Shown here in pieces: positions 1-64,000 of a stretch of 64,000 nucleotides of DNA. How positions within the stretch are numbered: the stretch's first letter is position 1; each line of letters starts with the position of its first letter. The notes below the pieces were generated by a model. The model had not been told where the DNA came from and made no database searches. It saw nothing but the letters and a program-made list of their open reading frames with translations. This stretch comes from Halomonas alkalicola. Lineage in GTDB: Bacteria > Pseudomonadota > Gammaproteobacteria > Pseudomonadales > Halomonadaceae. A program made the position numbers and the translations under genes. Location of the stretch: NCBI RefSeq assembly GCF_030704205.1, contig NZ_CP131913.1, positions 2,170,001 to 2,234,000 on the forward strand, written 5' to 3'.

Positions 1-984
1 CTTGCCTTCCGGAGGCATGGTGTTGACGCCGTGGGGGCTGCGCGGGGTCGGTACGTAGAGGGCGAAAGGGTTGCGGCCGCTGTGTGCCTGCTCGCGAGCG
101 TCGACCACGGGTACCTGGGAGTCGCCGATGGTGGTGTAGTTGCCGGCGGCAACCGCTGCTTCAATGGCAGGAACGTCGAAGAACACCGTCCAGTCGCGCT
201 CCGGGCCCATCATTTCCGGCAGGGTCATGCCGCGCGCCGAGTTGTAGGAGGAGGCGGCGACGAAGCGGCCGGTGTAGTCGGTTTCGCAGTTGTCCAGGTT
301 ACCGTCGACGATCGCCTGCCACTTGAACTCCATGGTCTCGGCGTCGATACACGTCATCATGGTCCAGTATTCGGACGGATCGTCCAGGTGCTCGCCGTTG
401 TTGTTCAGCGGCACGATCATCTCGCCTGCCGCGAAGACCCGCTCGGTACTCGGCACGCGCTGCAGGGTCAGGCCGTGAATGGCCTGTACGTTGGGGATGG
501 TGACGATCTTGTCGGCACGCATAATGTCCAGACGGATACGCGCTACCCGAGTGTTCAGCTTGTCGTTGATGAAGCACCAGCGGCCGTCGTAGCGGGCGTC
601 GGTGTAGCTCACCTTGGGGTGGTGGGTGTCGCCGTTGAGCGGGGCGTTGGGCCCCAGCACGCGCTTGGACTCGTTGGTGATGCCCCAGCCGGTGGCGCTG
701 TCGACGTTGAATACCGGGATGCGCAGCAGTTCGCGCATGGAGGGCACGCCGAGGATGCGCACCTCACCGGAGTGACCGCCGCTCCAGAAGCCGTAGTATT
801 CGTCCAGCTCACCCGGCTCCACGTGGTGTTCGTTGTTGGTCGCCGCCTCGGCGGGACGACTGCGTACCAGGGCGCCAGCGCCGAAACCGCTCGCCAGGCT
901 GGCCCCGGCCACACCGGTCACTGCGCTGTTGCGCAGGAAGTTTCGGCGGCTGAGGTCCTTGATGTGGTCGTTCTTGTCGCTCAT
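1..984 (-). CDS. nosZ: Nitrous oxide reductase NosZ, 5' part only
   Basis: NosZ is the periplasmic multicopper enzyme that reduces N2O to N2, the last step of denitrification. Only the first 328 codons are here; the gene runs off the left edge, so the CuA and most CuZ ligands cannot be checked. The N-terminus has a twin-arginine signal (SRRNFLRNSAVTG, residues about 12-24), as expected for a folded copper protein exported by Tat, followed by beta-propeller sequence typical of NosZ (for example WGITNESKRVLGPNAP). The start at 984 lies 3 bp after the nosR stop, and its AGGAG ribosome site is inside the last nosR codons, so the two are probably co-transcribed and translationally coupled. Identification is firm from the N-terminal sequence and the nosR neighbour. 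Confidence 0.96.
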   Translation of the reverse strand, partial: MSDKNDHIKDLSRRNFLRNSAVTGVAGASLASGFGAGALVRSRPAEAATNNEHHVEPGELDEYYGFWSGGHSGEVRILGVPSMRELLRIPVFNVDSATGWGITNESKRVLGPNAPLNGDTHHPKVSYTDARYDGRWCFINDKLNTRVARIRLDIMRADKIVTIPNVQAIHGLTLQRVPSTERVFAAGEMIVPLNNNGEHLDDPSEYWTMMTCIDAETMEFKWQAIVDGNLDNCETDYTGRFVAASSYNSARGMTLPEMMGPERDWTVFFDVPAIEAAVAAGNYTTIGDSQVPVVDAREQAHSGRNPFALYVPTPRSPHGVNTMPPEGK

Positions 985-987
985 GGT

Positions 988-3129
988 TCACTCCTCCTGA
1001 AGAGTGGGAATGCGCTGCAGTTTGGCCTGGCTGCCCTGCGCAGCATCGGCCGGGAAGGATTCAACGGCACCGCCCTTGGAGGAGGCGCGAGCGGCCTTCT
1101 CGAAGCGTTTGCGGCGCTTGACCATCGGCGGACAGCGCCGGTCGTCGTGGTAAGTCACCTGGCAGTCCAGGCAGTAGTGACACTCGTTGGCGTTGATGCG
1201 GCCGTCGGGATGGATGGCGGCCACTTCGCACTCGTTGGCGCAGATCTGACAGGGGGTGCCGCAGCTGCCGCGGTGGCGCTTGAGCCAGTCGAACAGGCGC
1301 AGGCGGGCGGGAATCGCAAGTCCCGCACCCAGCGGGCAGATGTAGCGGCAGTAGGCCTTGTGGGTGAAGGCCGAGATGGCGAGCAGGCCAAGGGCATAGG
1401 CCAGGAAGGCCCACTCGCGCTGGAAGCGCATGGTCACGGCGGTCTTGAACGGCTCCACCTCGGCGTAGCGTTCGGCCTGGCCCAGCGAGTGCAGCGAGAC
1501 CGCGAACAGCGCCAGCAGAATGATGTATTTGATCGCCCACAGCCGCTCATGCAGGGCGAAGGGCACTTCGAACTGAGGCACCCTGAGCTTGCGCGCGGCC
1601 TTGTTGATCAGCTCCTGCATGGCGCCGAACGGACACAGCCAGCCGCAGAACACACCGCGGCCCCACATCAGCAGCGTCACCGCCACGAACGACCAGAGGA
1701 TGAACATCATCGGGTCGATGAGGAACGACTCCCAGCTGAAGCCGTCCATCAGCGAGTGAACGAAGGTCAGGATGTTGACCACCGAGAGCTGGGCGAGTGA
1801 GTACCAGCCGATGAATACCACGGTGTAGACCAGGAAGCCGACCCGCAGCGGGTTGAACACCCTTGGGTAGCGCACCAGCACGTCTTGGAACAGCATCACG
1901 GCAGTCAGCACGGTCAGGCCTACCCCGAGGATCGCGATCTGGAAGGTGCGGTCGCGCCACACCTGCACCCACAGCGCCTCTTCCACGGGCGCCTCGAAGC
2001 GTTCGACATAGGCTTCGGGAATGCTGTAGTGAGCGTTGAAGCGAACGAACTCGGTATCCAGGGCGCCGGTCGCCCGGCGTACCAGCAGGCCCAGCTCCCA
2101 GGGCTCGCCGGGATCGAACTGGGCCTCCTCGCGAATGATGAAGATATCGCGCTCGGTCAGCGCCGGGGCACCCTCGATGCCGAGCCGCACGATGCGGCGG
2201 TGGTCGCTGTCGTGGAAGGTGATGGCGGTATTGCCCTGGGCCGCCTCGATGCGATCGAAGATGCCGCCGCGCACATAGCCCGAGCCCTTGAAGGAGTAGT
2301 CGCCGCGGGCCATCACCCCGATGGCGTGCTCACCCTCGTCGAGGCGCTCCATGAGCTGGTCATAGACCACGTCGCCGAGCAGGTTGCGGCCGGCCGTCGG
2401 GGCGTTCAGGTAGGTCAGGTAGAGATCGATGAAGGTGCTGTCGGCCGCCGCACTGCTGGCGTACGCCTCGGCGGGCGTACCGGCGAAGGCCTCGTTGACC
2501 TGGCCATGGGTCAGGTGAAGCCGGCGAATGGTGCCGTCACCGACCAGGGTCTCCCAGTTGGCTGGCTCGAACACCTCCTGGCGTACCCTGGCCGGCGGAG
2601 TGGCCAGGGGGTCGTCGATCAGGCCCTGCTCGGCGGCCACCCGCCGGGCGGAACGCATGATCGTCTCGGTGAGCACGATCACGGTGACGGTGGCGCCCGA
2701 GATGGCGTCCAGGTTTTCACCGACGCGCAGGCGCTCGCTGACGTGATGGGGAACGTGGGCATCGGCGTAGTCGATGAGGCGCTGCTCTGGGATGCCCACC
2801 AGCATGATCGGCTCTTCGTGCCCGAGAATGGTGGCCTGAGTGATGCGGGCCTGCGTGTCGATACCCACCAGCATACTGATCGGTTTGCCGGAGTAGGCCG
2901 GTATCGGTGCGATGTTATCGGTTTCGAAGGCATACCCTAGCAGGGTGTCGCCGGCGTAGACCGCCTTGGCGGCATGCTCGCCCTCCACTTCCGCCAGTCG
3001 CGTGGCGCGGGGGAAACCCGCCTTCACCTGGGACAGCTCGAAGGCCTGCGCGGACGCGCCGAGCAGCATCGACAAGCCGAAGACACAGGCGAGGGCCAGG
3101 GAGAGGAACGGGCGGTGCCGGATGGACAT
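988..3129 (-). CDS. nosR: NosR, membrane flavo-iron-sulfur protein required for N2O reduction
   Basis: NosR is thought to feed electrons from the quinone pool to NosZ and is needed for nosZ expression or activity. The 713 residues show a signal/anchor (1-29), a periplasmic FMN-binding domain with an ApbE-type flavinylation motif DAISGATVT (141-149, Thr147 the expected FMN site), about five membrane segments (about 395-590), two conserved CxxxCP motifs (C495-C499 and C594-C598) and a C-terminal two-cluster ferredoxin-like region (C623, C627, C630, C634; C650, C653, C656, C666). Length and domain order match the family. It is first in a nosRZ operon on the minus strand. The upstream region carries an NsrR-like palindrome (3181-3203) and an FNR/Dnr-like box (3246-3259). 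Confidence 0.96.
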   Translation of the reverse strand: MSIRHRPFLSLALACVFGLSMLLGASAQAFELSQVKAGFPRATRLAEVEGEHAAKAVYAGDTLLGYAFETDNIAPIPAYSGKPISMLVGIDTQARITQATILGHEEPIMLVGIPEQRLIDYADAHVPHHVSERLRVGENLDAISGATVTVIVLTETIMRSARRVAAEQGLIDDPLATPPARVRQEVFEPANWETLVGDGTIRRLHLTHGQVNEAFAGTPAEAYASSAAADSTFIDLYLTYLNAPTAGRNLLGDVVYDQLMERLDEGEHAIGVMARGDYSFKGSGYVRGGIFDRIEAAQGNTAITFHDSDHRRIVRLGIEGAPALTERDIFIIREEAQFDPGEPWELGLLVRRATGALDTEFVRFNAHYSIPEAYVERFEAPVEEALWVQVWRDRTFQIAILGVGLTVLTAVMLFQDVLVRYPRVFNPLRVGFLVYTVVFIGWYSLAQLSVVNILTFVHSLMDGFSWESFLIDPMMFILWSFVAVTLLMWGRGVFCGWLCPFGAMQELINKAARKLRVPQFEVPFALHERLWAIKYIILLALFAVSLHSLGQAERYAEVEPFKTAVTMRFQREWAFLAYALGLLAISAFTHKAYCRYICPLGAGLAIPARLRLFDWLKRHRGSCGTPCQICANECEVAAIHPDGRINANECHYCLDCQVTYHDDRRCPPMVKRRKRFEKAARASSKGGAVESFPADAAQGSQAKLQRIPTLQEE

Positions 3130-3180
3130 GGGCCTTCCTTATCAAGTGCGTGTTCGAGGCCAGGGAAGGGAGTTGCCAAG

Positions 3181-3203
3181 AACATGCATTTGAAATGTTG
3201 CTT
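3181..3203. promoter_or_regulatory. NsrR-type operator upstream of nosR
   Basis: A 23-bp imperfect palindrome beginning AACATGCATTT and continuing GAAATG, ending TT. It matches 17 of the 20 defined positions of the E. coli NsrR consensus (two AAnATGCATTT half-sites, tail to tail). It lies 52 bp upstream of the nosR start, and an nsrR gene is 0.7 kb away. Assignment is by motif only. Confidence 0.6.
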
Positions 3204-3245
3204 ATGTGTTGTTGCCCATCATGCCAGTTGACCGCTTGGTTTTAA

Positions 3246-3259
3246 TTGACTTGGGTCAT
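3246..3259. promoter_or_regulatory. FNR/Dnr-like box upstream of nosR
   Basis: TTGACTTGGGTCAT, that is TTGAC-N4-GTCAT, fits the CRP/FNR-family consensus TTGAT-N4-ATCAA in 8 of 10 positions. The same TTGAC-N4-GTCAT form recurs at the ubiU promoter (14165-14178), which supports it being a real site for an Anr, Fnr or Dnr regulator encoded elsewhere. Confidence 0.5.
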
Positions 3260-3348
3260 GCCCGGTGTGGCCCAGGTCAAGCCGGAGGGAGTAATCCCAA
3301 AGGGTTACGTGTCTTGGAGGCGCGCGATGCGCTGAAGGAGGAGGGCGC

Positions 3349-3370
3349 AGCGGGGCGCTAGCGCCCCGCT
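3349..3370 (-). terminator. GC-rich perfect palindrome, probable terminator
   Basis: A 22-bp perfect palindrome (AGCGGGGCGC/GCGCCCCGCT, with TA at the centre overlapping the arms) lies 44 bp beyond the stop of the minus-strand cytochrome gene. It has no downstream T-run, so it may need Rho or simply stall polymerase. Confidence 0.4.
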
Positions 3371-3413
3371 GGATGGTGGGCAGGCCACCGCTGGTCGCGA
3401 GTCGCGAAGAGAG

Positions 3414-3725
3414 TTAGAGCACCGGCTCGAGCATGAAGTCGACGGCAGCCTTCACTTCCTCGTCGCTCAGGTTGGCGTGACCACCCTTGGGTGGCATGGC
3501 GCCGATACCGTTGATTGAGTTGGCGTAGAGTTCGTCCATGCCTTTCTCGAGGCGCTCCGCCCAGTGCCCCTCGTTGCCCTTGATGGGCGCGCCGGCGGCT
3601 CCGGTCATGTGGCAGGCCATGCAGGCCTGGTTGTAGATCGCCTCGCCGTCGGGCTCGGCCTGGACGGCGGCCGAGAGGGCCAGGGCGGCGACGCCGGTCA
3701 GGGTGAGGGTAGCCAGTCGCTTCAT
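3414..3725 (-). CDS. Small periplasmic c-type cytochrome (cytochrome c5 family)
   Basis: A 103-residue exported monohaem cytochrome. It has a Sec signal peptide (residues 1-23, ending AAVQA), a single haem site CMACH (C35, C38, H39) and a C-terminal candidate Met ligand in GIGAMPPKGG, the usual layout of cytochrome c5. It probably carries electrons between the bc1 complex and periplasmic denitrification enzymes; that role is inferred from its place between nosR and nsrR. I chose the ATG at 3725 (MKRLATLTL) because it gives a clean signal peptide and has GGAG eight bases upstream. A longer in-frame reading upstream would destroy the signal. An NsrR-like palindrome lies immediately upstream (3727-3749). 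Confidence 0.85.
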   Translation of the reverse strand: MKRLATLTLTGVAALALSAAVQAEPDGEAIYNQACMACHMTGAAGAPIKGNEGHWAERLEKGMDELYANSINGIGAMPPKGGHANLSDEEVKAAVDFMLEPVL

Positions 3726-3726
3726 G

Positions 3727-3749
3727 AACATGTCTCCAGAATGCATCTT
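3727..3749. promoter_or_regulatory. NsrR-type operator at the cytochrome c5 start
   Basis: Read on the minus strand this 23-bp element begins AAGATGCATT and ends CATGTT, matching 15 of 20 NsrR consensus positions. It covers the ribosome-binding site of the cytochrome gene, a position where repressor binding would block elongation or initiation. Confidence 0.45.
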
Positions 3750-3826
3750 AAGGCGGTGAAAAAATCGGATGGCGCCGACGCCTCCGATGTCTGGGCCCAT
3801 GATGGCGCAGGGCCCCATGGGTAGCC

Positions 3827-3840
3827 ATGACCCATGTCAT
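3827..3840. promoter_or_regulatory. Possible FNR/Dnr-like box upstream of the cytochrome c5 gene
   Basis: ATGACCCATGTCAT keeps the symmetric TGAC-N4-GTCA core of the other boxes but lacks the outer T/A bases. It lies about 100 bp upstream of the cytochrome start. Weak. Confidence 0.25.
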
Positions 3841-3898
3841 GGCAGAACGCACTTTGAAGCATCGCCGACGCCGCCCGGCAGCGCAAGCCGGGCGGCCG

Positions 3899-4378
3899 TC
3901 AGGAGGCCAGCGGCGGGGTGCTGCCGGCCTTGCTGCCGGTCAGCGGCTCGATTTTCAGCAGCTCGACCAGCTGCGGCTGCTGGGGACCCAGCATGTCGGC
4001 CAGGGTGTACTTGTCGAGGACGGCGAGAAAGGCCCGTAGCGCCTCGGCGAGGATCGGCTTGAGCCGGCAGGCCGGGGTGATCTTGCACTCGTTCTTCTCA
4101 CCGAAGCACTCCACCAACTGCAGGTCGTTCTCAGTATCGCGCACCAGCCTGCCCAGGCGGATCTCCTCGGGGGCCTTCTTGAGCAGCAGGCCGCCGTTCT
4201 TGCCGCGAATGGCGGTGATATAACCCTTGTGGCTCAGGTCCTGCACCACCTTCATCAGATGATTGCGGGAGACCTCGAAGCGCCCGGCGATCTCGTGGAT
4301 GGTGGAGCGCTCCTCCCCCTTCACCGCCAGGTAGATGAGCACGCGCAGGGAGTAGTCGGTAAAGCGGGTCAGATGCAT
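3899..4378 (-). CDS. nsrR: NO-sensing Rrf2-family repressor NsrR
   Basis: NsrR is a [4Fe-4S] or [2Fe-2S] transcription factor that loses DNA binding when NO attacks its cluster, so its targets rise under nitrosative stress. The 159-residue protein has the Rrf2 winged helix (about 1-80: MHLTRFTDYSLRVLIYLA is the typical N-terminus, with IRGKNGGLLL in the wing) and three cluster cysteines C91, C98 and C104 in CFGEKNEC...TPAC spacing. I chose the ATG at 4378 over one 36 bp upstream because the family begins MHLT or MRLT and the longer form would run into the FNR-like box. At least five NsrR-like operators lie in this window, so this is very probably the local NO regulator. Confidence 0.93.
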   Translation of the reverse strand: MHLTRFTDYSLRVLIYLAVKGEERSTIHEIAGRFEVSRNHLMKVVQDLSHKGYITAIRGKNGGLLLKKAPEEIRLGRLVRDTENDLQLVECFGEKNECKITPACRLKPILAEALRAFLAVLDKYTLADMLGPQQPQLVELLKIEPLTGSKAGSTPPLAS

Positions 4379-4400
4379 ACGAGTGTTGGCACCTATCGGC

Positions 4401-4414
4401 TTGATATTAGTCAA
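4401..4414. promoter_or_regulatory. FNR/Dnr-like box at the nsrR promoter
   Basis: TTGATATTAGTCAA matches TTGAT-N4-ATCAA at 9 of 10 positions. It is 22 bp upstream of the nsrR start, so nsrR transcription probably responds to oxygen or NO through an FNR/Dnr regulator. The position is close enough to the gene that repression is as likely as activation. Confidence 0.6.
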
Positions 4415-4435
4415 ACTTAATTATGTAATATGCTT

Positions 4436-4849
4436 CTATTCTATCACTTTTTCTCTCATCGCCGTGAGAGAGCCTGCGCCTGTGGCATCGGGTCGTGTCA
4501 GCAGGAAGGTCGCCACGCCGGTGAACAGCAGCCCGGTCAGTGCCAGCACGGCGGGCGCCGCACCGCCGACCCACAGCACCAGCCAGCTCATCAGCAGCAG
4601 CACCAGCGCCAGCCGCTTGGCCCGGCGCGGCACCGCGCGCTGCTCCCGCCAGGCGTGCAGGGTGGGGCCCAGGCGCGGATGCGCGTGCAGCCATCGGGCC
4701 AGCCGCGGGGAGCCCTTGGGGGCGGCCCAGGCCGCCACCAGCAGGAAGGGCGTGGTGGGCAGCAGCGGCACTACCAGGCCGGCGGTGCCCAGGCCGATGC
4801 AGCCATAGGCCAGCCCGCTCCAGGCGATACGCGAGACCGGGTGTGTCAT
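4436..4849 (-). CDS. YbaN family (DUF454) inner-membrane protein
   Basis: A 137-residue membrane protein with the DUF454 signature near its N-terminus (GLGTAGLVVPLLPTTPFLLVAAW, hydrophobic, with the conserved LPTTPF), a short charged loop containing RLARWLHAHPRLGP, and two further membrane helices (about 80-115). The family's biochemical role is unknown. It sits upstream of nsrR on the same strand, diverging from nnrS, with GGGAGG just before the ATG. The gap to nsrR contains an FNR-like box, so the two genes need not share one transcript. Confidence 0.85.
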   Translation of the reverse strand: MTHPVSRIAWSGLAYGCIGLGTAGLVVPLLPTTPFLLVAAWAAPKGSPRLARWLHAHPRLGPTLHAWREQRAVPRRAKRLALVLLLMSWLVLWVGGAAPAVLALTGLLFTGVATFLLTRPDATGAGSLTAMREKVIE

Positions 4850-4881
4850 GCAGAACCTCCCCCGTGGCGGCGATGCTCGAT

Positions 4882-4904
4882 AAATAGTATTTTACATGCA
4901 TGTT
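4882..4904. promoter_or_regulatory. NsrR-type operator between ybaN-type gene and nnrS
   Basis: A 23-bp element ending ACATGCATGTT; it matches 17 of 20 NsrR consensus positions, with a near-perfect right half. It overlaps the likely nnrS start codon and lies 33 bp from the divergent ybaN-type start, so it could control both directions. Confidence 0.55.
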
Positions 4905-6116
4905 AAAGAGTGACGCAAAGCCTTCCGTGAATCGCCCCGGGAGAACCGCTTCCACCGTTCCGGCCTGGCGCTGGCTCTTCCCGCTGGCGGCCCTGCACGC
5001 GGCCCTGCTGGTGCCGCTTTCCCTGCTGTCACTCTATCACCTGCAGGAGGTGCCGCTGCTGGCCTCCCCTGCGGCACATGGTCGCGAGCTGCTGTTCGGC
5101 TTCGTCCTGGCGGTGATCGCCGGCTACCTGCTCGGGCCGCTGCCGCCGCGCCGGCTGCGGTTGCTGGTCGGGCTGTGGCTGCTGGCTCGCCTGGGCGGCC
5201 TGGTCTGGCCGGGCGCGCTGCCGGTGATCCTGGCCGATGCCGGCTTCGTGCTGTTCGTCGCCTGGCACCTGGTGCCGCGCTTCATCGCCGCCAAGAAGTG
5301 GCGCAACCGGGTGCTCTCGCCGCTGCTGGGCCTGCTCTGCCTGCTGGCCCTGGTCACCCTGGTCTGGCGCCACCTGGGCGCCATGCCGACCACGGTGCTG
5401 GTGATGCATCAGGGGGTGCTGTGGCTGGTGCTGCTGATGGTGTTCATGGGCGGGCGGGTGCTGGCGCCGGCGGTGAACGGCCACCTGATGGCGAACCGGC
5501 GCCAGGCCGGGGCGGGGGGGTCGCGCCGCGCCTCGAGGCGGCGCTGATCGTGCTGCTCGGGGTGACGCCGCTGCTGATGCTGTGGCCGCCGCTGAGGCCA
5601 CTGGCCGCGGGGCTGGTGCTGGCGGCCGGGCTGCTGGTGCTGTGGCGGCTATGGCGCTGGCGGCCCTGGGCCTGCCGCGGGCGACCCGACCTGCTGGGGC
5701 TCATGGTGGGCTACGCCTGGCTGGGAGTGGGTCTGCTGCTGCTGCTGCTGGCCCGAGCCTGGTGGCAGCAGCCCCACGCCAGCGCCACCCTGCACGCCTT
5801 CACCATCGGGGCGCTCGGCACCCTGGCCTCCGGCATCATGCTGCGCCAGGCGATCCTGCGCGCCAAGGCGCGCCCCGAGGCGGAGACGCTGCTGCTGCCC
5901 CTGGCGCTGCTTTTCTCCCTGGCCGCGCTGCTGCGCCTGCTGGCGCTGGATGCCGGGGAGGGGTGGCTGCTGCTGCTGTGGGGCTCTGCCCTCGCCTGGA
6001 GCCTGGCCTGGGGGCTCGCCGCCTGGCGGCTGCTCCACTGGTGCCGCCGCACGGTGCGCCGCAGGCTTGATCCAGGTCAGCTACCTCGAGAAGGGTACCG
6101 ACGCGCCGGACCCTGA
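4900..6116 (+). pseudogene. nnrS: NnrS family membrane protein, interrupted by a one-base frameshift
   Basis: NnrS proteins are polytopic haem/copper membrane proteins that protect denitrifiers from NO stress. Residues 1-205 read from 4900 and the rest continues in another frame from about 5520, giving together about 405 residues, the normal NnrS length, with roughly 12 membrane helices. The shift falls at a run of seven G (5514-5520); one extra G would restore the frame. This may be a sequencing error rather than a dead gene. The C-terminal part has the family's HAFTIGALGTLASGIMLRQA stretch. The first ATG (4900) lies inside an NsrR-like operator; a GTG at 4927 is an alternative start. Expected to be NsrR-controlled. 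Confidence 0.8.
6067..6080. promoter_or_regulatory. Possible FNR/Dnr-like box upstream of hemN
   Basis: TTGATCCAGGTCAG, 8 of 10 positions of TTGAT-N4-ATCAA, lies within the 3' end of nnrS and about 104 bp upstream of hemN. Anaerobic hemN genes are commonly FNR/Anr-dependent, which makes it plausible. Confidence 0.4.
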
Positions 6117-6183
6117 ATGGCATACTCTGCCCCATACGGCGGCGCCGCGGTGCCGCCACCCGGTTTAAAGAGGCTGTTTCACG

Positions 6184-7569
6184 ATGCAAGACGACCTGCT
6201 GTTCGATCGCCCCCTGGTGGAGAAGTACGACCGTCCGGGCCCGCGCTATACCTCCTACCCCACGGCACCCCAGTTCCATGCGGCCTTCGCCGAGGACGAC
6301 TATCGCGCCGCGGCCGAACGCAGCAACCGGGCCGAGACGCCCAAGTCGCTGTCGGTCTACGTGCATATCCCGTTCTGCAAGAGCCTCTGCTACTACTGCG
6401 CCTGCAACAAGATCATCACCCACAACACCGAGCGGGCCGCCGAGTACCTCGAGTGGCTCAAGCAGGAGATCCGCGTGCAGGGCGCGCTGTTCGACGAGTC
6501 GCGGCGCATGACCCAGCTGCATCTGGGCGGGGGCACGCCCACCTACCTGAGCAACGCCCAGCTCGGCGAGCTGATGGCGGCGCTGGACGAGGCCTTCCAC
6601 TTCGCCCCGCCCGCCGAGCGCGAGTTCTCCCTGGAGGTGGACCCGCGCACCGTGACGCCCGAGCAGATCCACGAGCTCCACGACCTGGGCTTCAACCGGC
6701 TGAGCTTCGGGGTGCAGGACTTCGATCGTGACGTCCAGGAGGCGGTGAACCGTCTGCAGAGCGAGGAGCAGGTGGTGGAACTGGTCCAGGCGGCCCGCGA
6801 CGCCGGCTTCCAGTCGGTGAGCGTCGACCTGATCTACGGCCTGCCGCGCCAGACCGTGGCCAGCTTCGATGCCACCCTGACCAAGATCATCGCCCTGCAG
6901 CCGGACCGCATCGCCAGCTACAGCTATGCCCACCTGCCCCAGCTGTTCAAGGCCCAGCGGCTGATCCGCCCCGAGGACATGCCGCCGCCGGAGCGCAAGC
7001 TGGAGCTGCTCGAGCTGACCATCCGCCGCCTCACCGCCGCCGGCTACGTCTATATCGGCATGGACCACTTCGCCCTGCCCGACGACGAGCTTACCCTGGC
7101 CCGCGAGAACGGCACCCTGCAGCGCAACTTCCAGGGCTACTCCACCCACGCCGACTGCGACATGATCGCCCTGGGCATCACCTCCATCGGCAAGGTGGGC
7201 GACACCTACAGCCAGAACGTCAAGGAGACCGCCCAGTATCAGCATCGCCTGGAGGAAGGGCGCCTGCCGGTGTTCCGCGGCTACCGCCTCAACGCCGATG
7301 ACCGCCTGCGCCGCGACGTGATCAACGCCCTGATGTGCCACAACCGCATCGACTTCGCCACCATCGAGGCCGCCCACGGCATCGTCTTCCGCGGCTACTT
7401 CGCCGACGCCCTGGCGCAGCTGCAGGAGATGGCCGACGACGGCCTGCTGGCGATCCGTGAGGGTGAGATCGAGGTGCTGCCCGCCGGACGGCTGATGATG
7501 CGCAATGCCGCCATGGCCTTCGACGCCTATCTCAAGCCCGAAGAGAACCGCTACTCGCGCACCGTCTGA
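6184..7569 (+). CDS. hemN: Oxygen-independent coproporphyrinogen III dehydrogenase HemN
   Basis: HemN is a radical-SAM enzyme that decarboxylates two propionates of coproporphyrinogen III without oxygen, keeping haem synthesis running during denitrification. The 461-residue protein begins with the HemN-type N-terminus (KYDRPGPRYTSYPTAPQF), followed by the cluster motif C65KSLCYYC72 with the extra Cys74 (CxxxCxxCxC) that marks true HemN, GGGTPTYL for SAM binding, and a complete C-terminal HemN domain (GYSTHADCDMIALGITSIG). Full length. Its start has a weak ribosome site. It stands alone between nnrS and ubiT. Demand for haem and haem d1 here makes it a logical member of the cluster. Confidence 0.96.
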   Translation: MQDDLLFDRPLVEKYDRPGPRYTSYPTAPQFHAAFAEDDYRAAAERSNRAETPKSLSVYVHIPFCKSLCYYCACNKIITHNTERAAEYLEWLKQEIRVQGALFDESRRMTQLHLGGGTPTYLSNAQLGELMAALDEAFHFAPPAEREFSLEVDPRTVTPEQIHELHDLGFNRLSFGVQDFDRDVQEAVNRLQSEEQVVELVQAARDAGFQSVSVDLIYGLPRQTVASFDATLTKIIALQPDRIASYSYAHLPQLFKAQRLIRPEDMPPPERKLELLELTIRRLTAAGYVYIGMDHFALPDDELTLARENGTLQRNFQGYSTHADCDMIALGITSIGKVGDTYSQNVKETAQYQHRLEEGRLPVFRGYRLNADDRLRRDVINALMCHNRIDFATIEAAHGIVFRGYFADALAQLQEMADDGLLAIREGEIEVLPAGRLMMRNAAMAFDAYLKPEENRYSRTV

Positions 7570-7844
7570 GCGAGTCGGCGCAGCCGGCCGGCGCGCCGTC
7601 TCCCGCCCCTGGCCGCGCCACGCCGCGGCTCTTCCGCTGTCAAATGAAAATGGGTCATGATGTCGCCTCGCCTGCACCAGATATGGGGCTTGCCGAGGCG
7701 ATATGGTCTATATATGGTAGGCGGGCCGCGGGTGATCGAGGGCTGTCCGGCGACATGATGCATGTCAGTGCAGCCCGGGGAGCAGCGGCCTAGGATGAGC
7801 GGTTCGGCGGCCTCGGCCGCGTGGTTATCCTCAGGAGAGCTGTC

Positions 7845-8339
7845 ATGTCCCTGCCGTTGTTGCCTTTACCGTTACAGGCCCTGCCGCGCCTTCCCGCACC
7901 CGCCCGCCTGATTCGCGCCGTCGATCCGCGCGTGCCGGTCGGCGTCAAGCGCCGCCTGGTGGAACCGCTGCTCAACCGCACCTTCGCCGAGCCCCTGGCC
8001 GAGGGGGAGTTCGACGCCCTGGAGGGGCGCCGCATCACCCTGGCCATCGAGGATCTCGGCGTGGCGCTGACCCTGACCCTCGAGAACGAGCGTCTCAGGG
8101 TCTGTACCGAGCCCGGCGAGGCCTCCATCCGCGGCGGCTGGCGCGAGTTCCTCTGCCTGGCCACCCGCCGCGAGGACCCCGACGCCCTGTTCTTCCAGCG
8201 CCGGCTGCTGATCGAGGGCGACACCGAGCTCGGCCTGATGGTCAAGAACCTCCTCGACGGTCGCGAGGAGGGGCTGGCCCAGGGGCCCTTCGGTGAACTG
8301 CTGGTCCGCCTGGAGCGGCTGGCGAGACGCACGACCTGA
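7845..8339 (+). CDS. ubiT: SCP2-domain protein UbiT, anaerobic ubiquinone biosynthesis factor
   Basis: UbiT, together with UbiU and UbiV, allows ubiquinone synthesis without oxygen; its SCP2 lipid-binding fold is thought to hold the hydrophobic intermediates. The 164-residue product has the UbiT layout: a short N-terminal leader, then an SCP2 domain (about 45-150) with GRRITLAIEDLGVALTLTL and IRGGWREFLCLATRREDPDALFF, the latter typical of YhbT/UbiT. The ATG at 7845 is preceded by AGGAG eight bases upstream; an earlier in-frame start at 7821 lacks a ribosome site. ubiU and ubiV are 3.8 kb away on the other strand, separated by the ribonucleotide reductase genes. The 275-bp gap upstream shows no convincing operator. 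Confidence 0.85.
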   Translation: MSLPLLPLPLQALPRLPAPARLIRAVDPRVPVGVKRRLVEPLLNRTFAEPLAEGEFDALEGRRITLAIEDLGVALTLTLENERLRVCTEPGEASIRGGWREFLCLATRREDPDALFFQRRLLIEGDTELGLMVKNLLDGREEGLAQGPFGELLVRLERLARRTT

Positions 8340-8379
8340 CCCTTTTCCGATAAACCGACTTTCTTCCGGAGCCATCCGC

Positions 8380-10491
8380 ATGAGCACTTCCACCAAGGCC
8401 GTGAAGTCATCCAGCGAGGTCCCCCTGCAGGGGCCGTCCCGCGACATCTGGGACTCCAAGTACCGCCTCAAGGATCGCCACGGCAAGCCCGTGGACAAGG
8501 ACGTGGGTGCCACCTGGGAGCGGGTGGCCCGGGCCCTGGCCGCGGTGGAGGGTGAACGTGCCGACGAGTGGCTGCCGAAGTTCCGCTGGGCGCTGGAGAA
8601 CGGTGCCATCCCGGCCGGGCGGATCATGTCCAACGCCGGCGCCGAGGCCTACAAGCCGGCGGTGAGCCTGATCAACTGCACGGTGTCCCGCACCATCCGC
8701 GACTCCATGCACGACATCCTCGACTCCGTGGTGGATGCCGGCATGACCCTCAAGGCGGGCTGCGGCATCGGCTACGACTTCTCCACCCTGCGCCACAAGG
8801 GCGCCTTCGTGTTCGGTGCCGGGGCCGGCACCAACGGCCCCCTGGCGTTCATGGATATCTACGACAAGATGTGCTTCACGGTGGCCTCCGCCGGCGGGCG
8901 CCGCGGCGCCCAGATGGGCACCTTCGACGTCGGCCACCCCGACGTGCGCCAGTTCATCGAGGCCAAGCGCGAGGCGGGCCGCCTGCGCCAGTTCAACCTG
9001 AGCCTGCTGATCACCGACGAGTTCATGGAAGCGGTGAAGAACGACACCGACTGGCCGCTGGCCTTCCCGCTGCACGCCGGCGAGAAGGACGACGTCGACG
9101 AGAGCGAGCTGCTCTACCGCGACTGGCCGGTGATCGAGGAGGGCTACACCGTCGACGCCGAGGGCCGCGTGGCCTGCCGCATCGTCGAGGTGATCAAGGC
9201 GCGCGAGCTGTGGGACACCATCATGCGTTCCACCTACGACTTCGCCGAGCCGGGCTTCATCCTGATCGACCAGGTCAACCGGATGAACAACAACTGGTTC
9301 TGCGAGGAGATCCGCGCCACCAACCCCTGCGGCGAGCAGCCGCTGCCCCCGGAGGGCGCCTGCCTGCTGGGCTCGGTCAACCTGACCCGCTTCGTCATCG
9401 ACCCCTTCGGCAAGAAGCCGCGCTTCGACTGGGAGCGCTACCGCCAGGTGGTGGCGATCTTCACCCGCATGCTCGACAACGTGGTGGAGATCAGCGGCCT
9501 GCCGCTTCCCGGCCAGCGCCGCGAGATCGAGGCCAAGCGCCGCCACGGCATGGGCTTCTTGGGCCTGGGCTCCACCCTGACCATGCTCAAGATCCCCTAC
9601 GGCTCGCCGGAGTCGCTGGCCTTCACCGAGGAGGTGAGCCGCAACCTGGCCGTGGAGGGCTGGAAGCAGGCGCTCGAGCTCTCCCGGGAGAAGGGCATGG
9701 CCCCGGCGCTGGCCGAGGACTACGAGATCACCCCGAAGATGATGCGCGAGCGTCCCGAGCTCAAGAAGGACGGCTACGAGGTCGGCGACAAGGTGCCGGG
9801 CCGCATCCTGCACGCCCGCTACAGCCGCTACATGCAGAAGGTCGCCGAGGTGGAGCCGGAGCTGGTCGCCCAGCTCGCCGAGCACGGCGCGCGCTTCACC
9901 CACCACAGCTCCATCGCCCCGACCGGCACCATCTCGCTGTCGCTGGGCAACAACGCCTCCAACGGCATCGAGCCGTCGTTCTCGCACCGCTACTTCCGCA
10001 ACGTGATCCAGTCGGGCAAGAAGACCAAGGAGCAGGTGGAGGTGGTCTCCTTCGAGCTGGCGGCCTACCGCCACTTCATCGCCGCCGACGCCGTGGAGAG
10101 CGACCTGCCCGACTACTTCATCACCGCCGATGCGGTGAGCCCGAAGCAGCACGTGGCGGTGCAGGCCGCCGCCCAGGCCTGGGTCGACTCCGCCATCTCC
10201 AAGACGGTGAACGTGCCCACCGAGTTCGCCTTCGAGGAGTTCAAGGACCTCTACCTGGACGCCTACGCCAGCAAGCTCAAGGGCTGCACCACCTTCCGCT
10301 TCAACCCGGAGGCCTTCCAGGGCGTGCTGGTGCGCGAGGACGATCTCAAGAACACCACCTACGTGTTCGAGCTGGAGAACGGCGAGACCATTGAGCTTGC
10401 CGGTGACGAGAAGATCATCTACGACGGCGAGGAGCACAACGCGGCCAACCTCTATGATGCGCTGAAGGAAGGCACCTATGGCAAGTGGTAA
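8380..10491 (+). CDS. nrdJa: Adenosylcobalamin-dependent ribonucleotide reductase, large part (NrdJa)
   Basis: Class II ribonucleotide reductase uses vitamin B12 instead of oxygen to start its radical chemistry, so it works in aerobic and anaerobic cells. This 703-residue part holds the ten-stranded barrel: SLINCTVSRT (first redox Cys), NPCGEQPLPPEGACLLGSVN (radical Cys in the finger loop) and GTISLSLGNNASNGIEP near the phosphate-binding end. It stops before the C-terminal redox tail, which is encoded by the next gene. The same two-gene split is known in Pseudomonas aeruginosa, so it is a natural form rather than a frameshift. The start at 8380 (MSTSTKA) has CCGGAG upstream; 40 bp separate it from ubiT. 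Confidence 0.93.
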   Translation: MSTSTKAVKSSSEVPLQGPSRDIWDSKYRLKDRHGKPVDKDVGATWERVARALAAVEGERADEWLPKFRWALENGAIPAGRIMSNAGAEAYKPAVSLINCTVSRTIRDSMHDILDSVVDAGMTLKAGCGIGYDFSTLRHKGAFVFGAGAGTNGPLAFMDIYDKMCFTVASAGGRRGAQMGTFDVGHPDVRQFIEAKREAGRLRQFNLSLLITDEFMEAVKNDTDWPLAFPLHAGEKDDVDESELLYRDWPVIEEGYTVDAEGRVACRIVEVIKARELWDTIMRSTYDFAEPGFILIDQVNRMNNNWFCEEIRATNPCGEQPLPPEGACLLGSVNLTRFVIDPFGKKPRFDWERYRQVVAIFTRMLDNVVEISGLPLPGQRREIEAKRRHGMGFLGLGSTLTMLKIPYGSPESLAFTEEVSRNLAVEGWKQALELSREKGMAPALAEDYEITPKMMRERPELKKDGYEVGDKVPGRILHARYSRYMQKVAEVEPELVAQLAEHGARFTHHSSIAPTGTISLSLGNNASNGIEPSFSHRYFRNVIQSGKKTKEQVEVVSFELAAYRHFIAADAVESDLPDYFITADAVSPKQHVAVQAAAQAWVDSAISKTVNVPTEFAFEEFKDLYLDAYASKLKGCTTFRFNPEAFQGVLVREDDLKNTTYVFELENGETIELAGDEKIIYDGEEHNAANLYDALKEGTYGKW

Positions 10492-10566
10492 TAACGGCAC
10501 TTGCCGGATCAGCCCCGAGCGATGGATGCCCAGTGCCACCCAACAACTTTCCGGAGGAGCCTCCTG

Positions 10567-11319
10567 ATGGCCGTCGAGATCACGTCCAAGATCGTTTCCT
10601 ACAGCGTCAAGAAGGCGGTGGAAGAGCCGCCGCTGCCCGAGGAGAATCCGCTCACGGTGCGCATTCCCTCGCGTCCCGAGGGCACTCTGGAGGCCGTGTC
10701 GGAGAAGATCTCCTACGTCGGCGCCGAGGGGCGCAAGAAGGTCTACCTGCTGGTCTCCTTCATGCCCGTTGAGGGCGTGCTGGGCGGCAAGCGGGTGGTG
10801 ATCGAGCGCCCGGTGGAGTTCTTCTTCCCCTCCGGCCAGCTCTCCAGCGAGCACCAGTGGATCACCGCCACCATGCGCAGCCTGTCGCTGGCCGCCCGCG
10901 GCGGCTACGTCACCCAGGCGGTGGCGGACCTGCGCAAGGTGGCCTGGGACAAGGGCCTGGTGCGCTGCGGTATGAACCGCTGGGGCAAGCCGATGTTCCA
11001 CGACTCCGAGGTGGCGGCCATCGCCTGGTCGATCCAGCAGATCCTCTTCCGCCGCGGCTTCCTCGACCAGGACGGCAACCAGGTGCCGGTGGAGGAGCTG
11101 GTGGCCCGCTACGCCCAGCGCCAGGCCAGCGGCCATCTGTGGCAGCCGCCGACCCCGGAGGAGATCGAGCAGGCCGAGCGCAAGGCCCAGGAGGCCGCCC
11201 ACGCCAAGGCCGACGGCCCCACCGTGGTGGGCCACTGCCCCGAGTGCAACGGCGAGCTGATCATGATGGACGGCTGCCCCACCTGCTACTCCGGCTGCGG
11301 CTGGTCCAAGTGCGGCTAA
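10567..11319 (+). CDS. nrdJb: Adenosylcobalamin-dependent ribonucleotide reductase, C-terminal subunit (NrdJb)
   Basis: The second half of the split class II reductase, 250 residues. It begins MAVEITSKIVSYSVKK and contains the conserved LRKVAWDKGLVRCG and a Cys-rich tail, HCPECNGELIMMDGCP followed by CGWSKCG, which shuttles reducing equivalents to the active site of NrdJa and may also bind zinc. It starts 75 bp after nrdJa, with GGAGGAG before the ATG at 10567; an in-frame ATG at 10501 is less likely because it has no ribosome site. A strong bidirectional hairpin (11383-11418) ends the transcript. Confidence 0.92.
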   Translation: MAVEITSKIVSYSVKKAVEEPPLPEENPLTVRIPSRPEGTLEAVSEKISYVGAEGRKKVYLLVSFMPVEGVLGGKRVVIERPVEFFFPSGQLSSEHQWITATMRSLSLAARGGYVTQAVADLRKVAWDKGLVRCGMNRWGKPMFHDSEVAAIAWSIQQILFRRGFLDQDGNQVPVEELVARYAQRQASGHLWQPPTPEEIEQAERKAQEAAHAKADGPTVVGHCPECNGELIMMDGCPTCYSGCGWSKCG

Positions 11320-11382
11320 CAGTAGTGCGGCTGACGTCAGCGCGCCACGGCTCCTCGCGCTGACGGACCAGCGCAGTACACG

Positions 11383-11418
11383 CACCGCCCCGGGTCACGA
11401 GAGTGGCCCGGGGCGGTG
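11383..11418. terminator. Bidirectional intrinsic terminator between nrdJb and the radical SAM gene
   Basis: A perfect 12-bp stem, CACCGCCCCGGG pairing with CCCGGGGCGGTG, around a 12-base loop, between two convergent genes. A short T-rich stretch (GCGTTTC) follows on the plus side. Confidence 0.7.
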
Positions 11419-11435
11419 GCGTTTCAGGCGGGGGC

Positions 11436-12182
11436 TCAGCCGCGCAGCTCGAGGTGCTCGAAGTGGCGCTTCAGTCGCCTGATCAGGGTTTCCAGGGCCT
11501 CCCGGGGCGGGGCCTCTTCCACCGGCTCACAGTAGCCGGGGTCGAGGCAGTGTTCCCGCCGTGCCAGCTGGATAGCGTAGCGACGTACGCCGCAGTCGGC
11601 CAGGGTCATGGCCAGTCGCTCGAGCTCCTCCAGGGTGAAGTCGCGCCAGTGCACCGTGGTGCGGCACTCGAAGGGGGTGTCGCCCTCCAGCAGCAGCGAG
11701 AGGCTGCGCGCGTGGCGCTGCCAGATGCCGGGCCGGCCGCTGATGCGGTCGAAGTCGGCGCCGCGCCCCTTGGTATCCAGCGCCACCCAGTCGAGCCGTG
11801 GCAACAGCGCCTCGAGCCGCTCCGGGTAGGGGCCGGCGGTGTGCAGCCCCACCGCCAGGCCCAGGGCTCGGCAGGCGTCGGCGGCGGCCGGCAGGTCGGG
11901 GTGCAGGGTGGGCTCGCCGCCGCTGAAGACCACGGCATCGATCTCTCCTGCCCGGGCGGCCAGCAGCGCCTCGATGGCCTGCCACTCGCCCGGGGCAGCC
12001 CGGCGCGCCGGCCCCATGCTGCCCGCCGTCTCGCAGTAGCCGCACGCCAGCGGACACCCCTGCAGATAGACCACCGCGGCCCGCCGACCCGGCAGGGCCT
12101 GGTCATCCCGGGCGGTGACCCCGGCGATCGGCAGGCGGATCGTCGCCGGGTCGTGCGCCAGGTGGATCGCCGCGGCCCTCAT
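11436..12182 (-). CDS. Radical SAM protein of the NrdG-like (class III RNR activase) family
   Basis: A 248-residue radical SAM protein with the cluster motif GC43PLAC47GYC50 and a SAM motif FSGGEPTLHPD. Its size and layout resemble the activating protein of anaerobic (class III) ribonucleotide reductase. However, no nrdD lies in this window, and the gene is coupled to ubiV by an ATGA overlap (12179-12182), with nrdJab convergent. It may activate an NrdD encoded elsewhere or serve another anaerobic function linked to ubiquinone synthesis; the sequence alone does not decide. Cys-rich C-terminal segments (HCLDPGYC) are an unusual addition. Confidence 0.7.
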   Translation of the reverse strand: MRAAAIHLAHDPATIRLPIAGVTARDDQALPGRRAAVVYLQGCPLACGYCETAGSMGPARRAAPGEWQAIEALLAARAGEIDAVVFSGGEPTLHPDLPAAADACRALGLAVGLHTAGPYPERLEALLPRLDWVALDTKGRGADFDRISGRPGIWQRHARSLSLLLEGDTPFECRTTVHWRDFTLEELERLAMTLADCGVRRYAIQLARREHCLDPGYCEPVEEAPPREALETLIRRLKRHFEHLELRG

Positions 12183-13099
12183 CCCAGGCTCGCTGCTCGG
12201 CTATGGTCCATGCCGGGGCGGCCGTGCCAGTAGCCGTCGCAGATCTCGGCATCGACCAGGGCGAGCGGGTCGGGGCCAGAGAGCTCGCCGCGGCGCGACG
12301 CGTCGAAGGCGGTGACCACCTCGGCCATGCCCTCGGGGCGGGGGCTCAGGCGGGCGATGCCCACGCCCATCTCGGCCATGGCGGGAAGCTCGTGGCGCAG
12401 GTCCTGGCAGGCGCCGGAGAGAGTCTGGATGCCGTTGAGGGTGAAGACCTGGGCGGCCTCCTGGGTGCGCAGGGCCAGGCCTTCCGGGTGCTTCTGGCAG
12501 ACGAACTGGCAGCGGTCCTTGGGCTTCTGGTAGCGGCGTGCGGTGAAGCAGCGCGACGACCAGGCCAGCGGCAGGTGGCCGTAGGCGAACACCTCGCAGG
12601 GCGCCTCGAGGCCCTCGTTGCGACAGTCCGCCAGCAGGCGGGCGAGGTCGTCCTTCGCCATCTCCACCGGGGCCTGCCAGCGCTGCATGCCGGCCCTGGC
12701 CAGCACGGAAAGGGTGGCCGGGTTGTAGAGGTTGAGCGCCGCACCGGCGACGAAGGGCAGGCCGGCCGAGGAGAGGCGCTGCAGGGCACTCTGGTCGTTG
12801 GCCTCCACCAGGAACTCGCCGTTGTCGCAGAGCTTGCGCAGGTCGCGCAGGTCGGCCTCTGACTCGATCAGCGTCTGGCTTGCGAGCACCACCTGCTTGC
12901 CGCTCTGGGCCAGCTCGCGGCCCAGCCCCAGCCAGTCGTCGAGCTTCATGTCCCGGCGCCGCGAGCAGACCGACTCGCCCAGGTGGACGATCTCCACCGG
13001 CCAATCGGCGGCCTCGCGGTAGAAGTCGGCGTAGCGCTCGCGGGTCCAGTAGAAGAGCACCGGGCCCAGCGACAGCTGAAGCTTGGGGGTCTCGGACAT
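12179..13099 (-). CDS. ubiV: U32-family protein UbiV, O2-independent ubiquinone hydroxylation
   Basis: UbiV partners UbiU in a 4Fe-4S complex that hydroxylates the ubiquinone ring using prephenate instead of O2. The 306-residue protein carries the four expected cluster cysteines: one in HLGESVCSRRRDM (about 43) and three in SSRCFTARRYQ and KDRCQFVCQKH. The start at 13099 (MSETPKLQ) has AGGAG upstream inside the tail of ubiU; the genes are 11 bp apart. Downstream it overlaps the NrdG-like gene by 4 bp. Expected only under anaerobic conditions, from the FNR-like box upstream of ubiU. Confidence 0.93.
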   Translation of the reverse strand: MSETPKLQLSLGPVLFYWTRERYADFYREAADWPVEIVHLGESVCSRRRDMKLDDWLGLGRELAQSGKQVVLASQTLIESEADLRDLRKLCDNGEFLVEANDQSALQRLSSAGLPFVAGAALNLYNPATLSVLARAGMQRWQAPVEMAKDDLARLLADCRNEGLEAPCEVFAYGHLPLAWSSRCFTARRYQKPKDRCQFVCQKHPEGLALRTQEAAQVFTLNGIQTLSGACQDLRHELPAMAEMGVGIARLSPRPEGMAEVVTAFDASRRGELSGPDPLALVDAEICDGYWHGRPGMDHSRAASLG

Positions 13100-13110
13100 G
13101 GGGCTCTCTC

Positions 13111-14106
13111 CTATTTCCAGCGGCGCTCGTAGGCGCCCAGGGTGGTGGTGCTGCCTTCGGACACCTCGCCGAGGCCGGTCATCCAGGCGGGCTCGGCGTG
13201 GAAGCGGCCGGGGGCTCGCTCGAGACGATCCAGGGCCTGGCGCCAGATGCCGGCCACCTTCGACACATAGGCCGGGCTGCGCTGGCGACCCTCGATCTTC
13301 ACCGCGCTGATGCCGAGCTCCGCGAGTTCGGGCAAGAGCTCCAGGGTATTGAGGCTGGTGGGCTCCTCGATGGCGTGGTAGGTCTCGCCACCCACCTCGA
13401 AGCGCCCCTTGCACAGCGTCGGGTAGCCGGCGTTCTCGCCCTCGCCGTAGCGGTCGATCAGCACGCCGTTCAAGCGCGATTCCAGCCCCTCGGGGGTCTC
13501 CTCCCAGCGCACGTGGGCGGCCGGCGAGCAGACCCCGCGGGTGTTGGGGGATTCGCCGGTGAGATACGACGAGAGGTAGCAGCGCCCCTCGGCCATGATG
13601 CAGAGGCTGCCGAAGGCGAAGACCTCGAGCTCCACCGGGCTCTGCCTGGCGAGGTCGCGCACCTGGGTGATCGACAGCACCCGGGGCAGCACGGCGCGCT
13701 TGATGCCGAACTGGTCGTGGTAGAAGCGCAGGGCCTCATGGCTGGTCGCCGAGCCCTGCACCGAGAGGTGGCGGGCGAGGTCCGGGTGGCGGCGGGCGGC
13801 GTAGTCGAGCAGCCCCATGTCGGCCATGATCAGGGCATCGACGCCAAGCTCCGCGGCCTGGTCCACGGCGCGTGTCCACAGCGCCCAGCCGTCCGGCTGC
13901 GGGTAGGTGTTGATGGCGCAGAACACCTTCCTGCCGCGGGCGTGGGCGTAGTCGATGCCCTCCCGGGCGCGCTTGTCGGTGAAGTTGAGGCCGGCGAACT
14001 GGCGGGCGTTGGTGGTGTTCTGGAAGCCGAAATAGACGGCATCGGCCCCTTCATCCACGGCGCGCTTCAGGGCGGGCAGGTTGCCGGCGGGGCAGACGAG
14101 CTCCAT
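13111..14106 (-). CDS. ubiU: U32-family protein UbiU, O2-independent ubiquinone hydroxylation
   Basis: First gene of the ubiU-ubiV-radical SAM operon. The 331-residue protein begins MELVCPAGNLPALKRAVDEG, the U32-family N-terminus, and holds the cluster cysteines of UbiU in GSLCIMAEGRC, RGVCSPAAH and TLCKGRF. It forms a heterodimer with UbiV to make ubiquinone for anaerobic respiration. AGGAGG precedes the ATG. The FNR/Dnr-like box TTGACGCGGGTCAT is 58 bp upstream, so the operon is probably induced when oxygen is absent. Confidence 0.94.
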   Translation of the reverse strand: MELVCPAGNLPALKRAVDEGADAVYFGFQNTTNARQFAGLNFTDKRAREGIDYAHARGRKVFCAINTYPQPDGWALWTRAVDQAAELGVDALIMADMGLLDYAARRHPDLARHLSVQGSATSHEALRFYHDQFGIKRAVLPRVLSITQVRDLARQSPVELEVFAFGSLCIMAEGRCYLSSYLTGESPNTRGVCSPAAHVRWEETPEGLESRLNGVLIDRYGEGENAGYPTLCKGRFEVGGETYHAIEEPTSLNTLELLPELAELGISAVKIEGRQRSPAYVSKVAGIWRQALDRLERAPGRFHAEPAWMTGLGEVSEGSTTTLGAYERRWK

Positions 14107-14164
14107 GGTGAGCCTCCTGTGGTGGGAATCCCGACCATGCTAGTCGACTATCCCCGGCGGTCTT

Positions 14165-14178
14165 TTGACGCGGGTCAT
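14165..14178. promoter_or_regulatory. FNR/Dnr-like box upstream of ubiU
   Basis: TTGACGCGGGTCAT (TTGAC-N4-GTCAT), the same form as the nosR box. Its centre is about 65 bp before the start codon, a usual distance for class II activation. Confidence 0.5.
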
Positions 14179-14253
14179 GGCGACCCCGGGTTGGGTCTGC
14201 GGGCGCGCCAGGCGTCGGCACTTTTTCCTGAAACCAGGCGTTCCTGAACGCAA

Positions 14254-14277
14254 ACGGCCCCCGGTATCGGGGGCCGT
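14254..14277 (-). terminator. Intrinsic terminator after ytfE
   Basis: A 10-bp perfect stem ACGGCCCCCG/CGGGGGCCGT with a 4-base loop GTAT, followed on the minus strand by TTTG. It lies 25 bp past the ytfE stop. Confidence 0.65.
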
Positions 14278-14302
14278 GGCGGGCGGGCCAGCGTGGCATC
14301 GT

Positions 14303-14959
14303 TCAGCCGGCGCGTTCGAAGAGCAGGTTGTTCTCCAGGTGGATGTGCTGCATCAGGTCGTCGCGGAACTCCCGCAGCCCGGTGTAGAGGGCGCGCCAGG
14401 TGGTGCAGGCGCCCTTGGGCGGGGTGATGTTGTCGGTCAGCGCCAGCACCTGCTCGAGGTTCTCGCCGTGGTCGTCATGCTCGTGGCGCATCACCGCGAT
14501 GGGCCCCTGGGCCTGGGCGCCCATGCCCCGGCGCAGCATCGGGAAGAGGATCTGCTCCTCCTTCTGCATATGGCTCTCCATCTCCTGATGGATGGTGGTG
14601 AGCAGGTCGGCCAGGCCGTTGGGGCAGCTGTCGCGCTCACCGTGGACCTGCTCGACGCGCCGCGCCATGCGCACAAGCTCGGGCAGCTGCTGGCGGTGGA
14701 CGTCGTGGTAGCGGGTCAGGATATGGTCGATCAGCTCGTCGTTGCTGGCCGACTGCCAGTCGCGCTCGTCGCTCGCGCCGGCGGGCAGTGCCTCGAGCTC
14801 GGCGACCAGAGCCTCGGGCGCGAGGCCGATGCGCTCGGCGGCCTCGCGCAGGCTGATGCGTCCGCCGCAGCAGAAGTCGATGTTGTGGTCGCGGAATACC
14901 CGGGTGGCGCCGGGCAGGGTCAGGGCGGTGCGGCCGACACTCTGTTCGATCAGGTTCAT
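14303..14959 (-). CDS. ytfE: Di-iron protein YtfE/RIC (ScdA/DnrN), repair of iron centres after NO stress
   Basis: RIC proteins use a non-haem di-iron centre to repair iron-sulfur clusters damaged by NO. The 218-residue protein has the N-terminal ScdA_N domain (about 1-60, with the conserved DFCCGG) and a C-terminal hemerythrin-like four-helix bundle with spaced His and Glu ligands (HILTRYHDVHR; HQEMESHMQKEE; MRHEHDDHG; HIHLENN). Start at 14959, with GAGGAA upstream. It is 74 bp downstream of hmp on the same strand, so it is probably co-transcribed from the NsrR-controlled hmp promoter. Confidence 0.92.
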   Translation of the reverse strand: MNLIEQSVGRTALTLPGATRVFRDHNIDFCCGGRISLREAAERIGLAPEALVAELEALPAGASDERDWQSASNDELIDHILTRYHDVHRQQLPELVRMARRVEQVHGERDSCPNGLADLLTTIHQEMESHMQKEEQILFPMLRRGMGAQAQGPIAVMRHEHDDHGENLEQVLALTDNITPPKGACTTWRALYTGLREFRDDLMQHIHLENNLLFERAG

Positions 14960-15033
14960 GGTGAGTTCCTCGTGGGGTGGGTAACACACTTCAGTTCAGG
15001 TGGCAGACGGCGCCCGGGGCAGCGACGGCGGAC

Positions 15034-16203
15034 TCAGGCGGCGTCGAGGGGGCGCGAGGGGCCGAAGTGCTCGTGGTGGCGGCGCTCGGCCGGCACGCCC
15101 AGCTCGGCCAGGGCCCGGTCGACGGCGCTCATGAAACCCTGGGGGCCGACGGTGTAGCAGCGTGCCCCTTCCGGCAGCAGCCGGGCCAGCAGCGCGCGGT
15201 CGACGCGGCCCACATGGTCGGCCGCCTCGCCGCGCTCGTGGACGCTCACCGCCTGAAGCCGTTCCGGGTGGGCCTCGGCCAGGGCCGCGACCTCGTCACG
15301 GAAGGCGTGATGCTTGGCATCCAGGGCGGCGTGCAGATAGACCACCCGGCGACCCTGGGCCAGCGCCTGGTGGGCCAGGGGCAGCATCGGCGTCTGGCCG
15401 ACGCCGCCGGAGGCCAGCAGCAGCGGTTCGTCACCCTCGACCAGGGTCAGGTCGCCGGCCGGGGGCAGCAGCTCCAGGGTATCGCCGAGTGCCATGGCGT
15501 CATGCAGGTGGCGGCTGGCGCGCCCTTCCGGCTCGCGCTTGACGGAGATCCGGTAGGTGCGGCCGTTGGGCAGCGCCGAGAGGCTGTAGTGGCGATAGAG
15601 CGGCTCGCCGTCGAGGGTCAGCCTGACCCCGATGTACTGGCCCGGGGCATGCTCGGCCACCGGGTCGCCGTCCACGGGCGCCAGCACGAAGGAGCGGATC
15701 ACGGCGCTCTCCTGGCGGATCTCGGCGATGCGGAAGGTGCGGGTACCGCGCCAGCCGCCGGGTCGCTGCTCGAACGTCCGATAACGGTGGGCCTCCAGCT
15801 CGATCAGCAGGCCGGCCAGCTCCTCGTAGACACCGCTCCAGGCGGCGGCGATCTCCGGTGTCACGGCGTCACCGAGCACCTCGCCGATGGCGGTCATCAG
15901 GCACTCGCCGACGATGGGGTAGTGCTCGGGGCGGATGTCCAGGGAGACGTGCTTGCTGACCACCGTGGCCAGGGTCTCGCGCACCTTCTCGCGATCACGG
16001 CGTAGCTGCACATAGGCCAGCACGGCACCGGCCAGGGCCCTCGGCTGCCCGCCGTCGGCCTGGTGGGCCTCGTTGAATAGCGGCTTCACTTCGGGGTAGC
16101 GGTCGAACATCAGCGGATAGAAGCGTTGGGTGATGGCGTCGAGATGCTCGGCGACGGTGGGGGCGGTGGCTGCGATTAGGGCTTCCTGGGCAGGGGTCAG
16201 CAT
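15034..16203 (-). CDS. hmp: Flavohaemoglobin Hmp, NO dioxygenase
   Basis: Hmp converts NO to nitrate with O2 and NADPH (or NO to N2O without O2). The 389 residues comprise a globin domain (1 to about 140, proximal His in VVSKHVSL), an FAD-binding domain (about 150-255, with RHYSLSALPNGRTYRISVK) and an NAD(P)H-binding domain ending YTVGPQGFMSAVDRAL. Length is normal for the family. The start has AGGAG seven bases upstream. A clear NsrR-like palindrome lies at 16245-16267, about 42 bp upstream, as at hmp genes in other bacteria. Confidence 0.95.
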   Translation of the reverse strand: MLTPAQEALIAATAPTVAEHLDAITQRFYPLMFDRYPEVKPLFNEAHQADGGQPRALAGAVLAYVQLRRDREKVRETLATVVSKHVSLDIRPEHYPIVGECLMTAIGEVLGDAVTPEIAAAWSGVYEELAGLLIELEAHRYRTFEQRPGGWRGTRTFRIAEIRQESAVIRSFVLAPVDGDPVAEHAPGQYIGVRLTLDGEPLYRHYSLSALPNGRTYRISVKREPEGRASRHLHDAMALGDTLELLPPAGDLTLVEGDEPLLLASGGVGQTPMLPLAHQALAQGRRVVYLHAALDAKHHAFRDEVAALAEAHPERLQAVSVHERGEAADHVGRVDRALLARLLPEGARCYTVGPQGFMSAVDRALAELGVPAERRHHEHFGPSRPLDAA

Positions 16204-16244
16204 GGCTGGCTCCTCTTCTAGTCGTTCGTCGGGGGGTGTTTTTT

Positions 16245-16267
16245 AAGATGCATATAAAATACCTCTT
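16245..16267. promoter_or_regulatory. NsrR operator upstream of hmp
   Basis: A 23-bp element starting AAGATGCAT and ending CCTCTT, matching 17 of 20 NsrR consensus positions. hmp is the classic NsrR target, which gives this site the strongest functional backing of the set. Confidence 0.7.
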
Positions 16268-16315
16268 AGTGGGGGCGCTGTCATGGGGCGAATTGTCGCC
16301 CCCCCGACGCATCCC

Positions 16316-17524
16316 TCACAGGCCGATGCGGTGGGCCCGGTGGGTGAAGAAGATCCCGCTGGGGGACTCCGCCGGCAGGCGGGCCAGCTCCTCGAAGGTA
16401 CGGGTGTCGTAGACCACCACGTGGCCGCTGTCCCGGGCGGAGATCCAGATGTGCTCGCCGCGGGGGGTGAACTCCTTGTGCAGGATCGACTCGCCGGGGG
16501 AGAGCGTCTCGATCACCTCGTGGGTGCGGGTGTCGATCACCTGGACGCGGTCGTTGTCGGGGTGGGCGAAGGTGACCCACACCTGCTGCTCGTCGGGGCG
16601 GCTCATCACGAAGATCGGCTGGCCGTGCACCTCGATGCGCTGGGTCAGGGACCAGTCGCGGGTATCGGCGACCAGCACTTCGTTGCGGCCCACGGCGGGG
16701 AAGAAGGCCTGGTCGCCGGCCATGGCCCAGCCCTCCAGGTGGGGCATCTTGTAGACCGGCAGGCGCTCCTCGCCGCGACCGTAGTCGGGCAGGATGCGCT
16801 GCACGCCCTTCTCCGGGTGCCACAGGTCGAGCAGCGCCATGCCGTCCTCGCCGAACAGCCCGGCAATGTAGTAGCGCCCGTTGGCGGTGATCAGGGCGTC
16901 GTAGGGCATGCTTCCGATGTCCCGGTAGCGGGTCACCTCGTGCTCCTCGGTGGACATGTCCAGGGTCCAGATCTCCCCGGCCTCGAAGAGGCTGAACACG
17001 AACATGTTGCCCGGCACGTCCACTACGCCCACCACCTTGGCCTGGTCGGTGGTGCCGTCGGCCTTCTCGTAGGTGGCCGGCACGTCGACCACCAGCTCCA
17101 TGGTCTCGACGTCGAACACCTTCACGCCGCCCGGCTCGTAGTTGCCCACCGCCACGAAGCGGCCGTCCTGGGAGATGGCGCCGCCGATGCTGTTGCCGCC
17201 CTGGATGATGCGCCCGTCTATCTCGCCGGTGAGCAGGTCGAGCCGGGTCAGGCCGCCGTCGCGGCCGAAGACGAAGGCGTGGCGGGCGTCGCGGGTGAAC
17301 TTCACCGAGGCGTGGGAGAGGTCGCCGAAGCCCTCGATGTTCCTGAGTACCCGCTTGTGGGTGGTGTCGACCAGCGCCACGCTGCCGGTGGCGCGCTCGA
17401 TCACCACGCCCAGGTCGCCGGTGCCGCGCAGCTCCACGGCGGGTTCGGCCAGGGCGGGGCCAGCGGCCAGCAGCGACAGGGCGCCGGCGGCGAGCAGGGT
17501 CTTGAAGGGGCGGTGCAACGGCAT
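16316..17524 (-). CDS. nirF: NirF, haem d1 biosynthesis protein
   Basis: NirF is a periplasmic beta-propeller related to the d1 domain of nitrite reductase; it binds a d1 precursor and acts near the end of haem d1 synthesis. The 402-residue product has a signal peptide (about 1-26, ending AAGPALA), propeller repeats throughout and the family's ending ESPSGIFFTHRAHRIGL. It lacks a CxxCH haem c site, which separates it from NirN and NirS. AGGAG precedes the start. It follows nirC by 18 bp, forming a minus-strand nirCF pair transcribed away from nirDLGHJEN. Confidence 0.94.
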   Translation of the reverse strand: MPLHRPFKTLLAAGALSLLAAGPALAEPAVELRGTGDLGVVIERATGSVALVDTTHKRVLRNIEGFGDLSHASVKFTRDARHAFVFGRDGGLTRLDLLTGEIDGRIIQGGNSIGGAISQDGRFVAVGNYEPGGVKVFDVETMELVVDVPATYEKADGTTDQAKVVGVVDVPGNMFVFSLFEAGEIWTLDMSTEEHEVTRYRDIGSMPYDALITANGRYYIAGLFGEDGMALLDLWHPEKGVQRILPDYGRGEERLPVYKMPHLEGWAMAGDQAFFPAVGRNEVLVADTRDWSLTQRIEVHGQPIFVMSRPDEQQVWVTFAHPDNDRVQVIDTRTHEVIETLSPGESILHKEFTPRGEHIWISARDSGHVVVYDTRTFEELARLPAESPSGIFFTHRAHRIGL

Positions 17525-17542
17525 GGCGGTCTCCTCGGGGGA

Positions 17543-17893
17543 TCAGTCGTCCAGGGTCTTCAGGCGGTTGTCGGTCTGCAGGTGCTCGGCGATCCAGCGC
17601 GCCTCCTCCTCGCTGAGCAGCGCCTTCCAGCCGGGCATGGCGGTGCCGGGGATGCCGTGGCGGATGATGTGCGTCAGCGCCTCGGGGCTCAGGGTCTGCA
17701 TGCGGTCGCGGGGCAGGGCGGGGCCGAGGCCGCCGCGCAGGGTCATACCGTGGCAGGAGCCGCAGTCCTGGTAGAGCAGGGTCTCCAGGCGCTCGGGGTT
17801 CAGGGCGTCGGCGTCCCGGCTCTCCGCCTGGACCACCTGGGGCAGCAGCCAGGCCAGGCCGAGTAACAGCAGGGGAAGGGCTCTCTTGGGCAT
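17543..17893 (-). CDS. nirC: Periplasmic cytochrome c NirC
   Basis: A 116-residue monohaem cytochrome with a signal peptide (1-23, ending VVQA) and haem site CGSCHG (C44, C47, H48); the Met in GIPGTAMPGW is the likely sixth ligand. NirC proteins donate electrons to cytochrome cd1 or to d1 assembly. The ATG at 17893 (MPKRALPL) gives a proper signal peptide. The ribosome site is poor. It is the first gene of nirCF, and the perfect FNR/Dnr box at 17957-17970 is 63 bp upstream. Confidence 0.88.
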   Translation of the reverse strand: MPKRALPLLLLGLAWLLPQVVQAESRDADALNPERLETLLYQDCGSCHGMTLRGGLGPALPRDRMQTLSPEALTHIIRHGIPGTAMPGWKALLSEEEARWIAEHLQTDNRLKTLDD

Positions 17894-17956
17894 ATCGGGG
17901 CTCGCAGGAGGTGGCTGACGGATACCCGAGTCTCGCCGTCCGGGCGGCGCTCTGCG

Positions 17957-17970
17957 TTGATGAATATCAA
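17957..17970. promoter_or_regulatory. Perfect FNR/Dnr box upstream of nirC
   Basis: TTGATGAATATCAA matches TTGAT-N4-ATCAA at all 10 positions. It lies 63 bp upstream of nirC and 158 bp upstream of the divergent nirD. Confidence 0.75.
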
Positions 17971-18027
17971 GCCGCGGCGCCGTTGCGAAGGGGATCGGGT
18001 CATAAAAGGGCATTCCGCATGCCTCTT

Positions 18028-18041
18028 TTGACTTGCGTCAA
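18028..18041. promoter_or_regulatory. FNR/Dnr-like box for nirD
   Basis: TTGACTTGCGTCAA (TTGAC-N4-GTCAA), symmetric, 87 bp upstream of nirD. Together with 17957-17970 it gives each arm of the divergent nirC/nirD promoter its own box. Confidence 0.65.
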
Positions 18042-18082
18042 CCACCGCGGAGTTCTCCGCTTGCGGGGTTCGGGCTGCAGGT

Positions 18083-18105
18083 AAGATGCTCGAGAAAGGC
18101 ATCTT
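18083..18105. promoter_or_regulatory. NsrR-type operator upstream of nirD
   Basis: A 23-bp element with perfect outer arms AAGATGC and GCATCTT and a divergent middle (15 of 20 consensus positions). It ends 23 bp before the nirD start, where NsrR binding would repress. Confidence 0.5.
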
Positions 18106-18128
18106 AAAAGCGCCACGAGGAGCGCCCC

Positions 18129-18602
18129 ATGGTCACACTCGCCCCCCTGGACCGCCAACTGATCGACGCCTACCAGCGAGGCCTGCCGGTCTGCGAGCGG
18201 CCCTTCGCCGCCATGGCGGCGCGCCTGGGCAGCAGCGAGGCGGAGGTGCTCGAGCGCCTGGCACGCCTGGCGGATCTCGAGGTGCTCAGCCGAGTGGGGC
18301 CGGTGTTCGACCACGCCCGGGCCGGCGCCAGCCTGCTGGCCGCGGTGGCGGCGCCCGGGCCCTCGCGCGATGCCGTGGCGGAGGCGATCAACCGCGCCCC
18401 CGGCGTCAACCACAACTACCTGCGCGAGCACGATTTCAACCTCTGGTTCGTGATGACCGCGCCGGACGAGGCGGTCCTCGAGGCCCGCCTCGATGCCCTG
18501 GAGGCGGAGCTCGAGCGCGAGATCCTGCGCCTGCCCATGCTCGAGGGGTTCCATATCGACCTCGGCTTCCCGATCCCCTGGCATGAACTGGAGGCGCCAT
18601 GA
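18129..18602 (+). CDS. nirD: Sirohaem decarboxylase subunit NirD
   Basis: NirD, L, G and H are four paralogous Lrp/AsnC-fold proteins that together decarboxylate sirohaem to didecarboxysirohaem on the way to haem d1. This 157-residue member has the N-terminal winged helix (about 5-60) and a C-terminal regulatory-type domain with [16 protein letters not shown] (His and Arg of the active site). GAGGAG precedes the ATG. It is first of the operon nirDLGHJEN; its stop overlaps the nirL start by 4 bp. Assignment among the four is by operon position and by the HNYxREH motif that NirD and NirG share. Confidence 0.88.
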
Positions 18603-19117
18603 ACGCCCGACAGCCGGCTCCCGCCTGCGCAGAGCCCCTCGCCGAGCGCCGCCTGCGCGCCCTGGTCGAGCAGGGGCTGCCGCTGGTGCCGCGCCCCTGG
18701 CAGGCGCTGGCCGAGCAGTGCGGCCTGAGCGAAGCGCAGGTGATGGCCTGCGTGCGTCGCTGGCAGGCCGAGGGGCTGGTCAAGCGCCTCGGCCTGGTGG
18801 TGCGTCACCGCGCCCTGGGCATCACCGCCAACGCCATGGTGGTGTGGGACGTGCCCGACGCCGAGGTGGCCGAGCTCGGCCGACGCCTGGCCGCCGAGCC
18901 CGTCGTCACCCTCTGCTACCGCCGGCCGCGGCGCCTGCCCGACTGGCCCTACAACCTGTTCTGCATGATCCACGGCACCCGCCGCGAGCGCGTGCTGGCC
19001 GCCCTCGACGAGATCGTCGAGCGCCAGGCGCTGCAGGCCATCCCCCACCGCGTGCTGTTCAGCCTCAAGGCCTACCGCCAGCACGGCGGCCGCTATACCG
19101 CCGAGGAGCGCCCATGA
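18599..19117 (+). CDS. nirL: Sirohaem decarboxylase subunit NirL
   Basis: Second Lrp-like decarboxylase subunit, 172 residues. The C-terminal half has the [21 protein letters not shown] motif shared with NirH, which contributes the other type of active-site surface. It overlaps nirD (ATGA at 18599-18602) and nirG (19114-19117), so translation is coupled. It begins with a variable Ala-rich tail ([13 protein letters not shown]). Confidence 0.88.
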
Positions 19118-19659
19118 CCGCCATGCCCGCCACCGCTACACACCAGCCCGCCGCTGCTGCACGCCAGCCCGCCGCCGCTGCACGCCAGCCCGCCGCCGCG
19201 GGGCCGGCCGCCGAGCTGGACGCCGCCGATCGGCGCCTGATCAACCGCCTGCAGGATGGCCTGCCGCTGGTGGCGGCGCCCTATGCCGCCGTGGCCGCGG
19301 AGCTCGACCTCTCCGAGGGCGAGCTGCTCTACCGCCTGGAGCGGCTGCTGGAGGCGGGGGTGCTCAGCCGCTTCGGCCCCATGTACCACGCCGAGCGCCT
19401 CGGCGGCGGCCTGACCCTGGCCGCCCTGGCGGTCCCGGAGCCGGACTTCGAGGCGGTCGTGGAGGCGGTCAACGCCTTTCCCGAGGTGGCTCACAACTAC
19501 CGCCGCGAGCACGCGCTCAACATGTGGTTCGTGCTGGCCACCGAGACGCCGGAGCGCATCCAGGAAGTGATCGACGAGATCGAGGCCGCGACCGGCCTGC
19601 CCGTCTTCAACATGCCCAAGCAGGAGGAATTCCATGTCCGTCTCCACCTGCCCGTCTGA
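19114..19659 (+). CDS. nirG: Sirohaem decarboxylase subunit NirG
   Basis: Third decarboxylase subunit, 181 residues. Residues from about 35 on are a standard NirG, with the winged helix and the [16 protein letters not shown] motif. The first 30 or so residues are an extra low-complexity tail with three near-identical seven-residue units ([21 protein letters not shown]), encoded by a 21-bp tandem repeat. Related NirG proteins are about 147 residues long, so the tail is likely dispensable. It overlaps nirL by 4 bp and nirH by 26 bp. Confidence 0.87.
19141..19203 (+). repeat. 21-bp tandem repeat inside nirG
   Basis: Three copies of a 21-bp unit containing CCAGCCCGCCGC, in frame, coding for QPAAAAR-type heptapeptides. 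Copy-number change would alter only the length of the N-terminal tail. Confidence 0.8.
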
Positions 19660-20182
19660 GTCATCCTCGCTGCTCGACGCCACCGATCGCGCCATCGTGC
19701 TGGCCACCCGGGCCGGCCTGCCCCTGGTGCCCGACCCCTGGGGCGCGGTGGGCCGGCCGCTGGGGCTCGGCGCCGAAGAGGTTCGGGCTCGCCTGGCTCG
19801 CATGCAGGAGGTGGGCATCGTGCGCCGCGTCGCGGCGGTGCCCAACCATTACCGGCTCGGCTACGTGGCCAACGGCATGACGGTGTGGGACGTGGACGAC
19901 GCCCAGATCGACCGCCTCGGCCGCGAGGTGGCGACCCTGCCCGGGGTCAGCCACTGCTACCGCCGCCCGCGCCACCTTCCCGACTGGCCCTACAACCTCT
20001 TTGCCATGCTTCACGGCCACACCCGGGAGGAGGTCGAGCGCCAGGCCGAGGCGCTGCGCGCGCTGCTCGGCGAGGCCTGCCGAGACCACCGCATCCTCTA
20101 CAGCTCCCGCATTCTCAAGAAGACCGGCCTGCGACTGGCCGGCCGACCCGGTGCCGGGCGAAAGCCCGAGCCCAGGAGGTAA
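19634..20182 (+). CDS. nirH: Sirohaem decarboxylase subunit NirH
   Basis: Fourth decarboxylase subunit, 182 residues, with an Lrp-type winged helix (about 12-70) and the [21 protein letters not shown] motif shared with NirL. A basic C-terminal tail (about 165-182) is extra. The ATG at 19634 lies inside nirG with AGGA upstream, giving a 26-bp overlap; nirJ follows 3 bp after its stop. Confidence 0.88.
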   Translation: MSVSTCPSESSSLLDATDRAIVLATRAGLPLVPDPWGAVGRPLGLGAEEVRARLARMQEVGIVRRVAAVPNHYRLGYVANGMTVWDVDDAQIDRLGREVATLPGVSHCYRRPRHLPDWPYNLFAMLHGHTREEVERQAEALRALLGEACRDHRILYSSRILKKTGLRLAGRPGAGRKPEPRR

Positions 20183-20185
20183 GCC

Positions 20186-21385
20186 ATGTTTCGCGTCACC
20201 CGCTATATCAAGAGCCTGATGGAGCCGACCCCGATCCCGACGGCCCGCAAGCCGCCGGGGCCGGTGGTGATCTGGAACCTGATCCGCCGCTGCAACCTCA
20301 CCTGCAAGCACTGCTACACCACCTCGGCCGACATCGACTTCGCCGGCGAGCTCTCCACCGCCGAGGCCCATGCGGTGCTCGACGACCTCAAGGGCTTCCG
20401 GGTGCCGGCGCTGATCCTCTCCGGCGGCGAGCCGCTGATGCGCCCGGACATCTTCGAGCTGTCGCGGCGCGCCCGGGAGCTGGGCATCTACACCGGGCTC
20501 TCCACCAACGGCACCCTGATCGACGAGTCCAACATCGACGCGATCGCCGCCATCGGCTACGACTACGTGGGCATCAGCATCGACGGCCTGGAGGCCACCC
20601 ACGACGTCATCCGCCAGCGCCAGGGCGCCTTCCGCGAGTCGATGCACGCGGTGAAGCTGTGCAAGGAGCGCGGCATCAAGGTGGGTCTGCGCTTCACCCT
20701 GACCCGCGAGAACTACGAGCAGCTCGGCGACATCCTGGCGCTGATCGAGGAACACGACGTCGACAAGTTCTACCTCTCGCACCTCAACTACGGCGGCCGC
20801 GGCCGGCGCCACAGCAAGCAGGATGCCTGGTACCGCATGACCCGCGATGCCATGACCCGGCTCTTCGACCACTGCCGCGACGAGCTCGAGCGCGGCGTGG
20901 AGCGCGAGTACGTCACCGGCAACAACGACGCCGACGGCCCCTTCCTGCTGATGTGGGCCCGGGAGCACTTCCCCGACCAGGCCGACGCCCTGCGCCAGCG
21001 GCTGGTCAACTGGGGCGGCAACGCCTCGGGCGAGCATATCGCCAACATCGACAACCTCGGCAACGTCCACCCGGATACCTTCTGGTGGGACCACGACCTC
21101 GGCAACGTCCGGGAGCGGCCCTTCTCCACAATCTGGCGCGACACCACAGACCCCCTGATGGCGGGCTTTCGCCAGCGGCCGCGGCCGCTCAAGGGGCGCT
21201 GCGCCGAGTGTCGCTTCCTCGACATCTGCAACGGCAACACCCGGGTGCGGGCCTGGAAGGTGACCGGGGACCCCTGGGAAGAGGATCCCGGCTGCTACCT
21301 CACCAACGAGGAGATCGGCGCCAGTGCCGACGGCGAGCGGCGGGTGTCGGCACCCTACGAGGCCATTCAGGCCACCGAGCTCTGA
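20186..21385 (+). CDS. nirJ: Radical SAM haem d1 synthase NirJ
   Basis: NirJ removes two propionates from didecarboxysirohaem and introduces the oxo groups typical of haem d1. The 399-residue protein has the radical SAM motif C36NLTCKHC43 and ILSGGEPLMRPD, followed by a C-terminal SPASM-like cluster region with CAECRFLDICNGNTR and PGCYLT. AGGAGGT precedes the ATG. It is central to the nir maturation operon; nirE follows after 45 bp. Confidence 0.94.
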   Translation: MFRVTRYIKSLMEPTPIPTARKPPGPVVIWNLIRRCNLTCKHCYTTSADIDFAGELSTAEAHAVLDDLKGFRVPALILSGGEPLMRPDIFELSRRARELGIYTGLSTNGTLIDESNIDAIAAIGYDYVGISIDGLEATHDVIRQRQGAFRESMHAVKLCKERGIKVGLRFTLTRENYEQLGDILALIEEHDVDKFYLSHLNYGGRGRRHSKQDAWYRMTRDAMTRLFDHCRDELERGVEREYVTGNNDADGPFLLMWAREHFPDQADALRQRLVNWGGNASGEHIANIDNLGNVHPDTFWWDHDLGNVRERPFSTIWRDTTDPLMAGFRQRPRPLKGRCAECRFLDICNGNTRVRAWKVTGDPWEEDPGCYLTNEEIGASADGERRVSAPYEAIQATEL

Positions 21386-21430
21386 ACGTCGAGCGAGAAT
21401 TCAGACCGTGATGCTCCGGGAGAGCGAGCC

Positions 21431-22297
21431 ATGACAGCATTCCGACACAACCAGACCTGCCACTTCGGCCTCGACGAGGCGCCGCTGGCGCCGGGCGAGG
21501 TCGCCATCGTGGGCGCCGGCCCGGGCGATCCCGGCCTCCTGACCCTGCGCGCCCTGTCGCTGCTGCAGCAGGCCGACTGCCTGGTGTTCGACCGGCTGGT
21601 CTCCGCCGAGATCCTCGCCATGGCCAGGCCCGAGGCGCGCCGCTACTACGTGGGCAAGGCCTCGCGCTGCCACGCCCTGACCCAGGACGAGACCAACGCC
21701 CTGCTGGTGTGGCTGGCCGGCGAGGGCCAGCGGGTGCTGCGCCTCAAGGGCGGCGACCCCTACATCTTCGGCCGCGGCGGCGAGGAGGCCGAGTACCTGA
21801 TCGAGCACGGCATCGGCTTCCGGGTGGTGCCGGGCATCACCTCGGCCTCGGGCTGCTCCAGCTACGCCGGCTTCCCGCTGACCCACCGCGACTACGCCCA
21901 GAGCGTCACCTTCGTCACCGGCCACTGCAAGGGGGACCGGGACCTGGCCCTCGACTGGGCGGCTCTGGCGGTGCCCCATCACACCACGGTGTTCTACATG
22001 GGGCTGGCCAACGCCGAGCTGATCCGCCGCGAGCTGCAGGCCCACGGCATGCCCGCCGAGACTCCGGTGGCCCTGGTGGAGCGGGGCACCACGCCGGAGC
22101 AGCGCCACCTGCTGACCACCCTGGGGGATCTGGTGGGGGCGATCGAGCGCGAGGCCTTCCGGCCGCCGACCCTGATCGTGGTGGGCGAGGTGGTCAGCCT
22201 GGCCGAGACCCTGGCGCCGGCCATGACCCGCCTGGCCCGGACGCCGGAAGACGCCATCGACGCCCTGGCGCACGGGATGGGGAGGGTGGCGCTGTGA
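21431..22297 (+). CDS. nirE: Uroporphyrinogen-III C-methyltransferase NirE
   Basis: NirE methylates uroporphyrinogen III twice to give precorrin-2, the entry point to sirohaem and then haem d1. The 288-residue protein is a single SUMT domain: VGAGPGDPGLLTLRAL at the N-terminus, VLRLKGGDPYIFGRGGEEA, VVPGITSASG and the C-terminal VVGEVV. It lacks the CysG oxidase/chelatase half. CobA is equally compatible by sequence; the nir operon context favours NirE. It overlaps nirN by 4 bp. Confidence 0.9.
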   Translation: MTAFRHNQTCHFGLDEAPLAPGEVAIVGAGPGDPGLLTLRALSLLQQADCLVFDRLVSAEILAMARPEARRYYVGKASRCHALTQDETNALLVWLAGEGQRVLRLKGGDPYIFGRGGEEAEYLIEHGIGFRVVPGITSASGCSSYAGFPLTHRDYAQSVTFVTGHCKGDRDLALDWAALAVPHHTTVFYMGLANAELIRRELQAHGMPAETPVALVERGTTPEQRHLLTTLGDLVGAIEREAFRPPTLIVVGEVVSLAETLAPAMTRLARTPEDAIDALAHGMGRVAL

Positions 22298-23808
22298 GAC
22301 ACGCCGTGACGACCCTGCGCACCCTGCTGCTGGGCGGCCTGCTGGCCGCCCCCGCCCTGCCGCTGATGGCCGCGGAGCCCGATGCCAACGTGCTCTACAA
22401 CCATCACTGCGCGATCTGCCACGGCGTCAGCCGGCTGGGCGGCATCGGGCCGGCGCTGCTGCCGGATAACCTGGCCCGTGTCCGCCCCGACGACGCCATG
22501 GCGACGATACTGGAGGGGCGGAAGGACACCGAGATGCCGGCCTACCGCGAGCTGCTGTCTCAGGAGGAGGTGGCGGCCCTGGCCGAGTGGATCTTCACGC
22601 CGCCTGAGCATGACCTGGCCTGGGAAGAGGCCGATATCCTGGCCAGCCACGATGTCGCTCACCCCCATGGCAGCCTGCCGGACGCGCCGGTATTCGAGGT
22701 CGAGGATCTGAAGAACCTCTTCCTGGTGGTGGAGATCGGCGATCACCACGTCAGCCTGCTGGACGGCGACACCTTCGAGCGCATCACCCGCTTCCCCAGC
22801 CGCTATGCCCTACACGGTGGGCCCAAGTTCTCCGCCGATGGTCGCTATGTCTACTTCGGCTCCCGGGATGGCTGGGTGACCAAGTACGACATCTACAACC
22901 TGGCGGTGACCGCCGAGGTGCGCGCCGGCATCAACATGCGCAACATCGCCGTCTCCGCCGATGGGCGCTACGTGCTGGCGGGCAACTACCTGCCCCACAG
23001 CCTGGTGCTGCTGGATGCCCGGAACCTCGATCTGGTTGCCAGGATCCCTGCGGAGGGGCTCAGCGGCGAGACCTCCCGGGTCAGCGCCGTCTATACCGCG
23101 GCGCCACGCAACAGCTTCGTGGCGGCGCTTCCCGATATCCCCGAGGTCTGGGAGATACGCTGGCCGGAGGAGCGCATCGAGGGCGATGAGACGATTCTGG
23201 GCGATGTCGCCCTGCATCGTGTGAAGGCGCCCGACCACCTGGACAACTTCTTCTTCGATCGTGACTATCGCCATGTCATCGGCGCAACGCGTGGTGGCCG
23301 GGGCGCTCAGGTGTTCGACCTCGACGAGGCGCGCAAGGTGGCGGACCTGCCCCTGGAGGGCATGCCGCATCTGGGGTCCAGCCTGACCTGGGAGCGCAAT
23401 GGCACCAGCGTGATGGCCGTGCCCCATCTCAACATGGGGCGGGTCTCGGTGCTCGATATGAACGACTGGTCGCTGATCACCCATATCGAGACTGACGGTC
23501 CGGGCTTCTTCACGCGCAGCCACGAGAACTCCCCCTACGCCTGGGTGGATGTCTTCTTCGGTCCCCATCAGGATCGCGTCCATGTGCTCGACAAGCAGAG
23601 CCTTCAGGTCGTCGAGACGCTGATTCCGGAGCCGGGCAAGACCGCCGCCCACGTGGAGTTCGACCGGCGCGGCGAGACCCTGCTGCTGAGCATCTGGGAG
23701 GATGATGGCTACCTGCTGTGGTTCGATGCCGATACCCTCGAGGAGCTGGGGCGGATGCCCATGAAACGCCCCTCCGGCAAGTACAACATCTGGAACCAGA
23801 CCCGGTAG
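22294..23808 (+). CDS. nirN: NirN, cytochrome c-haem d1 protein of d1 maturation
   Basis: NirN is a periplasmic dehydrogenase that makes the last double bond in haem d1 before its transfer to NirS. The 504-residue protein starts with a signal peptide (GTG start at 22294, overlapping the nirE stop), followed by a small haem c domain with C39AICH43 and RLGGIGPALLPDNL, and an eight-bladed d1-type propeller (about 110-504) ending PSGKYNIWNQTR. It lacks the longer N-terminal c domain of NirS, and its haem c region matches NirN better. It ends the nirDLGHJEN operon. Confidence 0.88.
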   Translation: MRHAVTTLRTLLLGGLLAAPALPLMAAEPDANVLYNHHCAICHGVSRLGGIGPALLPDNLARVRPDDAMATILEGRKDTEMPAYRELLSQEEVAALAEWIFTPPEHDLAWEEADILASHDVAHPHGSLPDAPVFEVEDLKNLFLVVEIGDHHVSLLDGDTFERITRFPSRYALHGGPKFSADGRYVYFGSRDGWVTKYDIYNLAVTAEVRAGINMRNIAVSADGRYVLAGNYLPHSLVLLDARNLDLVARIPAEGLSGETSRVSAVYTAAPRNSFVAALPDIPEVWEIRWPEERIEGDETILGDVALHRVKAPDHLDNFFFDRDYRHVIGATRGGRGAQVFDLDEARKVADLPLEGMPHLGSSLTWERNGTSVMAVPHLNMGRVSVLDMNDWSLITHIETDGPGFFTRSHENSPYAWVDVFFGPHQDRVHVLDKQSLQVVETLIPEPGKTAAHVEFDRRGETLLLSIWEDDGYLLWFDADTLEELGRMPMKRPSGKYNIWNQTR

Positions 23809-23848
23809 GCACCGGGCGGTCACCGAGCGGCCGCGATAAGAAATATTC

Positions 23849-23862
23849 TTGATACCTGTCAT
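23849..23862. promoter_or_regulatory. FNR/Dnr-like box upstream of the second nnrS
   Basis: TTGATACCTGTCAT, TTGAT-N4-GTCAT, 62 bp upstream of the nnrS start and in the gap after nirN. Confidence 0.5.
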
Positions 23863-23924
23863 GGCCCCGGCGGCCTCGGGCAAGGCACAATGGGAAATCT
23901 AGCGCAACCGTCGGGACAGCTGCC

Positions 23925-25121
23925 ATGACGTCACCCCAACCCGAGCCGGCCGGCATCCCCGTCGCCCGGCTCGCCTTCCGCCCCCTCTTCCTGCTCGCCT
24001 CGCTGTTCAGCGTGCTGGCCATGGTGGTGTGGTTCGCCTTCTGGCACGGCGATATCCTGCTGCGCCCCCACGGCGGGCTGATGTGGTGGCACCAGCACGA
24101 GATGATCTTCGGCTTCGGCGCCGCCGTTGCGGTGGGCTTCCTGCTCACCGCGGCGCAGAACTGGACCGGCCAGCCGAGCCTGCGGGGCGCGCCGCTGCTG
24201 GGCCTGGTCGGCCTCTGGCTGGCGGCCCGGCTGCTGATCGCCTTCCCCATGGGGCTGCCCGCCGGGGTGCTGATGGCCATCGACCTGGCCTTCCTGCCCC
24301 TGGCCGCCCTGGCGCTGGCGCGCATGGTGGTGGCGGCGCGCCAGTGGCGCAACCTGGTCTTCGTGCCGCTGCTGCTGCTGATGGCGGTGGCCAACCTGGC
24401 CATGCACCTCGGGGTGATGCGCGGCCAGCTGCCGCCGATCCGCGAGGGCGGCTACCTGGGGGTGCTGCTGATCGCCACCCTGATGGTGCTGCTGGGCGGC
24501 CGGGTCATCCCCTTCTTCACTTCCCGCAAGCTGGGGCGTGCCAAGCCGGCCGACTGGCCGATGCTCGAGCGCCTCTCGCTGTGGTCCATCTACGCCGTGG
24601 TGCTGCTGCAGCTGGCGGTGGTGCTCGGTGTCGTGCTGCCGGCGGGCCTGCTGGGCTGGACGATGCTGGTGGCGGCCGCCGCCAACGGCGTGCGCCTGGC
24701 CCCCTGGGAGGGATGGCACACCCTGCATGAGCCGCTGCTGTGGGGGCTGCACCTGAGCTATGCCTTCATCGTGGTGGGGCTGGTGATGTGGGCCCTGGCC
24801 CAGACCGGGGTGTTCCGGGTGGAGCTGGCGCTGCATGCCCTGGCCATCGGCGGCATCGCCTCCATGATGCTGGCGATGATGTCCCGGGTGGCGCTTGGCC
24901 ATACCGGCCGCGAGATTCGAACCCTGCCGGGCATCGGCGTGGGGCTTGTGCTGATGTTCGCCGGCGCCCTGCTGCGCTCGCCGGTGCTGGCGATGTTTCC
25001 CCAGATCACCCACTGGACCTACAACCTCAGCATCCTGTTCTGGTGCATCGCCTACCTGATCTTCCTGTTCCACTACACGCTGCCGCTGCTGACCACCCGC
25101 GCGGATGGCAAGGACGGCTAG
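23925..25121 (+). CDS. nnrS: NnrS family membrane protein, second copy (intact)
   Basis: A 398-residue polytopic membrane protein with about 12 helices and the NnrS signatures: RPLFLLASLF at the N-terminus, WHQHEMIFGFGAAVAVGFLLTA (His-rich, likely metal binding), GGRVIPFFTSRKLG and HALAIGGIASMMLAMMSRV. NnrS proteins reduce NO damage in denitrifiers; their exact chemistry is unknown. It differs from the frameshifted copy at 4900 in being controlled by an FNR/Dnr-like box rather than an NsrR-like one. Three small genes on the same strand follow closely. Confidence 0.93.
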   Translation: MTSPQPEPAGIPVARLAFRPLFLLASLFSVLAMVVWFAFWHGDILLRPHGGLMWWHQHEMIFGFGAAVAVGFLLTAAQNWTGQPSLRGAPLLGLVGLWLAARLLIAFPMGLPAGVLMAIDLAFLPLAALALARMVVAARQWRNLVFVPLLLLMAVANLAMHLGVMRGQLPPIREGGYLGVLLIATLMVLLGGRVIPFFTSRKLGRAKPADWPMLERLSLWSIYAVVLLQLAVVLGVVLPAGLLGWTMLVAAAANGVRLAPWEGWHTLHEPLLWGLHLSYAFIVVGLVMWALAQTGVFRVELALHALAIGGIASMMLAMMSRVALGHTGREIRTLPGIGVGLVLMFAGALLRSPVLAMFPQITHWTYNLSILFWCIAYLIFLFHYTLPLLTTRADGKDG

Positions 25122-25140
25122 GCTTCCAGCGAGGTTCGAG

Positions 25141-25536
25141 ATGATCGAGCACTACTTTCTGATCAAGCACCTGCATATCACCACCGCCACCCTGAGCCTG
25201 CTGTTCGTCGTGGTGCGGGCCTGGTGGTCGGTGCGCGAGTCGTCCTGGCTCCAGCGCCGCTGGGTCAGGGTGCTGCCTCACGTCAACGACACCCTGCTGC
25301 TGACGCTCGGCGTGCTGCTGATGGTGATGCTCAGGATGTGGCCCCAGCACCACCCCTGGCTTGCCGCCAAGCTGATCGCCCTGCTGCTCTACATCGGCCT
25401 GGGCACCCTGGCGATCAAGCGCGGGCGCAGCCCCGCGGTGCGCGGGGGCGCGGCCCTGGCAGCGGTGGCCACCTTCGCCTACATGCTGGGGGCGGCGCTG
25501 CACAACAGCCCGCTCTCCTGGCTGGCGGCCGGCTGA
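25141..25536 (+). CDS. SirB2-family small membrane protein
   Basis: A 131-residue protein with four membrane helices and the SirB2 family pattern: N-terminal KHLHITTATLSLLFVVVRAWW (paired His in the first helix), PHVNDTLLLTLGVLLM and KLIALLLYIGLGTLAIKR. The function of SirB2 proteins is unsettled. It starts 19 bp after nnrS (ATG at 25141, with GAGGTTCGAG upstream) and is probably co-transcribed with it. Confidence 0.8.
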   Translation: MIEHYFLIKHLHITTATLSLLFVVVRAWWSVRESSWLQRRWVRVLPHVNDTLLLTLGVLLMVMLRMWPQHHPWLAAKLIALLLYIGLGTLAIKRGRSPAVRGGAALAAVATFAYMLGAALHNSPLSWLAAG

Positions 25537-25630
25537 GGCGCGGCATGACGCCGGGGGCCGGAGCTCACTATACTCCCGCTTGGGCGCCGACCTTCCCCGG
25601 CACCCACTCCAGCCCACAAGGAGCGATTCG

Positions 25631-25948
25631 ATGAGCCAAGAGCAACTTCCCGCCGGCGCCGGCAAGGTCGCCGAGCAGTATCCCGAGGTGTGGGACGCCT
25701 ATGCCGAGCTGGGTAAGGCCTGCGCCGAGGCCGGTCCCCTGGATGAGCGCACCCGCCGCCTGGTCAAGCTGGCGCTGGCCGTGGGCGCGCGCTCCGAGGG
25801 GGCGGTGCACTCCCACGCCCGCCGCGGCCTGGAGGAGGGCGAGTCTCCCGAGGCGCTCAAGCAGGTGGCCATGCTGGCCATCCCGACCCTGGGCCTGCCC
25901 ACCGGCGTGGCGGCCCTGACCTGGATCGAGGATCTCACCGAGAAGTGA
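25631..25948 (+). CDS. Carboxymuconolactone decarboxylase-family protein lacking the CxxC motif
   Basis: A 105-residue all-helical protein of the AhpD/CMD fold: LDERTRRLVKLALAVGARSEGAVHSHARRGLEEGESPEALKQVAML is the usual core. The peroxidase members need CxxC before the conserved His; here the segment reads EGAVHSHA, so both cysteines are absent and AhpD-type activity is unlikely. ATG at 25631 with AAGGAG upstream. It lies between the nnrS group and norC and ends in a strong hairpin (25956-25977). The function is unknown. Confidence 0.8.
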   Translation: MSQEQLPAGAGKVAEQYPEVWDAYAELGKACAEAGPLDERTRRLVKLALAVGARSEGAVHSHARRGLEEGESPEALKQVAMLAIPTLGLPTGVAALTWIEDLTEK

Positions 25949-25955
25949 CCCTCCC

Positions 25956-25977
25956 GGCCGGCAGTGCGCTGCCGGCC
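25956..25977 (+). terminator. Intrinsic-type hairpin before the nor promoter
   Basis: A 9-bp perfect stem GGCCGGCAG/CTGCCGGCC with loop TGCG, 8 bp after the CMD-family stop. No strong T-run follows. Confidence 0.55.
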
Positions 25978-26033
25978 CTGCCTATCCCGCCAGGTCTGGC
26001 AAGCCTTGCCAATGTGATTCGGCCTCCTCCCTA

Positions 26034-26047
26034 TTGACCCTCGTCAA
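26034..26047. promoter_or_regulatory. FNR/Dnr-like box upstream of norC
   Basis: TTGACCCTCGTCAA, symmetric TTGAC-N4-GTCAA, 126 bp upstream of the norC start. nor operons are standard Dnr/NnrR targets. Confidence 0.65.
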
Positions 26048-26078
26048 AGTCATGGACGCGTCCTCGCTGCTACTCTTT

Positions 26079-26101
26079 AACATGCATAGAGAATGCATAT
26101 T
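26079..26101. promoter_or_regulatory. NsrR operator upstream of norC
   Basis: A 23-bp palindrome with both core half-sites intact (AACATGCAT and ATGCATATT), 17 of 20 consensus positions. It lies 32 bp downstream of the FNR/Dnr box, the arrangement expected if NsrR represses a promoter that an FNR-type protein activates. Confidence 0.65.
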
Positions 26102-26172
26102 AAGGGGGCGGAGGCGGCCGGCACCATCGGTCGTTTTCCACAAGAAGACAGACTAGCAAGGGGGTATGGTCC

Positions 26173-26619
26173 ATGACCGAAGGCCTGACAAAGGCAGCGG
26201 CCCGCAACATCTTCTATGGCGGGTCGCTGTTCTTCTTCCTGGTGTTTGCCGCGCTGACGGCTCACAGCCACTACTACATCGTCAACACCTCGACCCAGCC
26301 GCTCACGGACTCCGTGCGGCTGGGCAAGCACGTATGGGAGGAGCACAACTGCATCAACTGCCACACCATCCTCGGTGAAGGCTCCTACTTCGCACCGGAA
26401 GTCGGCAACGTCTGGACCCGCTACGGCGGCCACCAGAACCCCGAGGGCGCCCGCATGGCGCTGGCGGCCTGGATGCGCGCCCAGCCCACCGGAGCACCGA
26501 ACCGTCGTCAGATGCCCTACTTCGAGATCAACGACGAAGAGATGGAGGCACTGATCGATTTCTTCGAGTGGACCGACTCCATCGACACCCAGGGCTGGCC
26601 GCCCCATCCGGCCGGTTGA
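26173..26619 (+). CDS. norC: Nitric oxide reductase cytochrome c subunit NorC
   Basis: NorC is the membrane-anchored cytochrome c that passes electrons to NorB. The 148-residue protein has one N-terminal helix (about 14-34) and one haem c site C60INCH64 in the typical HNCINCHTILGEGSYFAPE context. Length is normal. It starts the nor operon (norC, norB, norQ, norD), with both an FNR/Dnr-like and an NsrR-like site upstream. Confidence 0.96.
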   Translation: MTEGLTKAAARNIFYGGSLFFFLVFAALTAHSHYYIVNTSTQPLTDSVRLGKHVWEEHNCINCHTILGEGSYFAPEVGNVWTRYGGHQNPEGARMALAAWMRAQPTGAPNRRQMPYFEINDEEMEALIDFFEWTDSIDTQGWPPHPAG

Positions 26620-26668
26620 TCCGGACCCATGACACAGCCGGATTCCAGAACCAAGGAGAGCCGCACCG

Positions 26669-28016
<1,348 letters not shown>

Positions 28017-28077
28017 GGCCCCCGGCGGGCCGCGGCGGTCGCCGTGGCCCGCTTCCTTCCGGCTTCTGGAGTGACTC

Positions 28078-28887
28078 ATGTCCCATATCGCACCCCTGCC
28101 CGAGCTCGACCAGGAGGCACCCTTCTACCAACCGGTCGCCAACGAGTGTGCCCTCTTCGAGCAGGCCTACCAGCAGCGCCTGCCGCTGCTGCTCAAGGGC
28201 CCCACCGGCTGTGGCAAGACGCGCTTCGTCAGCCACATGGCGGCCAAGCTGGGTCGACCGCTCTACACCGTGTCCTGTCACGATGATCTCACCGCCGCCG
28301 ACCTCACCGGCCGCTACCTGCTCCAGGGTGGCGAGACCCGCTGGGTCGACGGCCCGCTGACCCGCGCCGTGCGCGAGGGTGGCATCTGCTATCTCGACGA
28401 GGTGGTCGAGGCGCGCAAGGACGTCACCGTGGTGCTGCACCCGCTCACCGACGACCGCCGCCTGCTGCCCCTGGAGCGCACCGGGGAACTCCTCGAGGCG
28501 CCCGACGACTTCATGCTGGTGGTCTCCTACAACCCCGGCTATCAGCACATTCTCAAGTCCCTGAAGCCCAGTACCCGCCAGCGCTTCGTGGCGATGTCCT
28601 TCGATTTCCCGCCGCCGGATATCGAGTGCGGCATCGTGGCCCGCGAGAGTGGCCTGCCCCATGAGCGCTGCGCCGCCCTGGTCAACCTGGCCACCCGCCT
28701 GAGCGAGCTCAAGGGCCAGGACCTGGAGGAGGGGGTTTCTACCCGCCTGCTGGTCTACTGCGCCACCCTGATCCAGGCCGGCATGCCGATCCTGACCGCC
28801 GCTCGGGCCACCCTGGTGGAGCCCCTGACCGACGATCTGGACGTCCAGGAAGGGCTTATGGAAGCGATTAACGCCACTTTCGGTTGA
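28078..28887 (+). CDS. norQ: NorQ, MoxR-type AAA+ ATPase for NO reductase activation
   Basis: NorQ and NorD together insert the non-haem iron into NorB. The 269-residue protein is a MoxR-family AAA+ ATPase with Walker A GPTGCGKT (about 41-48), Walker B ICYLDEVVEA, and sensor VVSYNPGYQ. It begins 61 bp after norB, with GGAG upstream. Its partner norD normally follows directly; here an IS110-family element separates them by 1.6 kb. Confidence 0.94.
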   Translation: MSHIAPLPELDQEAPFYQPVANECALFEQAYQQRLPLLLKGPTGCGKTRFVSHMAAKLGRPLYTVSCHDDLTAADLTGRYLLQGGETRWVDGPLTRAVREGGICYLDEVVEARKDVTVVLHPLTDDRRLLPLERTGELLEAPDDFMLVVSYNPGYQHILKSLKPSTRQRFVAMSFDFPPPDIECGIVARESGLPHERCAALVNLATRLSELKGQDLEEGVSTRLLVYCATLIQAGMPILTAARATLVEPLTDDLDVQEGLMEAINATFG

Positions 28888-28895
28888 AGCATTCT

Positions 28896-28967
28896 ATGGC
28901 GAGGGGCGTCGGGGGCAGGCCGAAGAGGAGGTCCTACGCCAGGGATGGCGTCGGTAGCAATGGGATG
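28896..28967 (+). repeat. Left half of an intergenic REP-like element, split by the IS
   Basis: The sequence after norQ contains GGGGGCAGGCCGAAGAGGAGG and CTACGCC-N6-GGCGT palindromic parts. It matches, in reverse, the element at 32706-32806, and its continuation resumes at 30377 after the insertion. Confidence 0.7.
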
Positions 28968-29052
28968 GAGTCCTCCCCACCCTATATCGGCGTCATTGCG
29001 CCACACTGGTGGGCAGGAACACCAACCAGCCTGAGGGTGAGGAGAACTCGTC

Positions 29053-30093
29053 ATGAACATTACCCGTGTCGGCGTCGATATCGCAAAGTCTGTTTTTCAT
29101 GTCCACGGCGTCGATCGCCATGATCAGGTGCAGTGGCAAGGTAAGTACACCCGCGAAAAATGGCTGGATGAGGTCAGCAAGCGGGTGCCGGCGGGAGCCG
29201 AAATCGGCATGGAAGCCTGTGCCTCGTCTCACTACTGGGCGCGGGCCTTGCAGGAGCGAGGCTATCGCGTCAAGTTGATCGCCGCACAGTTCGTGACGCC
29301 CTACGTGAAGAGCAACAAGAATGACCGAGTCGACGCCGAAGCGATCTGTGAAGCCATGGGGCGGCCCAGCATGCGCTTCGTGGCCGTCAAGAGCGTCGCT
29401 CAGCAGGATACCCAGGCGGCACACCGCATTCGTGAAGAGCTGGTACGGCAGCGCACGGCCAAGGCCAATCAGATACGTGGGCTGGTGGGGGAGTATGGCC
29501 TGGTCGCTCCGGTGGGTATCGGTCAGTTGCGTGCCGCCCTGCCTCGCTGGCTGGAAGAGGCAGACAACGGGCTGACGGATGCCTTTCGTGTCCTGCTTGC
29601 CGGCCTTGCCGAGGATCTGCGACACCTGGATGAGCGCATCGCGACGGTCACGGCGAGCCTCGAGCGACAGGCCAAGGCAGACCCCGTGGCCAAGCGGCTG
29701 ATGACGCTGCAGGGTATCGGTCCACTGACCGCCACCGCGCTGGCCGGCGCCCTCGGCGATGGCAAGAGCTTTCGGCGCGGGCGAGATTTTGCCGCCTCGC
29801 TCGGCTTGACGCCTCGACAACACAGCACCGGGGGGCGAGACCGCCTGCTGGGCATCAGCAAACGCGGCGACAGTTACCTGCGCAAGCTACTGGTGCATGG
29901 TGCGCGATCGGTGCTCCGGCATGTGGGTACCAAGGACGACGGCCTGAGCCAGTGGGTCAGGCACCTGGCCGAGCACAAACATGCCAATGTGGCGGTCGTC
30001 GCACTGGCCAACAAGACGGCACGTATCGCCTGGGCGGTAACCCGCCATGAGAGCGCCTATGATGCGTCGCTGGCGTCCCGGCTTTCGGCATGA
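29053..30093 (+). CDS. IS110-family DEDD transposase
   Basis: A 346-residue recombinase. The N-terminal RuvC-like domain has D9 (VGVDIAK), E54 (IGMEAC), D91 and D94 (KNDRVDAEAI); the C-terminal Tnp20 domain (about 215-300) has LQGIGPLTATALAGALGD, the catalytic-Ser segment RQHSTGGRDRLLGISKRGDSYLR and LVHGARSV. It appears intact. Such enzymes use an element-encoded bridge RNA to choose target and donor sites. AGGAG precedes the start. Confidence 0.95.
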   Translation: MNITRVGVDIAKSVFHVHGVDRHDQVQWQGKYTREKWLDEVSKRVPAGAEIGMEACASSHYWARALQERGYRVKLIAAQFVTPYVKSNKNDRVDAEAICEAMGRPSMRFVAVKSVAQQDTQAAHRIREELVRQRTAKANQIRGLVGEYGLVAPVGIGQLRAALPRWLEEADNGLTDAFRVLLAGLAEDLRHLDERIATVTASLERQAKADPVAKRLMTLQGIGPLTATALAGALGDGKSFRRGRDFAASLGLTPRQHSTGGRDRLLGISKRGDSYLRKLLVHGARSVLRHVGTKDDGLSQWVRHLAEHKHANVAVVALANKTARIAWAVTRHESAYDASLASRLSA

Positions 30094-30353
30094 AAAACCA
30101 TTGGATTTAGCACGTTAATATAATATTGAGCACCGTCCACCACGATTGCTGAGCATGCTGCAGGATGGCGAACAGGTCGAACCGACGTCAGACAACCCCT
30201 TCTGGACGCTGAGCCTTTTGAGCTCGAGGTAGCGATTGGGAGCTGACGTGCGGATAGCCCATCAAGGTCCGATGTTCATGAGAGCATCATTACTGAGACC
30301 GGATATACGTGTGCAGTCGTACCTACCGACCATCGTGCCTCGTGCTTGCAAAC
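30094..30353 (+). ncRNA. Candidate bridge RNA region of the IS110-family element
   Basis: A 260-bp stretch without a credible gene, between the transposase stop and the right inverted repeat, against only 74 bp on the left. In IS1111-type members the bridge RNA lies on this side. I did not fold it; the call rests on location and lack of coding capacity. Confidence 0.35.
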
Positions 30354-30376
30354 GGGGAGGACTCCATATACGTACA

Positions 30377-30455
30377 GGGATGTATTCACAGCGCCTCCTC
30401 GTCGGTCCGGCGCCCCGGGGCCTGCCGCCGAATCAGCCGCGAGCAAGGAGGCGCC
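30377..30455 (+). repeat. Right half of the split REP-like element plus an adjoining hairpin
   Basis: GGGATGTATTCACAGCGCCTCCTC continues the repeat broken at 28967. GCGCCTCCT (30391-30399) pairs with AGGAGGCGC (30446-30454), a 9-bp perfect inverted repeat just before norD. Confidence 0.65.
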
Positions 30456-30492
30456 GATACGAGTCAGCGCCTTCAGAGTCAGGAGATCGATC

Positions 30493-32433
30493 ATGCTGCA
30501 CTTTCTCGAGGTCGAGGAGTTCGTCGGCCGCCACTGGCACCGCTGGGCCTCCGGTGCGGCAAGCTATCGGCGCTACCCGGAGGCCGCCGTGGCCCTGGAG
30601 GAGCTGCGCCACGTGCTCGGGGTCTTCTTCCGTGCCAGCGGTGGCGAGAGCGGCCTGGAGGTCGCCGCCATCGTGGCGCGCAGCTCCGCGCACCGCCTCT
30701 CGCTGCGCCAGCGCCTCGGCTTCGATGACGAAGCCATCGACCAGGCGCGGCGCGACGAGGAGGCGCTGCTGCTGCCGCCGACCCTGGACTTCTTTCCCGA
30801 GGCACGCCTCAACCGCGACCTCTACTTCTGGCTGACCGCCTTCCTGGCGGTCTCCCGGCATCCGGGCCTTCACGCCGACCCGCTGCAGAATGACCTGGCG
30901 CGGCTGCGCGAGGGGATGCGCGCCACCGAGGCGACCCTCGAGCGCTTTCCGGGCCTCGCCGGGCGCTATCGCGACCTCTGTGCGGCCCTGCTGGCGGTGC
31001 GCCCGGTGCGCCGCAAGCTGCCGCCCATGGAGCAGGCCCTGGAAGCCACCCTGCGCGCCCTGCTGGGGGATGACTCCCCCCTGGAGGGCTGGGCCGCCTC
31101 CATGGCGGCGGCCGTGGCCGACCCGCAGGCGTCACTCGAGGCGTTCCAGGCGCCGCGGGGCTATCGTCCCCCGCTGCCGGTCCCCCTGTGGGGCCAGGTG
31201 GTGCACCTGGGCGTGGGCCACGGCCGCGAGGAGAGCGACGAGGACCCCCACGACGGCGAGACCAACAGCGCCCAGCAGGCCAGCGAGGGCAAGCGCAAGG
31301 CGGAGCGCCGCCGCCAGGACCAGTCGGAGCGCGACGACCCGCTGATCGCCAACCGCTTCGAGAAGATGCTCTCCTGGACCGAGATGGTGAACCTCAACCG
31401 CCTGGTGGAGGACAACGAGGACGAGGAGGCCAAGCGCGCCGCCGAGCAGATCGAGGAGATCGTCATCAGCCCGCACAAGCAGCGGGCGGCGACCCGGCTC
31501 AAGGTCGACCTCGACCTGCCGCCGGACGAGGCGCTGGGCGAGCGGCTACGCGGCAAGCAGCTCTACCCCGAGTGGAACTACCGTAAGCAGTGCTATCTGC
31601 CCGACCACTGCCAGGTGATCACCGACCTGCAGAGCGAGGAGGGCGAGCAGTGGGAGCCGGACGACGCCACCCGGCGGCGCATCCGCCGGGTGCGCCGGGA
31701 GTTCGAGGCGCTGCGTCCGCGCCGCGAGATCCTGCGCGGCCAGGTCGACGGCAACGAGCTCGACATGGACGCAGTGATCCGATCCCGCTGCGACCTGGCC
31801 GCCACCGGCGAGGCCAGCGACCGCCTCTACATGACGGCCCGCGAGCAGGCCCGCGACCTGGCGGTGGATATCCTGGTGGATGTCTCGCTCTCCACCGATG
31901 CCTGGCTGGACGATCGCCGGGTGCTCGACGTGGAGAAGGAGGCGCTGATGGTGCTGGGCCACGGCCTGGCCGGCTGCGGCGACGACTATGCCATCCACTG
32001 CTTCACCTCCCACCGCCGCCAGAAGGTGTGGGTCAACACCCTCAAGACCTTCGAGGAGGGCATGAGCGAGCGGGTGGCGAGACGCATCTCGGCGCTGAAG
32101 CCGGGCCACTACACCCGCATGGGGCCGGCGATCCGCCACGTGACCCAGGAGCTGGCCAAGCGCCCCAACCGCCATCGCCTGCTGCTGGTGATCACCGACG
32201 GCAAGCCCAACGATACCGACTACTACGAGGGGCGCTACGGCATCGAGGACACCCGCAAGGCGGTGCTCGAGGCGCGCCAGCAGGAGGTGAGGGTGTTCGG
32301 CGTCACCGTGGACCGTGAGGCGCATCAGTACGTCTCGCACCTGTTCGGCCGCGGCAGCTACGCCATCGTCAATCGGCCCGAGCACCTCGCCCTTGCGCTG
32401 CCGGGCATCTACCGCCAGATCATCGGCCACTGA
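30493..32433 (+). CDS. norD: NorD, VWA-domain NO reductase activation protein
   Basis: NorD works with the ATPase NorQ to mature NorB. The 646-residue product has an N-terminal helical region, a central acidic/basic linker (about 250-330, EESDEDPHDGETNS) and a C-terminal von Willebrand A domain with the MIDAS motif DVSLST followed by ITDGKPND. The ATG at 30493 (MLHFLEVEEF) has AGGAG eight bases upstream; in-frame starts further upstream run into the REP-like element. The IS110-family element lies between it and norQ, so expression may depend on read-through or an IS-borne promoter. Confidence 0.93.
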   Translation: MLHFLEVEEFVGRHWHRWASGAASYRRYPEAAVALEELRHVLGVFFRASGGESGLEVAAIVARSSAHRLSLRQRLGFDDEAIDQARRDEEALLLPPTLDFFPEARLNRDLYFWLTAFLAVSRHPGLHADPLQNDLARLREGMRATEATLERFPGLAGRYRDLCAALLAVRPVRRKLPPMEQALEATLRALLGDDSPLEGWAASMAAAVADPQASLEAFQAPRGYRPPLPVPLWGQVVHLGVGHGREESDEDPHDGETNSAQQASEGKRKAERRRQDQSERDDPLIANRFEKMLSWTEMVNLNRLVEDNEDEEAKRAAEQIEEIVISPHKQRAATRLKVDLDLPPDEALGERLRGKQLYPEWNYRKQCYLPDHCQVITDLQSEEGEQWEPDDATRRRIRRVRREFEALRPRREILRGQVDGNELDMDAVIRSRCDLAATGEASDRLYMTAREQARDLAVDILVDVSLSTDAWLDDRRVLDVEKEALMVLGHGLAGCGDDYAIHCFTSHRRQKVWVNTLKTFEEGMSERVARRISALKPGHYTRMGPAIRHVTQELAKRPNRHRLLLVITDGKPNDTDYYEGRYGIEDTRKAVLEARQQEVRVFGVTVDREAHQYVSHLFGRGSYAIVNRPEHLALALPGIYRQIIGH

Positions 32434-32445
32434 GGAGCGACCATC

Positions 32446-32658
32446 ATGCGCAACGCCGCCGTGCCGAATCGCCGTCCCGCCATCGCCGTCGCCGTGGGCC
32501 TGCTGGTCGCCCTGGCGGTGATCACCCCGCTGTCCTGGCTGATCAACACCCGCGACTGGGGCATCCTGGTGATGTTCGTGGTGCCCTTCGCGGTGTGGGG
32601 ACTGATCTGGCTGGGGCGCCGCCTGGCCGACTGGGCCGGCGTCGGCCCGCCGCCCTGA
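32446..32658 (+). CDS. Small two-helix membrane protein after norD
   Basis: A 70-residue protein with two predicted membrane helices (about 12-33 and 38-57) and a basic N-terminus. It starts 12 bp after norD with GAGGAG upstream, so it is very likely the last gene of the nor operon. I do not recognise a family; a structural role near NO reductase is only a guess from position. Confidence 0.65.
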   Translation: MRNAAVPNRRPAIAVAVGLLVALAVITPLSWLINTRDWGILVMFVVPFAVWGLIWLGRRLADWAGVGPPP

Positions 32659-32705
32659 CCCCTTCCGTTCCTGGCAATGGCGCTCGAGGCTGATCCGGCG
32701 TCAGA

Positions 32706-32806
32706 CCTGTGAGGAGGCGCCACGAATCCATCCCTGGAGGCTACCTAGACCATCCCTGGTCCACGGACCTCCTCTTCGGTCTGCCCCCGGCGCCTCTCGC
32801 GACAGG
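32706..32806 (-). repeat. Intact copy of the intergenic REP-like element
   Basis: About 101 bp containing two CCATCCCTGG-type units (GAATCCATCCCTGGAGG, CCATCCCTGG), the CCTCCTCTTCGGTCTGCCCCC stretch, and GGCGCC near each end. Its reverse complement aligns with the norQ-norD copy along its whole length (GGGGGCAG.CCGAAGAGGAGGTCC, CCAGGGATGG, GGTAGC, GATTC..GCGCCTCCTC). It lies between convergent genes. Confidence 0.7.
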
Positions 32807-32811
32807 CTAGT

Positions 32812-33123
32812 TCAAGCCGCCTGGGCTACCAGGTAGCCGGCGCCCACCAGCAGCAGGGTGAAGAGGGTGAGGCCGGTAAAGGCGCCGCGCCAGGCCGGCG
32901 TCGAGGCGTGAAGGCCCAGGTAGACCATCAGCACCCGGTGAGCCTTGAAGAAGGTGGTGGCCAGCAGCAGGCCTGCCGACCACAGCGGCAGCGCCTCTAG
33001 GCGCGCCTCGCCGCCCAGCCGGGCCGAGGCCATGGTGATCAGGGTCAGGCCCATCAGCACCGCCCAGGTGATCAACAGCCGGCGGGTGGCGCCATCGGGG
33101 GCGGCCTTCGTCGAGACATTCAT
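32812..33123 (-). CDS. norF: NorF-like / cytochrome c oxidase subunit IV-type membrane protein
   Basis: A 103-residue protein with three membrane helices and the prokaryotic COX4-like pattern, with TWAVLMGLTLITMASA and a TTFFKAHRVLMVYLGLH helix. Small proteins of this kind follow norE and affect NO reductase activity. It begins 4 bp after the norE stop on the same strand. The name is given from family and neighbour; the family is weakly conserved. Confidence 0.75.
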   Translation of the reverse strand: MNVSTKAAPDGATRRLLITWAVLMGLTLITMASARLGGEARLEALPLWSAGLLLATTFFKAHRVLMVYLGLHASTPAWRGAFTGLTLFTLLLVGAGYLVAQAA

Positions 33124-33127
33124 CGGC

Positions 33128-33745
33128 TTACCTCAGCAGGTAGATGATCGGGTAGAGCAGGATCCAGATCAGGTCGACCATGTGCCAGAAGGCGGCGGCG
33201 GTCTCCACGTTGTCGTGGGAGACCTTCCAGGCCACCAGGGCGATCAGCCCCAGGCCGAAGAGCACATGGGCGAAGTGGAAGCCGGTCAACAGGTAGTAGA
33301 AGGTGAAGAAGGTGTTGGTCTCGGGCAGGATGCCCTGCCCCAGCTTGTCGGCATACTCCACCACCTTGACCACGCAGAAGAGCACCCCGAGGGCGAAGGC
33401 GGCCCCCAGCCACTGGCGGCAGCGGCGAACCTCTCCCGCGGCGATGGCCTGGGATGCCAGGGCGGCGAAGAGGCCGCTGGTCAGCAGCACCAGGGTGTTG
33501 AGGCCCCCGGCCACCGGGTCGAGCAGCTGCTGGGAGGCATCGAACACCTCGCGCTCGCCGGCGCGCAGCCAGGCAAACATGCCGAAGAAGGCGGCGAAGA
33601 CCAGCATCTCGCTTAAGATCAGTACCCACATCAGCGGGTTGCCCGGCAGCGCCGAGAGCGGCCCCCAGCCCGGGTTGGGCAGCGGGCGCTCCCGGCCGGC
33701 GTCCTGTTCGCTCCGCTCGGCCCTTTCCATCTCAGCCCTGTCCAT
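33128..33745 (-). CDS. norE: NorE, cytochrome c oxidase subunit III-like protein
   Basis: A 205-residue protein of the haem-copper oxidase subunit III family with five helices after a hydrophilic N-terminus; ILSEMLVFAAFFGMFAWLR and HFAHVLFGLGLIALVAWK are characteristic. NorE is an accessory factor of NO reductase. The start is ambiguous: a GTG at 33760 and ATGs at 33745 and 33730 each follow a near-identical AGGGCTGAG/A ribosome-site unit of a 15-bp tandem repeat. I chose 33745. It lies with norF on the strand opposite norCBQD. Confidence 0.82.
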   Translation of the reverse strand: MDRAEMERAERSEQDAGRERPLPNPGWGPLSALPGNPLMWVLILSEMLVFAAFFGMFAWLRAGEREVFDASQQLLDPVAGGLNTLVLLTSGLFAALASQAIAAGEVRRCRQWLGAAFALGVLFCVVKVVEYADKLGQGILPETNTFFTFYYLLTGFHFAHVLFGLGLIALVAWKVSHDNVETAAAFWHMVDLIWILLYPIIYLLR

Positions 33746-33795
33746 TTCAGCCCTATCCACGTCGGCCCTCCATGTCGGACCTTGTCATCTCAGCC
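33728..33795 (-). repeat. 15-bp repeat carrying ribosome sites and start codons of norE
   Basis: Units of the form (minus strand) GGGCTGARATGGAMAGG: two near-perfect copies at 33728-33757, with decayed copies extending to the stop of the upstream gene at 33790. Each provides an AGGG site and an in-frame start codon. Confidence 0.6.
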
Positions 33796-34356
33796 CTCGG
33801 CGGGGAGGGGCGTGCGCTCGAACTCGGCACGCACCGCCGGGGTGGTCAGCTTCCAGCCCGCCCAGGCGAAGAGCGCGGTGAGCAGGGTGGCAAGGAGGAT
33901 CAGCCCGCCGAGCAGGCCGATCAGGCCGGCGACCGGGTCCTCGACGTTGACCGCCTCGGTGGTGGCGGTGTCCGGCAGCAGGCTGAAGGTCAGCGGCGTC
34001 AGGGCCGCGCCGCCCAGCACGCCGACGAAGCCCGTCGCCATCAGGGCGATGAAGGCGCGCCTCGCCCAGGGCAGGCGGCGCAGCAGGGCGACGGCCAGGC
34101 CCAGGGTGACCAGGGCGCCGAGCAGCAGCAGGCTGGCGACCCGGGTGCTGCGCTCGATCATCCAGGCCACGCCCCCGGTCAGCCCGCCGCTGCTGGAATC
34201 GACGCCCAGGGTCATGGCCAGGGCATCGCCCGGTGCGCGGCTCAGGATCACCAGCAGCAGGGTGGCGAGGGCAAACAGGATGAAGCCCCAGGCCAGGCCG
34301 GTCACGGCAGGGGAGCGCGGCACGGATGGCCGGTGCGATAGCGTGGTGTGCGTCAT
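33790..34356 (-). CDS. Hypothetical four-helix membrane protein
   Basis: A 188-residue protein with four predicted membrane helices (about 19-38, 70-92, 100-125 and 145-168) and no motif I recognise. It lies between two other minus-strand membrane protein genes, with AGGGAG before the ATG; norE follows about 45 bp after its stop. The context suggests a link to nor or nar membrane complexes, but nothing in the sequence proves it. Confidence 0.6.
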   Translation of the reverse strand: MTHTTLSHRPSVPRSPAVTGLAWGFILFALATLLLVILSRAPGDALAMTLGVDSSSGGLTGGVAWMIERSTRVASLLLLGALVTLGLAVALLRRLPWARRAFIALMATGFVGVLGGAALTPLTFSLLPDTATTEAVNVEDPVAGLIGLLGGLILLATLLTALFAWAGWKLTTPAVRAEFERTPLPAEG

Positions 34357-34368
34357 GGTGGGGCTCCC

Positions 34369-34791
34369 TCAGTCGCCGAGGCGAACGGCGGCACCGCCGA
34401 ACAGCAGGCTACGCGGGTTGTCGACGGGGCGCGCGGCCATCAGCCGCTGGATGCCGACGCCGCAGCGCGCGATGGTCCAGATCAGGCAGGCGGTGAAGAA
34501 ACCGTAGCCCAGCACCCAGGAGGCCCAGGCGGGGGCGCCGATCCAGCCCAGCAGGTTCCAGGCCGCGAGGGCGATGGCGCCGCCCAGGGCCCCCAGCCAG
34601 AAGGTGCGGATCTGGAACAGCAGGTGGCTGTCGGCCATGGGCGGGACGCGGCCGCGCCGGATATGGGCGATTACTACGCCGATGGGAGCGGTGATCACCG
34701 CCATGATGCTGCCCAGGTAGAGCACGTAGATGGCCGCGGCCAGGCCACGGCCCCGGGTGTCGGGTGCGAGGGTGGTGTCGGTGTGGGACAT
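34369..34791 (-). CDS. DUF4870-like membrane protein
   Basis: A 140-residue protein with three helices and the arrangement of DUF4870/Tic20-like proteins: AAIYVLYLGSIMAVITAPIGVVIAHIRR, then FQIRTFWLGALGGAI. The function of the family is unknown. ATG at 34791 with AGGAG upstream; 12 bp before the next gene. A degenerate NsrR-like half-site (ATGCATT near 34827-34833) lies about 35 bp upstream and is too weak to call an operator. Confidence 0.65.
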   Translation of the reverse strand: MSHTDTTLAPDTRGRGLAAAIYVLYLGSIMAVITAPIGVVIAHIRRGRVPPMADSHLLFQIRTFWLGALGGAIALAAWNLLGWIGAPAWASWVLGYGFFTACLIWTIARCGVGIQRLMAARPVDNPRSLLFGGAAVRLGD

Positions 34792-34910
34792 GTCGCCTTG
34801 GCTCCTGTCGAGTGCTGCCTGATTTGATGCATTCTGGATACTACTATGACGCCCGCATCCGCCGGCGTCTTTGTCGGAAATCAAGGTCGCGGACGGTGAG
34901 GCCGGAAACG

Positions 34911-34946
34911 GCTGCGCCCGGCGGGGCCGGGCGGGCCGGGCGCAGC
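34911..34946 (-). terminator. Intrinsic-type hairpin after narK
   Basis: A 12-bp stem GCTGCGCCCGGC/GCCGGGCGCAGC with a 12-base loop, 24 bp past the stop of the minus-strand transporter at 34970. Confidence 0.55.
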
Positions 34947-34969
34947 GGGTCGGGTGGTGGGTGTGAGCG

Positions 34970-36469
34970 TCAGGCCTTGCCTTCGGCCTTCAGCTGCTCC
35001 TGCTCCTCGATCATCTTGTCCACCGAGGAGAGGTAGTACTCGTCGGCGAAGCCGCTCTCCGGCTCCTTGAGCCAGATGAAGCAGACCAGCCAGCTGAGGA
35101 AGGCGCCGGCGGCCAGGATGTAGAAGAACTGGGTCGGGGTGACGAAGGTGAAGATGGTCAGGTAGACCACCGCCCCCACGTTGCCGTAGGCGCCGGCCAT
35201 GCCGGAGATCTGGCCGGTGATGCGGCGCTTGATCGAGGGGATGATGCCGAAGGTGGCGCCCTCGGAGCCCTGCACGAAGAAGGAGGTGAAGATGGTGATG
35301 GCGATGGCCAGGATGAGCGGCCAGGTCTCGTTCATCATGCCCATCAGGGTGAAGCCGATGCCGATGCCGAACATGTAGCTGAGCATCACGAAGCGCCGGT
35401 TGCCCATGCGGTCGGAGACCGCGCCGCCCATGGGGCGCGCCACCAGGTTGACGAAGGCGAAGGACGAGGCGATCAGGCCGGCGGCCGCGGCGGTCAGCCC
35501 CCAGGTCTGCTCGAAGAACATCGGCAGCATGGAGATCACCGCCAGCTCCGCGCCGAAGTTGGCGAAGTAGGTGGTGTTGAGCGCGGCCACGCTGTTGAAG
35601 TGGTACTTGTCGTCCTCCGGCACGCCCTTCTTCAGGATCGGCACGTTGACGCGGATGATCTGCACCACCTGGTAGATGACGATCGCCAGGATCGCCAGGT
35701 AGGAGATCACCGCCGCTGTCATGGACATGAAGCCCATGTCCTGAATCCGCCACACCAGGATGGCGAGACAGCCCACCAGCGGGATGGTCCAAAGGATCAG
35801 CTTGATCATGTCGCCCCAGCTGCTGACCTCCATGGCCAGCGCCTTGCGGGTCTTGCGGTGGGAGGTGGCGGAGGGGCCGTCGGTGATGGCAAACCAGTAG
35901 TAGACGCCGTAGGCGGCCATCACGAAGGCGCTCTGGGCGATGGCCCAGCGCCAGCCCTCGTCGCCGCCGTACCAGACGATGGCGATGGTGGGCAGGGTCA
36001 TGGCGGCGGCGGCGGAGCCGAAGTTGCCCCAGCCGGCGTAGAAGCCCTCGGCGAAGCCGATGTGCTTGGGCTTGAACCACAGCGCGGTCATGTGGATGCC
36101 GACCACGAAGCTGGCGCCGATGGAGCTCAGCACCAGGCGCGCGACCAGCAGTTGGGTGAAGGAGTTGCCGAAGGCGAAGGCCAGGGCGGGAATCGCCATG
36201 GTCACCATCAGGATCGAGAAGACCCGACGGGGGCCGAAGCGGTCCAGCGCCATGCCGACGATGATGCGCGCCGGGATGGTCAGCGCCACGTTGCAGATGG
36301 CAAAGAGGCGGATATGGTCCTGGGTCAGCCAGTCGACGTCGCGCAGCATGCTGGTGGCCAGCGGCGCCATGTTGAACCAGACGTAGAAGGTGATGAAGAA
36401 CGCGATCCAGGTCAGGTGCAGGGCCCTGATCTCAGGAGTGCGTACCTTGAAGAGGTCAGCGACTTTCAT
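34970..36469 (-). CDS. narK: NarK-family nitrate/nitrite transporter (NarK1-type, MFS)
   Basis: A 499-residue, 12-helix MFS protein of the nitrate/nitrite porter family. The N-terminus (LHLTWIAFFITFYVWFNMAPL) and GNFGSAAAAMTLPT resemble the NarK1 type thought to import nitrate with protons; the second signature GGAVSDRMGNRR and GAYGNVGAVVYL is also present. It pairs with the NarK2-type gene upstream, with a Usp gene between, on one probable transcript. Assignment to type is from sequence memory, not from an alignment. Confidence 0.88.
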   Translation of the reverse strand: MKVADLFKVRTPEIRALHLTWIAFFITFYVWFNMAPLATSMLRDVDWLTQDHIRLFAICNVALTIPARIIVGMALDRFGPRRVFSILMVTMAIPALAFAFGNSFTQLLVARLVLSSIGASFVVGIHMTALWFKPKHIGFAEGFYAGWGNFGSAAAAMTLPTIAIVWYGGDEGWRWAIAQSAFVMAAYGVYYWFAITDGPSATSHRKTRKALAMEVSSWGDMIKLILWTIPLVGCLAILVWRIQDMGFMSMTAAVISYLAILAIVIYQVVQIIRVNVPILKKGVPEDDKYHFNSVAALNTTYFANFGAELAVISMLPMFFEQTWGLTAAAAGLIASSFAFVNLVARPMGGAVSDRMGNRRFVMLSYMFGIGIGFTLMGMMNETWPLILAIAITIFTSFFVQGSEGATFGIIPSIKRRITGQISGMAGAYGNVGAVVYLTIFTFVTPTQFFYILAAGAFLSWLVCFIWLKEPESGFADEYYLSSVDKMIEEQEQLKAEGKA

Positions 36470-36527
36470 GGTGAAGTCATCCTTTAAGCGAAGGACGTGA
36501 TGACACGGACAAGGGAATCCTCTCCGC

Positions 36528-36986
36528 CTAGGGGCTGGGGAAGATCAGCAGCGGGACCTCGGCGCGGCGGGCCAGGAAGGAGCTGACGCTGCCGAAGGTC
36601 ATGTAGTCGAGCTCGTCGACGAAGTAGCTCAGCGACTGGGCGATGATGCCGCCGTCGGGCTTCTGGCTGTGGCGTGCCATCACCAGCAGGTCGGGGGCCA
36701 GCTTGCGGGTGGCCTCGAGCAGCTGCTTGCGGGGATCCCCCTCGGCGATATGTACTTCCGTTTCGCAGCCCTCGGCCTCGGCGAACGTCTTGGCCTCGGC
36801 CAGGGCGGCGGTCAGCTCCTGGACCTCCTCCTGGAAGAGATCCTCGTTGGCGTCGGTATAGTCCCGGGGGTTCTCGGCCACCGCCACCAGCAGCAGCCTG
36901 GGCTGGGTGCAGCGGAACATCTCGACGGCCTGGGCCAGGCAGAGCTTGGCGTTTCGGGAGCCGTCATAGGCGACCATGATCTTCAT
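36528..36986 (-). CDS. Universal stress protein (UspA family)
   Basis: A single-domain Usp of 152 residues: MKIMVAYDGSRNAKLCLAQA at the N-terminus, HIAEGDPRKQLLEATRKLAPDLLVMARHS in the middle and SVSSFLARRAEVPLLIF at the end. The nucleotide-binding G-2x-G-9x-G(S/T) motif is not well preserved, so ATP binding is doubtful. AAGGAG precedes the start. It sits between two narK genes, an arrangement seen in other denitrifiers, and is probably expressed with them without oxygen. Confidence 0.88.
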   Translation of the reverse strand: MKIMVAYDGSRNAKLCLAQAVEMFRCTQPRLLLVAVAENPRDYTDANEDLFQEEVQELTAALAEAKTFAEAEGCETEVHIAEGDPRKQLLEATRKLAPDLLVMARHSQKPDGGIIAQSLSYFVDELDYMTFGSVSSFLARRAEVPLLIFPSP

Positions 36987-37071
36987 GGGACTCTCCTTGG
37001 CTGGAGTCGGGGCCTGTGGTGGGTATCGCGGCGACCGGCCCTGGCCGGCCGCCGGATGGACGGTAGCGGCG

Positions 37072-38664
37072 TTACGGGTTCTTCACGTAGGCGTTCCTGC
37101 GCAGGTAGAACCACCAGTTGATCACCAGGCAGACCGCATAGAAGATCGCGAAGCCGTACATGGCGAGCTCGGGCGTGCCGGCGCGGATCTGGTCGCCCAT
37201 CCCCACCGGGGCGATGAAGGCGCCGTAGGCGGCCACCGCGGAGGTCCAGCCCAGCACCGGGCCCTTCTGCTGGGCATCGAAGATCACCCCGATGCTGCGG
37301 AAGGTGGAGCCGTTGCCGATGCCGCTGGCGGCGAACAGGATCACGAACATGATCATGAAGATCGCGAAGTAGCTGTTCGGGTCGGTGGAGTTGTAGGCCA
37401 GCATCATCACGTAGCCGGTGACGGCGGAGGCCACCACCATGATCACCGAGATGATCTGGGTGACGATGGAGCCGCCCACCTTGTCGGAGATCCAGCCGCC
37501 TACCGGGCGGATCAGGGCGCCCACGAAGGGACCGATCCAGGCCCAGGTGAGGGCGCTGGGGCCGTCGGGGTTGGCGACGCGGGTGACGGTGCCGTCGGCG
37601 GCTACCTCCATCATGTTGCCGAAGATGACGTTGATGGAGAGGGGCAGGGCGGCGGAGAAGCCGATGAAGGAGCCGAAGGTCAGGATGTAGAGGACGGTCA
37701 TCGACCAGGTGTGCTTGTTCGAGAAGATCGCGAACTGCTTCTGGATATTGGGCTTGATATCGCCGGGAATCGGGCGCAGCAGCACCAGGGTCAGCACGAT
37801 GGTCAGCGGCAGGGCGACCCACATGCCCAGCAGGTTGAGGGCGAACATGCCGATGATGCTGGCGACCGCGCCCACGGCGTAGAGGCCGAGGATCTTGCCG
37901 AAGGCCTGGGCAGGGCTGCCCGGGGCCGGCGTGATGGTGCGCAGGTTGTTCATGCCGAACCAGCCGGCGAAGGCCAGCGGGATCAGGAAGACCAGCCAGA
38001 CGAAGCCGGCATTCTGGATCCAGGTGTCGGTGCCCGCCTCGATGCGGCCGATCAGGGTGCCGCTGGCGTTCTGCAGCTCCATGGGGCCGCCGGCGATCAC
38101 GCCGAAGATGCCCACGGTCATCACCAGCGGGATCAGGATCTGCATGGAGGTGACGCCGAAGTTGCCGAGGCCGGCGTTCATGCCCAGGGCATAGCCTTGC
38201 TGCTTCTTCGGGTAGAAGGTGGAGATGTTGCTCATGGAGGCGGCGAAGTTGCCGCCGCCGATGCCGGAGAGCAGCGCCAGGGCCTGGAATACCCACAGCG
38301 GCGTTTCGGGGTTCATCAGCGCGAAGCCGGTCCCCGCGGCGGGGATCATCAGCAGGGCGGTGGTCAGGAAGATGGTGTTGCGCCCGCCGGCGATGCGGAT
38401 CATGAACGAGGCCGGGATGCGCAGGGTGGCACCGGAGAGGCCCGCCAGCGCCGTCAGGGTGAACAGCTCGCTCACGGTGAACGGGAAGCCGAGGTTCTGC
38501 ATCTGGGTGGTGATCATCCCCCACATCATCCAGACGGCAAAGCCCATCAAAAGGCTCGGGATGGAGATCCACAGGTTGCGATTGGCAACCCGCTTGCCCT
38601 CCTTCTCCCAGAACTCCTCGTTCTCGACATCCCAGTGTTCGATGTCGGCATTCTTCCTGGTCAT
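37072..38664 (-). CDS. narK: NarK-family nitrate/nitrite antiporter (NarK2-type, MFS)
   Basis: A 530-residue MFS protein. The hydrophilic lead (ENEEFWEKEGKRVANRNLWISIPSLLMGFAVWMMWG) is the E. coli NarK-type N-terminus, and GGGNFAASMSNISTFYP and GWISDKVGGSIV are porter signatures. It probably exchanges nitrate for nitrite. I chose the ATG at 38664, with AAGGGGAT upstream. It is the first gene of narK-usp-narK, with an excellent FNR box about 50 bp upstream and NarL-like heptamers further up. Confidence 0.9.
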   Translation of the reverse strand: MTRKNADIEHWDVENEEFWEKEGKRVANRNLWISIPSLLMGFAVWMMWGMITTQMQNLGFPFTVSELFTLTALAGLSGATLRIPASFMIRIAGGRNTIFLTTALLMIPAAGTGFALMNPETPLWVFQALALLSGIGGGNFAASMSNISTFYPKKQQGYALGMNAGLGNFGVTSMQILIPLVMTVGIFGVIAGGPMELQNASGTLIGRIEAGTDTWIQNAGFVWLVFLIPLAFAGWFGMNNLRTITPAPGSPAQAFGKILGLYAVGAVASIIGMFALNLLGMWVALPLTIVLTLVLLRPIPGDIKPNIQKQFAIFSNKHTWSMTVLYILTFGSFIGFSAALPLSINVIFGNMMEVAADGTVTRVANPDGPSALTWAWIGPFVGALIRPVGGWISDKVGGSIVTQIISVIMVVASAVTGYVMMLAYNSTDPNSYFAIFMIMFVILFAASGIGNGSTFRSIGVIFDAQQKGPVLGWTSAVAAYGAFIAPVGMGDQIRAGTPELAMYGFAIFYAVCLVINWWFYLRRNAYVKNP

Positions 38665-38713
38665 GGCGTATCCCCTTGAGGTCCAGCGGTGTGCTCGTGG
38701 TGCCCGATAGCGG

Positions 38714-38727
38714 TTGACCGGTATCAA
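38714..38727. promoter_or_regulatory. FNR/Dnr box at the narK promoter
   Basis: TTGACCGGTATCAA fits TTGAT-N4-ATCAA at 9 of 10 positions; it is 50 bp before the narK start. Confidence 0.7.
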
Positions 38728-38805
38728 GGGCAGGAGCTCTGGGGCAAAGATACGCCGCCGTACGGGCGCGCGAAACGTGGCCCAGGCGGCCGCCAGGCGG
38801 GGGGA

Positions 38806-38821
38806 TACCTCCAGGGAGGTA
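38806..38821. promoter_or_regulatory. NarL-type 7-2-7 palindrome
   Basis: TACCTCC-AG-GGAGGTA is a perfect inverted repeat of two heptamers two bases apart, the arrangement NarL binds (consensus TACYYMT; 6 of 7 per half). A further heptamer GGAGGTA is at 38913-38919. They lie between narK and the narL remnant. Confidence 0.6.
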
Positions 38822-38939
38822 GGGGGGGATAATCTACAGGTGACTGTTTATGAAAGGCTTTGTGGCGGGGAGGGGGGGGCGGCGGGGGGCTGGCGGTGCC
38901 CCCGGATTATTTGGAGGTATCCACACAGAACCGCCCCGG

Positions 38940-39107
38940 CTAGCGGTCTACCCCCTCCTGCACCGCCCACACCGCGGCCTCCACTCGCGAGCGCAGGTTG
39001 AGCTTCTTGAGCAGGTGCTTGACGTGGACCTTGACCGTGCCTTCGGTGATGTCGAGCTTGCGGGCGATCATCTTGTTGGAGAGGCCGCCGGCCAGCTCGC
39101 GCAGGAT
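38940..39107 (-). pseudogene. narL: C-terminal remnant of narL (LuxR-type HTH only)
   Basis: Minus-strand codons ending at the stop 38940-38942 read [18 protein letters not shown], then [20 protein letters not shown] and [17 protein letters not shown], an almost textbook NarL DNA-binding domain. Homology stops at about 39107, where AT-rich foreign sequence begins, so the receiver domain and two thirds of the gene are missing. The cut marks the left end of the defence island. The rest of narL (and probably narX) may lie beyond the right edge of the window. Confidence 0.88.
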
Positions 39108-39264
39108 AAAGCATATCTATGCCTATCTATGCAGATCAATTCGGTTGAAAGCAGCGTGGTACCTCTATATATTGATCAGTCAATGTAGTGTAGGGCGGTT
39201 CCGCCCATGAGACCGTGCCGCCTCAGATAAGGTGGCAACACCATCGCCCATAGGAAGCGAAAAC
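39108..39264. other. Left end of the defence island: repeats and hairpins
   Basis: A low-GC junction sequence with a 9-bp direct repeat TATCTATGC (39114-39122 and 39124-39132, 10-bp spacing), an inverted repeat ATTGA-TCAG-TCAAT (39171-39184), a small perfect hairpin GGGCGG-TT-CCGCCC (39193-39206), and TGCCGCCT/AGGTGGCA (39216-39237). It may contain the attachment remnant and the operator and promoter of the following HTH gene. Confidence 0.45.
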
Positions 39265-39474
39265 ATGGCCGAGATGGAAGATCGCTGGTTATCCGTAGAC
39301 GAAATAGGCAAGCACCTCGGTGTCAGCAATGACACCGTGTACCGCTGGATCGACAAGCACGCAATGCCCGCCCACCGTATGGGGCGTTTTTGGAAGTTCA
39401 AAAAAGTCGAAGTGGATGAGTGGGTCAAGGGCGGTGGCGCCGCCGAGACGAGCAAGGGTGAGCGTTCCGAATGA
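39265..39474 (+). CDS. Excisionase/MerR-like helix-turn-helix protein
   Basis: A 69-residue DNA-binding protein: RWLSVDEIGKHLGVSNDTVY, RWIDKHAMPAHRMGRFWKFKKVEVDEW is the pattern of the excisionase-family HTH (HTH_17). The ATG at 39265 has AGGA upstream. Its stop overlaps the brxA start (ATGA, 39471-39474), so it belongs to the BREX operon and could regulate it or be a former integration gene of the island. It is not the WYL-type BrxR. Confidence 0.8.
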   Translation: MAEMEDRWLSVDEIGKHLGVSNDTVYRWIDKHAMPAHRMGRFWKFKKVEVDEWVKGGGAAETSKGERSE

Positions 39475-40085
39475 CCCAAGGCCGGTATCGCATCTCCTTC
39501 ACGTCCGGCAGCCTGTATCACCGCGAATCGGTGAAGCTGGCCGAGCTGTACCTGTCGCTCCGTGACTGGGATGAGGTGCGTGCTCAAGCGATGCATGACA
39601 ACCTGCTACAGGCCAGAACGGAAAGCACGGCAAAGCGCACCTGTAGAGAGGCGATTGCACGCCTGAAGACGTTGACCGAAAGCGAACGGACTTTCCTGGC
39701 CGAGGCAAACCACCAGGACCAGGCTCACCTTCTGTGGGTTGCCGTGTGCCGACTGTACCGCTTTATCGCGGACTTTGCGGTGGAAGTGCTACACGAACGG
39801 TTTGTCGCGATGAAGCTGGATCTCAGTTTTGAGGATTTCGATGCCTTCTATAACCGTAAATCGGAATGGCATGACGAGCTTGATAATGCCAGCGCCTCAA
39901 CGCGCGATAAATTGCGGCAGGTCCTGTTCAGAATGCTGCGGGAGGCAGGGTTGTTAGCTAAGGACAAAACCATAAACGCAGTTCTGCTAAGCCCCAGGCT
40001 GGTTGAGTTGCTGCGTCAGAACAATCCTGACGAGTTTTTCTACTTCCCAGTCTATGAATCCGATATCAGGGGGATGTCAGCTTGA
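39471..40085 (+). CDS. brxA: BREX protein BrxA (DUF1819)
   Basis: BrxA is a small DNA-binding protein conserved in type 1 BREX. The 204-residue product begins RYRISFTSGSLYHRESVKLAELYL and contains the family's RLYRFIADFAVEVLHERF and the C-terminal NPDEFFYFPVYE. It is translationally coupled to the HTH gene upstream (4-bp overlap) and to brxB downstream. Confidence 0.93.
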   Translation: MTQGRYRISFTSGSLYHRESVKLAELYLSLRDWDEVRAQAMHDNLLQARTESTAKRTCREAIARLKTLTESERTFLAEANHQDQAHLLWVAVCRLYRFIADFAVEVLHERFVAMKLDLSFEDFDAFYNRKSEWHDELDNASASTRDKLRQVLFRMLREAGLLAKDKTINAVLLSPRLVELLRQNNPDEFFYFPVYESDIRGMSA

Positions 40086-40693
40086 GAAAGGACATTGCCA
40101 AAATGCCGATGCAGGAGCGACTACAGCACCTGTTTAGCGTGGTTTCCGGCCAGCGGTTCCTGAACAAACAGGGGCTGGGTAATGAAGTGCCTTTCTTCAT
40201 CTGTCCCTACCGGCCTGAAGAAGCGGTCGAAATGGAGCGTCTTCAGCGGCAGTTGGTTAACCGGCTGGAGCAGGCGGGCATCCGGATCCTGAGTATCAAT
40301 CTGTACGACCTGGCCGTCGATATTTTGAAAGACAGAGACATCTGGGAGCAGGTGTTGGAGCTCGAGCCCACGGTCTCAAAGGATCAACTGAAAGAACTGC
40401 TACAGGGAGTGCTGGACCCGGAAGCCCATTTGGTGCCCGCTATTGCGGCAAAACTCCAGTCCGTTGAGTTTGACGTGCTGTTTCTCTCAGGGGTGGGCGA
40501 GGTTTTCCCCTACATACGCTCCCACAACGTGCTTAACAACTTGCAGAGCACCGCCAAAGACCAGCCAACGGTGATGTTCTTCCCGGGCTCCTATACCCAC
40601 TCGCTGGAAACCGGTGCATCGCTGGATCTGTTCGGCAGGCTGCATGACGACAAGTACTACCGTGCGTTCAACATCTTTCATTACGAAGCCTGA
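40082..40693 (+). CDS. brxB: BREX protein BrxB (DUF1788)
   Basis: A 203-residue protein with the DUF1788 pattern: VPFFICPYRPEEAVEMERLQ, VLFLSGVGEVFPYIRSHNVLNNLQ and the ending FNIFHYEA. Its biochemical role is unknown, but it is needed for BREX defence in studied systems. The TTG at 40082 overlaps the brxA stop and follows AGGGGGAT; an ATG at 40103 is the alternative start. Confidence 0.92.
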   Translation: MRKDIAKMPMQERLQHLFSVVSGQRFLNKQGLGNEVPFFICPYRPEEAVEMERLQRQLVNRLEQAGIRILSINLYDLAVDILKDRDIWEQVLELEPTVSKDQLKELLQGVLDPEAHLVPAIAAKLQSVEFDVLFLSGVGEVFPYIRSHNVLNNLQSTAKDQPTVMFFPGSYTHSLETGASLDLFGRLHDDKYYRAFNIFHYEA

Positions 40694-40736
40694 GCGGACG
40701 ATACGATTCGAGGCGTAATCATTAAGGGAAAGTACA

Positions 40737-43700
40737 ATGACATTGAAGAATATTTTTCTAAAGCCCGTTGACCGCCCCATTGAAGGCGTTATCAAAGCCG
40801 ACGATGAAGCCAGTCTTCGCCTCGAAATTGAAGAATACGTACTGACCAACGAAGTTGAGAAACGCCTCGAAGAGTTCCTGGACGCTTACAACAATTACGA
40901 AGGGGCCAACGGTGTATGGGTCTCCGGCTTCTTCGGGTCCGGTAAGTCTCACCTGCTCAAAATGCTGGCCCTTTTGCTTGAAAACCGGGAAATGGACGGT
41001 GCTACAACCCTGGGCCTGTTCCTTCCCAAGTGCAGCGAGAATGAAATTCTCCGGGGCGACCTGAAGCGAGCTGTCTCAATTCCGGCGAAGAGCATTCTGT
41101 TCAACATCGATCAGAAAGCCGATGTCATCAGCAAAACCCAGATCGATGCGCTTCTGGCCGTGTTCGTTAAAGTCTTCGACGAAATGTGCGGCTACTACGG
41201 CAAACAAGGGCACATTGCCCAGTTTGAGCGCGATCTGGACGGCCGTGGCCTGTACGAACAATTCAAAGCCGAGTACGAGACCATCGCCGGCCGCCCCTGG
41301 CAGAAAGGCCGGGAGCAAGCCCTTCTGGAAGGCCCGAATATTGCCCAAGCCTACGCCGCTGTGACCGGTGGCGACCCGCAGTCGGCAGCGGGCATTCTGG
41401 ACAAGTACCGCAGCGAATACCGAGTCTCGATTGAAGACTTCGCGGACAATGTGAATGCCTATATCGAGAAGCAGGCAAAAGAGGGTGGCCACAAAGAGTT
41501 CCGCCTGAACTTCTTTGTGGACGAGGTCGGCCAGTACATTGCCGACAACACCAAGCTGATGACCAACCTGCAAACCATTGCCGAGAGCCTCGCCACCAAG
41601 TGTCGGGGCCGGGCCTGGATTATCGTCACCGCCCAGGAAGAAATGAAAAACGTGGTTGGCGAAATGGGCAAGCAGCAGGGCAACGACTTCTCGAAAATTC
41701 AGGCACGGTTCAATAACCGCATGAAGCTGTCCAGCGCGGACGTGGCGGAGGTTATCCAGAAGCGCCTGCTAACCAAGACCGAAGAAGGCGTCAATCAGCT
41801 GTCGGACGTCTACCACGCACAGGCGAACAACTTCAAAACCCTCTTTGACTTCGCGGATGGATCGGCTACCTACCGGAACTTCCGGGACAGGGACCACTTC
41901 ATCCACAGCTACCCCTTCGTCCCCTACCAGTTCGCGCTGTTTCAATCGGCGATCCAGAACCTGTCGCAGCACAACGCCTTCGAGGGTAAACACAGTTCCG
42001 TCGGTGAACGCTCCATGCTAGGGGTTTTCCAGCAGGTGGCCATCCACATCGGCAACCATGAGGTGGGCCAGCTGGCCACCTTTGACCTGATGTTTGAAGG
42101 CATCCGCTCTGCACTGAAATCACAAATACAGCGGGCGATTATTCAGGCAGAGAACCACCTCGATAATGCCTTCGCCGTCCGGCTGCTGAAGGCCCTGTTC
42201 CTGGTCAAATATGTCAAGGAATTCAAGTCCACGGTGCGTAACCTTTGCGTGCTGATGCTGGATGCCTTCGATCAGGATCTGCCGGCACTTCGCACCAAGG
42301 TCGAGGAAGCCCTGAGCCTTCTGGAGCAACAGACCTACATACAGCGCAACGGGGACCAGTACGAGTACCTGACGGACGAGGAAAAGGACGTCGAGCAGGA
42401 GATCAAGAACACAGAGGTTGAGTCATCGGACGTTGCGGACGAGCTGGAAAAGATCGTTTTCGACTTTGTTATAAAACAGCGCAAAATCCGCTATGACGCC
42501 GGCTCCTCCCAGAACCAGGGGCAGGACTACTCCTATTCGCGCAAACTGGATGATCGTCTGCATGGGCGTGAATACGAGCTCTCGATCAATGTCATCAGTC
42601 CGTTCCACGAGCATACTGACAACGAGCAGATGCTCCGTACAGCCTCGACCTACAAGGCGGACGAGCTGTTCGTGCTCATGCCGTCGGACGAGCGCCTGGT
42701 GCGGGACCTGCTCATGTTCAAGCGCACCGAAAAATACATCAAGCAGAACATCTCCGTTACCCAGCAGGAAGCCGTCAAGCGGATCCTGAATGACAAGGGC
42801 TTTCAGAACCGTGAGCGCGAGGCCAGGCTCCGGCAGCAGGTTCAGACCCTCATTGGCAAGTCCAAGTTGCTCATTGGCGGCGCTGATGTGGAAGTGGCGA
42901 ATGAGGACCCCCAGACCCGCATTATTCGGGGCTTCCATGAGCTGATTTCACGGGCTTACCCGAACCTCCGCATGTTGCGCGGCGTTTCCTACACGGTAAA
43001 CGACATCAGCAATTGCCTCAACCGTACAGACGATGGCCTTTTCGGTAACGACGCCACGGCCCTGGCGGAATCCGAGCAGGAGGTGCTGGCGTTCATTCAG
43101 AGCAACAACCGGGGCGGTGTTCGCACCACCTTGAAGAGCCTGCTGGAAAAGTTCGAACGCAAACCCTACGGCTGGTATTACGCCGCGATTCTCTGCACGC
43201 TGGCCAACCTTTGTGCCCGTGGCAAGGTGGAAGTTCGTCTCGACGGTAATATCCTGGAGGACAGCGAGCTGGAGCGCGCTCTGCGTAACACTCACGGCCA
43301 CGGCAACGTGGTGCTGGAACCACAGATTGAGTTCACCGCCTCTCAGGTCCGAGTCCTCAAGTCGTTCTACGAGGACTTCTTCGACAGCCCGCCCCGCACC
43401 AGCGAAGCCAAGGCCCTGGGTAAAGAGGCCGGCGAAGCCTTCCAGGACATGTACCACGACCTGGATCGGCGGATAGCGCAAGTCGATCAGTACCCGTTTC
43501 TCAATGCCTTGAAACCTGCCCTGGTGACGCTGAAAGAGGTCTGCGGAAAGCCCTACACCTGGCACCTGACGGAATTGGGCAAGCAGGAAGACCAACTGCT
43601 GGACCTGAAAGAGGATGTCATCGACCCCATCCGCAAGTTTATGGGCGGTTCACAAAAAGACATCTACAACCAGGCTCGGTCCTTCCTGCAGAGCCAGGAG

Positions 43701-44318
43701 CCCAACTTCATCTATGTGTCCGGGGACGAGATTGAGCAGATCCGCACCATCCTGAACGACCCCAACTGCTACAAAGGGAATCGCATTCAGCAGCTCAAGG
43801 GCCAACTGGATAGCCTGCAGGAGCGCATCGACGAGAAAGTGCAGCAAACCCGAGCTCAGGCGGAAACCTCCCTGAAGACCATGCAGGAACGCATGCAAAG
43901 CATGGACGAATACCAGTCCCTGCCGGAGCCACGCCAGGATGAACTCAACAAACCGTTCCGGGATCTGGTCGACTACATTGGGCAGGAGCGCCTGATTGCC
44001 GTGATCAAGGACCGTACCCGGTACTTTGAAGAAGAGGGCTACCAGAAGCTGCTGGGCAAAATGGTGGCGCTGGCCAATCAGAAATCAGCACCGGCAGACG
44101 ACCCCGATCAGCACCCAGGTAGCCAGAGTGAAGACCAGAGTGACGGGGGGACTCCCGAGGTCAAGGAATCGCCCGCCGACTATGTTCACACCCGCAACCT
44201 CCGTGTCGCGTTCGACAAGGCCTGGTTGGCCGACGAGGGGGATGTGGACCGGTACCTGAATGCCCTGCGCGAGGCCCTGCTGGTTGAAGTCCAGCAAGGG
44301 CGCAAGGTCCAGATCTAA
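40737..44318 (+). CDS. brxC: BREX ATPase BrxC
   Basis: BrxC is the large P-loop ATPase of BREX, needed for methylation and defence. The 1,193-residue protein has Walker A GFFGSGKS (64-71), a Walker B-like LNFFVDEVGQYI, an AAA-type ATPase domain to about 420, and long helical regions (coiled-coil prediction likely about 1000-1110). Length is typical. It starts 43 bp after brxB, with AAGGGAAA upstream. It is intact. Confidence 0.94.
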   Translation: MTLKNIFLKPVDRPIEGVIKADDEASLRLEIEEYVLTNEVEKRLEEFLDAYNNYEGANGVWVSGFFGSGKSHLLKMLALLLENREMDGATTLGLFLPKCSENEILRGDLKRAVSIPAKSILFNIDQKADVISKTQIDALLAVFVKVFDEMCGYYGKQGHIAQFERDLDGRGLYEQFKAEYETIAGRPWQKGREQALLEGPNIAQAYAAVTGGDPQSAAGILDKYRSEYRVSIEDFADNVNAYIEKQAKEGGHKEFRLNFFVDEVGQYIADNTKLMTNLQTIAESLATKCRGRAWIIVTAQEEMKNVVGEMGKQQGNDFSKIQARFNNRMKLSSADVAEVIQKRLLTKTEEGVNQLSDVYHAQANNFKTLFDFADGSATYRNFRDRDHFIHSYPFVPYQFALFQSAIQNLSQHNAFEGKHSSVGERSMLGVFQQVAIHIGNHEVGQLATFDLMFEGIRSALKSQIQRAIIQAENHLDNAFAVRLLKALFLVKYVKEFKSTVRNLCVLMLDAFDQDLPALRTKVEEALSLLEQQTYIQRNGDQYEYLTDEEKDVEQEIKNTEVESSDVADELEKIVFDFVIKQRKIRYDAGSSQNQGQDYSYSRKLDDRLHGREYELSINVISPFHEHTDNEQMLRTASTYKADELFVLMPSDERLVRDLLMFKRTEKYIKQNISVTQQEAVKRILNDKGFQNREREARLRQQVQTLIGKSKLLIGGADVEVANEDPQTRIIRGFHELISRAYPNLRMLRGVSYTVNDISNCLNRTDDGLFGNDATALAESEQEVLAFIQSNNRGGVRTTLKSLLEKFERKPYGWYYAAILCTLANLCARGKVEVRLDGNILEDSELERALRNTHGHGNVVLEPQIEFTASQVRVLKSFYEDFFDSPPRTSEAKALGKEAGEAFQDMYHDLDRRIAQVDQYPFLNALKPALVTLKEVCGKPYTWHLTELGKQEDQLLDLKEDVIDPIRKFMGGSQKDIYNQARSFLQSQEPNFIYVSGDEIEQIRTILNDPNCYKGNRIQQLKGQLDSLQERIDEKVQQTRAQAETSLKTMQERMQSMDEYQSLPEPRQDELNKPFRDLVDYIGQERLIAVIKDRTRYFEEEGYQKLLGKMVALANQKSAPADDPDQHPGSQSEDQSDGGTPEVKESPADYVHTRNLRVAFDKAWLADEGDVDRYLNALREALLVEVQQGRKVQI

Positions 44319-44358
44319 GCGTGCCGAACCGTCTAATCGGTCAAAGTTGGGGATAGCC

Positions 44359-46029
44359 ATGCACGAAGCCGAACAGGAAATCCAGGCGCTCATTCGCGGC
44401 GGCGAAAACCTTGCCGTCGAATTCAAGAGCGACGTCAAGAGCCTGCCGGACCGGGATCTGGTAGCCGTGGTGGTGGCCCTGGCCAACACCGAGGGCGGCG
44501 ACCTGTTCCTGGGCGTTGAAGACGATGGCACCCCGACTGGGCTGCATGCCAATCACCGCAACCTCGCTGGCCTGCCCGCTCTGATTGCCAACAAGACCAT
44601 TCCCTCGCTGGCTGTGCGCGTTGAGGCCCTTGAGCTGGAAGGGCAACCCGTCGCCAGGATCCAGGTGCCCAAATCTCGGCAGCTTGTATCCACCTCGGAT
44701 GGCCTGCTACAGCGTCGGCGCCTGAGAATGGACGGCACTCCGGAGGCCGTGCCCTTCTACCCCCATGAGTTTGTTCAGCGCCAGTCCAGCCTGGGGGTAA
44801 CCGACCCCTCGGCCTTGCCGGTGGAAAACCTGGCGGTTGAAGACCTGGACCCGATTCAGCGCATCCGCATCCGTAACGCCATCAAGAAGTACGGCGGCGA
44901 CCAGAGCCTGATGCCCCTGGCGGACGATGAGCTGGACGGCGCCCTGGGGCTGACTGTGAGCGTGGGAGGCAGGCGCCGCCCCACGGTTGCAGGCCTGTTG
45001 CTGCTGGGGAGCGAAATGCAGCTCCGGCAACACCTGCCCTCCCACGAGGTAGCCTTCCAGGTGCTGCGCGGTACCGATGTCCTGGTCAATGAGTTCTACC
45101 GCAAACCGCTGCTGGAGACCTTTGAAGAGGTCGAAGTGCTATTCCGCGCCAGGGTGGAGGAAGAGGAGATTCAGGTTGGGCTGTTTCGCGTGCCCATCCC
45201 CAACTTCGACCGCCGGGCCTTCCGGGAAGCCTTTGTAAACGCCCTGGTTCACCGCGACTACAGTGCCCTGGGCGCCGTGCACGTCAAACTGGACGACGAC
45301 GGCCTGAGCATCAGCAATCCCGGTGGTTTTGTGGAGGGCGTTAATCTGGACAACCTGCTGGTGGCCGACCCTCGCTCCCGTAACCCCTTGCTGGCTGACA
45401 TTATCAAGCGCATCGGCCTTGCCGAACGCACTGGCCGGGGCATCGACCGGATCTTCGAGGGTATGCTCCGCTACGGGCGCACCGCCCCCGACTACTCCAT
45501 GTCGTCCGCTCACACCGTCTCCGTGCGCATGAGCGCAGCGGACGCGGACGCCGAATTCCTGCGCATGATCGTCGAGCGCGAGGAGCAGACCGGCGCCGCC
45601 ATGCCCATTGACAGCCTGATCATCCTGTCCCGGCTACGCAATGAGCGGCGCTTAAGAACGGCAGACCTGGCCAAGTCGGTGCAGAAGCCGGAAACCGTGG
45701 TCCGGGGCACCCTGGAAAAGCTGGTGGAAGCCGGGATGGTGGAAGCCCATGGCACCGGCAAGGGCCGCACCTACACCCTGAGCGCCAAGGTATACCGGGG
45801 GGCGGGACAAAAGGCCGCCTATGTGCGCCAGGCGGGCTTCGATGCTATCCAGCAGGAGCAGATGGTGCTCAACTTCATCGATACCCACGGCAGCATCAAA
45901 CGAGCGGATGCCGCCGATCTGTGCCATATCAGCCCTTTCCAGGCCACTCGGCTGCTCAACCGCTTGAAAGACAAGGGCGTGATACGCCCGGTGGGCCAGG
46001 GCAAGGGGACTCGATATGAGCGAAGCTGA
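44359..46029 (+). CDS. AlbA_2 (Schlafen-type) domain protein with GHKL ATPase-like module
   Basis: A 556-residue protein with an N-terminal AlbA_2/Slfn domain (about 1-130: ENLAVEFKSDVKSL and ANTEGGDLFLGVEDDG), a middle HATPase_c_4-type module (REAFVNALVHRDYS; ISNPGGFVEGV; GLAERTGRGIDRIFEGM) and two C-terminal winged-helix segments. Such RecG-like transcription/ATPase proteins are frequent in defence islands but have no settled biochemistry. The ATG at 44359 is used; it follows brxC by 40 bp on the same strand. It is an accessory gene within BREX, not a core one. Confidence 0.82.
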   Translation: MHEAEQEIQALIRGGENLAVEFKSDVKSLPDRDLVAVVVALANTEGGDLFLGVEDDGTPTGLHANHRNLAGLPALIANKTIPSLAVRVEALELEGQPVARIQVPKSRQLVSTSDGLLQRRRLRMDGTPEAVPFYPHEFVQRQSSLGVTDPSALPVENLAVEDLDPIQRIRIRNAIKKYGGDQSLMPLADDELDGALGLTVSVGGRRRPTVAGLLLLGSEMQLRQHLPSHEVAFQVLRGTDVLVNEFYRKPLLETFEEVEVLFRARVEEEEIQVGLFRVPIPNFDRRAFREAFVNALVHRDYSALGAVHVKLDDDGLSISNPGGFVEGVNLDNLLVADPRSRNPLLADIIKRIGLAERTGRGIDRIFEGMLRYGRTAPDYSMSSAHTVSVRMSAADADAEFLRMIVEREEQTGAAMPIDSLIILSRLRNERRLRTADLAKSVQKPETVVRGTLEKLVEAGMVEAHGTGKGRTYTLSAKVYRGAGQKAAYVRQAGFDAIQQEQMVLNFIDTHGSIKRADAADLCHISPFQATRLLNRLKDKGVIRPVGQGKGTRYERS

Positions 46030-46170
46030 TAAAATACGTGCGTCGCACGAAAAATACGAGCAGATACGAGCGGTGCGCGTATTTTCGTGCTGTCAGCACC
46101 ATAGTTTGGAGCCGAGCCCCATAGTGATATTTGAGCGAAATGACTTCCCAACGCTACATAAGGATGACGT
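46030..46170 (+). promoter_or_regulatory. Repeat-rich promoter region before rqlH
   Basis: Contains CGTGCG-T-CGCACG (around 46036-46050), the direct repeat ATACGAGC at 46054-46061 and 46064-46071 (10-bp period), and long-range pairing AAAATACGTGC with GCGCGTATTTT (46031-46085). The layout suggests an operator or an independent promoter for rqlHI. Confidence 0.4.
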
Positions 46171-48267
46171 ATGAAGAGAACCGATGCTGAAGCATTGCTG
46201 CGTACTGCGGTGGGAAACGCAGCCGCAAGCTTCCGTAGTGGCCAATGGGAAGCCATTGATGCTTTGGTAAATCAGCGCCAAAAGCTACTGGTGGTTCAAC
46301 GAACCGGGTGGGGCAAAAGCTCTGTCTATTTCATAGCGACCCGAATCATGCGTGATCAGGGCTATGGGCCCACCATCATTGTCTCGCCTTTGCTGGCCTT
46401 GATGCGTAATCAGATTGAATCAGCTCGAAGACTGGGTATTTACGCGATCACCATCAACTCTACCAACCATGATCAAGCGGAAGCGTTGATCCAGCAGGTA
46501 CATACAAACCAGGTGGATTGTTTGTTGATCTCCCCAGAAAAGCTGGCCAACGAGCAGTTTGTTGAGCAAGCGCTCCAGCCTATTCTGGATAACGTAGGGT
46601 TATTGGTTGTGGATGAAGCGCACTGTATCTCGGACTGGGGGCACGACTTTAGGCCGGATTATCGTCGCCTGCTCAATATTTTGCGCCAGATGCCCCCCAA
46701 CATGCCGGTATTAGGTACAACGGCCACCGCCAATGATCGGGTCATCACAGATGTTGTTGATCAGTTGGGTGATATTGAGGTGCTCCGCGGCCCCTTGGTT
46801 CGCGATAGCTTGTCTCTTCAAAACATTGCCCTTGCAGATCAGGCAAGTCGCCTCGCCTGGCTGTCAGAAACGATACCGACTCTGCAGGGGGCTGGGATCG
46901 TCTATGTGCTTACAAAGCGAGATGCAGAACAGGTAAGAAGCTGGCTGTTGAGTCAGGGAATTGATGCCAAGGCCTACTACAGCGGCATTGAGCATTCTGA
47001 TTTCGAGAACTCCGATCAGTACCGAGAGCATCTGGAAGATTTGCTGCTCAACAACCAGCTAAAAGTGCTTGTAGCCACAACGGCGCTGGGCATGGGGTAC
47101 GACAAACCAGATCTTCACTTCGTTATTCACTACCAAACACCGGGCTCCATCGTATCCTATTACCAGCAAGTAGGCCGGGCCGGACGCGGTATTGATCAAT
47201 CTCTCGGCATTCTACTTTCAGGCGCGGAAGATGAGCGTATCCACGACTTCTTCCGTCGCTCCGCATTCCCGAATCAATCGCAGATTAACCAGGTGCTTTC
47301 GGTTCTCGAAGACAGTGATGGCTTATCTGTACCGAAACTGGAAGAGCACTTGAATATGCGCAAAGGGCAAATCGAAAAAGTCCTTAAATTTCTGAGTGTG
47401 GAGAACCCTGCGCCTGTATACAAAGCGGGCAGCCAATGGACAAGAACACCGGTTGCTTATCAGCTAGATCATGACCAAGTCCAGCGGCTCACGAACATGC
47501 GAGAGCAGGAGTGGCAAGAAATCCAGGAGTACACGACAACTTCGGGCTGCTTGATGGAATATCTGCGAAGGTCTCTTGATGACCCGGAGGCGCAACCCTG
47601 TGGCAAGTGCGCTAACTGTCTTGGTGCGCCGCTGGTCAGTGCCTCGCCCGATCGCCAAAGAGTCATTGCTGCAGCGCAGTTCCTTCGCCACTCAGAATTC
47701 GTTTTCAAACCCAAGGTTCAAGTGGCCGCCAATGGGTTTCCGCGATACGGATTGCGAGGGAACCTGCCACAAAACCTCAGAGCGCAGGAAGGCAGAGTAC
47801 TTAGTCGGTGGGCTGACGCAGCATGGGGCGGTTTCGTCGAACAGGACAAACATGGGGGCTATTTCCGGGATGAATTAGTGGACGCCATGGCGGAAATGAT
47901 TCAGCAGCGTTGGCAGCCAACGCCACGGCCTGAGTGGGTCACCTGCGTACCCTCGCTCAAGCACCCCGAATTGGTGCCGGAGTTTGCGCGGCGGCTGGCG
48001 AATAAACTGGGTCTGCCATTCCATCCGGTAATCTCCAAAGTGCAGGATAACGAACCACAAAAACTACAGAACAACCGCTATCACCAGTGCAGCAACCTGG
48101 ATGGAGTGTTCGCGGTTGATGCAGGCCTCCCTTCCGGCCCAGTCCTATTGGTGGACGATGTCGTCGATTCCGGTTGGACCATGACCGTTCTGGCAGCCTT
48201 ACTTCGGCAACAAGGCAGTGGCGAAGTCTATCCGGTCGCTCTTGCCTCTTCTGCAAGGGGAGATTAA
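46171..48267 (+). CDS. rqlH: RecQ-like helicase fused to a phosphoribosyltransferase domain (RqlH/PsyrT)
   Basis: A 698-residue RecQ-family helicase: Walker A-like RTGWGKSS (about 43-50), DEAH box VVDEAHCISDWGHDFRPDYRRL, helicase motif VI QQVGRAGRG, and a zinc-binding region CLMEYLRRSL...CGKCANC. The C-terminal 150 residues contain a PRPP-binding motif VLLVDDVVDSGWT, a ComF-like phosphoribosyltransferase. This helicase-PRTase fusion followed by a DprA-like gene is the RqlHI/PsyrTA pair, described as a toxin-antitoxin-like, genotoxic and antiphage module. ATG with AAGGATG upstream. Intact. Confidence 0.88.
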   Translation: MKRTDAEALLRTAVGNAAASFRSGQWEAIDALVNQRQKLLVVQRTGWGKSSVYFIATRIMRDQGYGPTIIVSPLLALMRNQIESARRLGIYAITINSTNHDQAEALIQQVHTNQVDCLLISPEKLANEQFVEQALQPILDNVGLLVVDEAHCISDWGHDFRPDYRRLLNILRQMPPNMPVLGTTATANDRVITDVVDQLGDIEVLRGPLVRDSLSLQNIALADQASRLAWLSETIPTLQGAGIVYVLTKRDAEQVRSWLLSQGIDAKAYYSGIEHSDFENSDQYREHLEDLLLNNQLKVLVATTALGMGYDKPDLHFVIHYQTPGSIVSYYQQVGRAGRGIDQSLGILLSGAEDERIHDFFRRSAFPNQSQINQVLSVLEDSDGLSVPKLEEHLNMRKGQIEKVLKFLSVENPAPVYKAGSQWTRTPVAYQLDHDQVQRLTNMREQEWQEIQEYTTTSGCLMEYLRRSLDDPEAQPCGKCANCLGAPLVSASPDRQRVIAAAQFLRHSEFVFKPKVQVAANGFPRYGLRGNLPQNLRAQEGRVLSRWADAAWGGFVEQDKHGGYFRDELVDAMAEMIQQRWQPTPRPEWVTCVPSLKHPELVPEFARRLANKLGLPFHPVISKVQDNEPQKLQNNRYHQCSNLDGVFAVDAGLPSGPVLLVDDVVDSGWTMTVLAALLRQQGSGEVYPVALASSARGD

Positions 48268-48270
48268 TGA

Positions 48271-49650
48271 ATGCTCGCTGCTAAAACACAGGCAATCCTG
48301 TTACTGACCGCCTATTTTTCCAGGTCAACAAGCTCAGAAGCAAAGCCTCTCACGAATAAAGAGTGGGGGCGTTTTGCCTTCTGGTTGAAGAACCAGGAAA
48401 TGGTCCCCGAGGATCTCCTGACAGGGGACCTCAGTCAAAAACTGGCGGGATGGACAGACTCCAAGATTACATCCGACCGCATTCAAACCCTGCTCAATCG
48501 TGGGTCCGCCCTGGCAATGGCGATGGAAAAATGGACCCGCTCCGGCTTATGGGTGTTGACGCGCTCAGACAGTGACTACCCCAAACGTCTTAAAGCACGC
48601 CTCGGTAATGATGCACCCCCTGTCTTCTTCGGGTGTGGCAACCGCAATCTCTTGAACCAAGGTGGCATTGCTGTCATCGGCTCCCGTAAGACCTCTGACG
48701 CGGACCTTCAGTTTAGCCGCGATCTTGGAGCTAGGTCCGCAAACGATGGACGATCTGTCGTATCCGGCGGTGCAAAAGGCGTCGATGAAGCCGCCATGCT
48801 GGGTGCTCTTGAATCTGAAGGTACGGCAATTGGGGTTCTCGCCAATGACCTGCTGCGCGCCGCCACCTCCGTAAAGTACAGAAAGTACCTGATGGCGAAC
48901 AATCTGATTCTCCTCTCACCCTTTTATCCTGAGGCTGGTTTCAATGCGGGCAATGCGATGCAGCGCAACAAGTACATCTATTGCCTGTCGGATGCAGCCA
49001 TTGCTGTGCATTCCGGAAACTCAGGTGGAACCTGGAACGGGGTGCTAGAAAACATAAAGCACAACTGGGTACCCATGTGGATCAAGCCTACCGACGACCC
49101 GGAGGCCGGCAATGCCACACTGGTGCAAAAAGGCGCTAAATGGCTACCTGAAAATCTCGCTGAAATCGACCTTGACCATTTGCTGCGAACCGCAGATTCA
49201 TCTGCAGATCAGGGTGCTGACTTATTTGCTCAAAACCAGACAGAAACCGTGCCCGAGGTGACTGTAAACGAACCTATGGCTGATACGGGTCAACAAGAAG
49301 AAAACGAAGTGGCGTCGGATGAGGTTGCCAAAGAGACTGCTGAAGACGCTTCCAAGCCTTCACCGAAGCAGGAACACGCAACCCCCTCGCCGGTTTCGAG
49401 TGACCAATGCGAAGAAAAAACAGCTCTTACGCAGCTTTCCTTGTACGACCACTTTCTCCTGATGCTTAGAAATGAAACAGGCTCACCAAAAACCATTGAT
49501 GAATTGCTGGAAGCTACACAGCTTCACAAAACCCAGCTTACCGAATGGTTAAAACAGGCTGTCGCGGATGACAAGGTGACCAAGTTAAATCGCCCGGTTC
49601 GGTATCAGTGGGTGGAAGACAATCAGCGCAAGATGTTCGAGGATCAGTAA
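48271..49650 (+). CDS. rqlI: DprA/Smf-like nucleotide-binding protein (RqlI/PsyrA)
   Basis: A 459-residue protein with the DprA Rossmann core (about 90-300): YPKRLKARLGNDAPPVFFGCG, VIGSRKTSDADL, VVSGGAKGVDEAAMLGAL and LSPFYPEAGFNAGNAMQRN. An acidic, Pro-rich linker (about 315-385) and a small C-terminal winged-helix segment (about 390-450) follow. In the RqlHI pair this partner restrains the helicase. It starts 4 bp after rqlH. pglX follows 5 bp after its stop, so the pair is embedded in the BREX transcript. Confidence 0.86.
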   Translation: MLAAKTQAILLLTAYFSRSTSSEAKPLTNKEWGRFAFWLKNQEMVPEDLLTGDLSQKLAGWTDSKITSDRIQTLLNRGSALAMAMEKWTRSGLWVLTRSDSDYPKRLKARLGNDAPPVFFGCGNRNLLNQGGIAVIGSRKTSDADLQFSRDLGARSANDGRSVVSGGAKGVDEAAMLGALESEGTAIGVLANDLLRAATSVKYRKYLMANNLILLSPFYPEAGFNAGNAMQRNKYIYCLSDAAIAVHSGNSGGTWNGVLENIKHNWVPMWIKPTDDPEAGNATLVQKGAKWLPENLAEIDLDHLLRTADSSADQGADLFAQNQTETVPEVTVNEPMADTGQQEENEVASDEVAKETAEDASKPSPKQEHATPSPVSSDQCEEKTALTQLSLYDHFLLMLRNETGSPKTIDELLEATQLHKTQLTEWLKQAVADDKVTKLNRPVRYQWVEDNQRKMFEDQ

Positions 49651-49655
49651 TCTCC

Positions 49656-50746
49656 ATGGAAACTGCAAAACTTAAAAAGTTCGCCCAATTCGCTCGTCGC
49701 AGCCTCCTCGAACAGGTTACCGCCAAGCTCAAACTGGTACTAGCCGAAGAGAGTTCCGCCCGGCGAGAAAGGCCAAAGGCGATTAAAAAGCTGGAAGAGG
49801 CGGTAACAGGCCAAGGCAAAGAGCAGATTATCGAACGGGTGGCCTATATCTGGTTCAACCGCTTCTGTGCCCTGCGTTTTATGGACGTCAACCGTTACAA
49901 CCGCATTGGCATTGTTTCCCCTGCTGAGGGGCAGTTCCAGCCCGAGATCCTGGCTGATGCCAAAATGGGCCATATCGATGAAGAAATGGTCTCGGAGTCA
50001 ACCCGTCAAAAGATCTTCGCACTGCTGGACGGAAAGACACCCAGCCAGGACCCGCAGGGGGAAGCTTATCGCCTACTGGTCGTAGCTGCCTGTAACTACT
50101 GGTACAGCGCAATGCCGTTCTTGTTCGAGCGTATTGACGACTACACCGAGCTTTTGATGCCGGATGATCTGCTCTCAGGCAACTCAATCCTGGCCTATAC
50201 CCGCGAAGCCATGACGCCGGATGCCTGTAAAGATGTCGAGGTAATCGGCTGGCTGTATCAGTTCTATATCTCCGAGAAGAAAGACCAGGTATTCGCTGAT
50301 CTCAAGAAGAACAAGAAGATTACTCCCGAAAATATTCCTGCGGCCACCCAGCTTTTCACGCCGCACTGGATTGTGCGATACCTGGTGGATAACTCGCTCG
50401 GCCGCTTGTGGATGCTTAACAGACCAAATTCAGCCTTGGTGAACCAGATGGAGTATTACATTCCTCCGGAGGAGACTGAGGCCGATTTTCTGAAAATTGA
50501 AGGCCCGGAAGAGCTCAAGGTTTGCGACCCAGCCTGCGGCTCCGGCCATATGCTGACCTATGCTTTCGATCTGCTCTACGCCATTTATGAAGAAGAAGGC
50601 TACGAGCCGTCCGAAATCCCGGAAAAGATTCTGACACACAACCTTTACGGTATTGAGCTGGATGAGCGCGCCGGTGAGCTGGCCGCCTTCGCTCTGACCA
50701 TGAAAGCCCGAGCGCGTCAGCGGCGTTTTTTCAACAAAGGCATCAA
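49656..50746 (+). pseudogene. pglX: PglX (BREX adenine methyltransferase), N-terminal fragment
   Basis: PglX marks host DNA by N6-adenine methylation and gives BREX its specificity. This fragment of 363 codons begins METAKLKKFAQFARRSLLEQV and holds the SAM-binding motif DPACGSGHML (291-300) with LFTPHWIVRYLV before it. It ends inside codon 364, where an IS1380-family element is inserted; reading on into the IS gives a few foreign codons and a stop at 50771. Without the IS the gene continues in frame at 52472 (GIKPNICVLEKV). Confidence 0.93.
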
Positions 50747-52471
50747 CCCGCCTTATTCACGAGGGCGCTGATTGAGCGGTCTGAAGGTACTGGCTGTTGG
50801 CATTGCTTATCAGGATTCGCCTCTTCAGCGCGAGTGGCTGTTGAGTAATGCCAGAACGCAGCCCTTTTCCTACTTACTTATAGCTCTTTGGAATCAATGG
50901 CGGCCGTCCAAGCAGCCGTGATCGCCGACCGCCGCTCCGGTCGCTCGCTTTCTGATGCTGTGGTGGTCTCTCGCAGGAGCGTCAGCTCAGTGCGGTCAGC
51001 TTCGGTAGCCCCTTCAGCAGCGTCGGCCACCACTTGTCGGCGGCGGCACCCAGATGAACGGTGATTCGCCGAGCGTGCAGCCTCAGCGTGGCGGCGACCT
51101 TGAGCACCTGCTCGCGCATCCGGCTCAGGCTCCAGCCTTGTCGGGTTTGCCGCTCCAGGAGGCAGCGCAGGCCCATGCAGGACCTGGTAGGCGTAGAGAC
51201 TGAGCAGCAAGCTCACCTCGTTGCGCGCCATCACGTCCTGAACGGTGGAGGCGCCGCGATCGGTCGACGAGAGGTGCACGTCGAGCGCCGACTTCACTTC
51301 GCCCATGTGCGCCTCGGCGCTGCCGCGCTTGCGATAGAGTGCTAGGACCTTCTCTGGCGGCCAGTCGAACTTGCTGAGGTTGGTGACCAGGAAGAAGGCA
51401 TGCAGCAGCAGGTCATCGGGGCGCTCCTGCACGACCAGCACGACGCGCCGTGGTGCCGGCCAGGAACCGGCTTGGTACTCAAGGTCATGGCACCATTCTC
51501 GAGGCTGTTCAGGCGGTCGGCCGCGGGGCCGCTTCAGGTAGGGCGCCGCCAATTTTTGCAGGCCCTTGTGGCTGCGTAACCGGCCCAGATACTCGATGTC
51601 GCGCTCTTCCAGCGCCTCCAGCGTGTCGTTGTCGGTGAATCCGGCATCGATGCGCACCCGAACCTGGGCGCCAGTGCTCTCTCGTTGAGCCGCGTCACCA
51701 GATGGGGGATCCATGTATCGGCATTCTCAGCCGGGCCGGCGTTGCCCTCGCGTAGCAGGCCACCGACCATGTCGCCTGTTTCGGCCAGCGAGGCGACCAG
51801 CGGCGAGTAGATGCGGGTACCGTAAAGGCCATGGTAGGCCGAGCCACCTTGGTGACCGTGGACCTCGATCGGCAGGCCGTCGATGTCCAGCGTCAGCTGC
51901 TTGGGGCGCTCGCCGTTCTTCAGCGAGGTCAGGCGCCAGAGCACCAGCCGCAGCAGGCCTTCGTGCACGGCATCGATGTTGTCGTTGCGGCCGAGGCAGG
52001 TCAGCAGCCGCGACAGCGTGGCTTGAGACGGCCGGTCCTGCGCCAATGGCGTCGTCCCGCGCGCGTCGCTACAGGCCAACTGCCAGAGCGGGTCACGGCG
52101 CAGCGTGTCGGTATCGCTGAGATCGATCCAGCCCATCGCGCGCTGCAGCACCAGGGTGCGTAGCTGACTGCCAGGGAGTGGCGGATACGCAGCGGGTGAC
52201 GCGGATCGACCAGGTTGTCTTCGAGCGCCTCAATCACGCCGCTGTTGTCGAGGGCTTCACGCAGCAACAAAGCGCCGCTGTCGCTGGTGGTGGTGCGGTG
52301 GCCGCTCAGCTCGACACGGACAGAGCCGTTGCACGAGGGCGTCCAGGTGGATAGGCTTTCACCCATAGCGGATGGCTCCCTTGGATCAGGTTCTTGGCGG
52401 AACACACTGAATTTTCAAGAGGATACCATCCGCTATCTTCGTTTTCAGGCCGGTCTCATGAATAAGGCGGG
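50747..52471 (-). mobile_element. IS1380-family insertion sequence inside pglX
   Basis: 1,725 bp. Terminal inverted repeats CCCGCCTTATTCA at the left (50747-50759) and its complement at the right (52459-52471), flanked by a perfect 5-bp direct repeat ATCAA (50742-50746 and 52472-52476). One transposase gene on the minus strand, broken by frameshifts. Removing IS plus one ATCAA restores the pglX frame exactly. Confidence 0.92.
50982..52366 (-). pseudogene. IS1380-family transposase, frameshifted
   Basis: The reading starts at about 52366 (MGESLSTWTPSCNGSVRVEL) and passes through three frame changes before ending at 50982 (LKGLPKLTALS). The changes are near 52170 (after IRHSLA), near 51680 (after LVTRLNER) and near 51175 (YQVLHG/LRCLLERQ). 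All pieces belong to one IS1380/IS4-like DDE transposase (LTLDIDGLPIEVHGHQ, VRIDAGFTDNDTLEAL, RKRGSAEAHMGEVKSAL). Two of the shifts can be repaired by changing one base in a short homopolymer. Either the element has decayed or the consensus has errors. Confidence 0.88.
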
Positions 52472-53194
52472 ATCAAGCCCAACATCTGCGTGTTGGAAAA
52501 AGTTAGCTTCACTCCAGATGAACTGGAAGAGTACATGAGCGCCGTGGGCCGCGACCTGTTCACCCAGGGCTTACGTGAAACCTTGCAACAATTCGAGGAG
52601 GCTGACAACTTCGGCTCCCTGATCTTGCCCAAGCTTACCAACGTGACTGACGTGCTGGCCGAGCTGGAGACCAAGAATCTGGGTAGTAACCTGTTCCTGG
52701 CCGACACGCACAGCAAAGTACTGAAAGTACTGCGCATGGCCGAAGCCTTGAGCCCGCGCTACGCCGTGGTCGTCGCCAACCCGCCCTATATGGGCGGCAA
52801 GGGTATGAATGGACGGCTTGGCGCCTGGGCCAAGGAGAACTACCCAAAGAGCAAGTCCGACCTGTTTGCAATGTTCATAGAACGTAATCTGGATATGGCG
52901 GTGATTGGCGGTGCTGTCGCCATGATCACGATGCAGAGCTGGATGTTCCTGTCTTCTTTCGAGGCTTTGCGCGGTCGCATTCTCGATCAGCACACTATTT
53001 TGTCGATGGCCCATCTGGGCGCGCGAGCCTTTGACAGCATTGGTGGTGAAGTGGTCTCGACGACAGCATTCGTACTCGAAAACGCGCACAAGCCGCACTA
53101 TCGAGGGGCTTATCTCCGGCTGGTCGATGGCAATTCGGAAGCCGAGAAGATGGCCATGATGACTCAGGCTATTGAGCAGGGTCGTTCGACATGA
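52472..53194 (+). pseudogene. pglX: PglX, middle fragment with NPPY catalytic motif
   Basis: 240 codons continuing PglX after the IS: GIKPNICVLEKVSFTPDELEE, then VVVANPPYMGGKGMN (the NPPY motif of N6-adenine methyltransferases) and ITMQSWMFLSSFEALR. It ends TQAIEQGRST followed by a stop at 53192-53194 that overlaps the ATG of the reverse transcriptase gene (ATGA). No start codon of its own is evident before 52490. Together with the N- and C-parts it makes a full-length PglX of about 1,170 residues. Confidence 0.9.
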
Positions 53195-56100
53195 TTAGCC
53201 TAGAAAGCTACGGACTTGCCTACAGAAAGGCAAAGGTCGATCTGTATTACTCCTCCCATGCGTCCCTTGATGCTATCGCAGACTACGAGGAAGACCTCTA
53301 TGAAAATCTCGCAGCGTTGCAGGCGCAATATAATGGCGACGACGAATCCTGGGTTACTTCTTCGGAGTTCCTGGGTAGTTGGACGCTGGCCACGAAATCC
53401 GTGGATATGTCACCTTGGCAAAAATACCGAGAAGTACATGGTAGTGGTTTGATCTTCTCATCTCCCGCCGATGAATGGGAGTACGCTTGTACTTTGTTGG
53501 CGGGCCAAAAGGAACCGGAGAAGCTTGTCGCCGAATTTCGTGTAATGGCGCAGTGCAGTATGGATTTCCACGTGTTGTCCTCTTTGTGGATGATGGAGGT
53601 CGGTCATCTGTTTGACGCCAAGCTCACAGGTTGCGCCTATGGCAACCGCTTGCGGCGCACACAGGACGGAAAACGCATCAACCCATTGTCGTTGGGTTCG
53701 TTCGCGCCCTACCTGAAGCCGTTTCGTGATTGGCGTGATCAAGGCATCTCCACCATGCGCACTGCGTTGGATGAGGGCAAAAAAATTGTTGCACTTACGG
53801 CCGATGTCAGCTCCTTCTATCACGAGCTAAACCCTGGCTTTATGCTGGATCCAGAGTTCCTGGAGACTGTTCTGAAGCTGGAACTCAATGAAGAACAAGC
53901 GAAGCTTCACCGCCTGTTTATCCGTGCCTTGCAGGCTTGGGCTGAGGCAACGCCTTTGGGAAAAGGGCTACCGGTCGGGTTGCCCGCCTCTGCTGTGGTG
54001 GCCAATGTGGCACTGATCGAACTGGACCGAATCATCGAACGACAGGTTGCTCCCCTGTATTACGGTCGCTATGTGGATGACATTCTTTTGGTCATGGAAA
54101 ATGGCGCTGGGTTTCGCTCCACGGTTGAGCTTTGGGAGTGGCTGTTTGCACGCTCCGGCGGAAAGCTGGGCTGGGTGAACGCTCAAGAGCAGAGCCAAAT
54201 CCGCTTTCAGCCTGATTACCTGAAAAATGGCAAAAACAAAAGTAGGATCTATTTCGCCAATGCTAAAAATAAAGTGTTCATGCTGGCTGACGAGCCTGGC
54301 AAAACGCTGGTTGATGCCATTGCACACCAGATTCACGAACGTGCCAGCGAATGGCGGGCGATGCCCCGATTACCGCGGTCTGCCGGCCATGTTAGTACTG
54401 ACCTTCTAGCTGCCACACAAAGCGATGGGGAGGCCGCCGACAACTTACGTAAAGCCGATGCGTTGACCATGAGGCGCGCCGGCTTCGCCATCAAGCTACG
54501 CGACTTCGAGGCGTATGAGCGGGATTTGCATCCCGATGCCTGGCAAGCGCATCGCCGGGCTTTCTTTCGCGCCTTTATTCAGCATGTTTTGGTGCTGCCT
54601 CATTTTTTCGACTTGGCTGTTTACTTGCCGCGAGTGATTCGATTGGCCACAGCGTGTGAGGATTTTGGCGATCTGCGCAGAATCATCGACGCGCTGGAAC
54701 GCCTTTGCCAGCAAGTCGGTGAACATTGTCATGTTGAGATAAAAGCTTGTCCATCTGCCAGCGCGCCATCCGAGGCTGAGATCATCGCCTGCTGGCAGGA
54801 AAAGCAATTTTCCACCATTCGCGAAAGTATCACGGCGGCCTTCCCTCCACGCTTGTCCAGGGCGGGCCGGCAGGCATGGGAGGCGCATATGGCGGATTGC
54901 CACCCTACGCTTGATGTCGAAACCATGCTCTCTTGGCCCGTGTCGGCCAAAGCCTTTCAGTCGCAGCATGCACGGCTTTTCTCCTTTGACCTGGCACATA
55001 TGCCGTTCCGCTTTATGGGATTACCCAAAGAGATGATCGCGCAACGCGGAATTCCCGCCAAGAAAACCGTGCTCAATTGTGCTCAAGGCTCAGAGCTGCT
55101 GCCTGATACAGCAGTAGAAGGCATCCAGCGATTGGCAAAGTGGATAAAAATTAAGGGACTCCCACATGGGCTGCTGTTTGCCACCCGCCCCTTCAATTTG
55201 GCGGAACTCTTCGTCTTGCACAAAGACGCCTACACCGAACAAGGGCAAGCCGCTCTGCACAGCGTCGTTCTGGCCTTGCGCGGCTTCAGTCTCGGCGACA
55301 AAACACCCCGTTTCGACAAGAACGGTGTGCTTCAGATTCCCGATGGGGCTGAGCCTCGCAAATACAACATCGCCGTCTCCAGCTGGCAGACGCGGATCGA
55401 AAGCTGGGCGGCAGCCGTCACGCGCATGCCGGACCCCGATGCTGACCGTTATGCGCGGCTATGCCACTTGCTCGATAGTTTAATCGCACAGCCCCGGCAT
55501 AGTCGTTACCTTATCCTGCCGGAGTTGGCGCTTCCCGCGCATTGGTTTATGCGAATCGCCCGCAAGCTGCAAGGTCGAGGCATTTCGCTGATTACAGGCA
55601 TTGAGTACCTCCATGCGGGTAAGTCACGGGTGCGCAATCAGGTGTGGACAGCTCTGTCGCATGATGGCCTGGGCTTTCCCTCTATCATGATCTACCGGCA
55701 AGACAAACAGCGCCCCGCTTTGCACGAAGAGGTGGAGCTGAAGCGACTCGCCGGAGCAGAGATGAAGCCAGGATCACTTTGGAACAAGGGTGTTCCGCCC
55801 GTTATACGCCACGGCGACTTCCACTTTGCTCTGCTGGTGTGCAGCGAATTGACCAACATCAGCTATCGCGCGGCCCTGCGGGGCAAAGTAGATGCCCTGT
55901 TTGTACCAGAGTGGAACCAGGACACCGAAACCTTCAATGCGCTTGTAGAATCCGCTGCGCTGGACATCCATGCCTACATCATCCAATGCAACGACCGACA
56001 GTACGGGGATAGCCGAATACGAGCGCCCTACAAAAACAGCTGGAAACGCGATGTACTGCGGGTCAAGGGTGGTGTGACCGACTATTGCGTGATCGGAGAA

Positions 56101-56229
56101 ATTGATGTGAAGGCTTTGCGCCAGTTCCAGAGTAGCCATCGTTCGCCCACACAACCCTTCAAGCCGGTGCCTGACGGGTTCTCGATCGAGCATAGCCGAA
56201 AAGTGCTTCCGACAGGAGGAGACGAATGA
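53191..56229 (+). CDS. Reverse transcriptase-nitrilase fusion, DRT type 1 (UG1) defence protein
   Basis: A 1,012-residue protein. The N-terminal half is a reverse transcriptase: motif A ALTADVSSFYHELN (201-214, D205), motif B GLPVGLPASAVVANVAL (259-275) and motif C RYVDDILLV (293-301). The C-terminal part (about 725-1000) is a nitrilase-like domain with LPELALP (E778) and LLVCSELTN (C884), two of the catalytic triad. This architecture defines DRT1/UG1 antiphage RTs. It appears intact. It is placed inside pglX: its start overlaps the stop of the middle fragment, and its stop overlaps the next small gene. The ribosome site is weak, so translation probably relies on coupling. Confidence 0.9.
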   Translation: MISLESYGLAYRKAKVDLYYSSHASLDAIADYEEDLYENLAALQAQYNGDDESWVTSSEFLGSWTLATKSVDMSPWQKYREVHGSGLIFSSPADEWEYACTLLAGQKEPEKLVAEFRVMAQCSMDFHVLSSLWMMEVGHLFDAKLTGCAYGNRLRRTQDGKRINPLSLGSFAPYLKPFRDWRDQGISTMRTALDEGKKIVALTADVSSFYHELNPGFMLDPEFLETVLKLELNEEQAKLHRLFIRALQAWAEATPLGKGLPVGLPASAVVANVALIELDRIIERQVAPLYYGRYVDDILLVMENGAGFRSTVELWEWLFARSGGKLGWVNAQEQSQIRFQPDYLKNGKNKSRIYFANAKNKVFMLADEPGKTLVDAIAHQIHERASEWRAMPRLPRSAGHVSTDLLAATQSDGEAADNLRKADALTMRRAGFAIKLRDFEAYERDLHPDAWQAHRRAFFRAFIQHVLVLPHFFDLAVYLPRVIRLATACEDFGDLRRIIDALERLCQQVGEHCHVEIKACPSASAPSEAEIIACWQEKQFSTIRESITAAFPPRLSRAGRQAWEAHMADCHPTLDVETMLSWPVSAKAFQSQHARLFSFDLAHMPFRFMGLPKEMIAQRGIPAKKTVLNCAQGSELLPDTAVEGIQRLAKWIKIKGLPHGLLFATRPFNLAELFVLHKDAYTEQGQAALHSVVLALRGFSLGDKTPRFDKNGVLQIPDGAEPRKYNIAVSSWQTRIESWAAAVTRMPDPDADRYARLCHLLDSLIAQPRHSRYLILPELALPAHWFMRIARKLQGRGISLITGIEYLHAGKSRVRNQVWTALSHDGLGFPSIMIYRQDKQRPALHEEVELKRLAGAEMKPGSLWNKGVPPVIRHGDFHFALLVCSELTNISYRAALRGKVDALFVPEWNQDTETFNALVESAALDIHAYIIQCNDRQYGDSRIRAPYKNSWKRDVLRVKGGVTDYCVIGEIDVKALRQFQSSHRSPTQPFKPVPDGFSIEHSRKVLPTGGDE

Positions 56230-56510
56230 CCATTGCCCAACAATCCTTCGGGAGCCGCCATGACTGCCTGTCTCATCATGCCACCCAATTTGGCCGAACC
56301 TTCGAACAGCCTGTTCTGGTTCAGGTGAATTCACTGTCCGCGCACCATCGACCAAAATCGGATGATCCTGATTTCTGGGCCGTGTGGTCGGGTCGAGACA
56401 GCGACGGCGAGATGGTTGAGCGCAAGGTGGATTGGAAAACGATTGCTGATGACTGGCAACAGATCAGTGTGCCAGCGCAGGCGCAGGGTTTGGAGACTAA
56501 CGATGAGTAA
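56226..56510 (+). CDS. 94-residue protein of the DRT1 cassette, unknown function
   Basis: A 94-residue acidic protein with a hydrophilic sequence and a WAVWSGRDSDGEMVERKVDW segment; no family recognised, no membrane helix, no signal. It has a strong ribosome site (AGGAGGA, 56214-56220), overlaps the RT stop by 4 bp (ATGA) and overlaps the start of the pglX C-terminal fragment by 8 bp. These couplings make it a real gene and a likely partner of the RT; its role is open. Confidence 0.7.
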   Translation: MTIAQQSFGSRHDCLSHHATQFGRTFEQPVLVQVNSLSAHHRPKSDDPDFWAVWSGRDSDGEMVERKVDWKTIADDWQQISVPAQAQGLETNDE

Positions 56511-58254
56511 CGTTCAAGCAAGTAATGCCGAGCAGAGTATGGAAAAGCTTTTTTTCCGTGCTTCTGCAGAAGATTTTAGAAAAATTTCAGGCAGCCCGAT
56601 TGCATACTGGGTTAGCTCAGCAGTACGGAAAGCTTTCGAGACTGGAGAGCCATTCGGAAGAATTGCAACACCTAGACAAGGGTTAGCTACTGGCCGCAAT
56701 GAAGTTTTTCTCCGCGAATGGCACGAGATTGATTTTACAAACATTGGTTTCGGATTTGCCTCCAGAGAGCAAGCGCAATCCTCAGGATTAAGATGGTTTC
56801 CATATAATAAAGGAGGAGAATGGCGAAAGTGGTATGGAAACAATGAGTTTGTTGTTGACTGGCAGGACGATGGCGCTCGCATCCGAGACTTCAAGGATGA
56901 AAATGGGAAGGTGAGGTCTAGACCTCAAAATACCGACTACTACTTCCGAGAAGGAATCACCTGGGCTGACATTACAACGAACTCCTTTGCAGCAAGATAT
57001 TCCCCTCGGGGTTTCATTTTTGATGTAAAGGGATCTTCAGGTTTCCCGGAAGCTTGCAAGCTGAAATCTGTTCTTGGACTGATGAACTGCAAGCTGATGT
57101 ACGATTTCATGCTCATCCTAAATCCAACCTCAACATTTCAGGTTGGTGATATGGCCAGAGTGCCCTACATCAACCTGAAGGATGAGGCTCAAAAGATAGA
57201 TCATAACGTTGAGAAGCTTGTAGATTTCGGGAAGGCTGACTGGGACTCTTTCGAAACGGCGTGGGATTTCACTGTTTTCCCTTTGCTGCATGCCGACTTT
57301 ACCCAGCCAACGCTGAAAACTAGCTATCAGAAACTCCGTGCCTATTGGAGCGAGATGACGTTGGAGATGCAGCGTCTGGAAGAAGAAAACAACCGAGTTT
57401 TTATCGATGCGTACGACCTGCAGGATGAGCTGACCCCCGAAGTGCCGCTGAACGAAATCACCCTCACCTGTAACCCCCATTACCAGTACGGTAACAATAA
57501 AAGTGAGGACGAGCTTGAAGCGCTTCTGCTGGCCGACACCATGCGTGATCTGATCTCCTACGCCGTAGGCTGTATGTTTGGCCGCTACGCGCTAGACAAG
57601 CCGGGACTGATCCTGGCCAATCAGGGAGATACCATCGAGGACTACCTGAAGCAGATCCCGGAGCCCAGCTTCCCGGCAGACGATGACAACGTCATCCCCA
57701 TGCTCGACGGTGACTGGTTCACAGACGACATCACCGAGCGTTTCCGTGAATTTCTGCGCATCGCCTTTGGCGAAGAGCACTATGACGAAAACCTCCGCTT
57801 TGTCGAGCAGGCACTGGGTAAGGACATCCGAAAGTACTTCCTGAAGGACTTCTACAACGACCACGTGCGCCGTTACAAGAAGCGACCCATCTACTGGCTG
57901 TTCTCCTCACCCAAGGGCTCGTTCAATGCGTTTATCTATATGCACCGCTACCAGCCCCACACCGTGGGCACGGTGCTGGAGTATCTGCGCGATTTCAAAG
58001 ACGAAAAGCTGCAAGCCCGGAAAAACCATCTGGAGGCCGTCAGTATCAGCGCCGGGGCCTCCCAGGGTGATAAGACCAAGGCCCTGAAAGATATCGAGAA
58101 GATCAACAAAATACTCGCCGAGCTGGATGACTACGAGCGGGATGTGCTTTATCCCTTGGCTACAGAGCAGGTGGAAATCGATCTCGATGACGGGGTGAAG
58201 GCCAACTATCCGAAATTTGGCGACGCTTTGAAGAAAATTCCAGGCTTGTCCTGA
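56503..58254 (+). CDS. pglX: PglX, C-terminal fragment (target-recognition and helical tail)
   Basis: 583 codons carrying the rest of PglX: FFRASAEDFRKISGSPIAYWVS starts the conserved C-part, followed by a target-recognition region and a helical end (DYERDVLYPLATEQVEIDLDDGVK). The ATG at 56503 has GGAG nine bases upstream, so it could be made as a separate polypeptide. The stretch 56,503 to about 57,150 is clearly more AT-rich than both sides, as if the specificity region came from another donor. No catalytic motif lies in this part. Confidence 0.88.
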   Translation: MSNVQASNAEQSMEKLFFRASAEDFRKISGSPIAYWVSSAVRKAFETGEPFGRIATPRQGLATGRNEVFLREWHEIDFTNIGFGFASREQAQSSGLRWFPYNKGGEWRKWYGNNEFVVDWQDDGARIRDFKDENGKVRSRPQNTDYYFREGITWADITTNSFAARYSPRGFIFDVKGSSGFPEACKLKSVLGLMNCKLMYDFMLILNPTSTFQVGDMARVPYINLKDEAQKIDHNVEKLVDFGKADWDSFETAWDFTVFPLLHADFTQPTLKTSYQKLRAYWSEMTLEMQRLEEENNRVFIDAYDLQDELTPEVPLNEITLTCNPHYQYGNNKSEDELEALLLADTMRDLISYAVGCMFGRYALDKPGLILANQGDTIEDYLKQIPEPSFPADDDNVIPMLDGDWFTDDITERFREFLRIAFGEEHYDENLRFVEQALGKDIRKYFLKDFYNDHVRRYKKRPIYWLFSSPKGSFNAFIYMHRYQPHTVGTVLEYLRDFKDEKLQARKNHLEAVSISAGASQGDKTKALKDIEKINKILAELDDYERDVLYPLATEQVEIDLDDGVKANYPKFGDALKKIPGLS

Positions 58255-58274
58255 AGCAGTAAGGAGCTGTCGGC

Positions 58275-60155
58275 ATGGCAGGTGAGTACGAAAAGGCCAT
58301 TACTATCAAAGACGCGATTGATGCCATTAATCAGCGAGACTATCTGTTGCCGGCAATACAGCGGAAGTTCGTCTGGAGCAGCCATCAGATCTGCGTGCTG
58401 TTCGACTCCATCATGCGGGGTTACCCCATCAACACATTCATGATGTGGGAAATCAAAGATGATGGCATCAAGAACGACTACAAGTTCTACGAGTTCCTGA
58501 AATCCTACTGCCAACGTTTCAGTGAGGAAAACCCTCACGTCTCAACCAATGCGAGTTATAAGGATTTCAGGGCAGTCATCGATGGCCAGCAGCGTCTTAC
58601 ATCCCTCTACATTGGGCTTTGCGGTACATATGCGTACAAGAAGCCAAGAGTTTGGTGGCCTAGCACTCGCGACGACAAGGTGTTACCGCCTCGCAAACTG
58701 TATCTGGACCTGAAAGCACCACTGGAATCGGAAGACGATGAATCACTGATGTATTACAACTTCCGATTCCTCACAGACCGGCAATATAAAGACTCATTGG
58801 CTGCAGAGACCCCGGCCCACCACTGGCTTTGCATGCATGAAATACTCAGGTATCCACACCACGAAAGTAGCGATGATGTGCTTTTGGAGGTGGTAATGCC
58901 AGAGCTCGAGCGACGAGGACTCAGCACAAATACATTTTCCCGAAAGACACTACTGAAAGTTTATGACGTGATCCGATCCCAGCGGATCATTCACTACTTC
59001 AATGAGAACAGTCAGCAAATCGACCATGTTTTAGATGTATTTATCCGAACCAACAGCGGAGGCACCAAGCTGGACTTTTCTGACCTGCTGATGTCAATTG
59101 CCGTTGCCCACTGGGATGGAGATTTTCGGAAAGAACTTGACGACTTGACCCAGCACATCCATCAGAACACGGAGATGGGTTTCTACATAGAGCGTGACTG
59201 GTTGTTGAAAACCTGCTTGATGCTCACGGAAGCCGATGTCCGTTTCAAAGTGAGAAATTTCAAGGGCGAGCAGGTTGCCCGAATCCAGCAAGAGTGGCCT
59301 GATATCAAAGAGTGTATTACCGAAACATTCCGCCTCGTGCGGCGGTTCGGTATTACGCCGCAGTCCCTGACCTCCAGAAACGCTGTTATTCCGATCTGTT
59401 ACTACTTGTATAAAAAATGCTCTTCAGGAGAGCCACTCTTCAGAAAAATTAATAATCTAGCGAAATGCCATGAGCAACGTGCGGTAATCAGCCAGTGGTT
59501 TTACATGGCGCTGTTGAAAGGGGTCTTCGGCGGTCAGGCTGACTCCATTTTAAGCAGCATGAGGGATGTTCTAGTAAAACACCTCACCGACGATACCTTC
59601 CCGTTGCCCGCCATCATTGAGCGTTACAAAGCGACGAACAAGGATCTGCGTTTCGATGAAGAAACCCTCGATAAACTGCTGGAAACGCAGCACGGAGAGG
59701 GGCGCTGCCGCGCGTTACTGCATTTGCTGTTCCCAGAAATGAACGTTTCAGAGGTTTTTCACATTGATCACCTTCACCCGAGGGCAGCTTTTGACAAGAA
59801 ATTGCTAAATAAAGCTAGCTTCCTGCAGGATGACGAGCAGTTGATGGCGTTTTATCGTAATCCAGTCCACTGGAATGCGATCCCCAATCTTCACCTATTG
59901 AATCATTCGCAAAACCTTGCGAAGAAAGACCGCCCTTTGAAGGAATGGCTTTCTGACCAGAATGTGCACCTGACCCCTAGTGATCTGCTCATCGAGAATG
60001 TGGATCTGGAATTTACTTCATTCAAGGCGTTCTATCTGGCAAGGCGAGAAGCCCTAAAACAGCGCTTGATATCCCGAGTTTACATGTCCGCGCCGTTGGC
60101 GGCGGAGAGTGTGGCTGACAGTGAAGACGAAGAGCTGGAAGAGGTGGTCTCATGA
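58275..60155 (+). CDS. DUF262-DUF1524 protein, GmrSD/BrxU-type restriction enzyme
   Basis: A 626-residue protein. The N-terminal DUF262 (ParB/Srx-like NTPase) has YLLPAIQRKFVWSSHQI and VIDGQQRLTSLYIGL; the C-terminal DUF1524 HNH-type nuclease has VFHIDHLHPRAAF and NLHLLNHSQNLAKKDRPLKEW. Single-chain GmrSD enzymes cut modified phage DNA. BrxU lies at the same place, between pglX and pglZ, in the Escherichia fergusonii BREX locus, which supports a BrxU-like call. AGGAG precedes the start; its stop overlaps the pglZ start (ATGA). Intact. Confidence 0.87.
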   Translation: MAGEYEKAITIKDAIDAINQRDYLLPAIQRKFVWSSHQICVLFDSIMRGYPINTFMMWEIKDDGIKNDYKFYEFLKSYCQRFSEENPHVSTNASYKDFRAVIDGQQRLTSLYIGLCGTYAYKKPRVWWPSTRDDKVLPPRKLYLDLKAPLESEDDESLMYYNFRFLTDRQYKDSLAAETPAHHWLCMHEILRYPHHESSDDVLLEVVMPELERRGLSTNTFSRKTLLKVYDVIRSQRIIHYFNENSQQIDHVLDVFIRTNSGGTKLDFSDLLMSIAVAHWDGDFRKELDDLTQHIHQNTEMGFYIERDWLLKTCLMLTEADVRFKVRNFKGEQVARIQQEWPDIKECITETFRLVRRFGITPQSLTSRNAVIPICYYLYKKCSSGEPLFRKINNLAKCHEQRAVISQWFYMALLKGVFGGQADSILSSMRDVLVKHLTDDTFPLPAIIERYKATNKDLRFDEETLDKLLETQHGEGRCRALLHLLFPEMNVSEVFHIDHLHPRAAFDKKLLNKASFLQDDEQLMAFYRNPVHWNAIPNLHLLNHSQNLAKKDRPLKEWLSDQNVHLTPSDLLIENVDLEFTSFKAFYLARREALKQRLISRVYMSAPLAAESVADSEDEELEEVVS

Positions 60156-62665
60156 GCAGCCAGATTCAAACGGCTCTGACGCGACTGTTTGATAAGCACC
60201 GGATCATTTTCTGGTACGACACCAAGCAAGAGCTGCGCGGTGATTTCGAGACGGTTTCCATCCCGCACGTGGAGAAGCTGGAAATCGCCAACAACGAGTA
60301 CAGTCTGAAATATCGTGTTCTGCGGGAGTCACCCGACCAGAAGTTCCTTCTGTACAAAGAAGGACCGCAACCGGAGGATCTGGATAACTGGTTGCTGGAT
60401 GTGCAGTTGGCCCACGGCGAGTTCCGGACTGACCAGGTGGCTATCTGGCTGTCCGAACTGGAGCTGGGACTGGAGTTCGCCGAGGTGGCCCAGGCCCACG
60501 CGGATTTTTTCCAGGCGATCAAGCGCAAGGAGGCGTTGAAGAAGCTGCTGAAGCCGGACGACACTGCCGGTCAGCTTCGCCTGAAGATGCTGGCTGTATG
60601 TGCCGGTAGTGAGCCCCGTATGGACTCGGTGGTGGAAACCCTGCTGCAGCAACTCGCGGAAGACCGAGATGATGGCATCCGGTTGATTGAGCGCTGTGGT
60701 CTGGATAGTTTCCTGTGGGAACAACTGACCCGTTTCTACGGCTACGAGGCCAGTGAGCCGAGCCTGCGAGACTTCGTGATTGAGCTGTTCAAGTCTTGCT
60801 ACGCCATGACTGTTGTTGGAGAGCGTACGGATGGCGAGGTCAAACTGACCGGCGACGCCCTGGTGTTCCTCAAACGCTGGAAAGACAGCCGGCAGTTCGA
60901 GCAGGGGTTTGAAACCCTGTCTGCCGAGTGTGCCGGGGTGCTCGGCATTGAGCAGGACCTGGGCAAGCGGGACTTCCGGGACCTGGTTGAGCTGGACTAC
61001 TTCCGGCTAATCGACCAGAAGATTATCAGTGACCTGGTGCGGGCGGTGGTTAGCCGCACAGTTACCAGCGGCGATGTGGCGCTGTGGGTGCGGCAGCGGC
61101 GCCAGGGCCATTGGTACGGGGAGTTCCGCCACCTGTATGAAGCCATTGAGTTTGCGGCCCGCTTTGTCCAGATGCTGGGTGAGGCTCGTCTCACCATGGA
61201 CAGCCTCTCCGACGGCGTTCAGCGATACAGCCGCACCTGGTTCCAGTTGGACCAGCTCTACCGCAAGTTTACCTACCATGTGCGCATGTCCGGCCAGGCA
61301 TCGTTGATGGGCGAGCTCAGTGAGCAGGTGGAGAACCTGTATTCCAACAACTACCTGCTCAAGCTGGGCGATGGCTTCCAGGTTCATGTCGACGCCGCGC
61401 CGCGCTGGGAGGCCTATCCGGTCGTTCAGCAAAAGGCCTTTTTCGAGCACTGGGTTCGCCCGTACCTGCGCAAGGACAAACGGATTTGTGTGGTCATTTC
61501 CGACGCCATGCGCTATGAGATTGGTGATGAGCTGCTGGGCCTTATCCGGCAGGAAGATCGCTACAGCGCGGAGCTTGAACCGGCACTCTCGACCCTTCCC
61601 AGCTATACCCAGCTCGGTATGGCGGCGCTGCTGCCCAACAAGTCCTTGGCGATCGCCGACAACGACACCGGTACGGTACTGGTGGATGGCCAAAGCTCTC
61701 AGGGCACGGTCAACCGTACCAAAATCCTGCAGGCCGCCTTGGATGGTCGGGGCCAGGCCGTCAAGGCGGAGGATTTTATGCAGCTCAACCGGGAAGACAG
61801 CCGTGAGCTGCTCAAAGGTAATGATGTGCTGTACATCTACCACAACCGCATCGATCACACTGGCGACAAGATGCATTCAGAGGGGCAGGCCTTTGAAGCC
61901 GCAGAACAAACCCTGGATGACCTGATTCGTCTGATCAAGAAGCTCACGGCGGCCAACGCCAATAACCTGCTGATCACCGCAGATCATGGCTTTATTTACC
62001 AGAACCGTGAGCTGGATGAGAGTGATTTCCTGGGCGATGCCGTTTCTGGCGATGATATTCGCTACCGGGACCGTCGGTTCGTGCTGGGTAAGGGGCTGTC
62101 CGCCTCTCCGGCCTTCCATCACTTCTCGTCTGAGCAGCTTGGGCTGGATGGCGAGATGGAAGTGCAGATTCCTAAGTCCATCAACCGGCTGCGCCTTAAA
62201 GGCTCTGGCAGCCGCTTTGTGCATGGCGGCGCATCCCTTCAGGAGGTTGTGATTCCGGTCCTGAAGGTTAACAAGAAGCGCCAGAGTGATGTCAGCGCCG
62301 TTGAGGTCGACATCCTCCGGGGGGCCAGCTCGGTGATTACTTCCGGCCAACTGGCGGTCACCTTGTATCAGTCCGGACCGGTTACCGAGAAAGTACAGCC
62401 TCGCCACCTGCGGGCCGGAATTTACACCCAGTCAGGGGAGTTGATTTCGGACAGTCACGAGCTGTCGTTTGACCTGACCTCGGAGAACCCCCGCGAGCGG
62501 GAGCTTCAGGTGCGCTTCGTGCTGAGCCGCAAGGCGGATGAGGCCAATGGCCAGGAGGTTTTCCTAAAGCTGGAAGAACAGCACGCCGGCACCTCCCACT
62601 ACAAGGAATACAAGTCGCTCAGGTATTTGATGCGGCGGTCCTTTACCAGCGATTTTGATTTCTAA
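60152..62665 (+). CDS. pglZ: BREX protein PglZ (alkaline phosphatase-like)
   Basis: An 837-residue type 1 BREX PglZ. The N-terminal part is family-specific (SIPHVEKLEIANNEYSLKY); the phosphatase-like domain (about 430-680) has metal-binding segments ICVVISDAMRYEIGDEL and NLLITADHGFIYQN. The C-terminal region holds the conserved FVHGGASLQEVVIPVL. The target of its hydrolase fold is not known. It is coupled to the gene upstream. Intact. Confidence 0.94.
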   Translation: MSSQIQTALTRLFDKHRIIFWYDTKQELRGDFETVSIPHVEKLEIANNEYSLKYRVLRESPDQKFLLYKEGPQPEDLDNWLLDVQLAHGEFRTDQVAIWLSELELGLEFAEVAQAHADFFQAIKRKEALKKLLKPDDTAGQLRLKMLAVCAGSEPRMDSVVETLLQQLAEDRDDGIRLIERCGLDSFLWEQLTRFYGYEASEPSLRDFVIELFKSCYAMTVVGERTDGEVKLTGDALVFLKRWKDSRQFEQGFETLSAECAGVLGIEQDLGKRDFRDLVELDYFRLIDQKIISDLVRAVVSRTVTSGDVALWVRQRRQGHWYGEFRHLYEAIEFAARFVQMLGEARLTMDSLSDGVQRYSRTWFQLDQLYRKFTYHVRMSGQASLMGELSEQVENLYSNNYLLKLGDGFQVHVDAAPRWEAYPVVQQKAFFEHWVRPYLRKDKRICVVISDAMRYEIGDELLGLIRQEDRYSAELEPALSTLPSYTQLGMAALLPNKSLAIADNDTGTVLVDGQSSQGTVNRTKILQAALDGRGQAVKAEDFMQLNREDSRELLKGNDVLYIYHNRIDHTGDKMHSEGQAFEAAEQTLDDLIRLIKKLTAANANNLLITADHGFIYQNRELDESDFLGDAVSGDDIRYRDRRFVLGKGLSASPAFHHFSSEQLGLDGEMEVQIPKSINRLRLKGSGSRFVHGGASLQEVVIPVLKVNKKRQSDVSAVEVDILRGASSVITSGQLAVTLYQSGPVTEKVQPRHLRAGIYTQSGELISDSHELSFDLTSENPRERELQVRFVLSRKADEANGQEVFLKLEEQHAGTSHYKEYKSLRYLMRRSFTSDFDF

Positions 62666-62677
62666 GGGTTATAGCCA

Positions 62678-64000
62678 ATGAGTACGCTTGACCAAAAGAT
62701 CAACGAACACTTCCCCGGGTTGGTGGTGCGCAAAGACCTGGTGAAAACGGTCAAGGGCAATGCCATCGTCCCCTCATATGTGCTGGAGTATCTGCTCGGC
62801 CAATACTGCGCCACTAACGACGAGGCCACGATCCAAACCGGGATTGAAACGGTCAAGGAGATTCTGGCCAAGCACTATGTCCACCGCAACGAGGCCGGGC
62901 TGGTGCGCTCGAATATCAAGGAAAAGGGGCGCTACAAGGTCATCGATAAGATCAGCGTGGCCCTGAATGAGAAGACGGATGCCTACGAGGCGCAGTTTTC
63001 CAACCTGGGAATCAAGAAGGTGTTGGTGGATTCTGGGACCGTGAAGGCCCACCCCAAACTGCTGGTAAGCGGCGTCTGGTGCATTGCGGATATCGAATAC
63101 GTATTTTCTGAAGACCAGAACGTCAGCCCCTGGATTCTGTCCACCCTCAAGCCGATTCAGCTATCTCACTTCGACTACGACGCCTACGTTGCCGCGCGGC
63201 AGCAGTTCAGCACCGATGAGTGGATTGACCTGCTGATACAGAGTATCGGCTTTAACCCGGAGATGTTCGGACGGCGCAGCAAGCTGACGCAACTGGTCCG
63301 ATTGATTCCGTTCTGCGAACGGAACTACAACCTGATCGAACTTGGCCCCAAGGGGACGGGTAAATCCCACGTTTACTCCGAATTCTCGCCCCATGGGATC
63401 CTGGTATCCGGTGGTGAAGTCACTGTACCCAAGCTGTTTGTGAATAACTCCAGCGGCAAAATCGGCCTGGTGGGCTACTGGGACTGCGTAGCTTTTGATG
63501 AGTTTGCCGGCAAGCAAAAGCGCGTCGACAAGGCCCTGGTCGACATCATGAAGAACTACATGGCCAATAAGTCCTTCTCCCGGGGCGTGGAAACCCTGGG
63601 CGCCGAGGCGTCCATGGTGTTCGTGGGGAACACCCGGCATACCGTTCCGTACATGCTGAAGCATTCGGACCTGTTCGATGAGCTGCCGGACAAGTTCTAT
63701 GACTCTGCCTTCCTCGACCGGATCCACTTCTACATCCCCGGGTGGGAGGTCGACATCATCCGGGGCGAGATGTTCTCCGACGGCTATGGCTTCGTGGTGG
63801 ACTACCTTGCAGAAATCCTGCGCTCGATGCGGAACTACGATTATTCCGATCAGTACCGGGAGCACTTTACCCTCTCTTCGGATATCTCGACCCGTGACCG
63901 GGACGGTATCAACAAGACCTTTTCCGGCTTGATGAAGATCCTGTTCCCCCAGGGCGGAGCAACCAGGGATGAGGTTGAAGAAGTGCTGCGTTTTGCCATC
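62678..64000 (+). CDS. brxL: BREX protein BrxL (Lon-like AAA+), 3' end outside the window
   Basis: 441 codons before the right edge. The N-terminal domain (DQKINEHFPGLVVRKDLVK) is BrxL-specific; the AAA+ core has Walker A GPKGTGKS, Walker B VAFDEFAG and sensor VFVGNTRHTV. The Lon-protease-like C-terminus is missing because the window ends. BrxL is a DNA-binding AAA+ ring that is the likely effector of type 1 BREX. It begins 12 bp after pglZ. Confidence 0.94.
   Translation, partial: MSTLDQKINEHFPGLVVRKDLVKTVKGNAIVPSYVLEYLLGQYCATNDEATIQTGIETVKEILAKHYVHRNEAGLVRSNIKEKGRYKVIDKISVALNEKTDAYEAQFSNLGIKKVLVDSGTVKAHPKLLVSGVWCIADIEYVFSEDQNVSPWILSTLKPIQLSHFDYDAYVAARQQFSTDEWIDLLIQSIGFNPEMFGRRSKLTQLVRLIPFCERNYNLIELGPKGTGKSHVYSEFSPHGILVSGGEVTVPKLFVNNSSGKIGLVGYWDCVAFDEFAGKQKRVDKALVDIMKNYMANKSFSRGVETLGAEASMVFVGNTRHTVPYMLKHSDLFDELPDKFYDSAFLDRIHFYIPGWEVDIIRGEMFSDGYGFVVDYLAEILRSMRNYDYSDQYREHFTLSSDISTRDRDGINKTFSGLMKILFPQGGATRDEVEEVLRFAI

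Follow-up and report, generated by a model that had tools for sequence, protein, structure and literature searches.

The window, that is, the whole 64,000-nucleotide stretch of Halomonas alkalicola DNA analysed here, belongs to a genome of one contig (3,611,010 bases) and carries the full type 1 BREX gene set, brxA, brxB, brxC, pglX, pglZ, and brxL, in a single operon. Within this operon, pglX is present as two halves, and the N half is cut by an insertion sequence (IS). The gene order is brxA, brxB, brxC, an AlbA-like gene, PsyrT, PsyrA, the pglX N half, an RT-nitrilase gene, a 94-codon frame (ORF94), the pglX C half, a BrxU-type gene, pglZ, and brxL. The features are as follows.

39471-40085, + strand: brxA (PADLOC BrxA, 2.5e-91).
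40082-40693, + strand: brxB (PADLOC BrxB, 3.9e-72).
40737-44318, + strand: brxC (PADLOC BrxC PDLC02479, 1931 bits).
44260-46029, + strand: ATP-binding, AlbA-like accessory gene between brxC and pglX, also found in the relative L016.
46171-48267, + strand: PsyrT, RecQ-like (PADLOC PsyrT, 1019 bits).
48271-49650, + strand: PsyrA, DprA-like (PADLOC PsyrA, 538 bits).
49650-50746, + strand: first piece of the pglX N half, interrupted by the IS; it carries the SAM motif and the helical domain (PADLOC PDLC02525, positions 1-363 of 607).
50747-52471, - strand: IS1380-like insertion sequence (PF13701).
52472-53194, + strand: second piece of the pglX N half, with the NPPY motif and the natural C-terminal end (PADLOC PDLC02525, positions 368-593 of 607; aligns with BrxX 437-635).
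53191-56229, + strand: UG5-type RT-nitrilase, 1012 aa (PADLOC PDLC03780, 1054 bits).
56226-56510, + strand: ORF94, 94 aa, homologous to the tail of HerA/DUF87 ATPases (PADLOC HerA, positions 629-684 of 686).
56503-58254, + strand: pglX C half, 583 aa with its own start, comprising the target-recognition and C-terminal domains (aligns with BrxX 641-1195).
58275-60155, + strand: GmrSD/BrxU-type gene, HEC-05 (PF03235; HEC-05, 727 bits).
60152-62665, + strand: pglZ (PADLOC PglZ, 1144 bits).
62678-64000, + strand: brxL, extending past the window end (L266:1179-3230 in the same genome, BrxL, 1220 bits).

The domains and motifs of PglX and their order are those of PglX/BrxX in type 1 BREX systems of Salmonella (8c45/8q56) and E. 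coli (9ewz), which have the same full gene set. The solved PglX is one chain of ~1200 aa, whereas the window encodes two chains, split at a hinge with genes between them; the uninterrupted ~1200 aa chain that serves as a criterion for type 1 BREX is absent. A preliminary description of this DNA had placed the end of pglX at 53194 and its resumption at 56503, with an intact RT-nitrilase gene and a 94-codon frame between the two parts and junction overlaps of 4, 4, and 8 bp. The open reading frames bear out each of these points, and one defence gene does lie inside the coding sequence of another. The description did not mention the IS at 50747-52471 in the upstream part of pglX.

The IS is flanked by a 5-bp target duplication, ATCAA, at 50742-50746 and 52472-52476. 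Its transposase is in three frames, and the copy is a few bases longer than most. The genome holds 14 full copies of at least 99% identity, the window copy included, and in all eight copies compared the IS ends and 5-bp duplications are present. The IS is a recent event in the N half, separate from the split. With its N half broken, the PglX of this strain is probably inactive, and since the genome holds no second match to the C half elsewhere, BREX modification has probably been lost.

PglX is divided at the hinge between its methyltransferase and target-recognition domains, at positions equivalent to BrxX 635/641. The loops of this hinge, which lie between two "jaws" of BrxX, have been assigned to residues 638-675 (PMC11842806). 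When aligned to intact PglX, as the preliminary description had proposed, the joined parts are continuous and fit PglX models without loss (positions 621/619 of PDLC02521). The N half in the window terminates in QGRST, which had been taken for the point where a longer protein was broken. A database search with the N half of another split locus (L061), covering proteins of 0.55-1.75 times the query length and by design excluding whole PglX, points to a natural end instead. The best 120 of 7990 scored proteins are all 602-613 aa long and carry both NPPY and DPACGSGH; the tail is exactly AQGRAA in 59 of them and a close variant in most others. Half-length PglX models of 607 and 593 positions already exist in PADLOC. 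Databases name such stand-alone N halves "BREX-1 PglX", and annotations should be read with this in mind. The C half, modelled alone (pLDDT 71), matches BrxX structures with TM scores of 0.74-0.80 and corresponds to the lower half of BrxX.

Both PglX halves and the RT are under purifying selection. Between close pairs of loci, the N half has a dN/dS of 0.06-0.10, except for 0.22 in L025/L029, where its tails are unlike; the RT has 0.06-0.125, and the C-terminal domain (the final 300 codons of the C half) 0.08-0.175. ORF94 gives 0.23 between the window and L016. These values come from a simple counting method, and dS is high in some pairs. All nine other split loci that were translated have each half as a full-length open frame.

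The RT-nitrilase is matched best over its full length (residues 2-1010) by the UG5-nitrilase model PDLC03780, at 1054 bits against 81 bits for Drt1a, and the name DRT1 given to it earlier has to be withdrawn. UG1, the class of DRT1, and UG5 are listed as separate classes (PMC8934634). Both join an RT to a C-terminal nitrilase, but the sequence match to the solved DRT1, 9yfd, is weak (E 1.3e-8). The predicted model of the RT-nitrilase (pLDDT 82) matches, domain by domain, nitrilase-fold enzymes and the DRT4, DRT9, UG15, and Abi RTs; 9yfd is not among the 50 fold-search matches listed. Residues Y294-V-D-D of the RT and E778, K839, and C884 of the nitrilase, which we take from their families to be the active-site residues, are invariant in 13 aligned diverse relatives. 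A database RT 97% identical to that of the window carries the label Marinobacter.

In DRT1, template-free, protein-primed DNA synthesis activates the nitrilase and leads to abortive infection (PMC13275509). In most split loci the RT gene has an overlapping or abutting neighbour at either end, which leaves little room beside it for a separate non-coding template RNA; a template-free mode would be the simplest reading for the UG5 RT as well. Unlike its studied relative, the UG5 RT-nitrilase is found nested in pglX and behind type I restriction-modification (RM) genes.

ORF94 has 58 homologous database proteins, itself included, and a stand-alone protein family of ~94-99 aa equals the tail of HerA/DUF87 ATPases. 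On four plasmids examined, the match to ORF94 is either the tail of a HerA-like gene or unannotated, with SIR2 nearby in two. These contexts suggest a relic of a HerA tail or a small relative of it as the putative identity of ORF94, and the view that it is part of an RT cassette is rejected.

The arrangement recurs. A scan of a species-level genome collection gave 51 RT-nitrilase loci from named genomes. When these were searched with the BREX proteins of the window, 12 showed the RT preceded by a pglX N half and followed by a C half (L016, L023, L024, L025, L027, L029, L040, L045, L053, L057, L059, and L061), the same cassette that the preliminary description had suggested looking for, although it had treated the window as the site of a one-off insertion event. 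A C half lies directly downstream of the RT at three more, of which L042 and L060 end too soon upstream and L049 has another gene there, and three loci (L032, L038, and L065) have the RT in a BREX operon with a whole pglX. Nine carry the RT behind type I RM genes, several directly after hsdS (L018, L022, L026, L028, L036, L044, L046, L051, and L052). Altogether, 27 of the 51 lie in BREX or behind type I RM genes. Neither kind of gene was detected at the remaining 24 within the examined flanks, some of them short, so that the RT does not require PglX. In L065, the RT-nitrilase between whole pglX and pglZ (9986-13007) is in two overlapping frames, a possible frameshift. Just upstream of the RT-nitrilases in L019 (1026-4421) and L020 (732-4133) are large genes of 1131-1133 aa with no PADLOC match at 1e-8.

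The 12 split loci come from Pseudomonadota, Verrucomicrobiota, Kiritimatiellota, and one MAG labelled Melainabacteria; a search of relatives gave two further split genomes, of which one duplicates the L045 record. The upstream gene overlaps the RT by 4 or 8 bp in nine of the 12, and the C half starts -4 to +2 bp after the RT in 10. Some automated neighbour picks were replaced by individual reading: the upstream pick in L024 was a spurious reverse frame, and the downstream picks in L016, L057, and L060 were not the true next starts. Recurrence in such distant bacteria makes the arrangement look like a built-in gene design and not one accidental insertion. The closest locus, L016, has an RT 95% identical to that of the window, with the same bases at the junction of N half and RT and the same gene order after the RT. 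An assembly error placing the RT in pglX is therefore very unlikely, also given the recurrence in other genomes.

For a base rate, genomes were sampled with the C half as query, independently of the RT. Among 390 genomes of the order, 31 have a C-half match, and the 27 full-length loci comprise four split (the window's own genome, G771, G096, and G085) and 23 whole; G771 is the genome of L016 and G096 that of L045. A phylum sample of 398 genomes adds one split locus (in G939) among seven new full-length ones, and 78 genomes sampled around G939 yield no new locus. In these samples whole PglX is the usual form, and splitting with cargo is a minority form. An RT is present in four of the five split genomes with cargo from these pglX-drawn samples, the window's own included, while G939 lacks it. 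On viral contigs, 28 pglX loci were found, 27 of which cover the hinge, with a gap there in none of the 27; four first flagged as possible splits are continuous across the hinge, being short or interrupted at other places. N-half matches occur in 305 of 72,556 plasmid records, and the two examined among the matches listed are both whole. One locus, L150 (G176), has pglX in several frames around the hinge and target-recognition domain and looks decayed.

The gap between the halves also holds other genes. An HEC-02A/B pair stands beside the RT in L023, L025, and L061; L024 has a related pair, L029 an AAA gene, and L027 Shedu beside a trace of an HEC-02 ATPase. In L146, the split locus of G939, the cargo is PARIS (AriA- and AriB-like genes) together with an AlbA-like gene, and an RT was not found within the 12.2 kb examined. 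An RT is present at 13 of the 14 two-sided split loci with cargo other than that of the window (the 12 of the 51-locus set and that of G085, but not L146), 13 of which were found via the RT search. PARIS is also embedded in the Salmonella BREX island, where it gave no response to Ocr; elsewhere PARIS responds to Ocr, and Ocr binds PglX (PMC11341690). It is by this comparison of PARIS and Ocr that the nested module may be seen as a back-up to BREX.

PglX also occurs as two adjacent genes with nothing between them, at L151:8583-12373, L267:6015-9856, and L268:5778-9583 (genomes G446, G004, and G099). The N chains are 630-633 aa and the C chains 633-647 aa, the genes overlap by 4 bp, and the C parts are distant matches at 24-29% identity. 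The neighbour of the pair is a BrxC gene in L151; in L267 and L268 it is a gene of similar size. L151 is matched in PADLOC by PglX half models of 640 and 682 positions and by a fused model of 1332, and G004 and G099 have a whole PglX elsewhere in the genome as well. These adjacent halves in three distant BREX loci indicate that a two-chain PglX can exist without an insertion, and they support the idea that the chains work apart.

The split PglX is polyphyletic. In a tree of 64 PglX rows (15 split and 49 whole), the split label takes six changes, at least four of which are forced by well-supported branches. In a tree of the C-terminal domain with 35 rows, forcing the 12 split rows into one clade carries a cost of 95.5 log units; such a clade, and with it a single origin, is rejected (p-AU 1.3e-4). 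These trees use alignable regions only, the one with 35 rows was built by a quick method, and some of the changes may stem from recombination. In the RT tree, from which RT sequences of 850 aa or less were left out, the RTs of split-pglX loci are interspersed with others; duplicate copies of a record were removed before tree building. From the tree results, either the same hinge has been used more than once or split cassettes have moved between PglX lineages by recombination.

Comparison of the window with L016 shows where the protein changes. The aligned DNA is 93-94% identical, apart from the first piece of the N half (87%) and the end of the C half (88%), and PsyrTA and the BrxU-type gene were not found in L016 although the remaining aligned DNA is mostly at this level. 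Within the C half, identity per block is 25-55% over the first 300 alignment columns and 83-97% over the remainder. Among close pairs, defined by a C-terminal-domain identity of at least 0.88, all eight split pairs have a methyltransferase piece 0.77-0.97 identical and a target-recognition domain 0.35-0.46 identical, these pairs being non-independent and from one part of the tree. The methyltransferase piece reaches 0.75 in only two of 29 close whole pairs (median 0.49), with a median of 0.35 for the target-recognition domain, and 14 mixed pairs resemble the whole pairs. In whole pairs, the second methyltransferase part and the target-recognition domain mostly differ together, whereas the divergence of split pairs sets in with the C-half gene.

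The locus is probably best explained as a type 1 BREX with a two-chain, HsdM/HsdS-like PglX, into which a UG5 RT-nitrilase is nested as an accessory defence gene. PglX would be genetically split at the hinge between its methyltransferase and target-recognition halves, with the gap holding the co-encoded RT-nitrilase. In relatives with intact halves, both would probably be translated in a coupled manner from a shared transcript and assemble into a functional PglX; the preliminary description had likewise allowed that PglX may work as two chains. The C half would then act as an exchangeable chain resembling a type I specificity subunit, and the RT-nitrilase would probably act alone, as a protein-primed module of the abortive-infection type that backs up BREX. 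Separate, co-encoded modification and specificity chains, as in type I RM, are found here at the level of architecture. Against a two-chain reading, expression of the C-terminal domain by itself failed for Salmonella PglX (PMC11341690). A stronger version, which we hold to be rather doubtful, joins two proposals: that splitting at the hinge is how one-chain BREX methyltransferases have convergently become two-subunit, type I-like enzymes with a constant modification chain and an exchangeable stand-alone specificity chain, and that the suicide modules between (UG5 RT-nitrilase, PARIS, and HEC-02) are co-translated guards that fire when phage proteins disable PglX.

The hinge could instead be a tolerated landing site in defence islands, where the halves reassemble and the nested genes are cargo with no functional tie to PglX. 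This has a real but less than even chance of being right. The varied contents of the slot (an HEC-02 pair, Shedu with the trace of an HEC-02 ATPase, PARIS with an AlbA-like gene, and the HerA-tail frame), the occurrence of the RT without BREX, and the cargo-free pairs all speak for it, but the tight gene overlaps do not, and neither does the prevalence of the RT at split loci with cargo, 13 of which were found through the RT, nor its presence in four of the five such genomes in the pglX-drawn samples. A more drastic possibility is that the RT-nitrilase landed in pglX and destroyed it, leaving a decaying BREX with the C half as a remnant. The interrupted N half in the window speaks for it, as do the 14 IS copies, which indicate a bout of transposition in this genome; but the IS is a separate event with a clean duplication, the halves of other split loci are open and under purifying selection, the length of the N half is constant, and the split recurs in several host groups, all of which make such a history improbable. 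The related suggestion in the preliminary description, that PglX had been traded for the RT, is at odds with the purifying selection on both halves in the lineage, even if the IS has probably inactivated PglX in this strain.

The preliminary description also proposed insertion in this lineage by short homology at GAGCAG, leaving readable, coupled halves. The hexamer is present on both sides of the cassette in the window, and the halves do fit PglX models without loss. In 46% of shuffles, however, such 60-base ends share a word of at least six bases. Of 13 split loci, the window alone has GAGCAG at both ends (three have it on the N side and five on the C side), and of 16 whole relatives inspected near the join, none has it on both sides. 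As the split also predates this lineage, this origin is highly improbable. At L057, an 8-base word is shared between the ends, a length reached by 3.7% of shuffles, and short homology is thus possible at some loci.

Type I RM offers a close parallel: modification and specificity reside in separate chains, and the operon contains a further defence gene. There, hsdM and hsdS are naturally separate genes, while PglX is usually a single protein, and PrrC is another gene embedded with them. TgvAB in Vibrio is likewise embedded with hsdM/hsdS (PMC11411939). The "guilt-by-embedding" HEC/PDC genes and PARIS of the Salmonella BREX island belong to the same cargo families seen here, HEC-02, HEC-05, Shedu, and PARIS, but the relevant portions of these reports concern genes within gene clusters, whereas here they lie inside the coding region of one protein (PMC12988326, PMC11411939, PMC11341690). 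In Antarctic cyanobacterial MAGs, two truncated pglX genes that together make up a full gene are presented as a truncation, with no mention of a nested RT-nitrilase in the part of the report that deals with them (PMC9716671). The main text of a 2026 BREX survey does not contain "split", "nitrilase", or "reverse" (PMC12839542). No published description of this recurrent type 1 BREX form was found in the literature searched, the main 2022 UG/Abi survey being outside its scope, and an earlier note of the BREX link is possible.

Defence genes thus recurrently nest inside one core BREX gene, at one structural hinge, and selection keeps both halves. Two questions can now be tested. One is whether an M and S pair has arisen from a methyltransferase that carried its specificity in a single chain; the other is whether abortive modules have a tie to the enzyme around them. 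The recurrence also links the little-studied UG5 RT-nitrilases, at 27 of 51 loci, to methylation-based defence.
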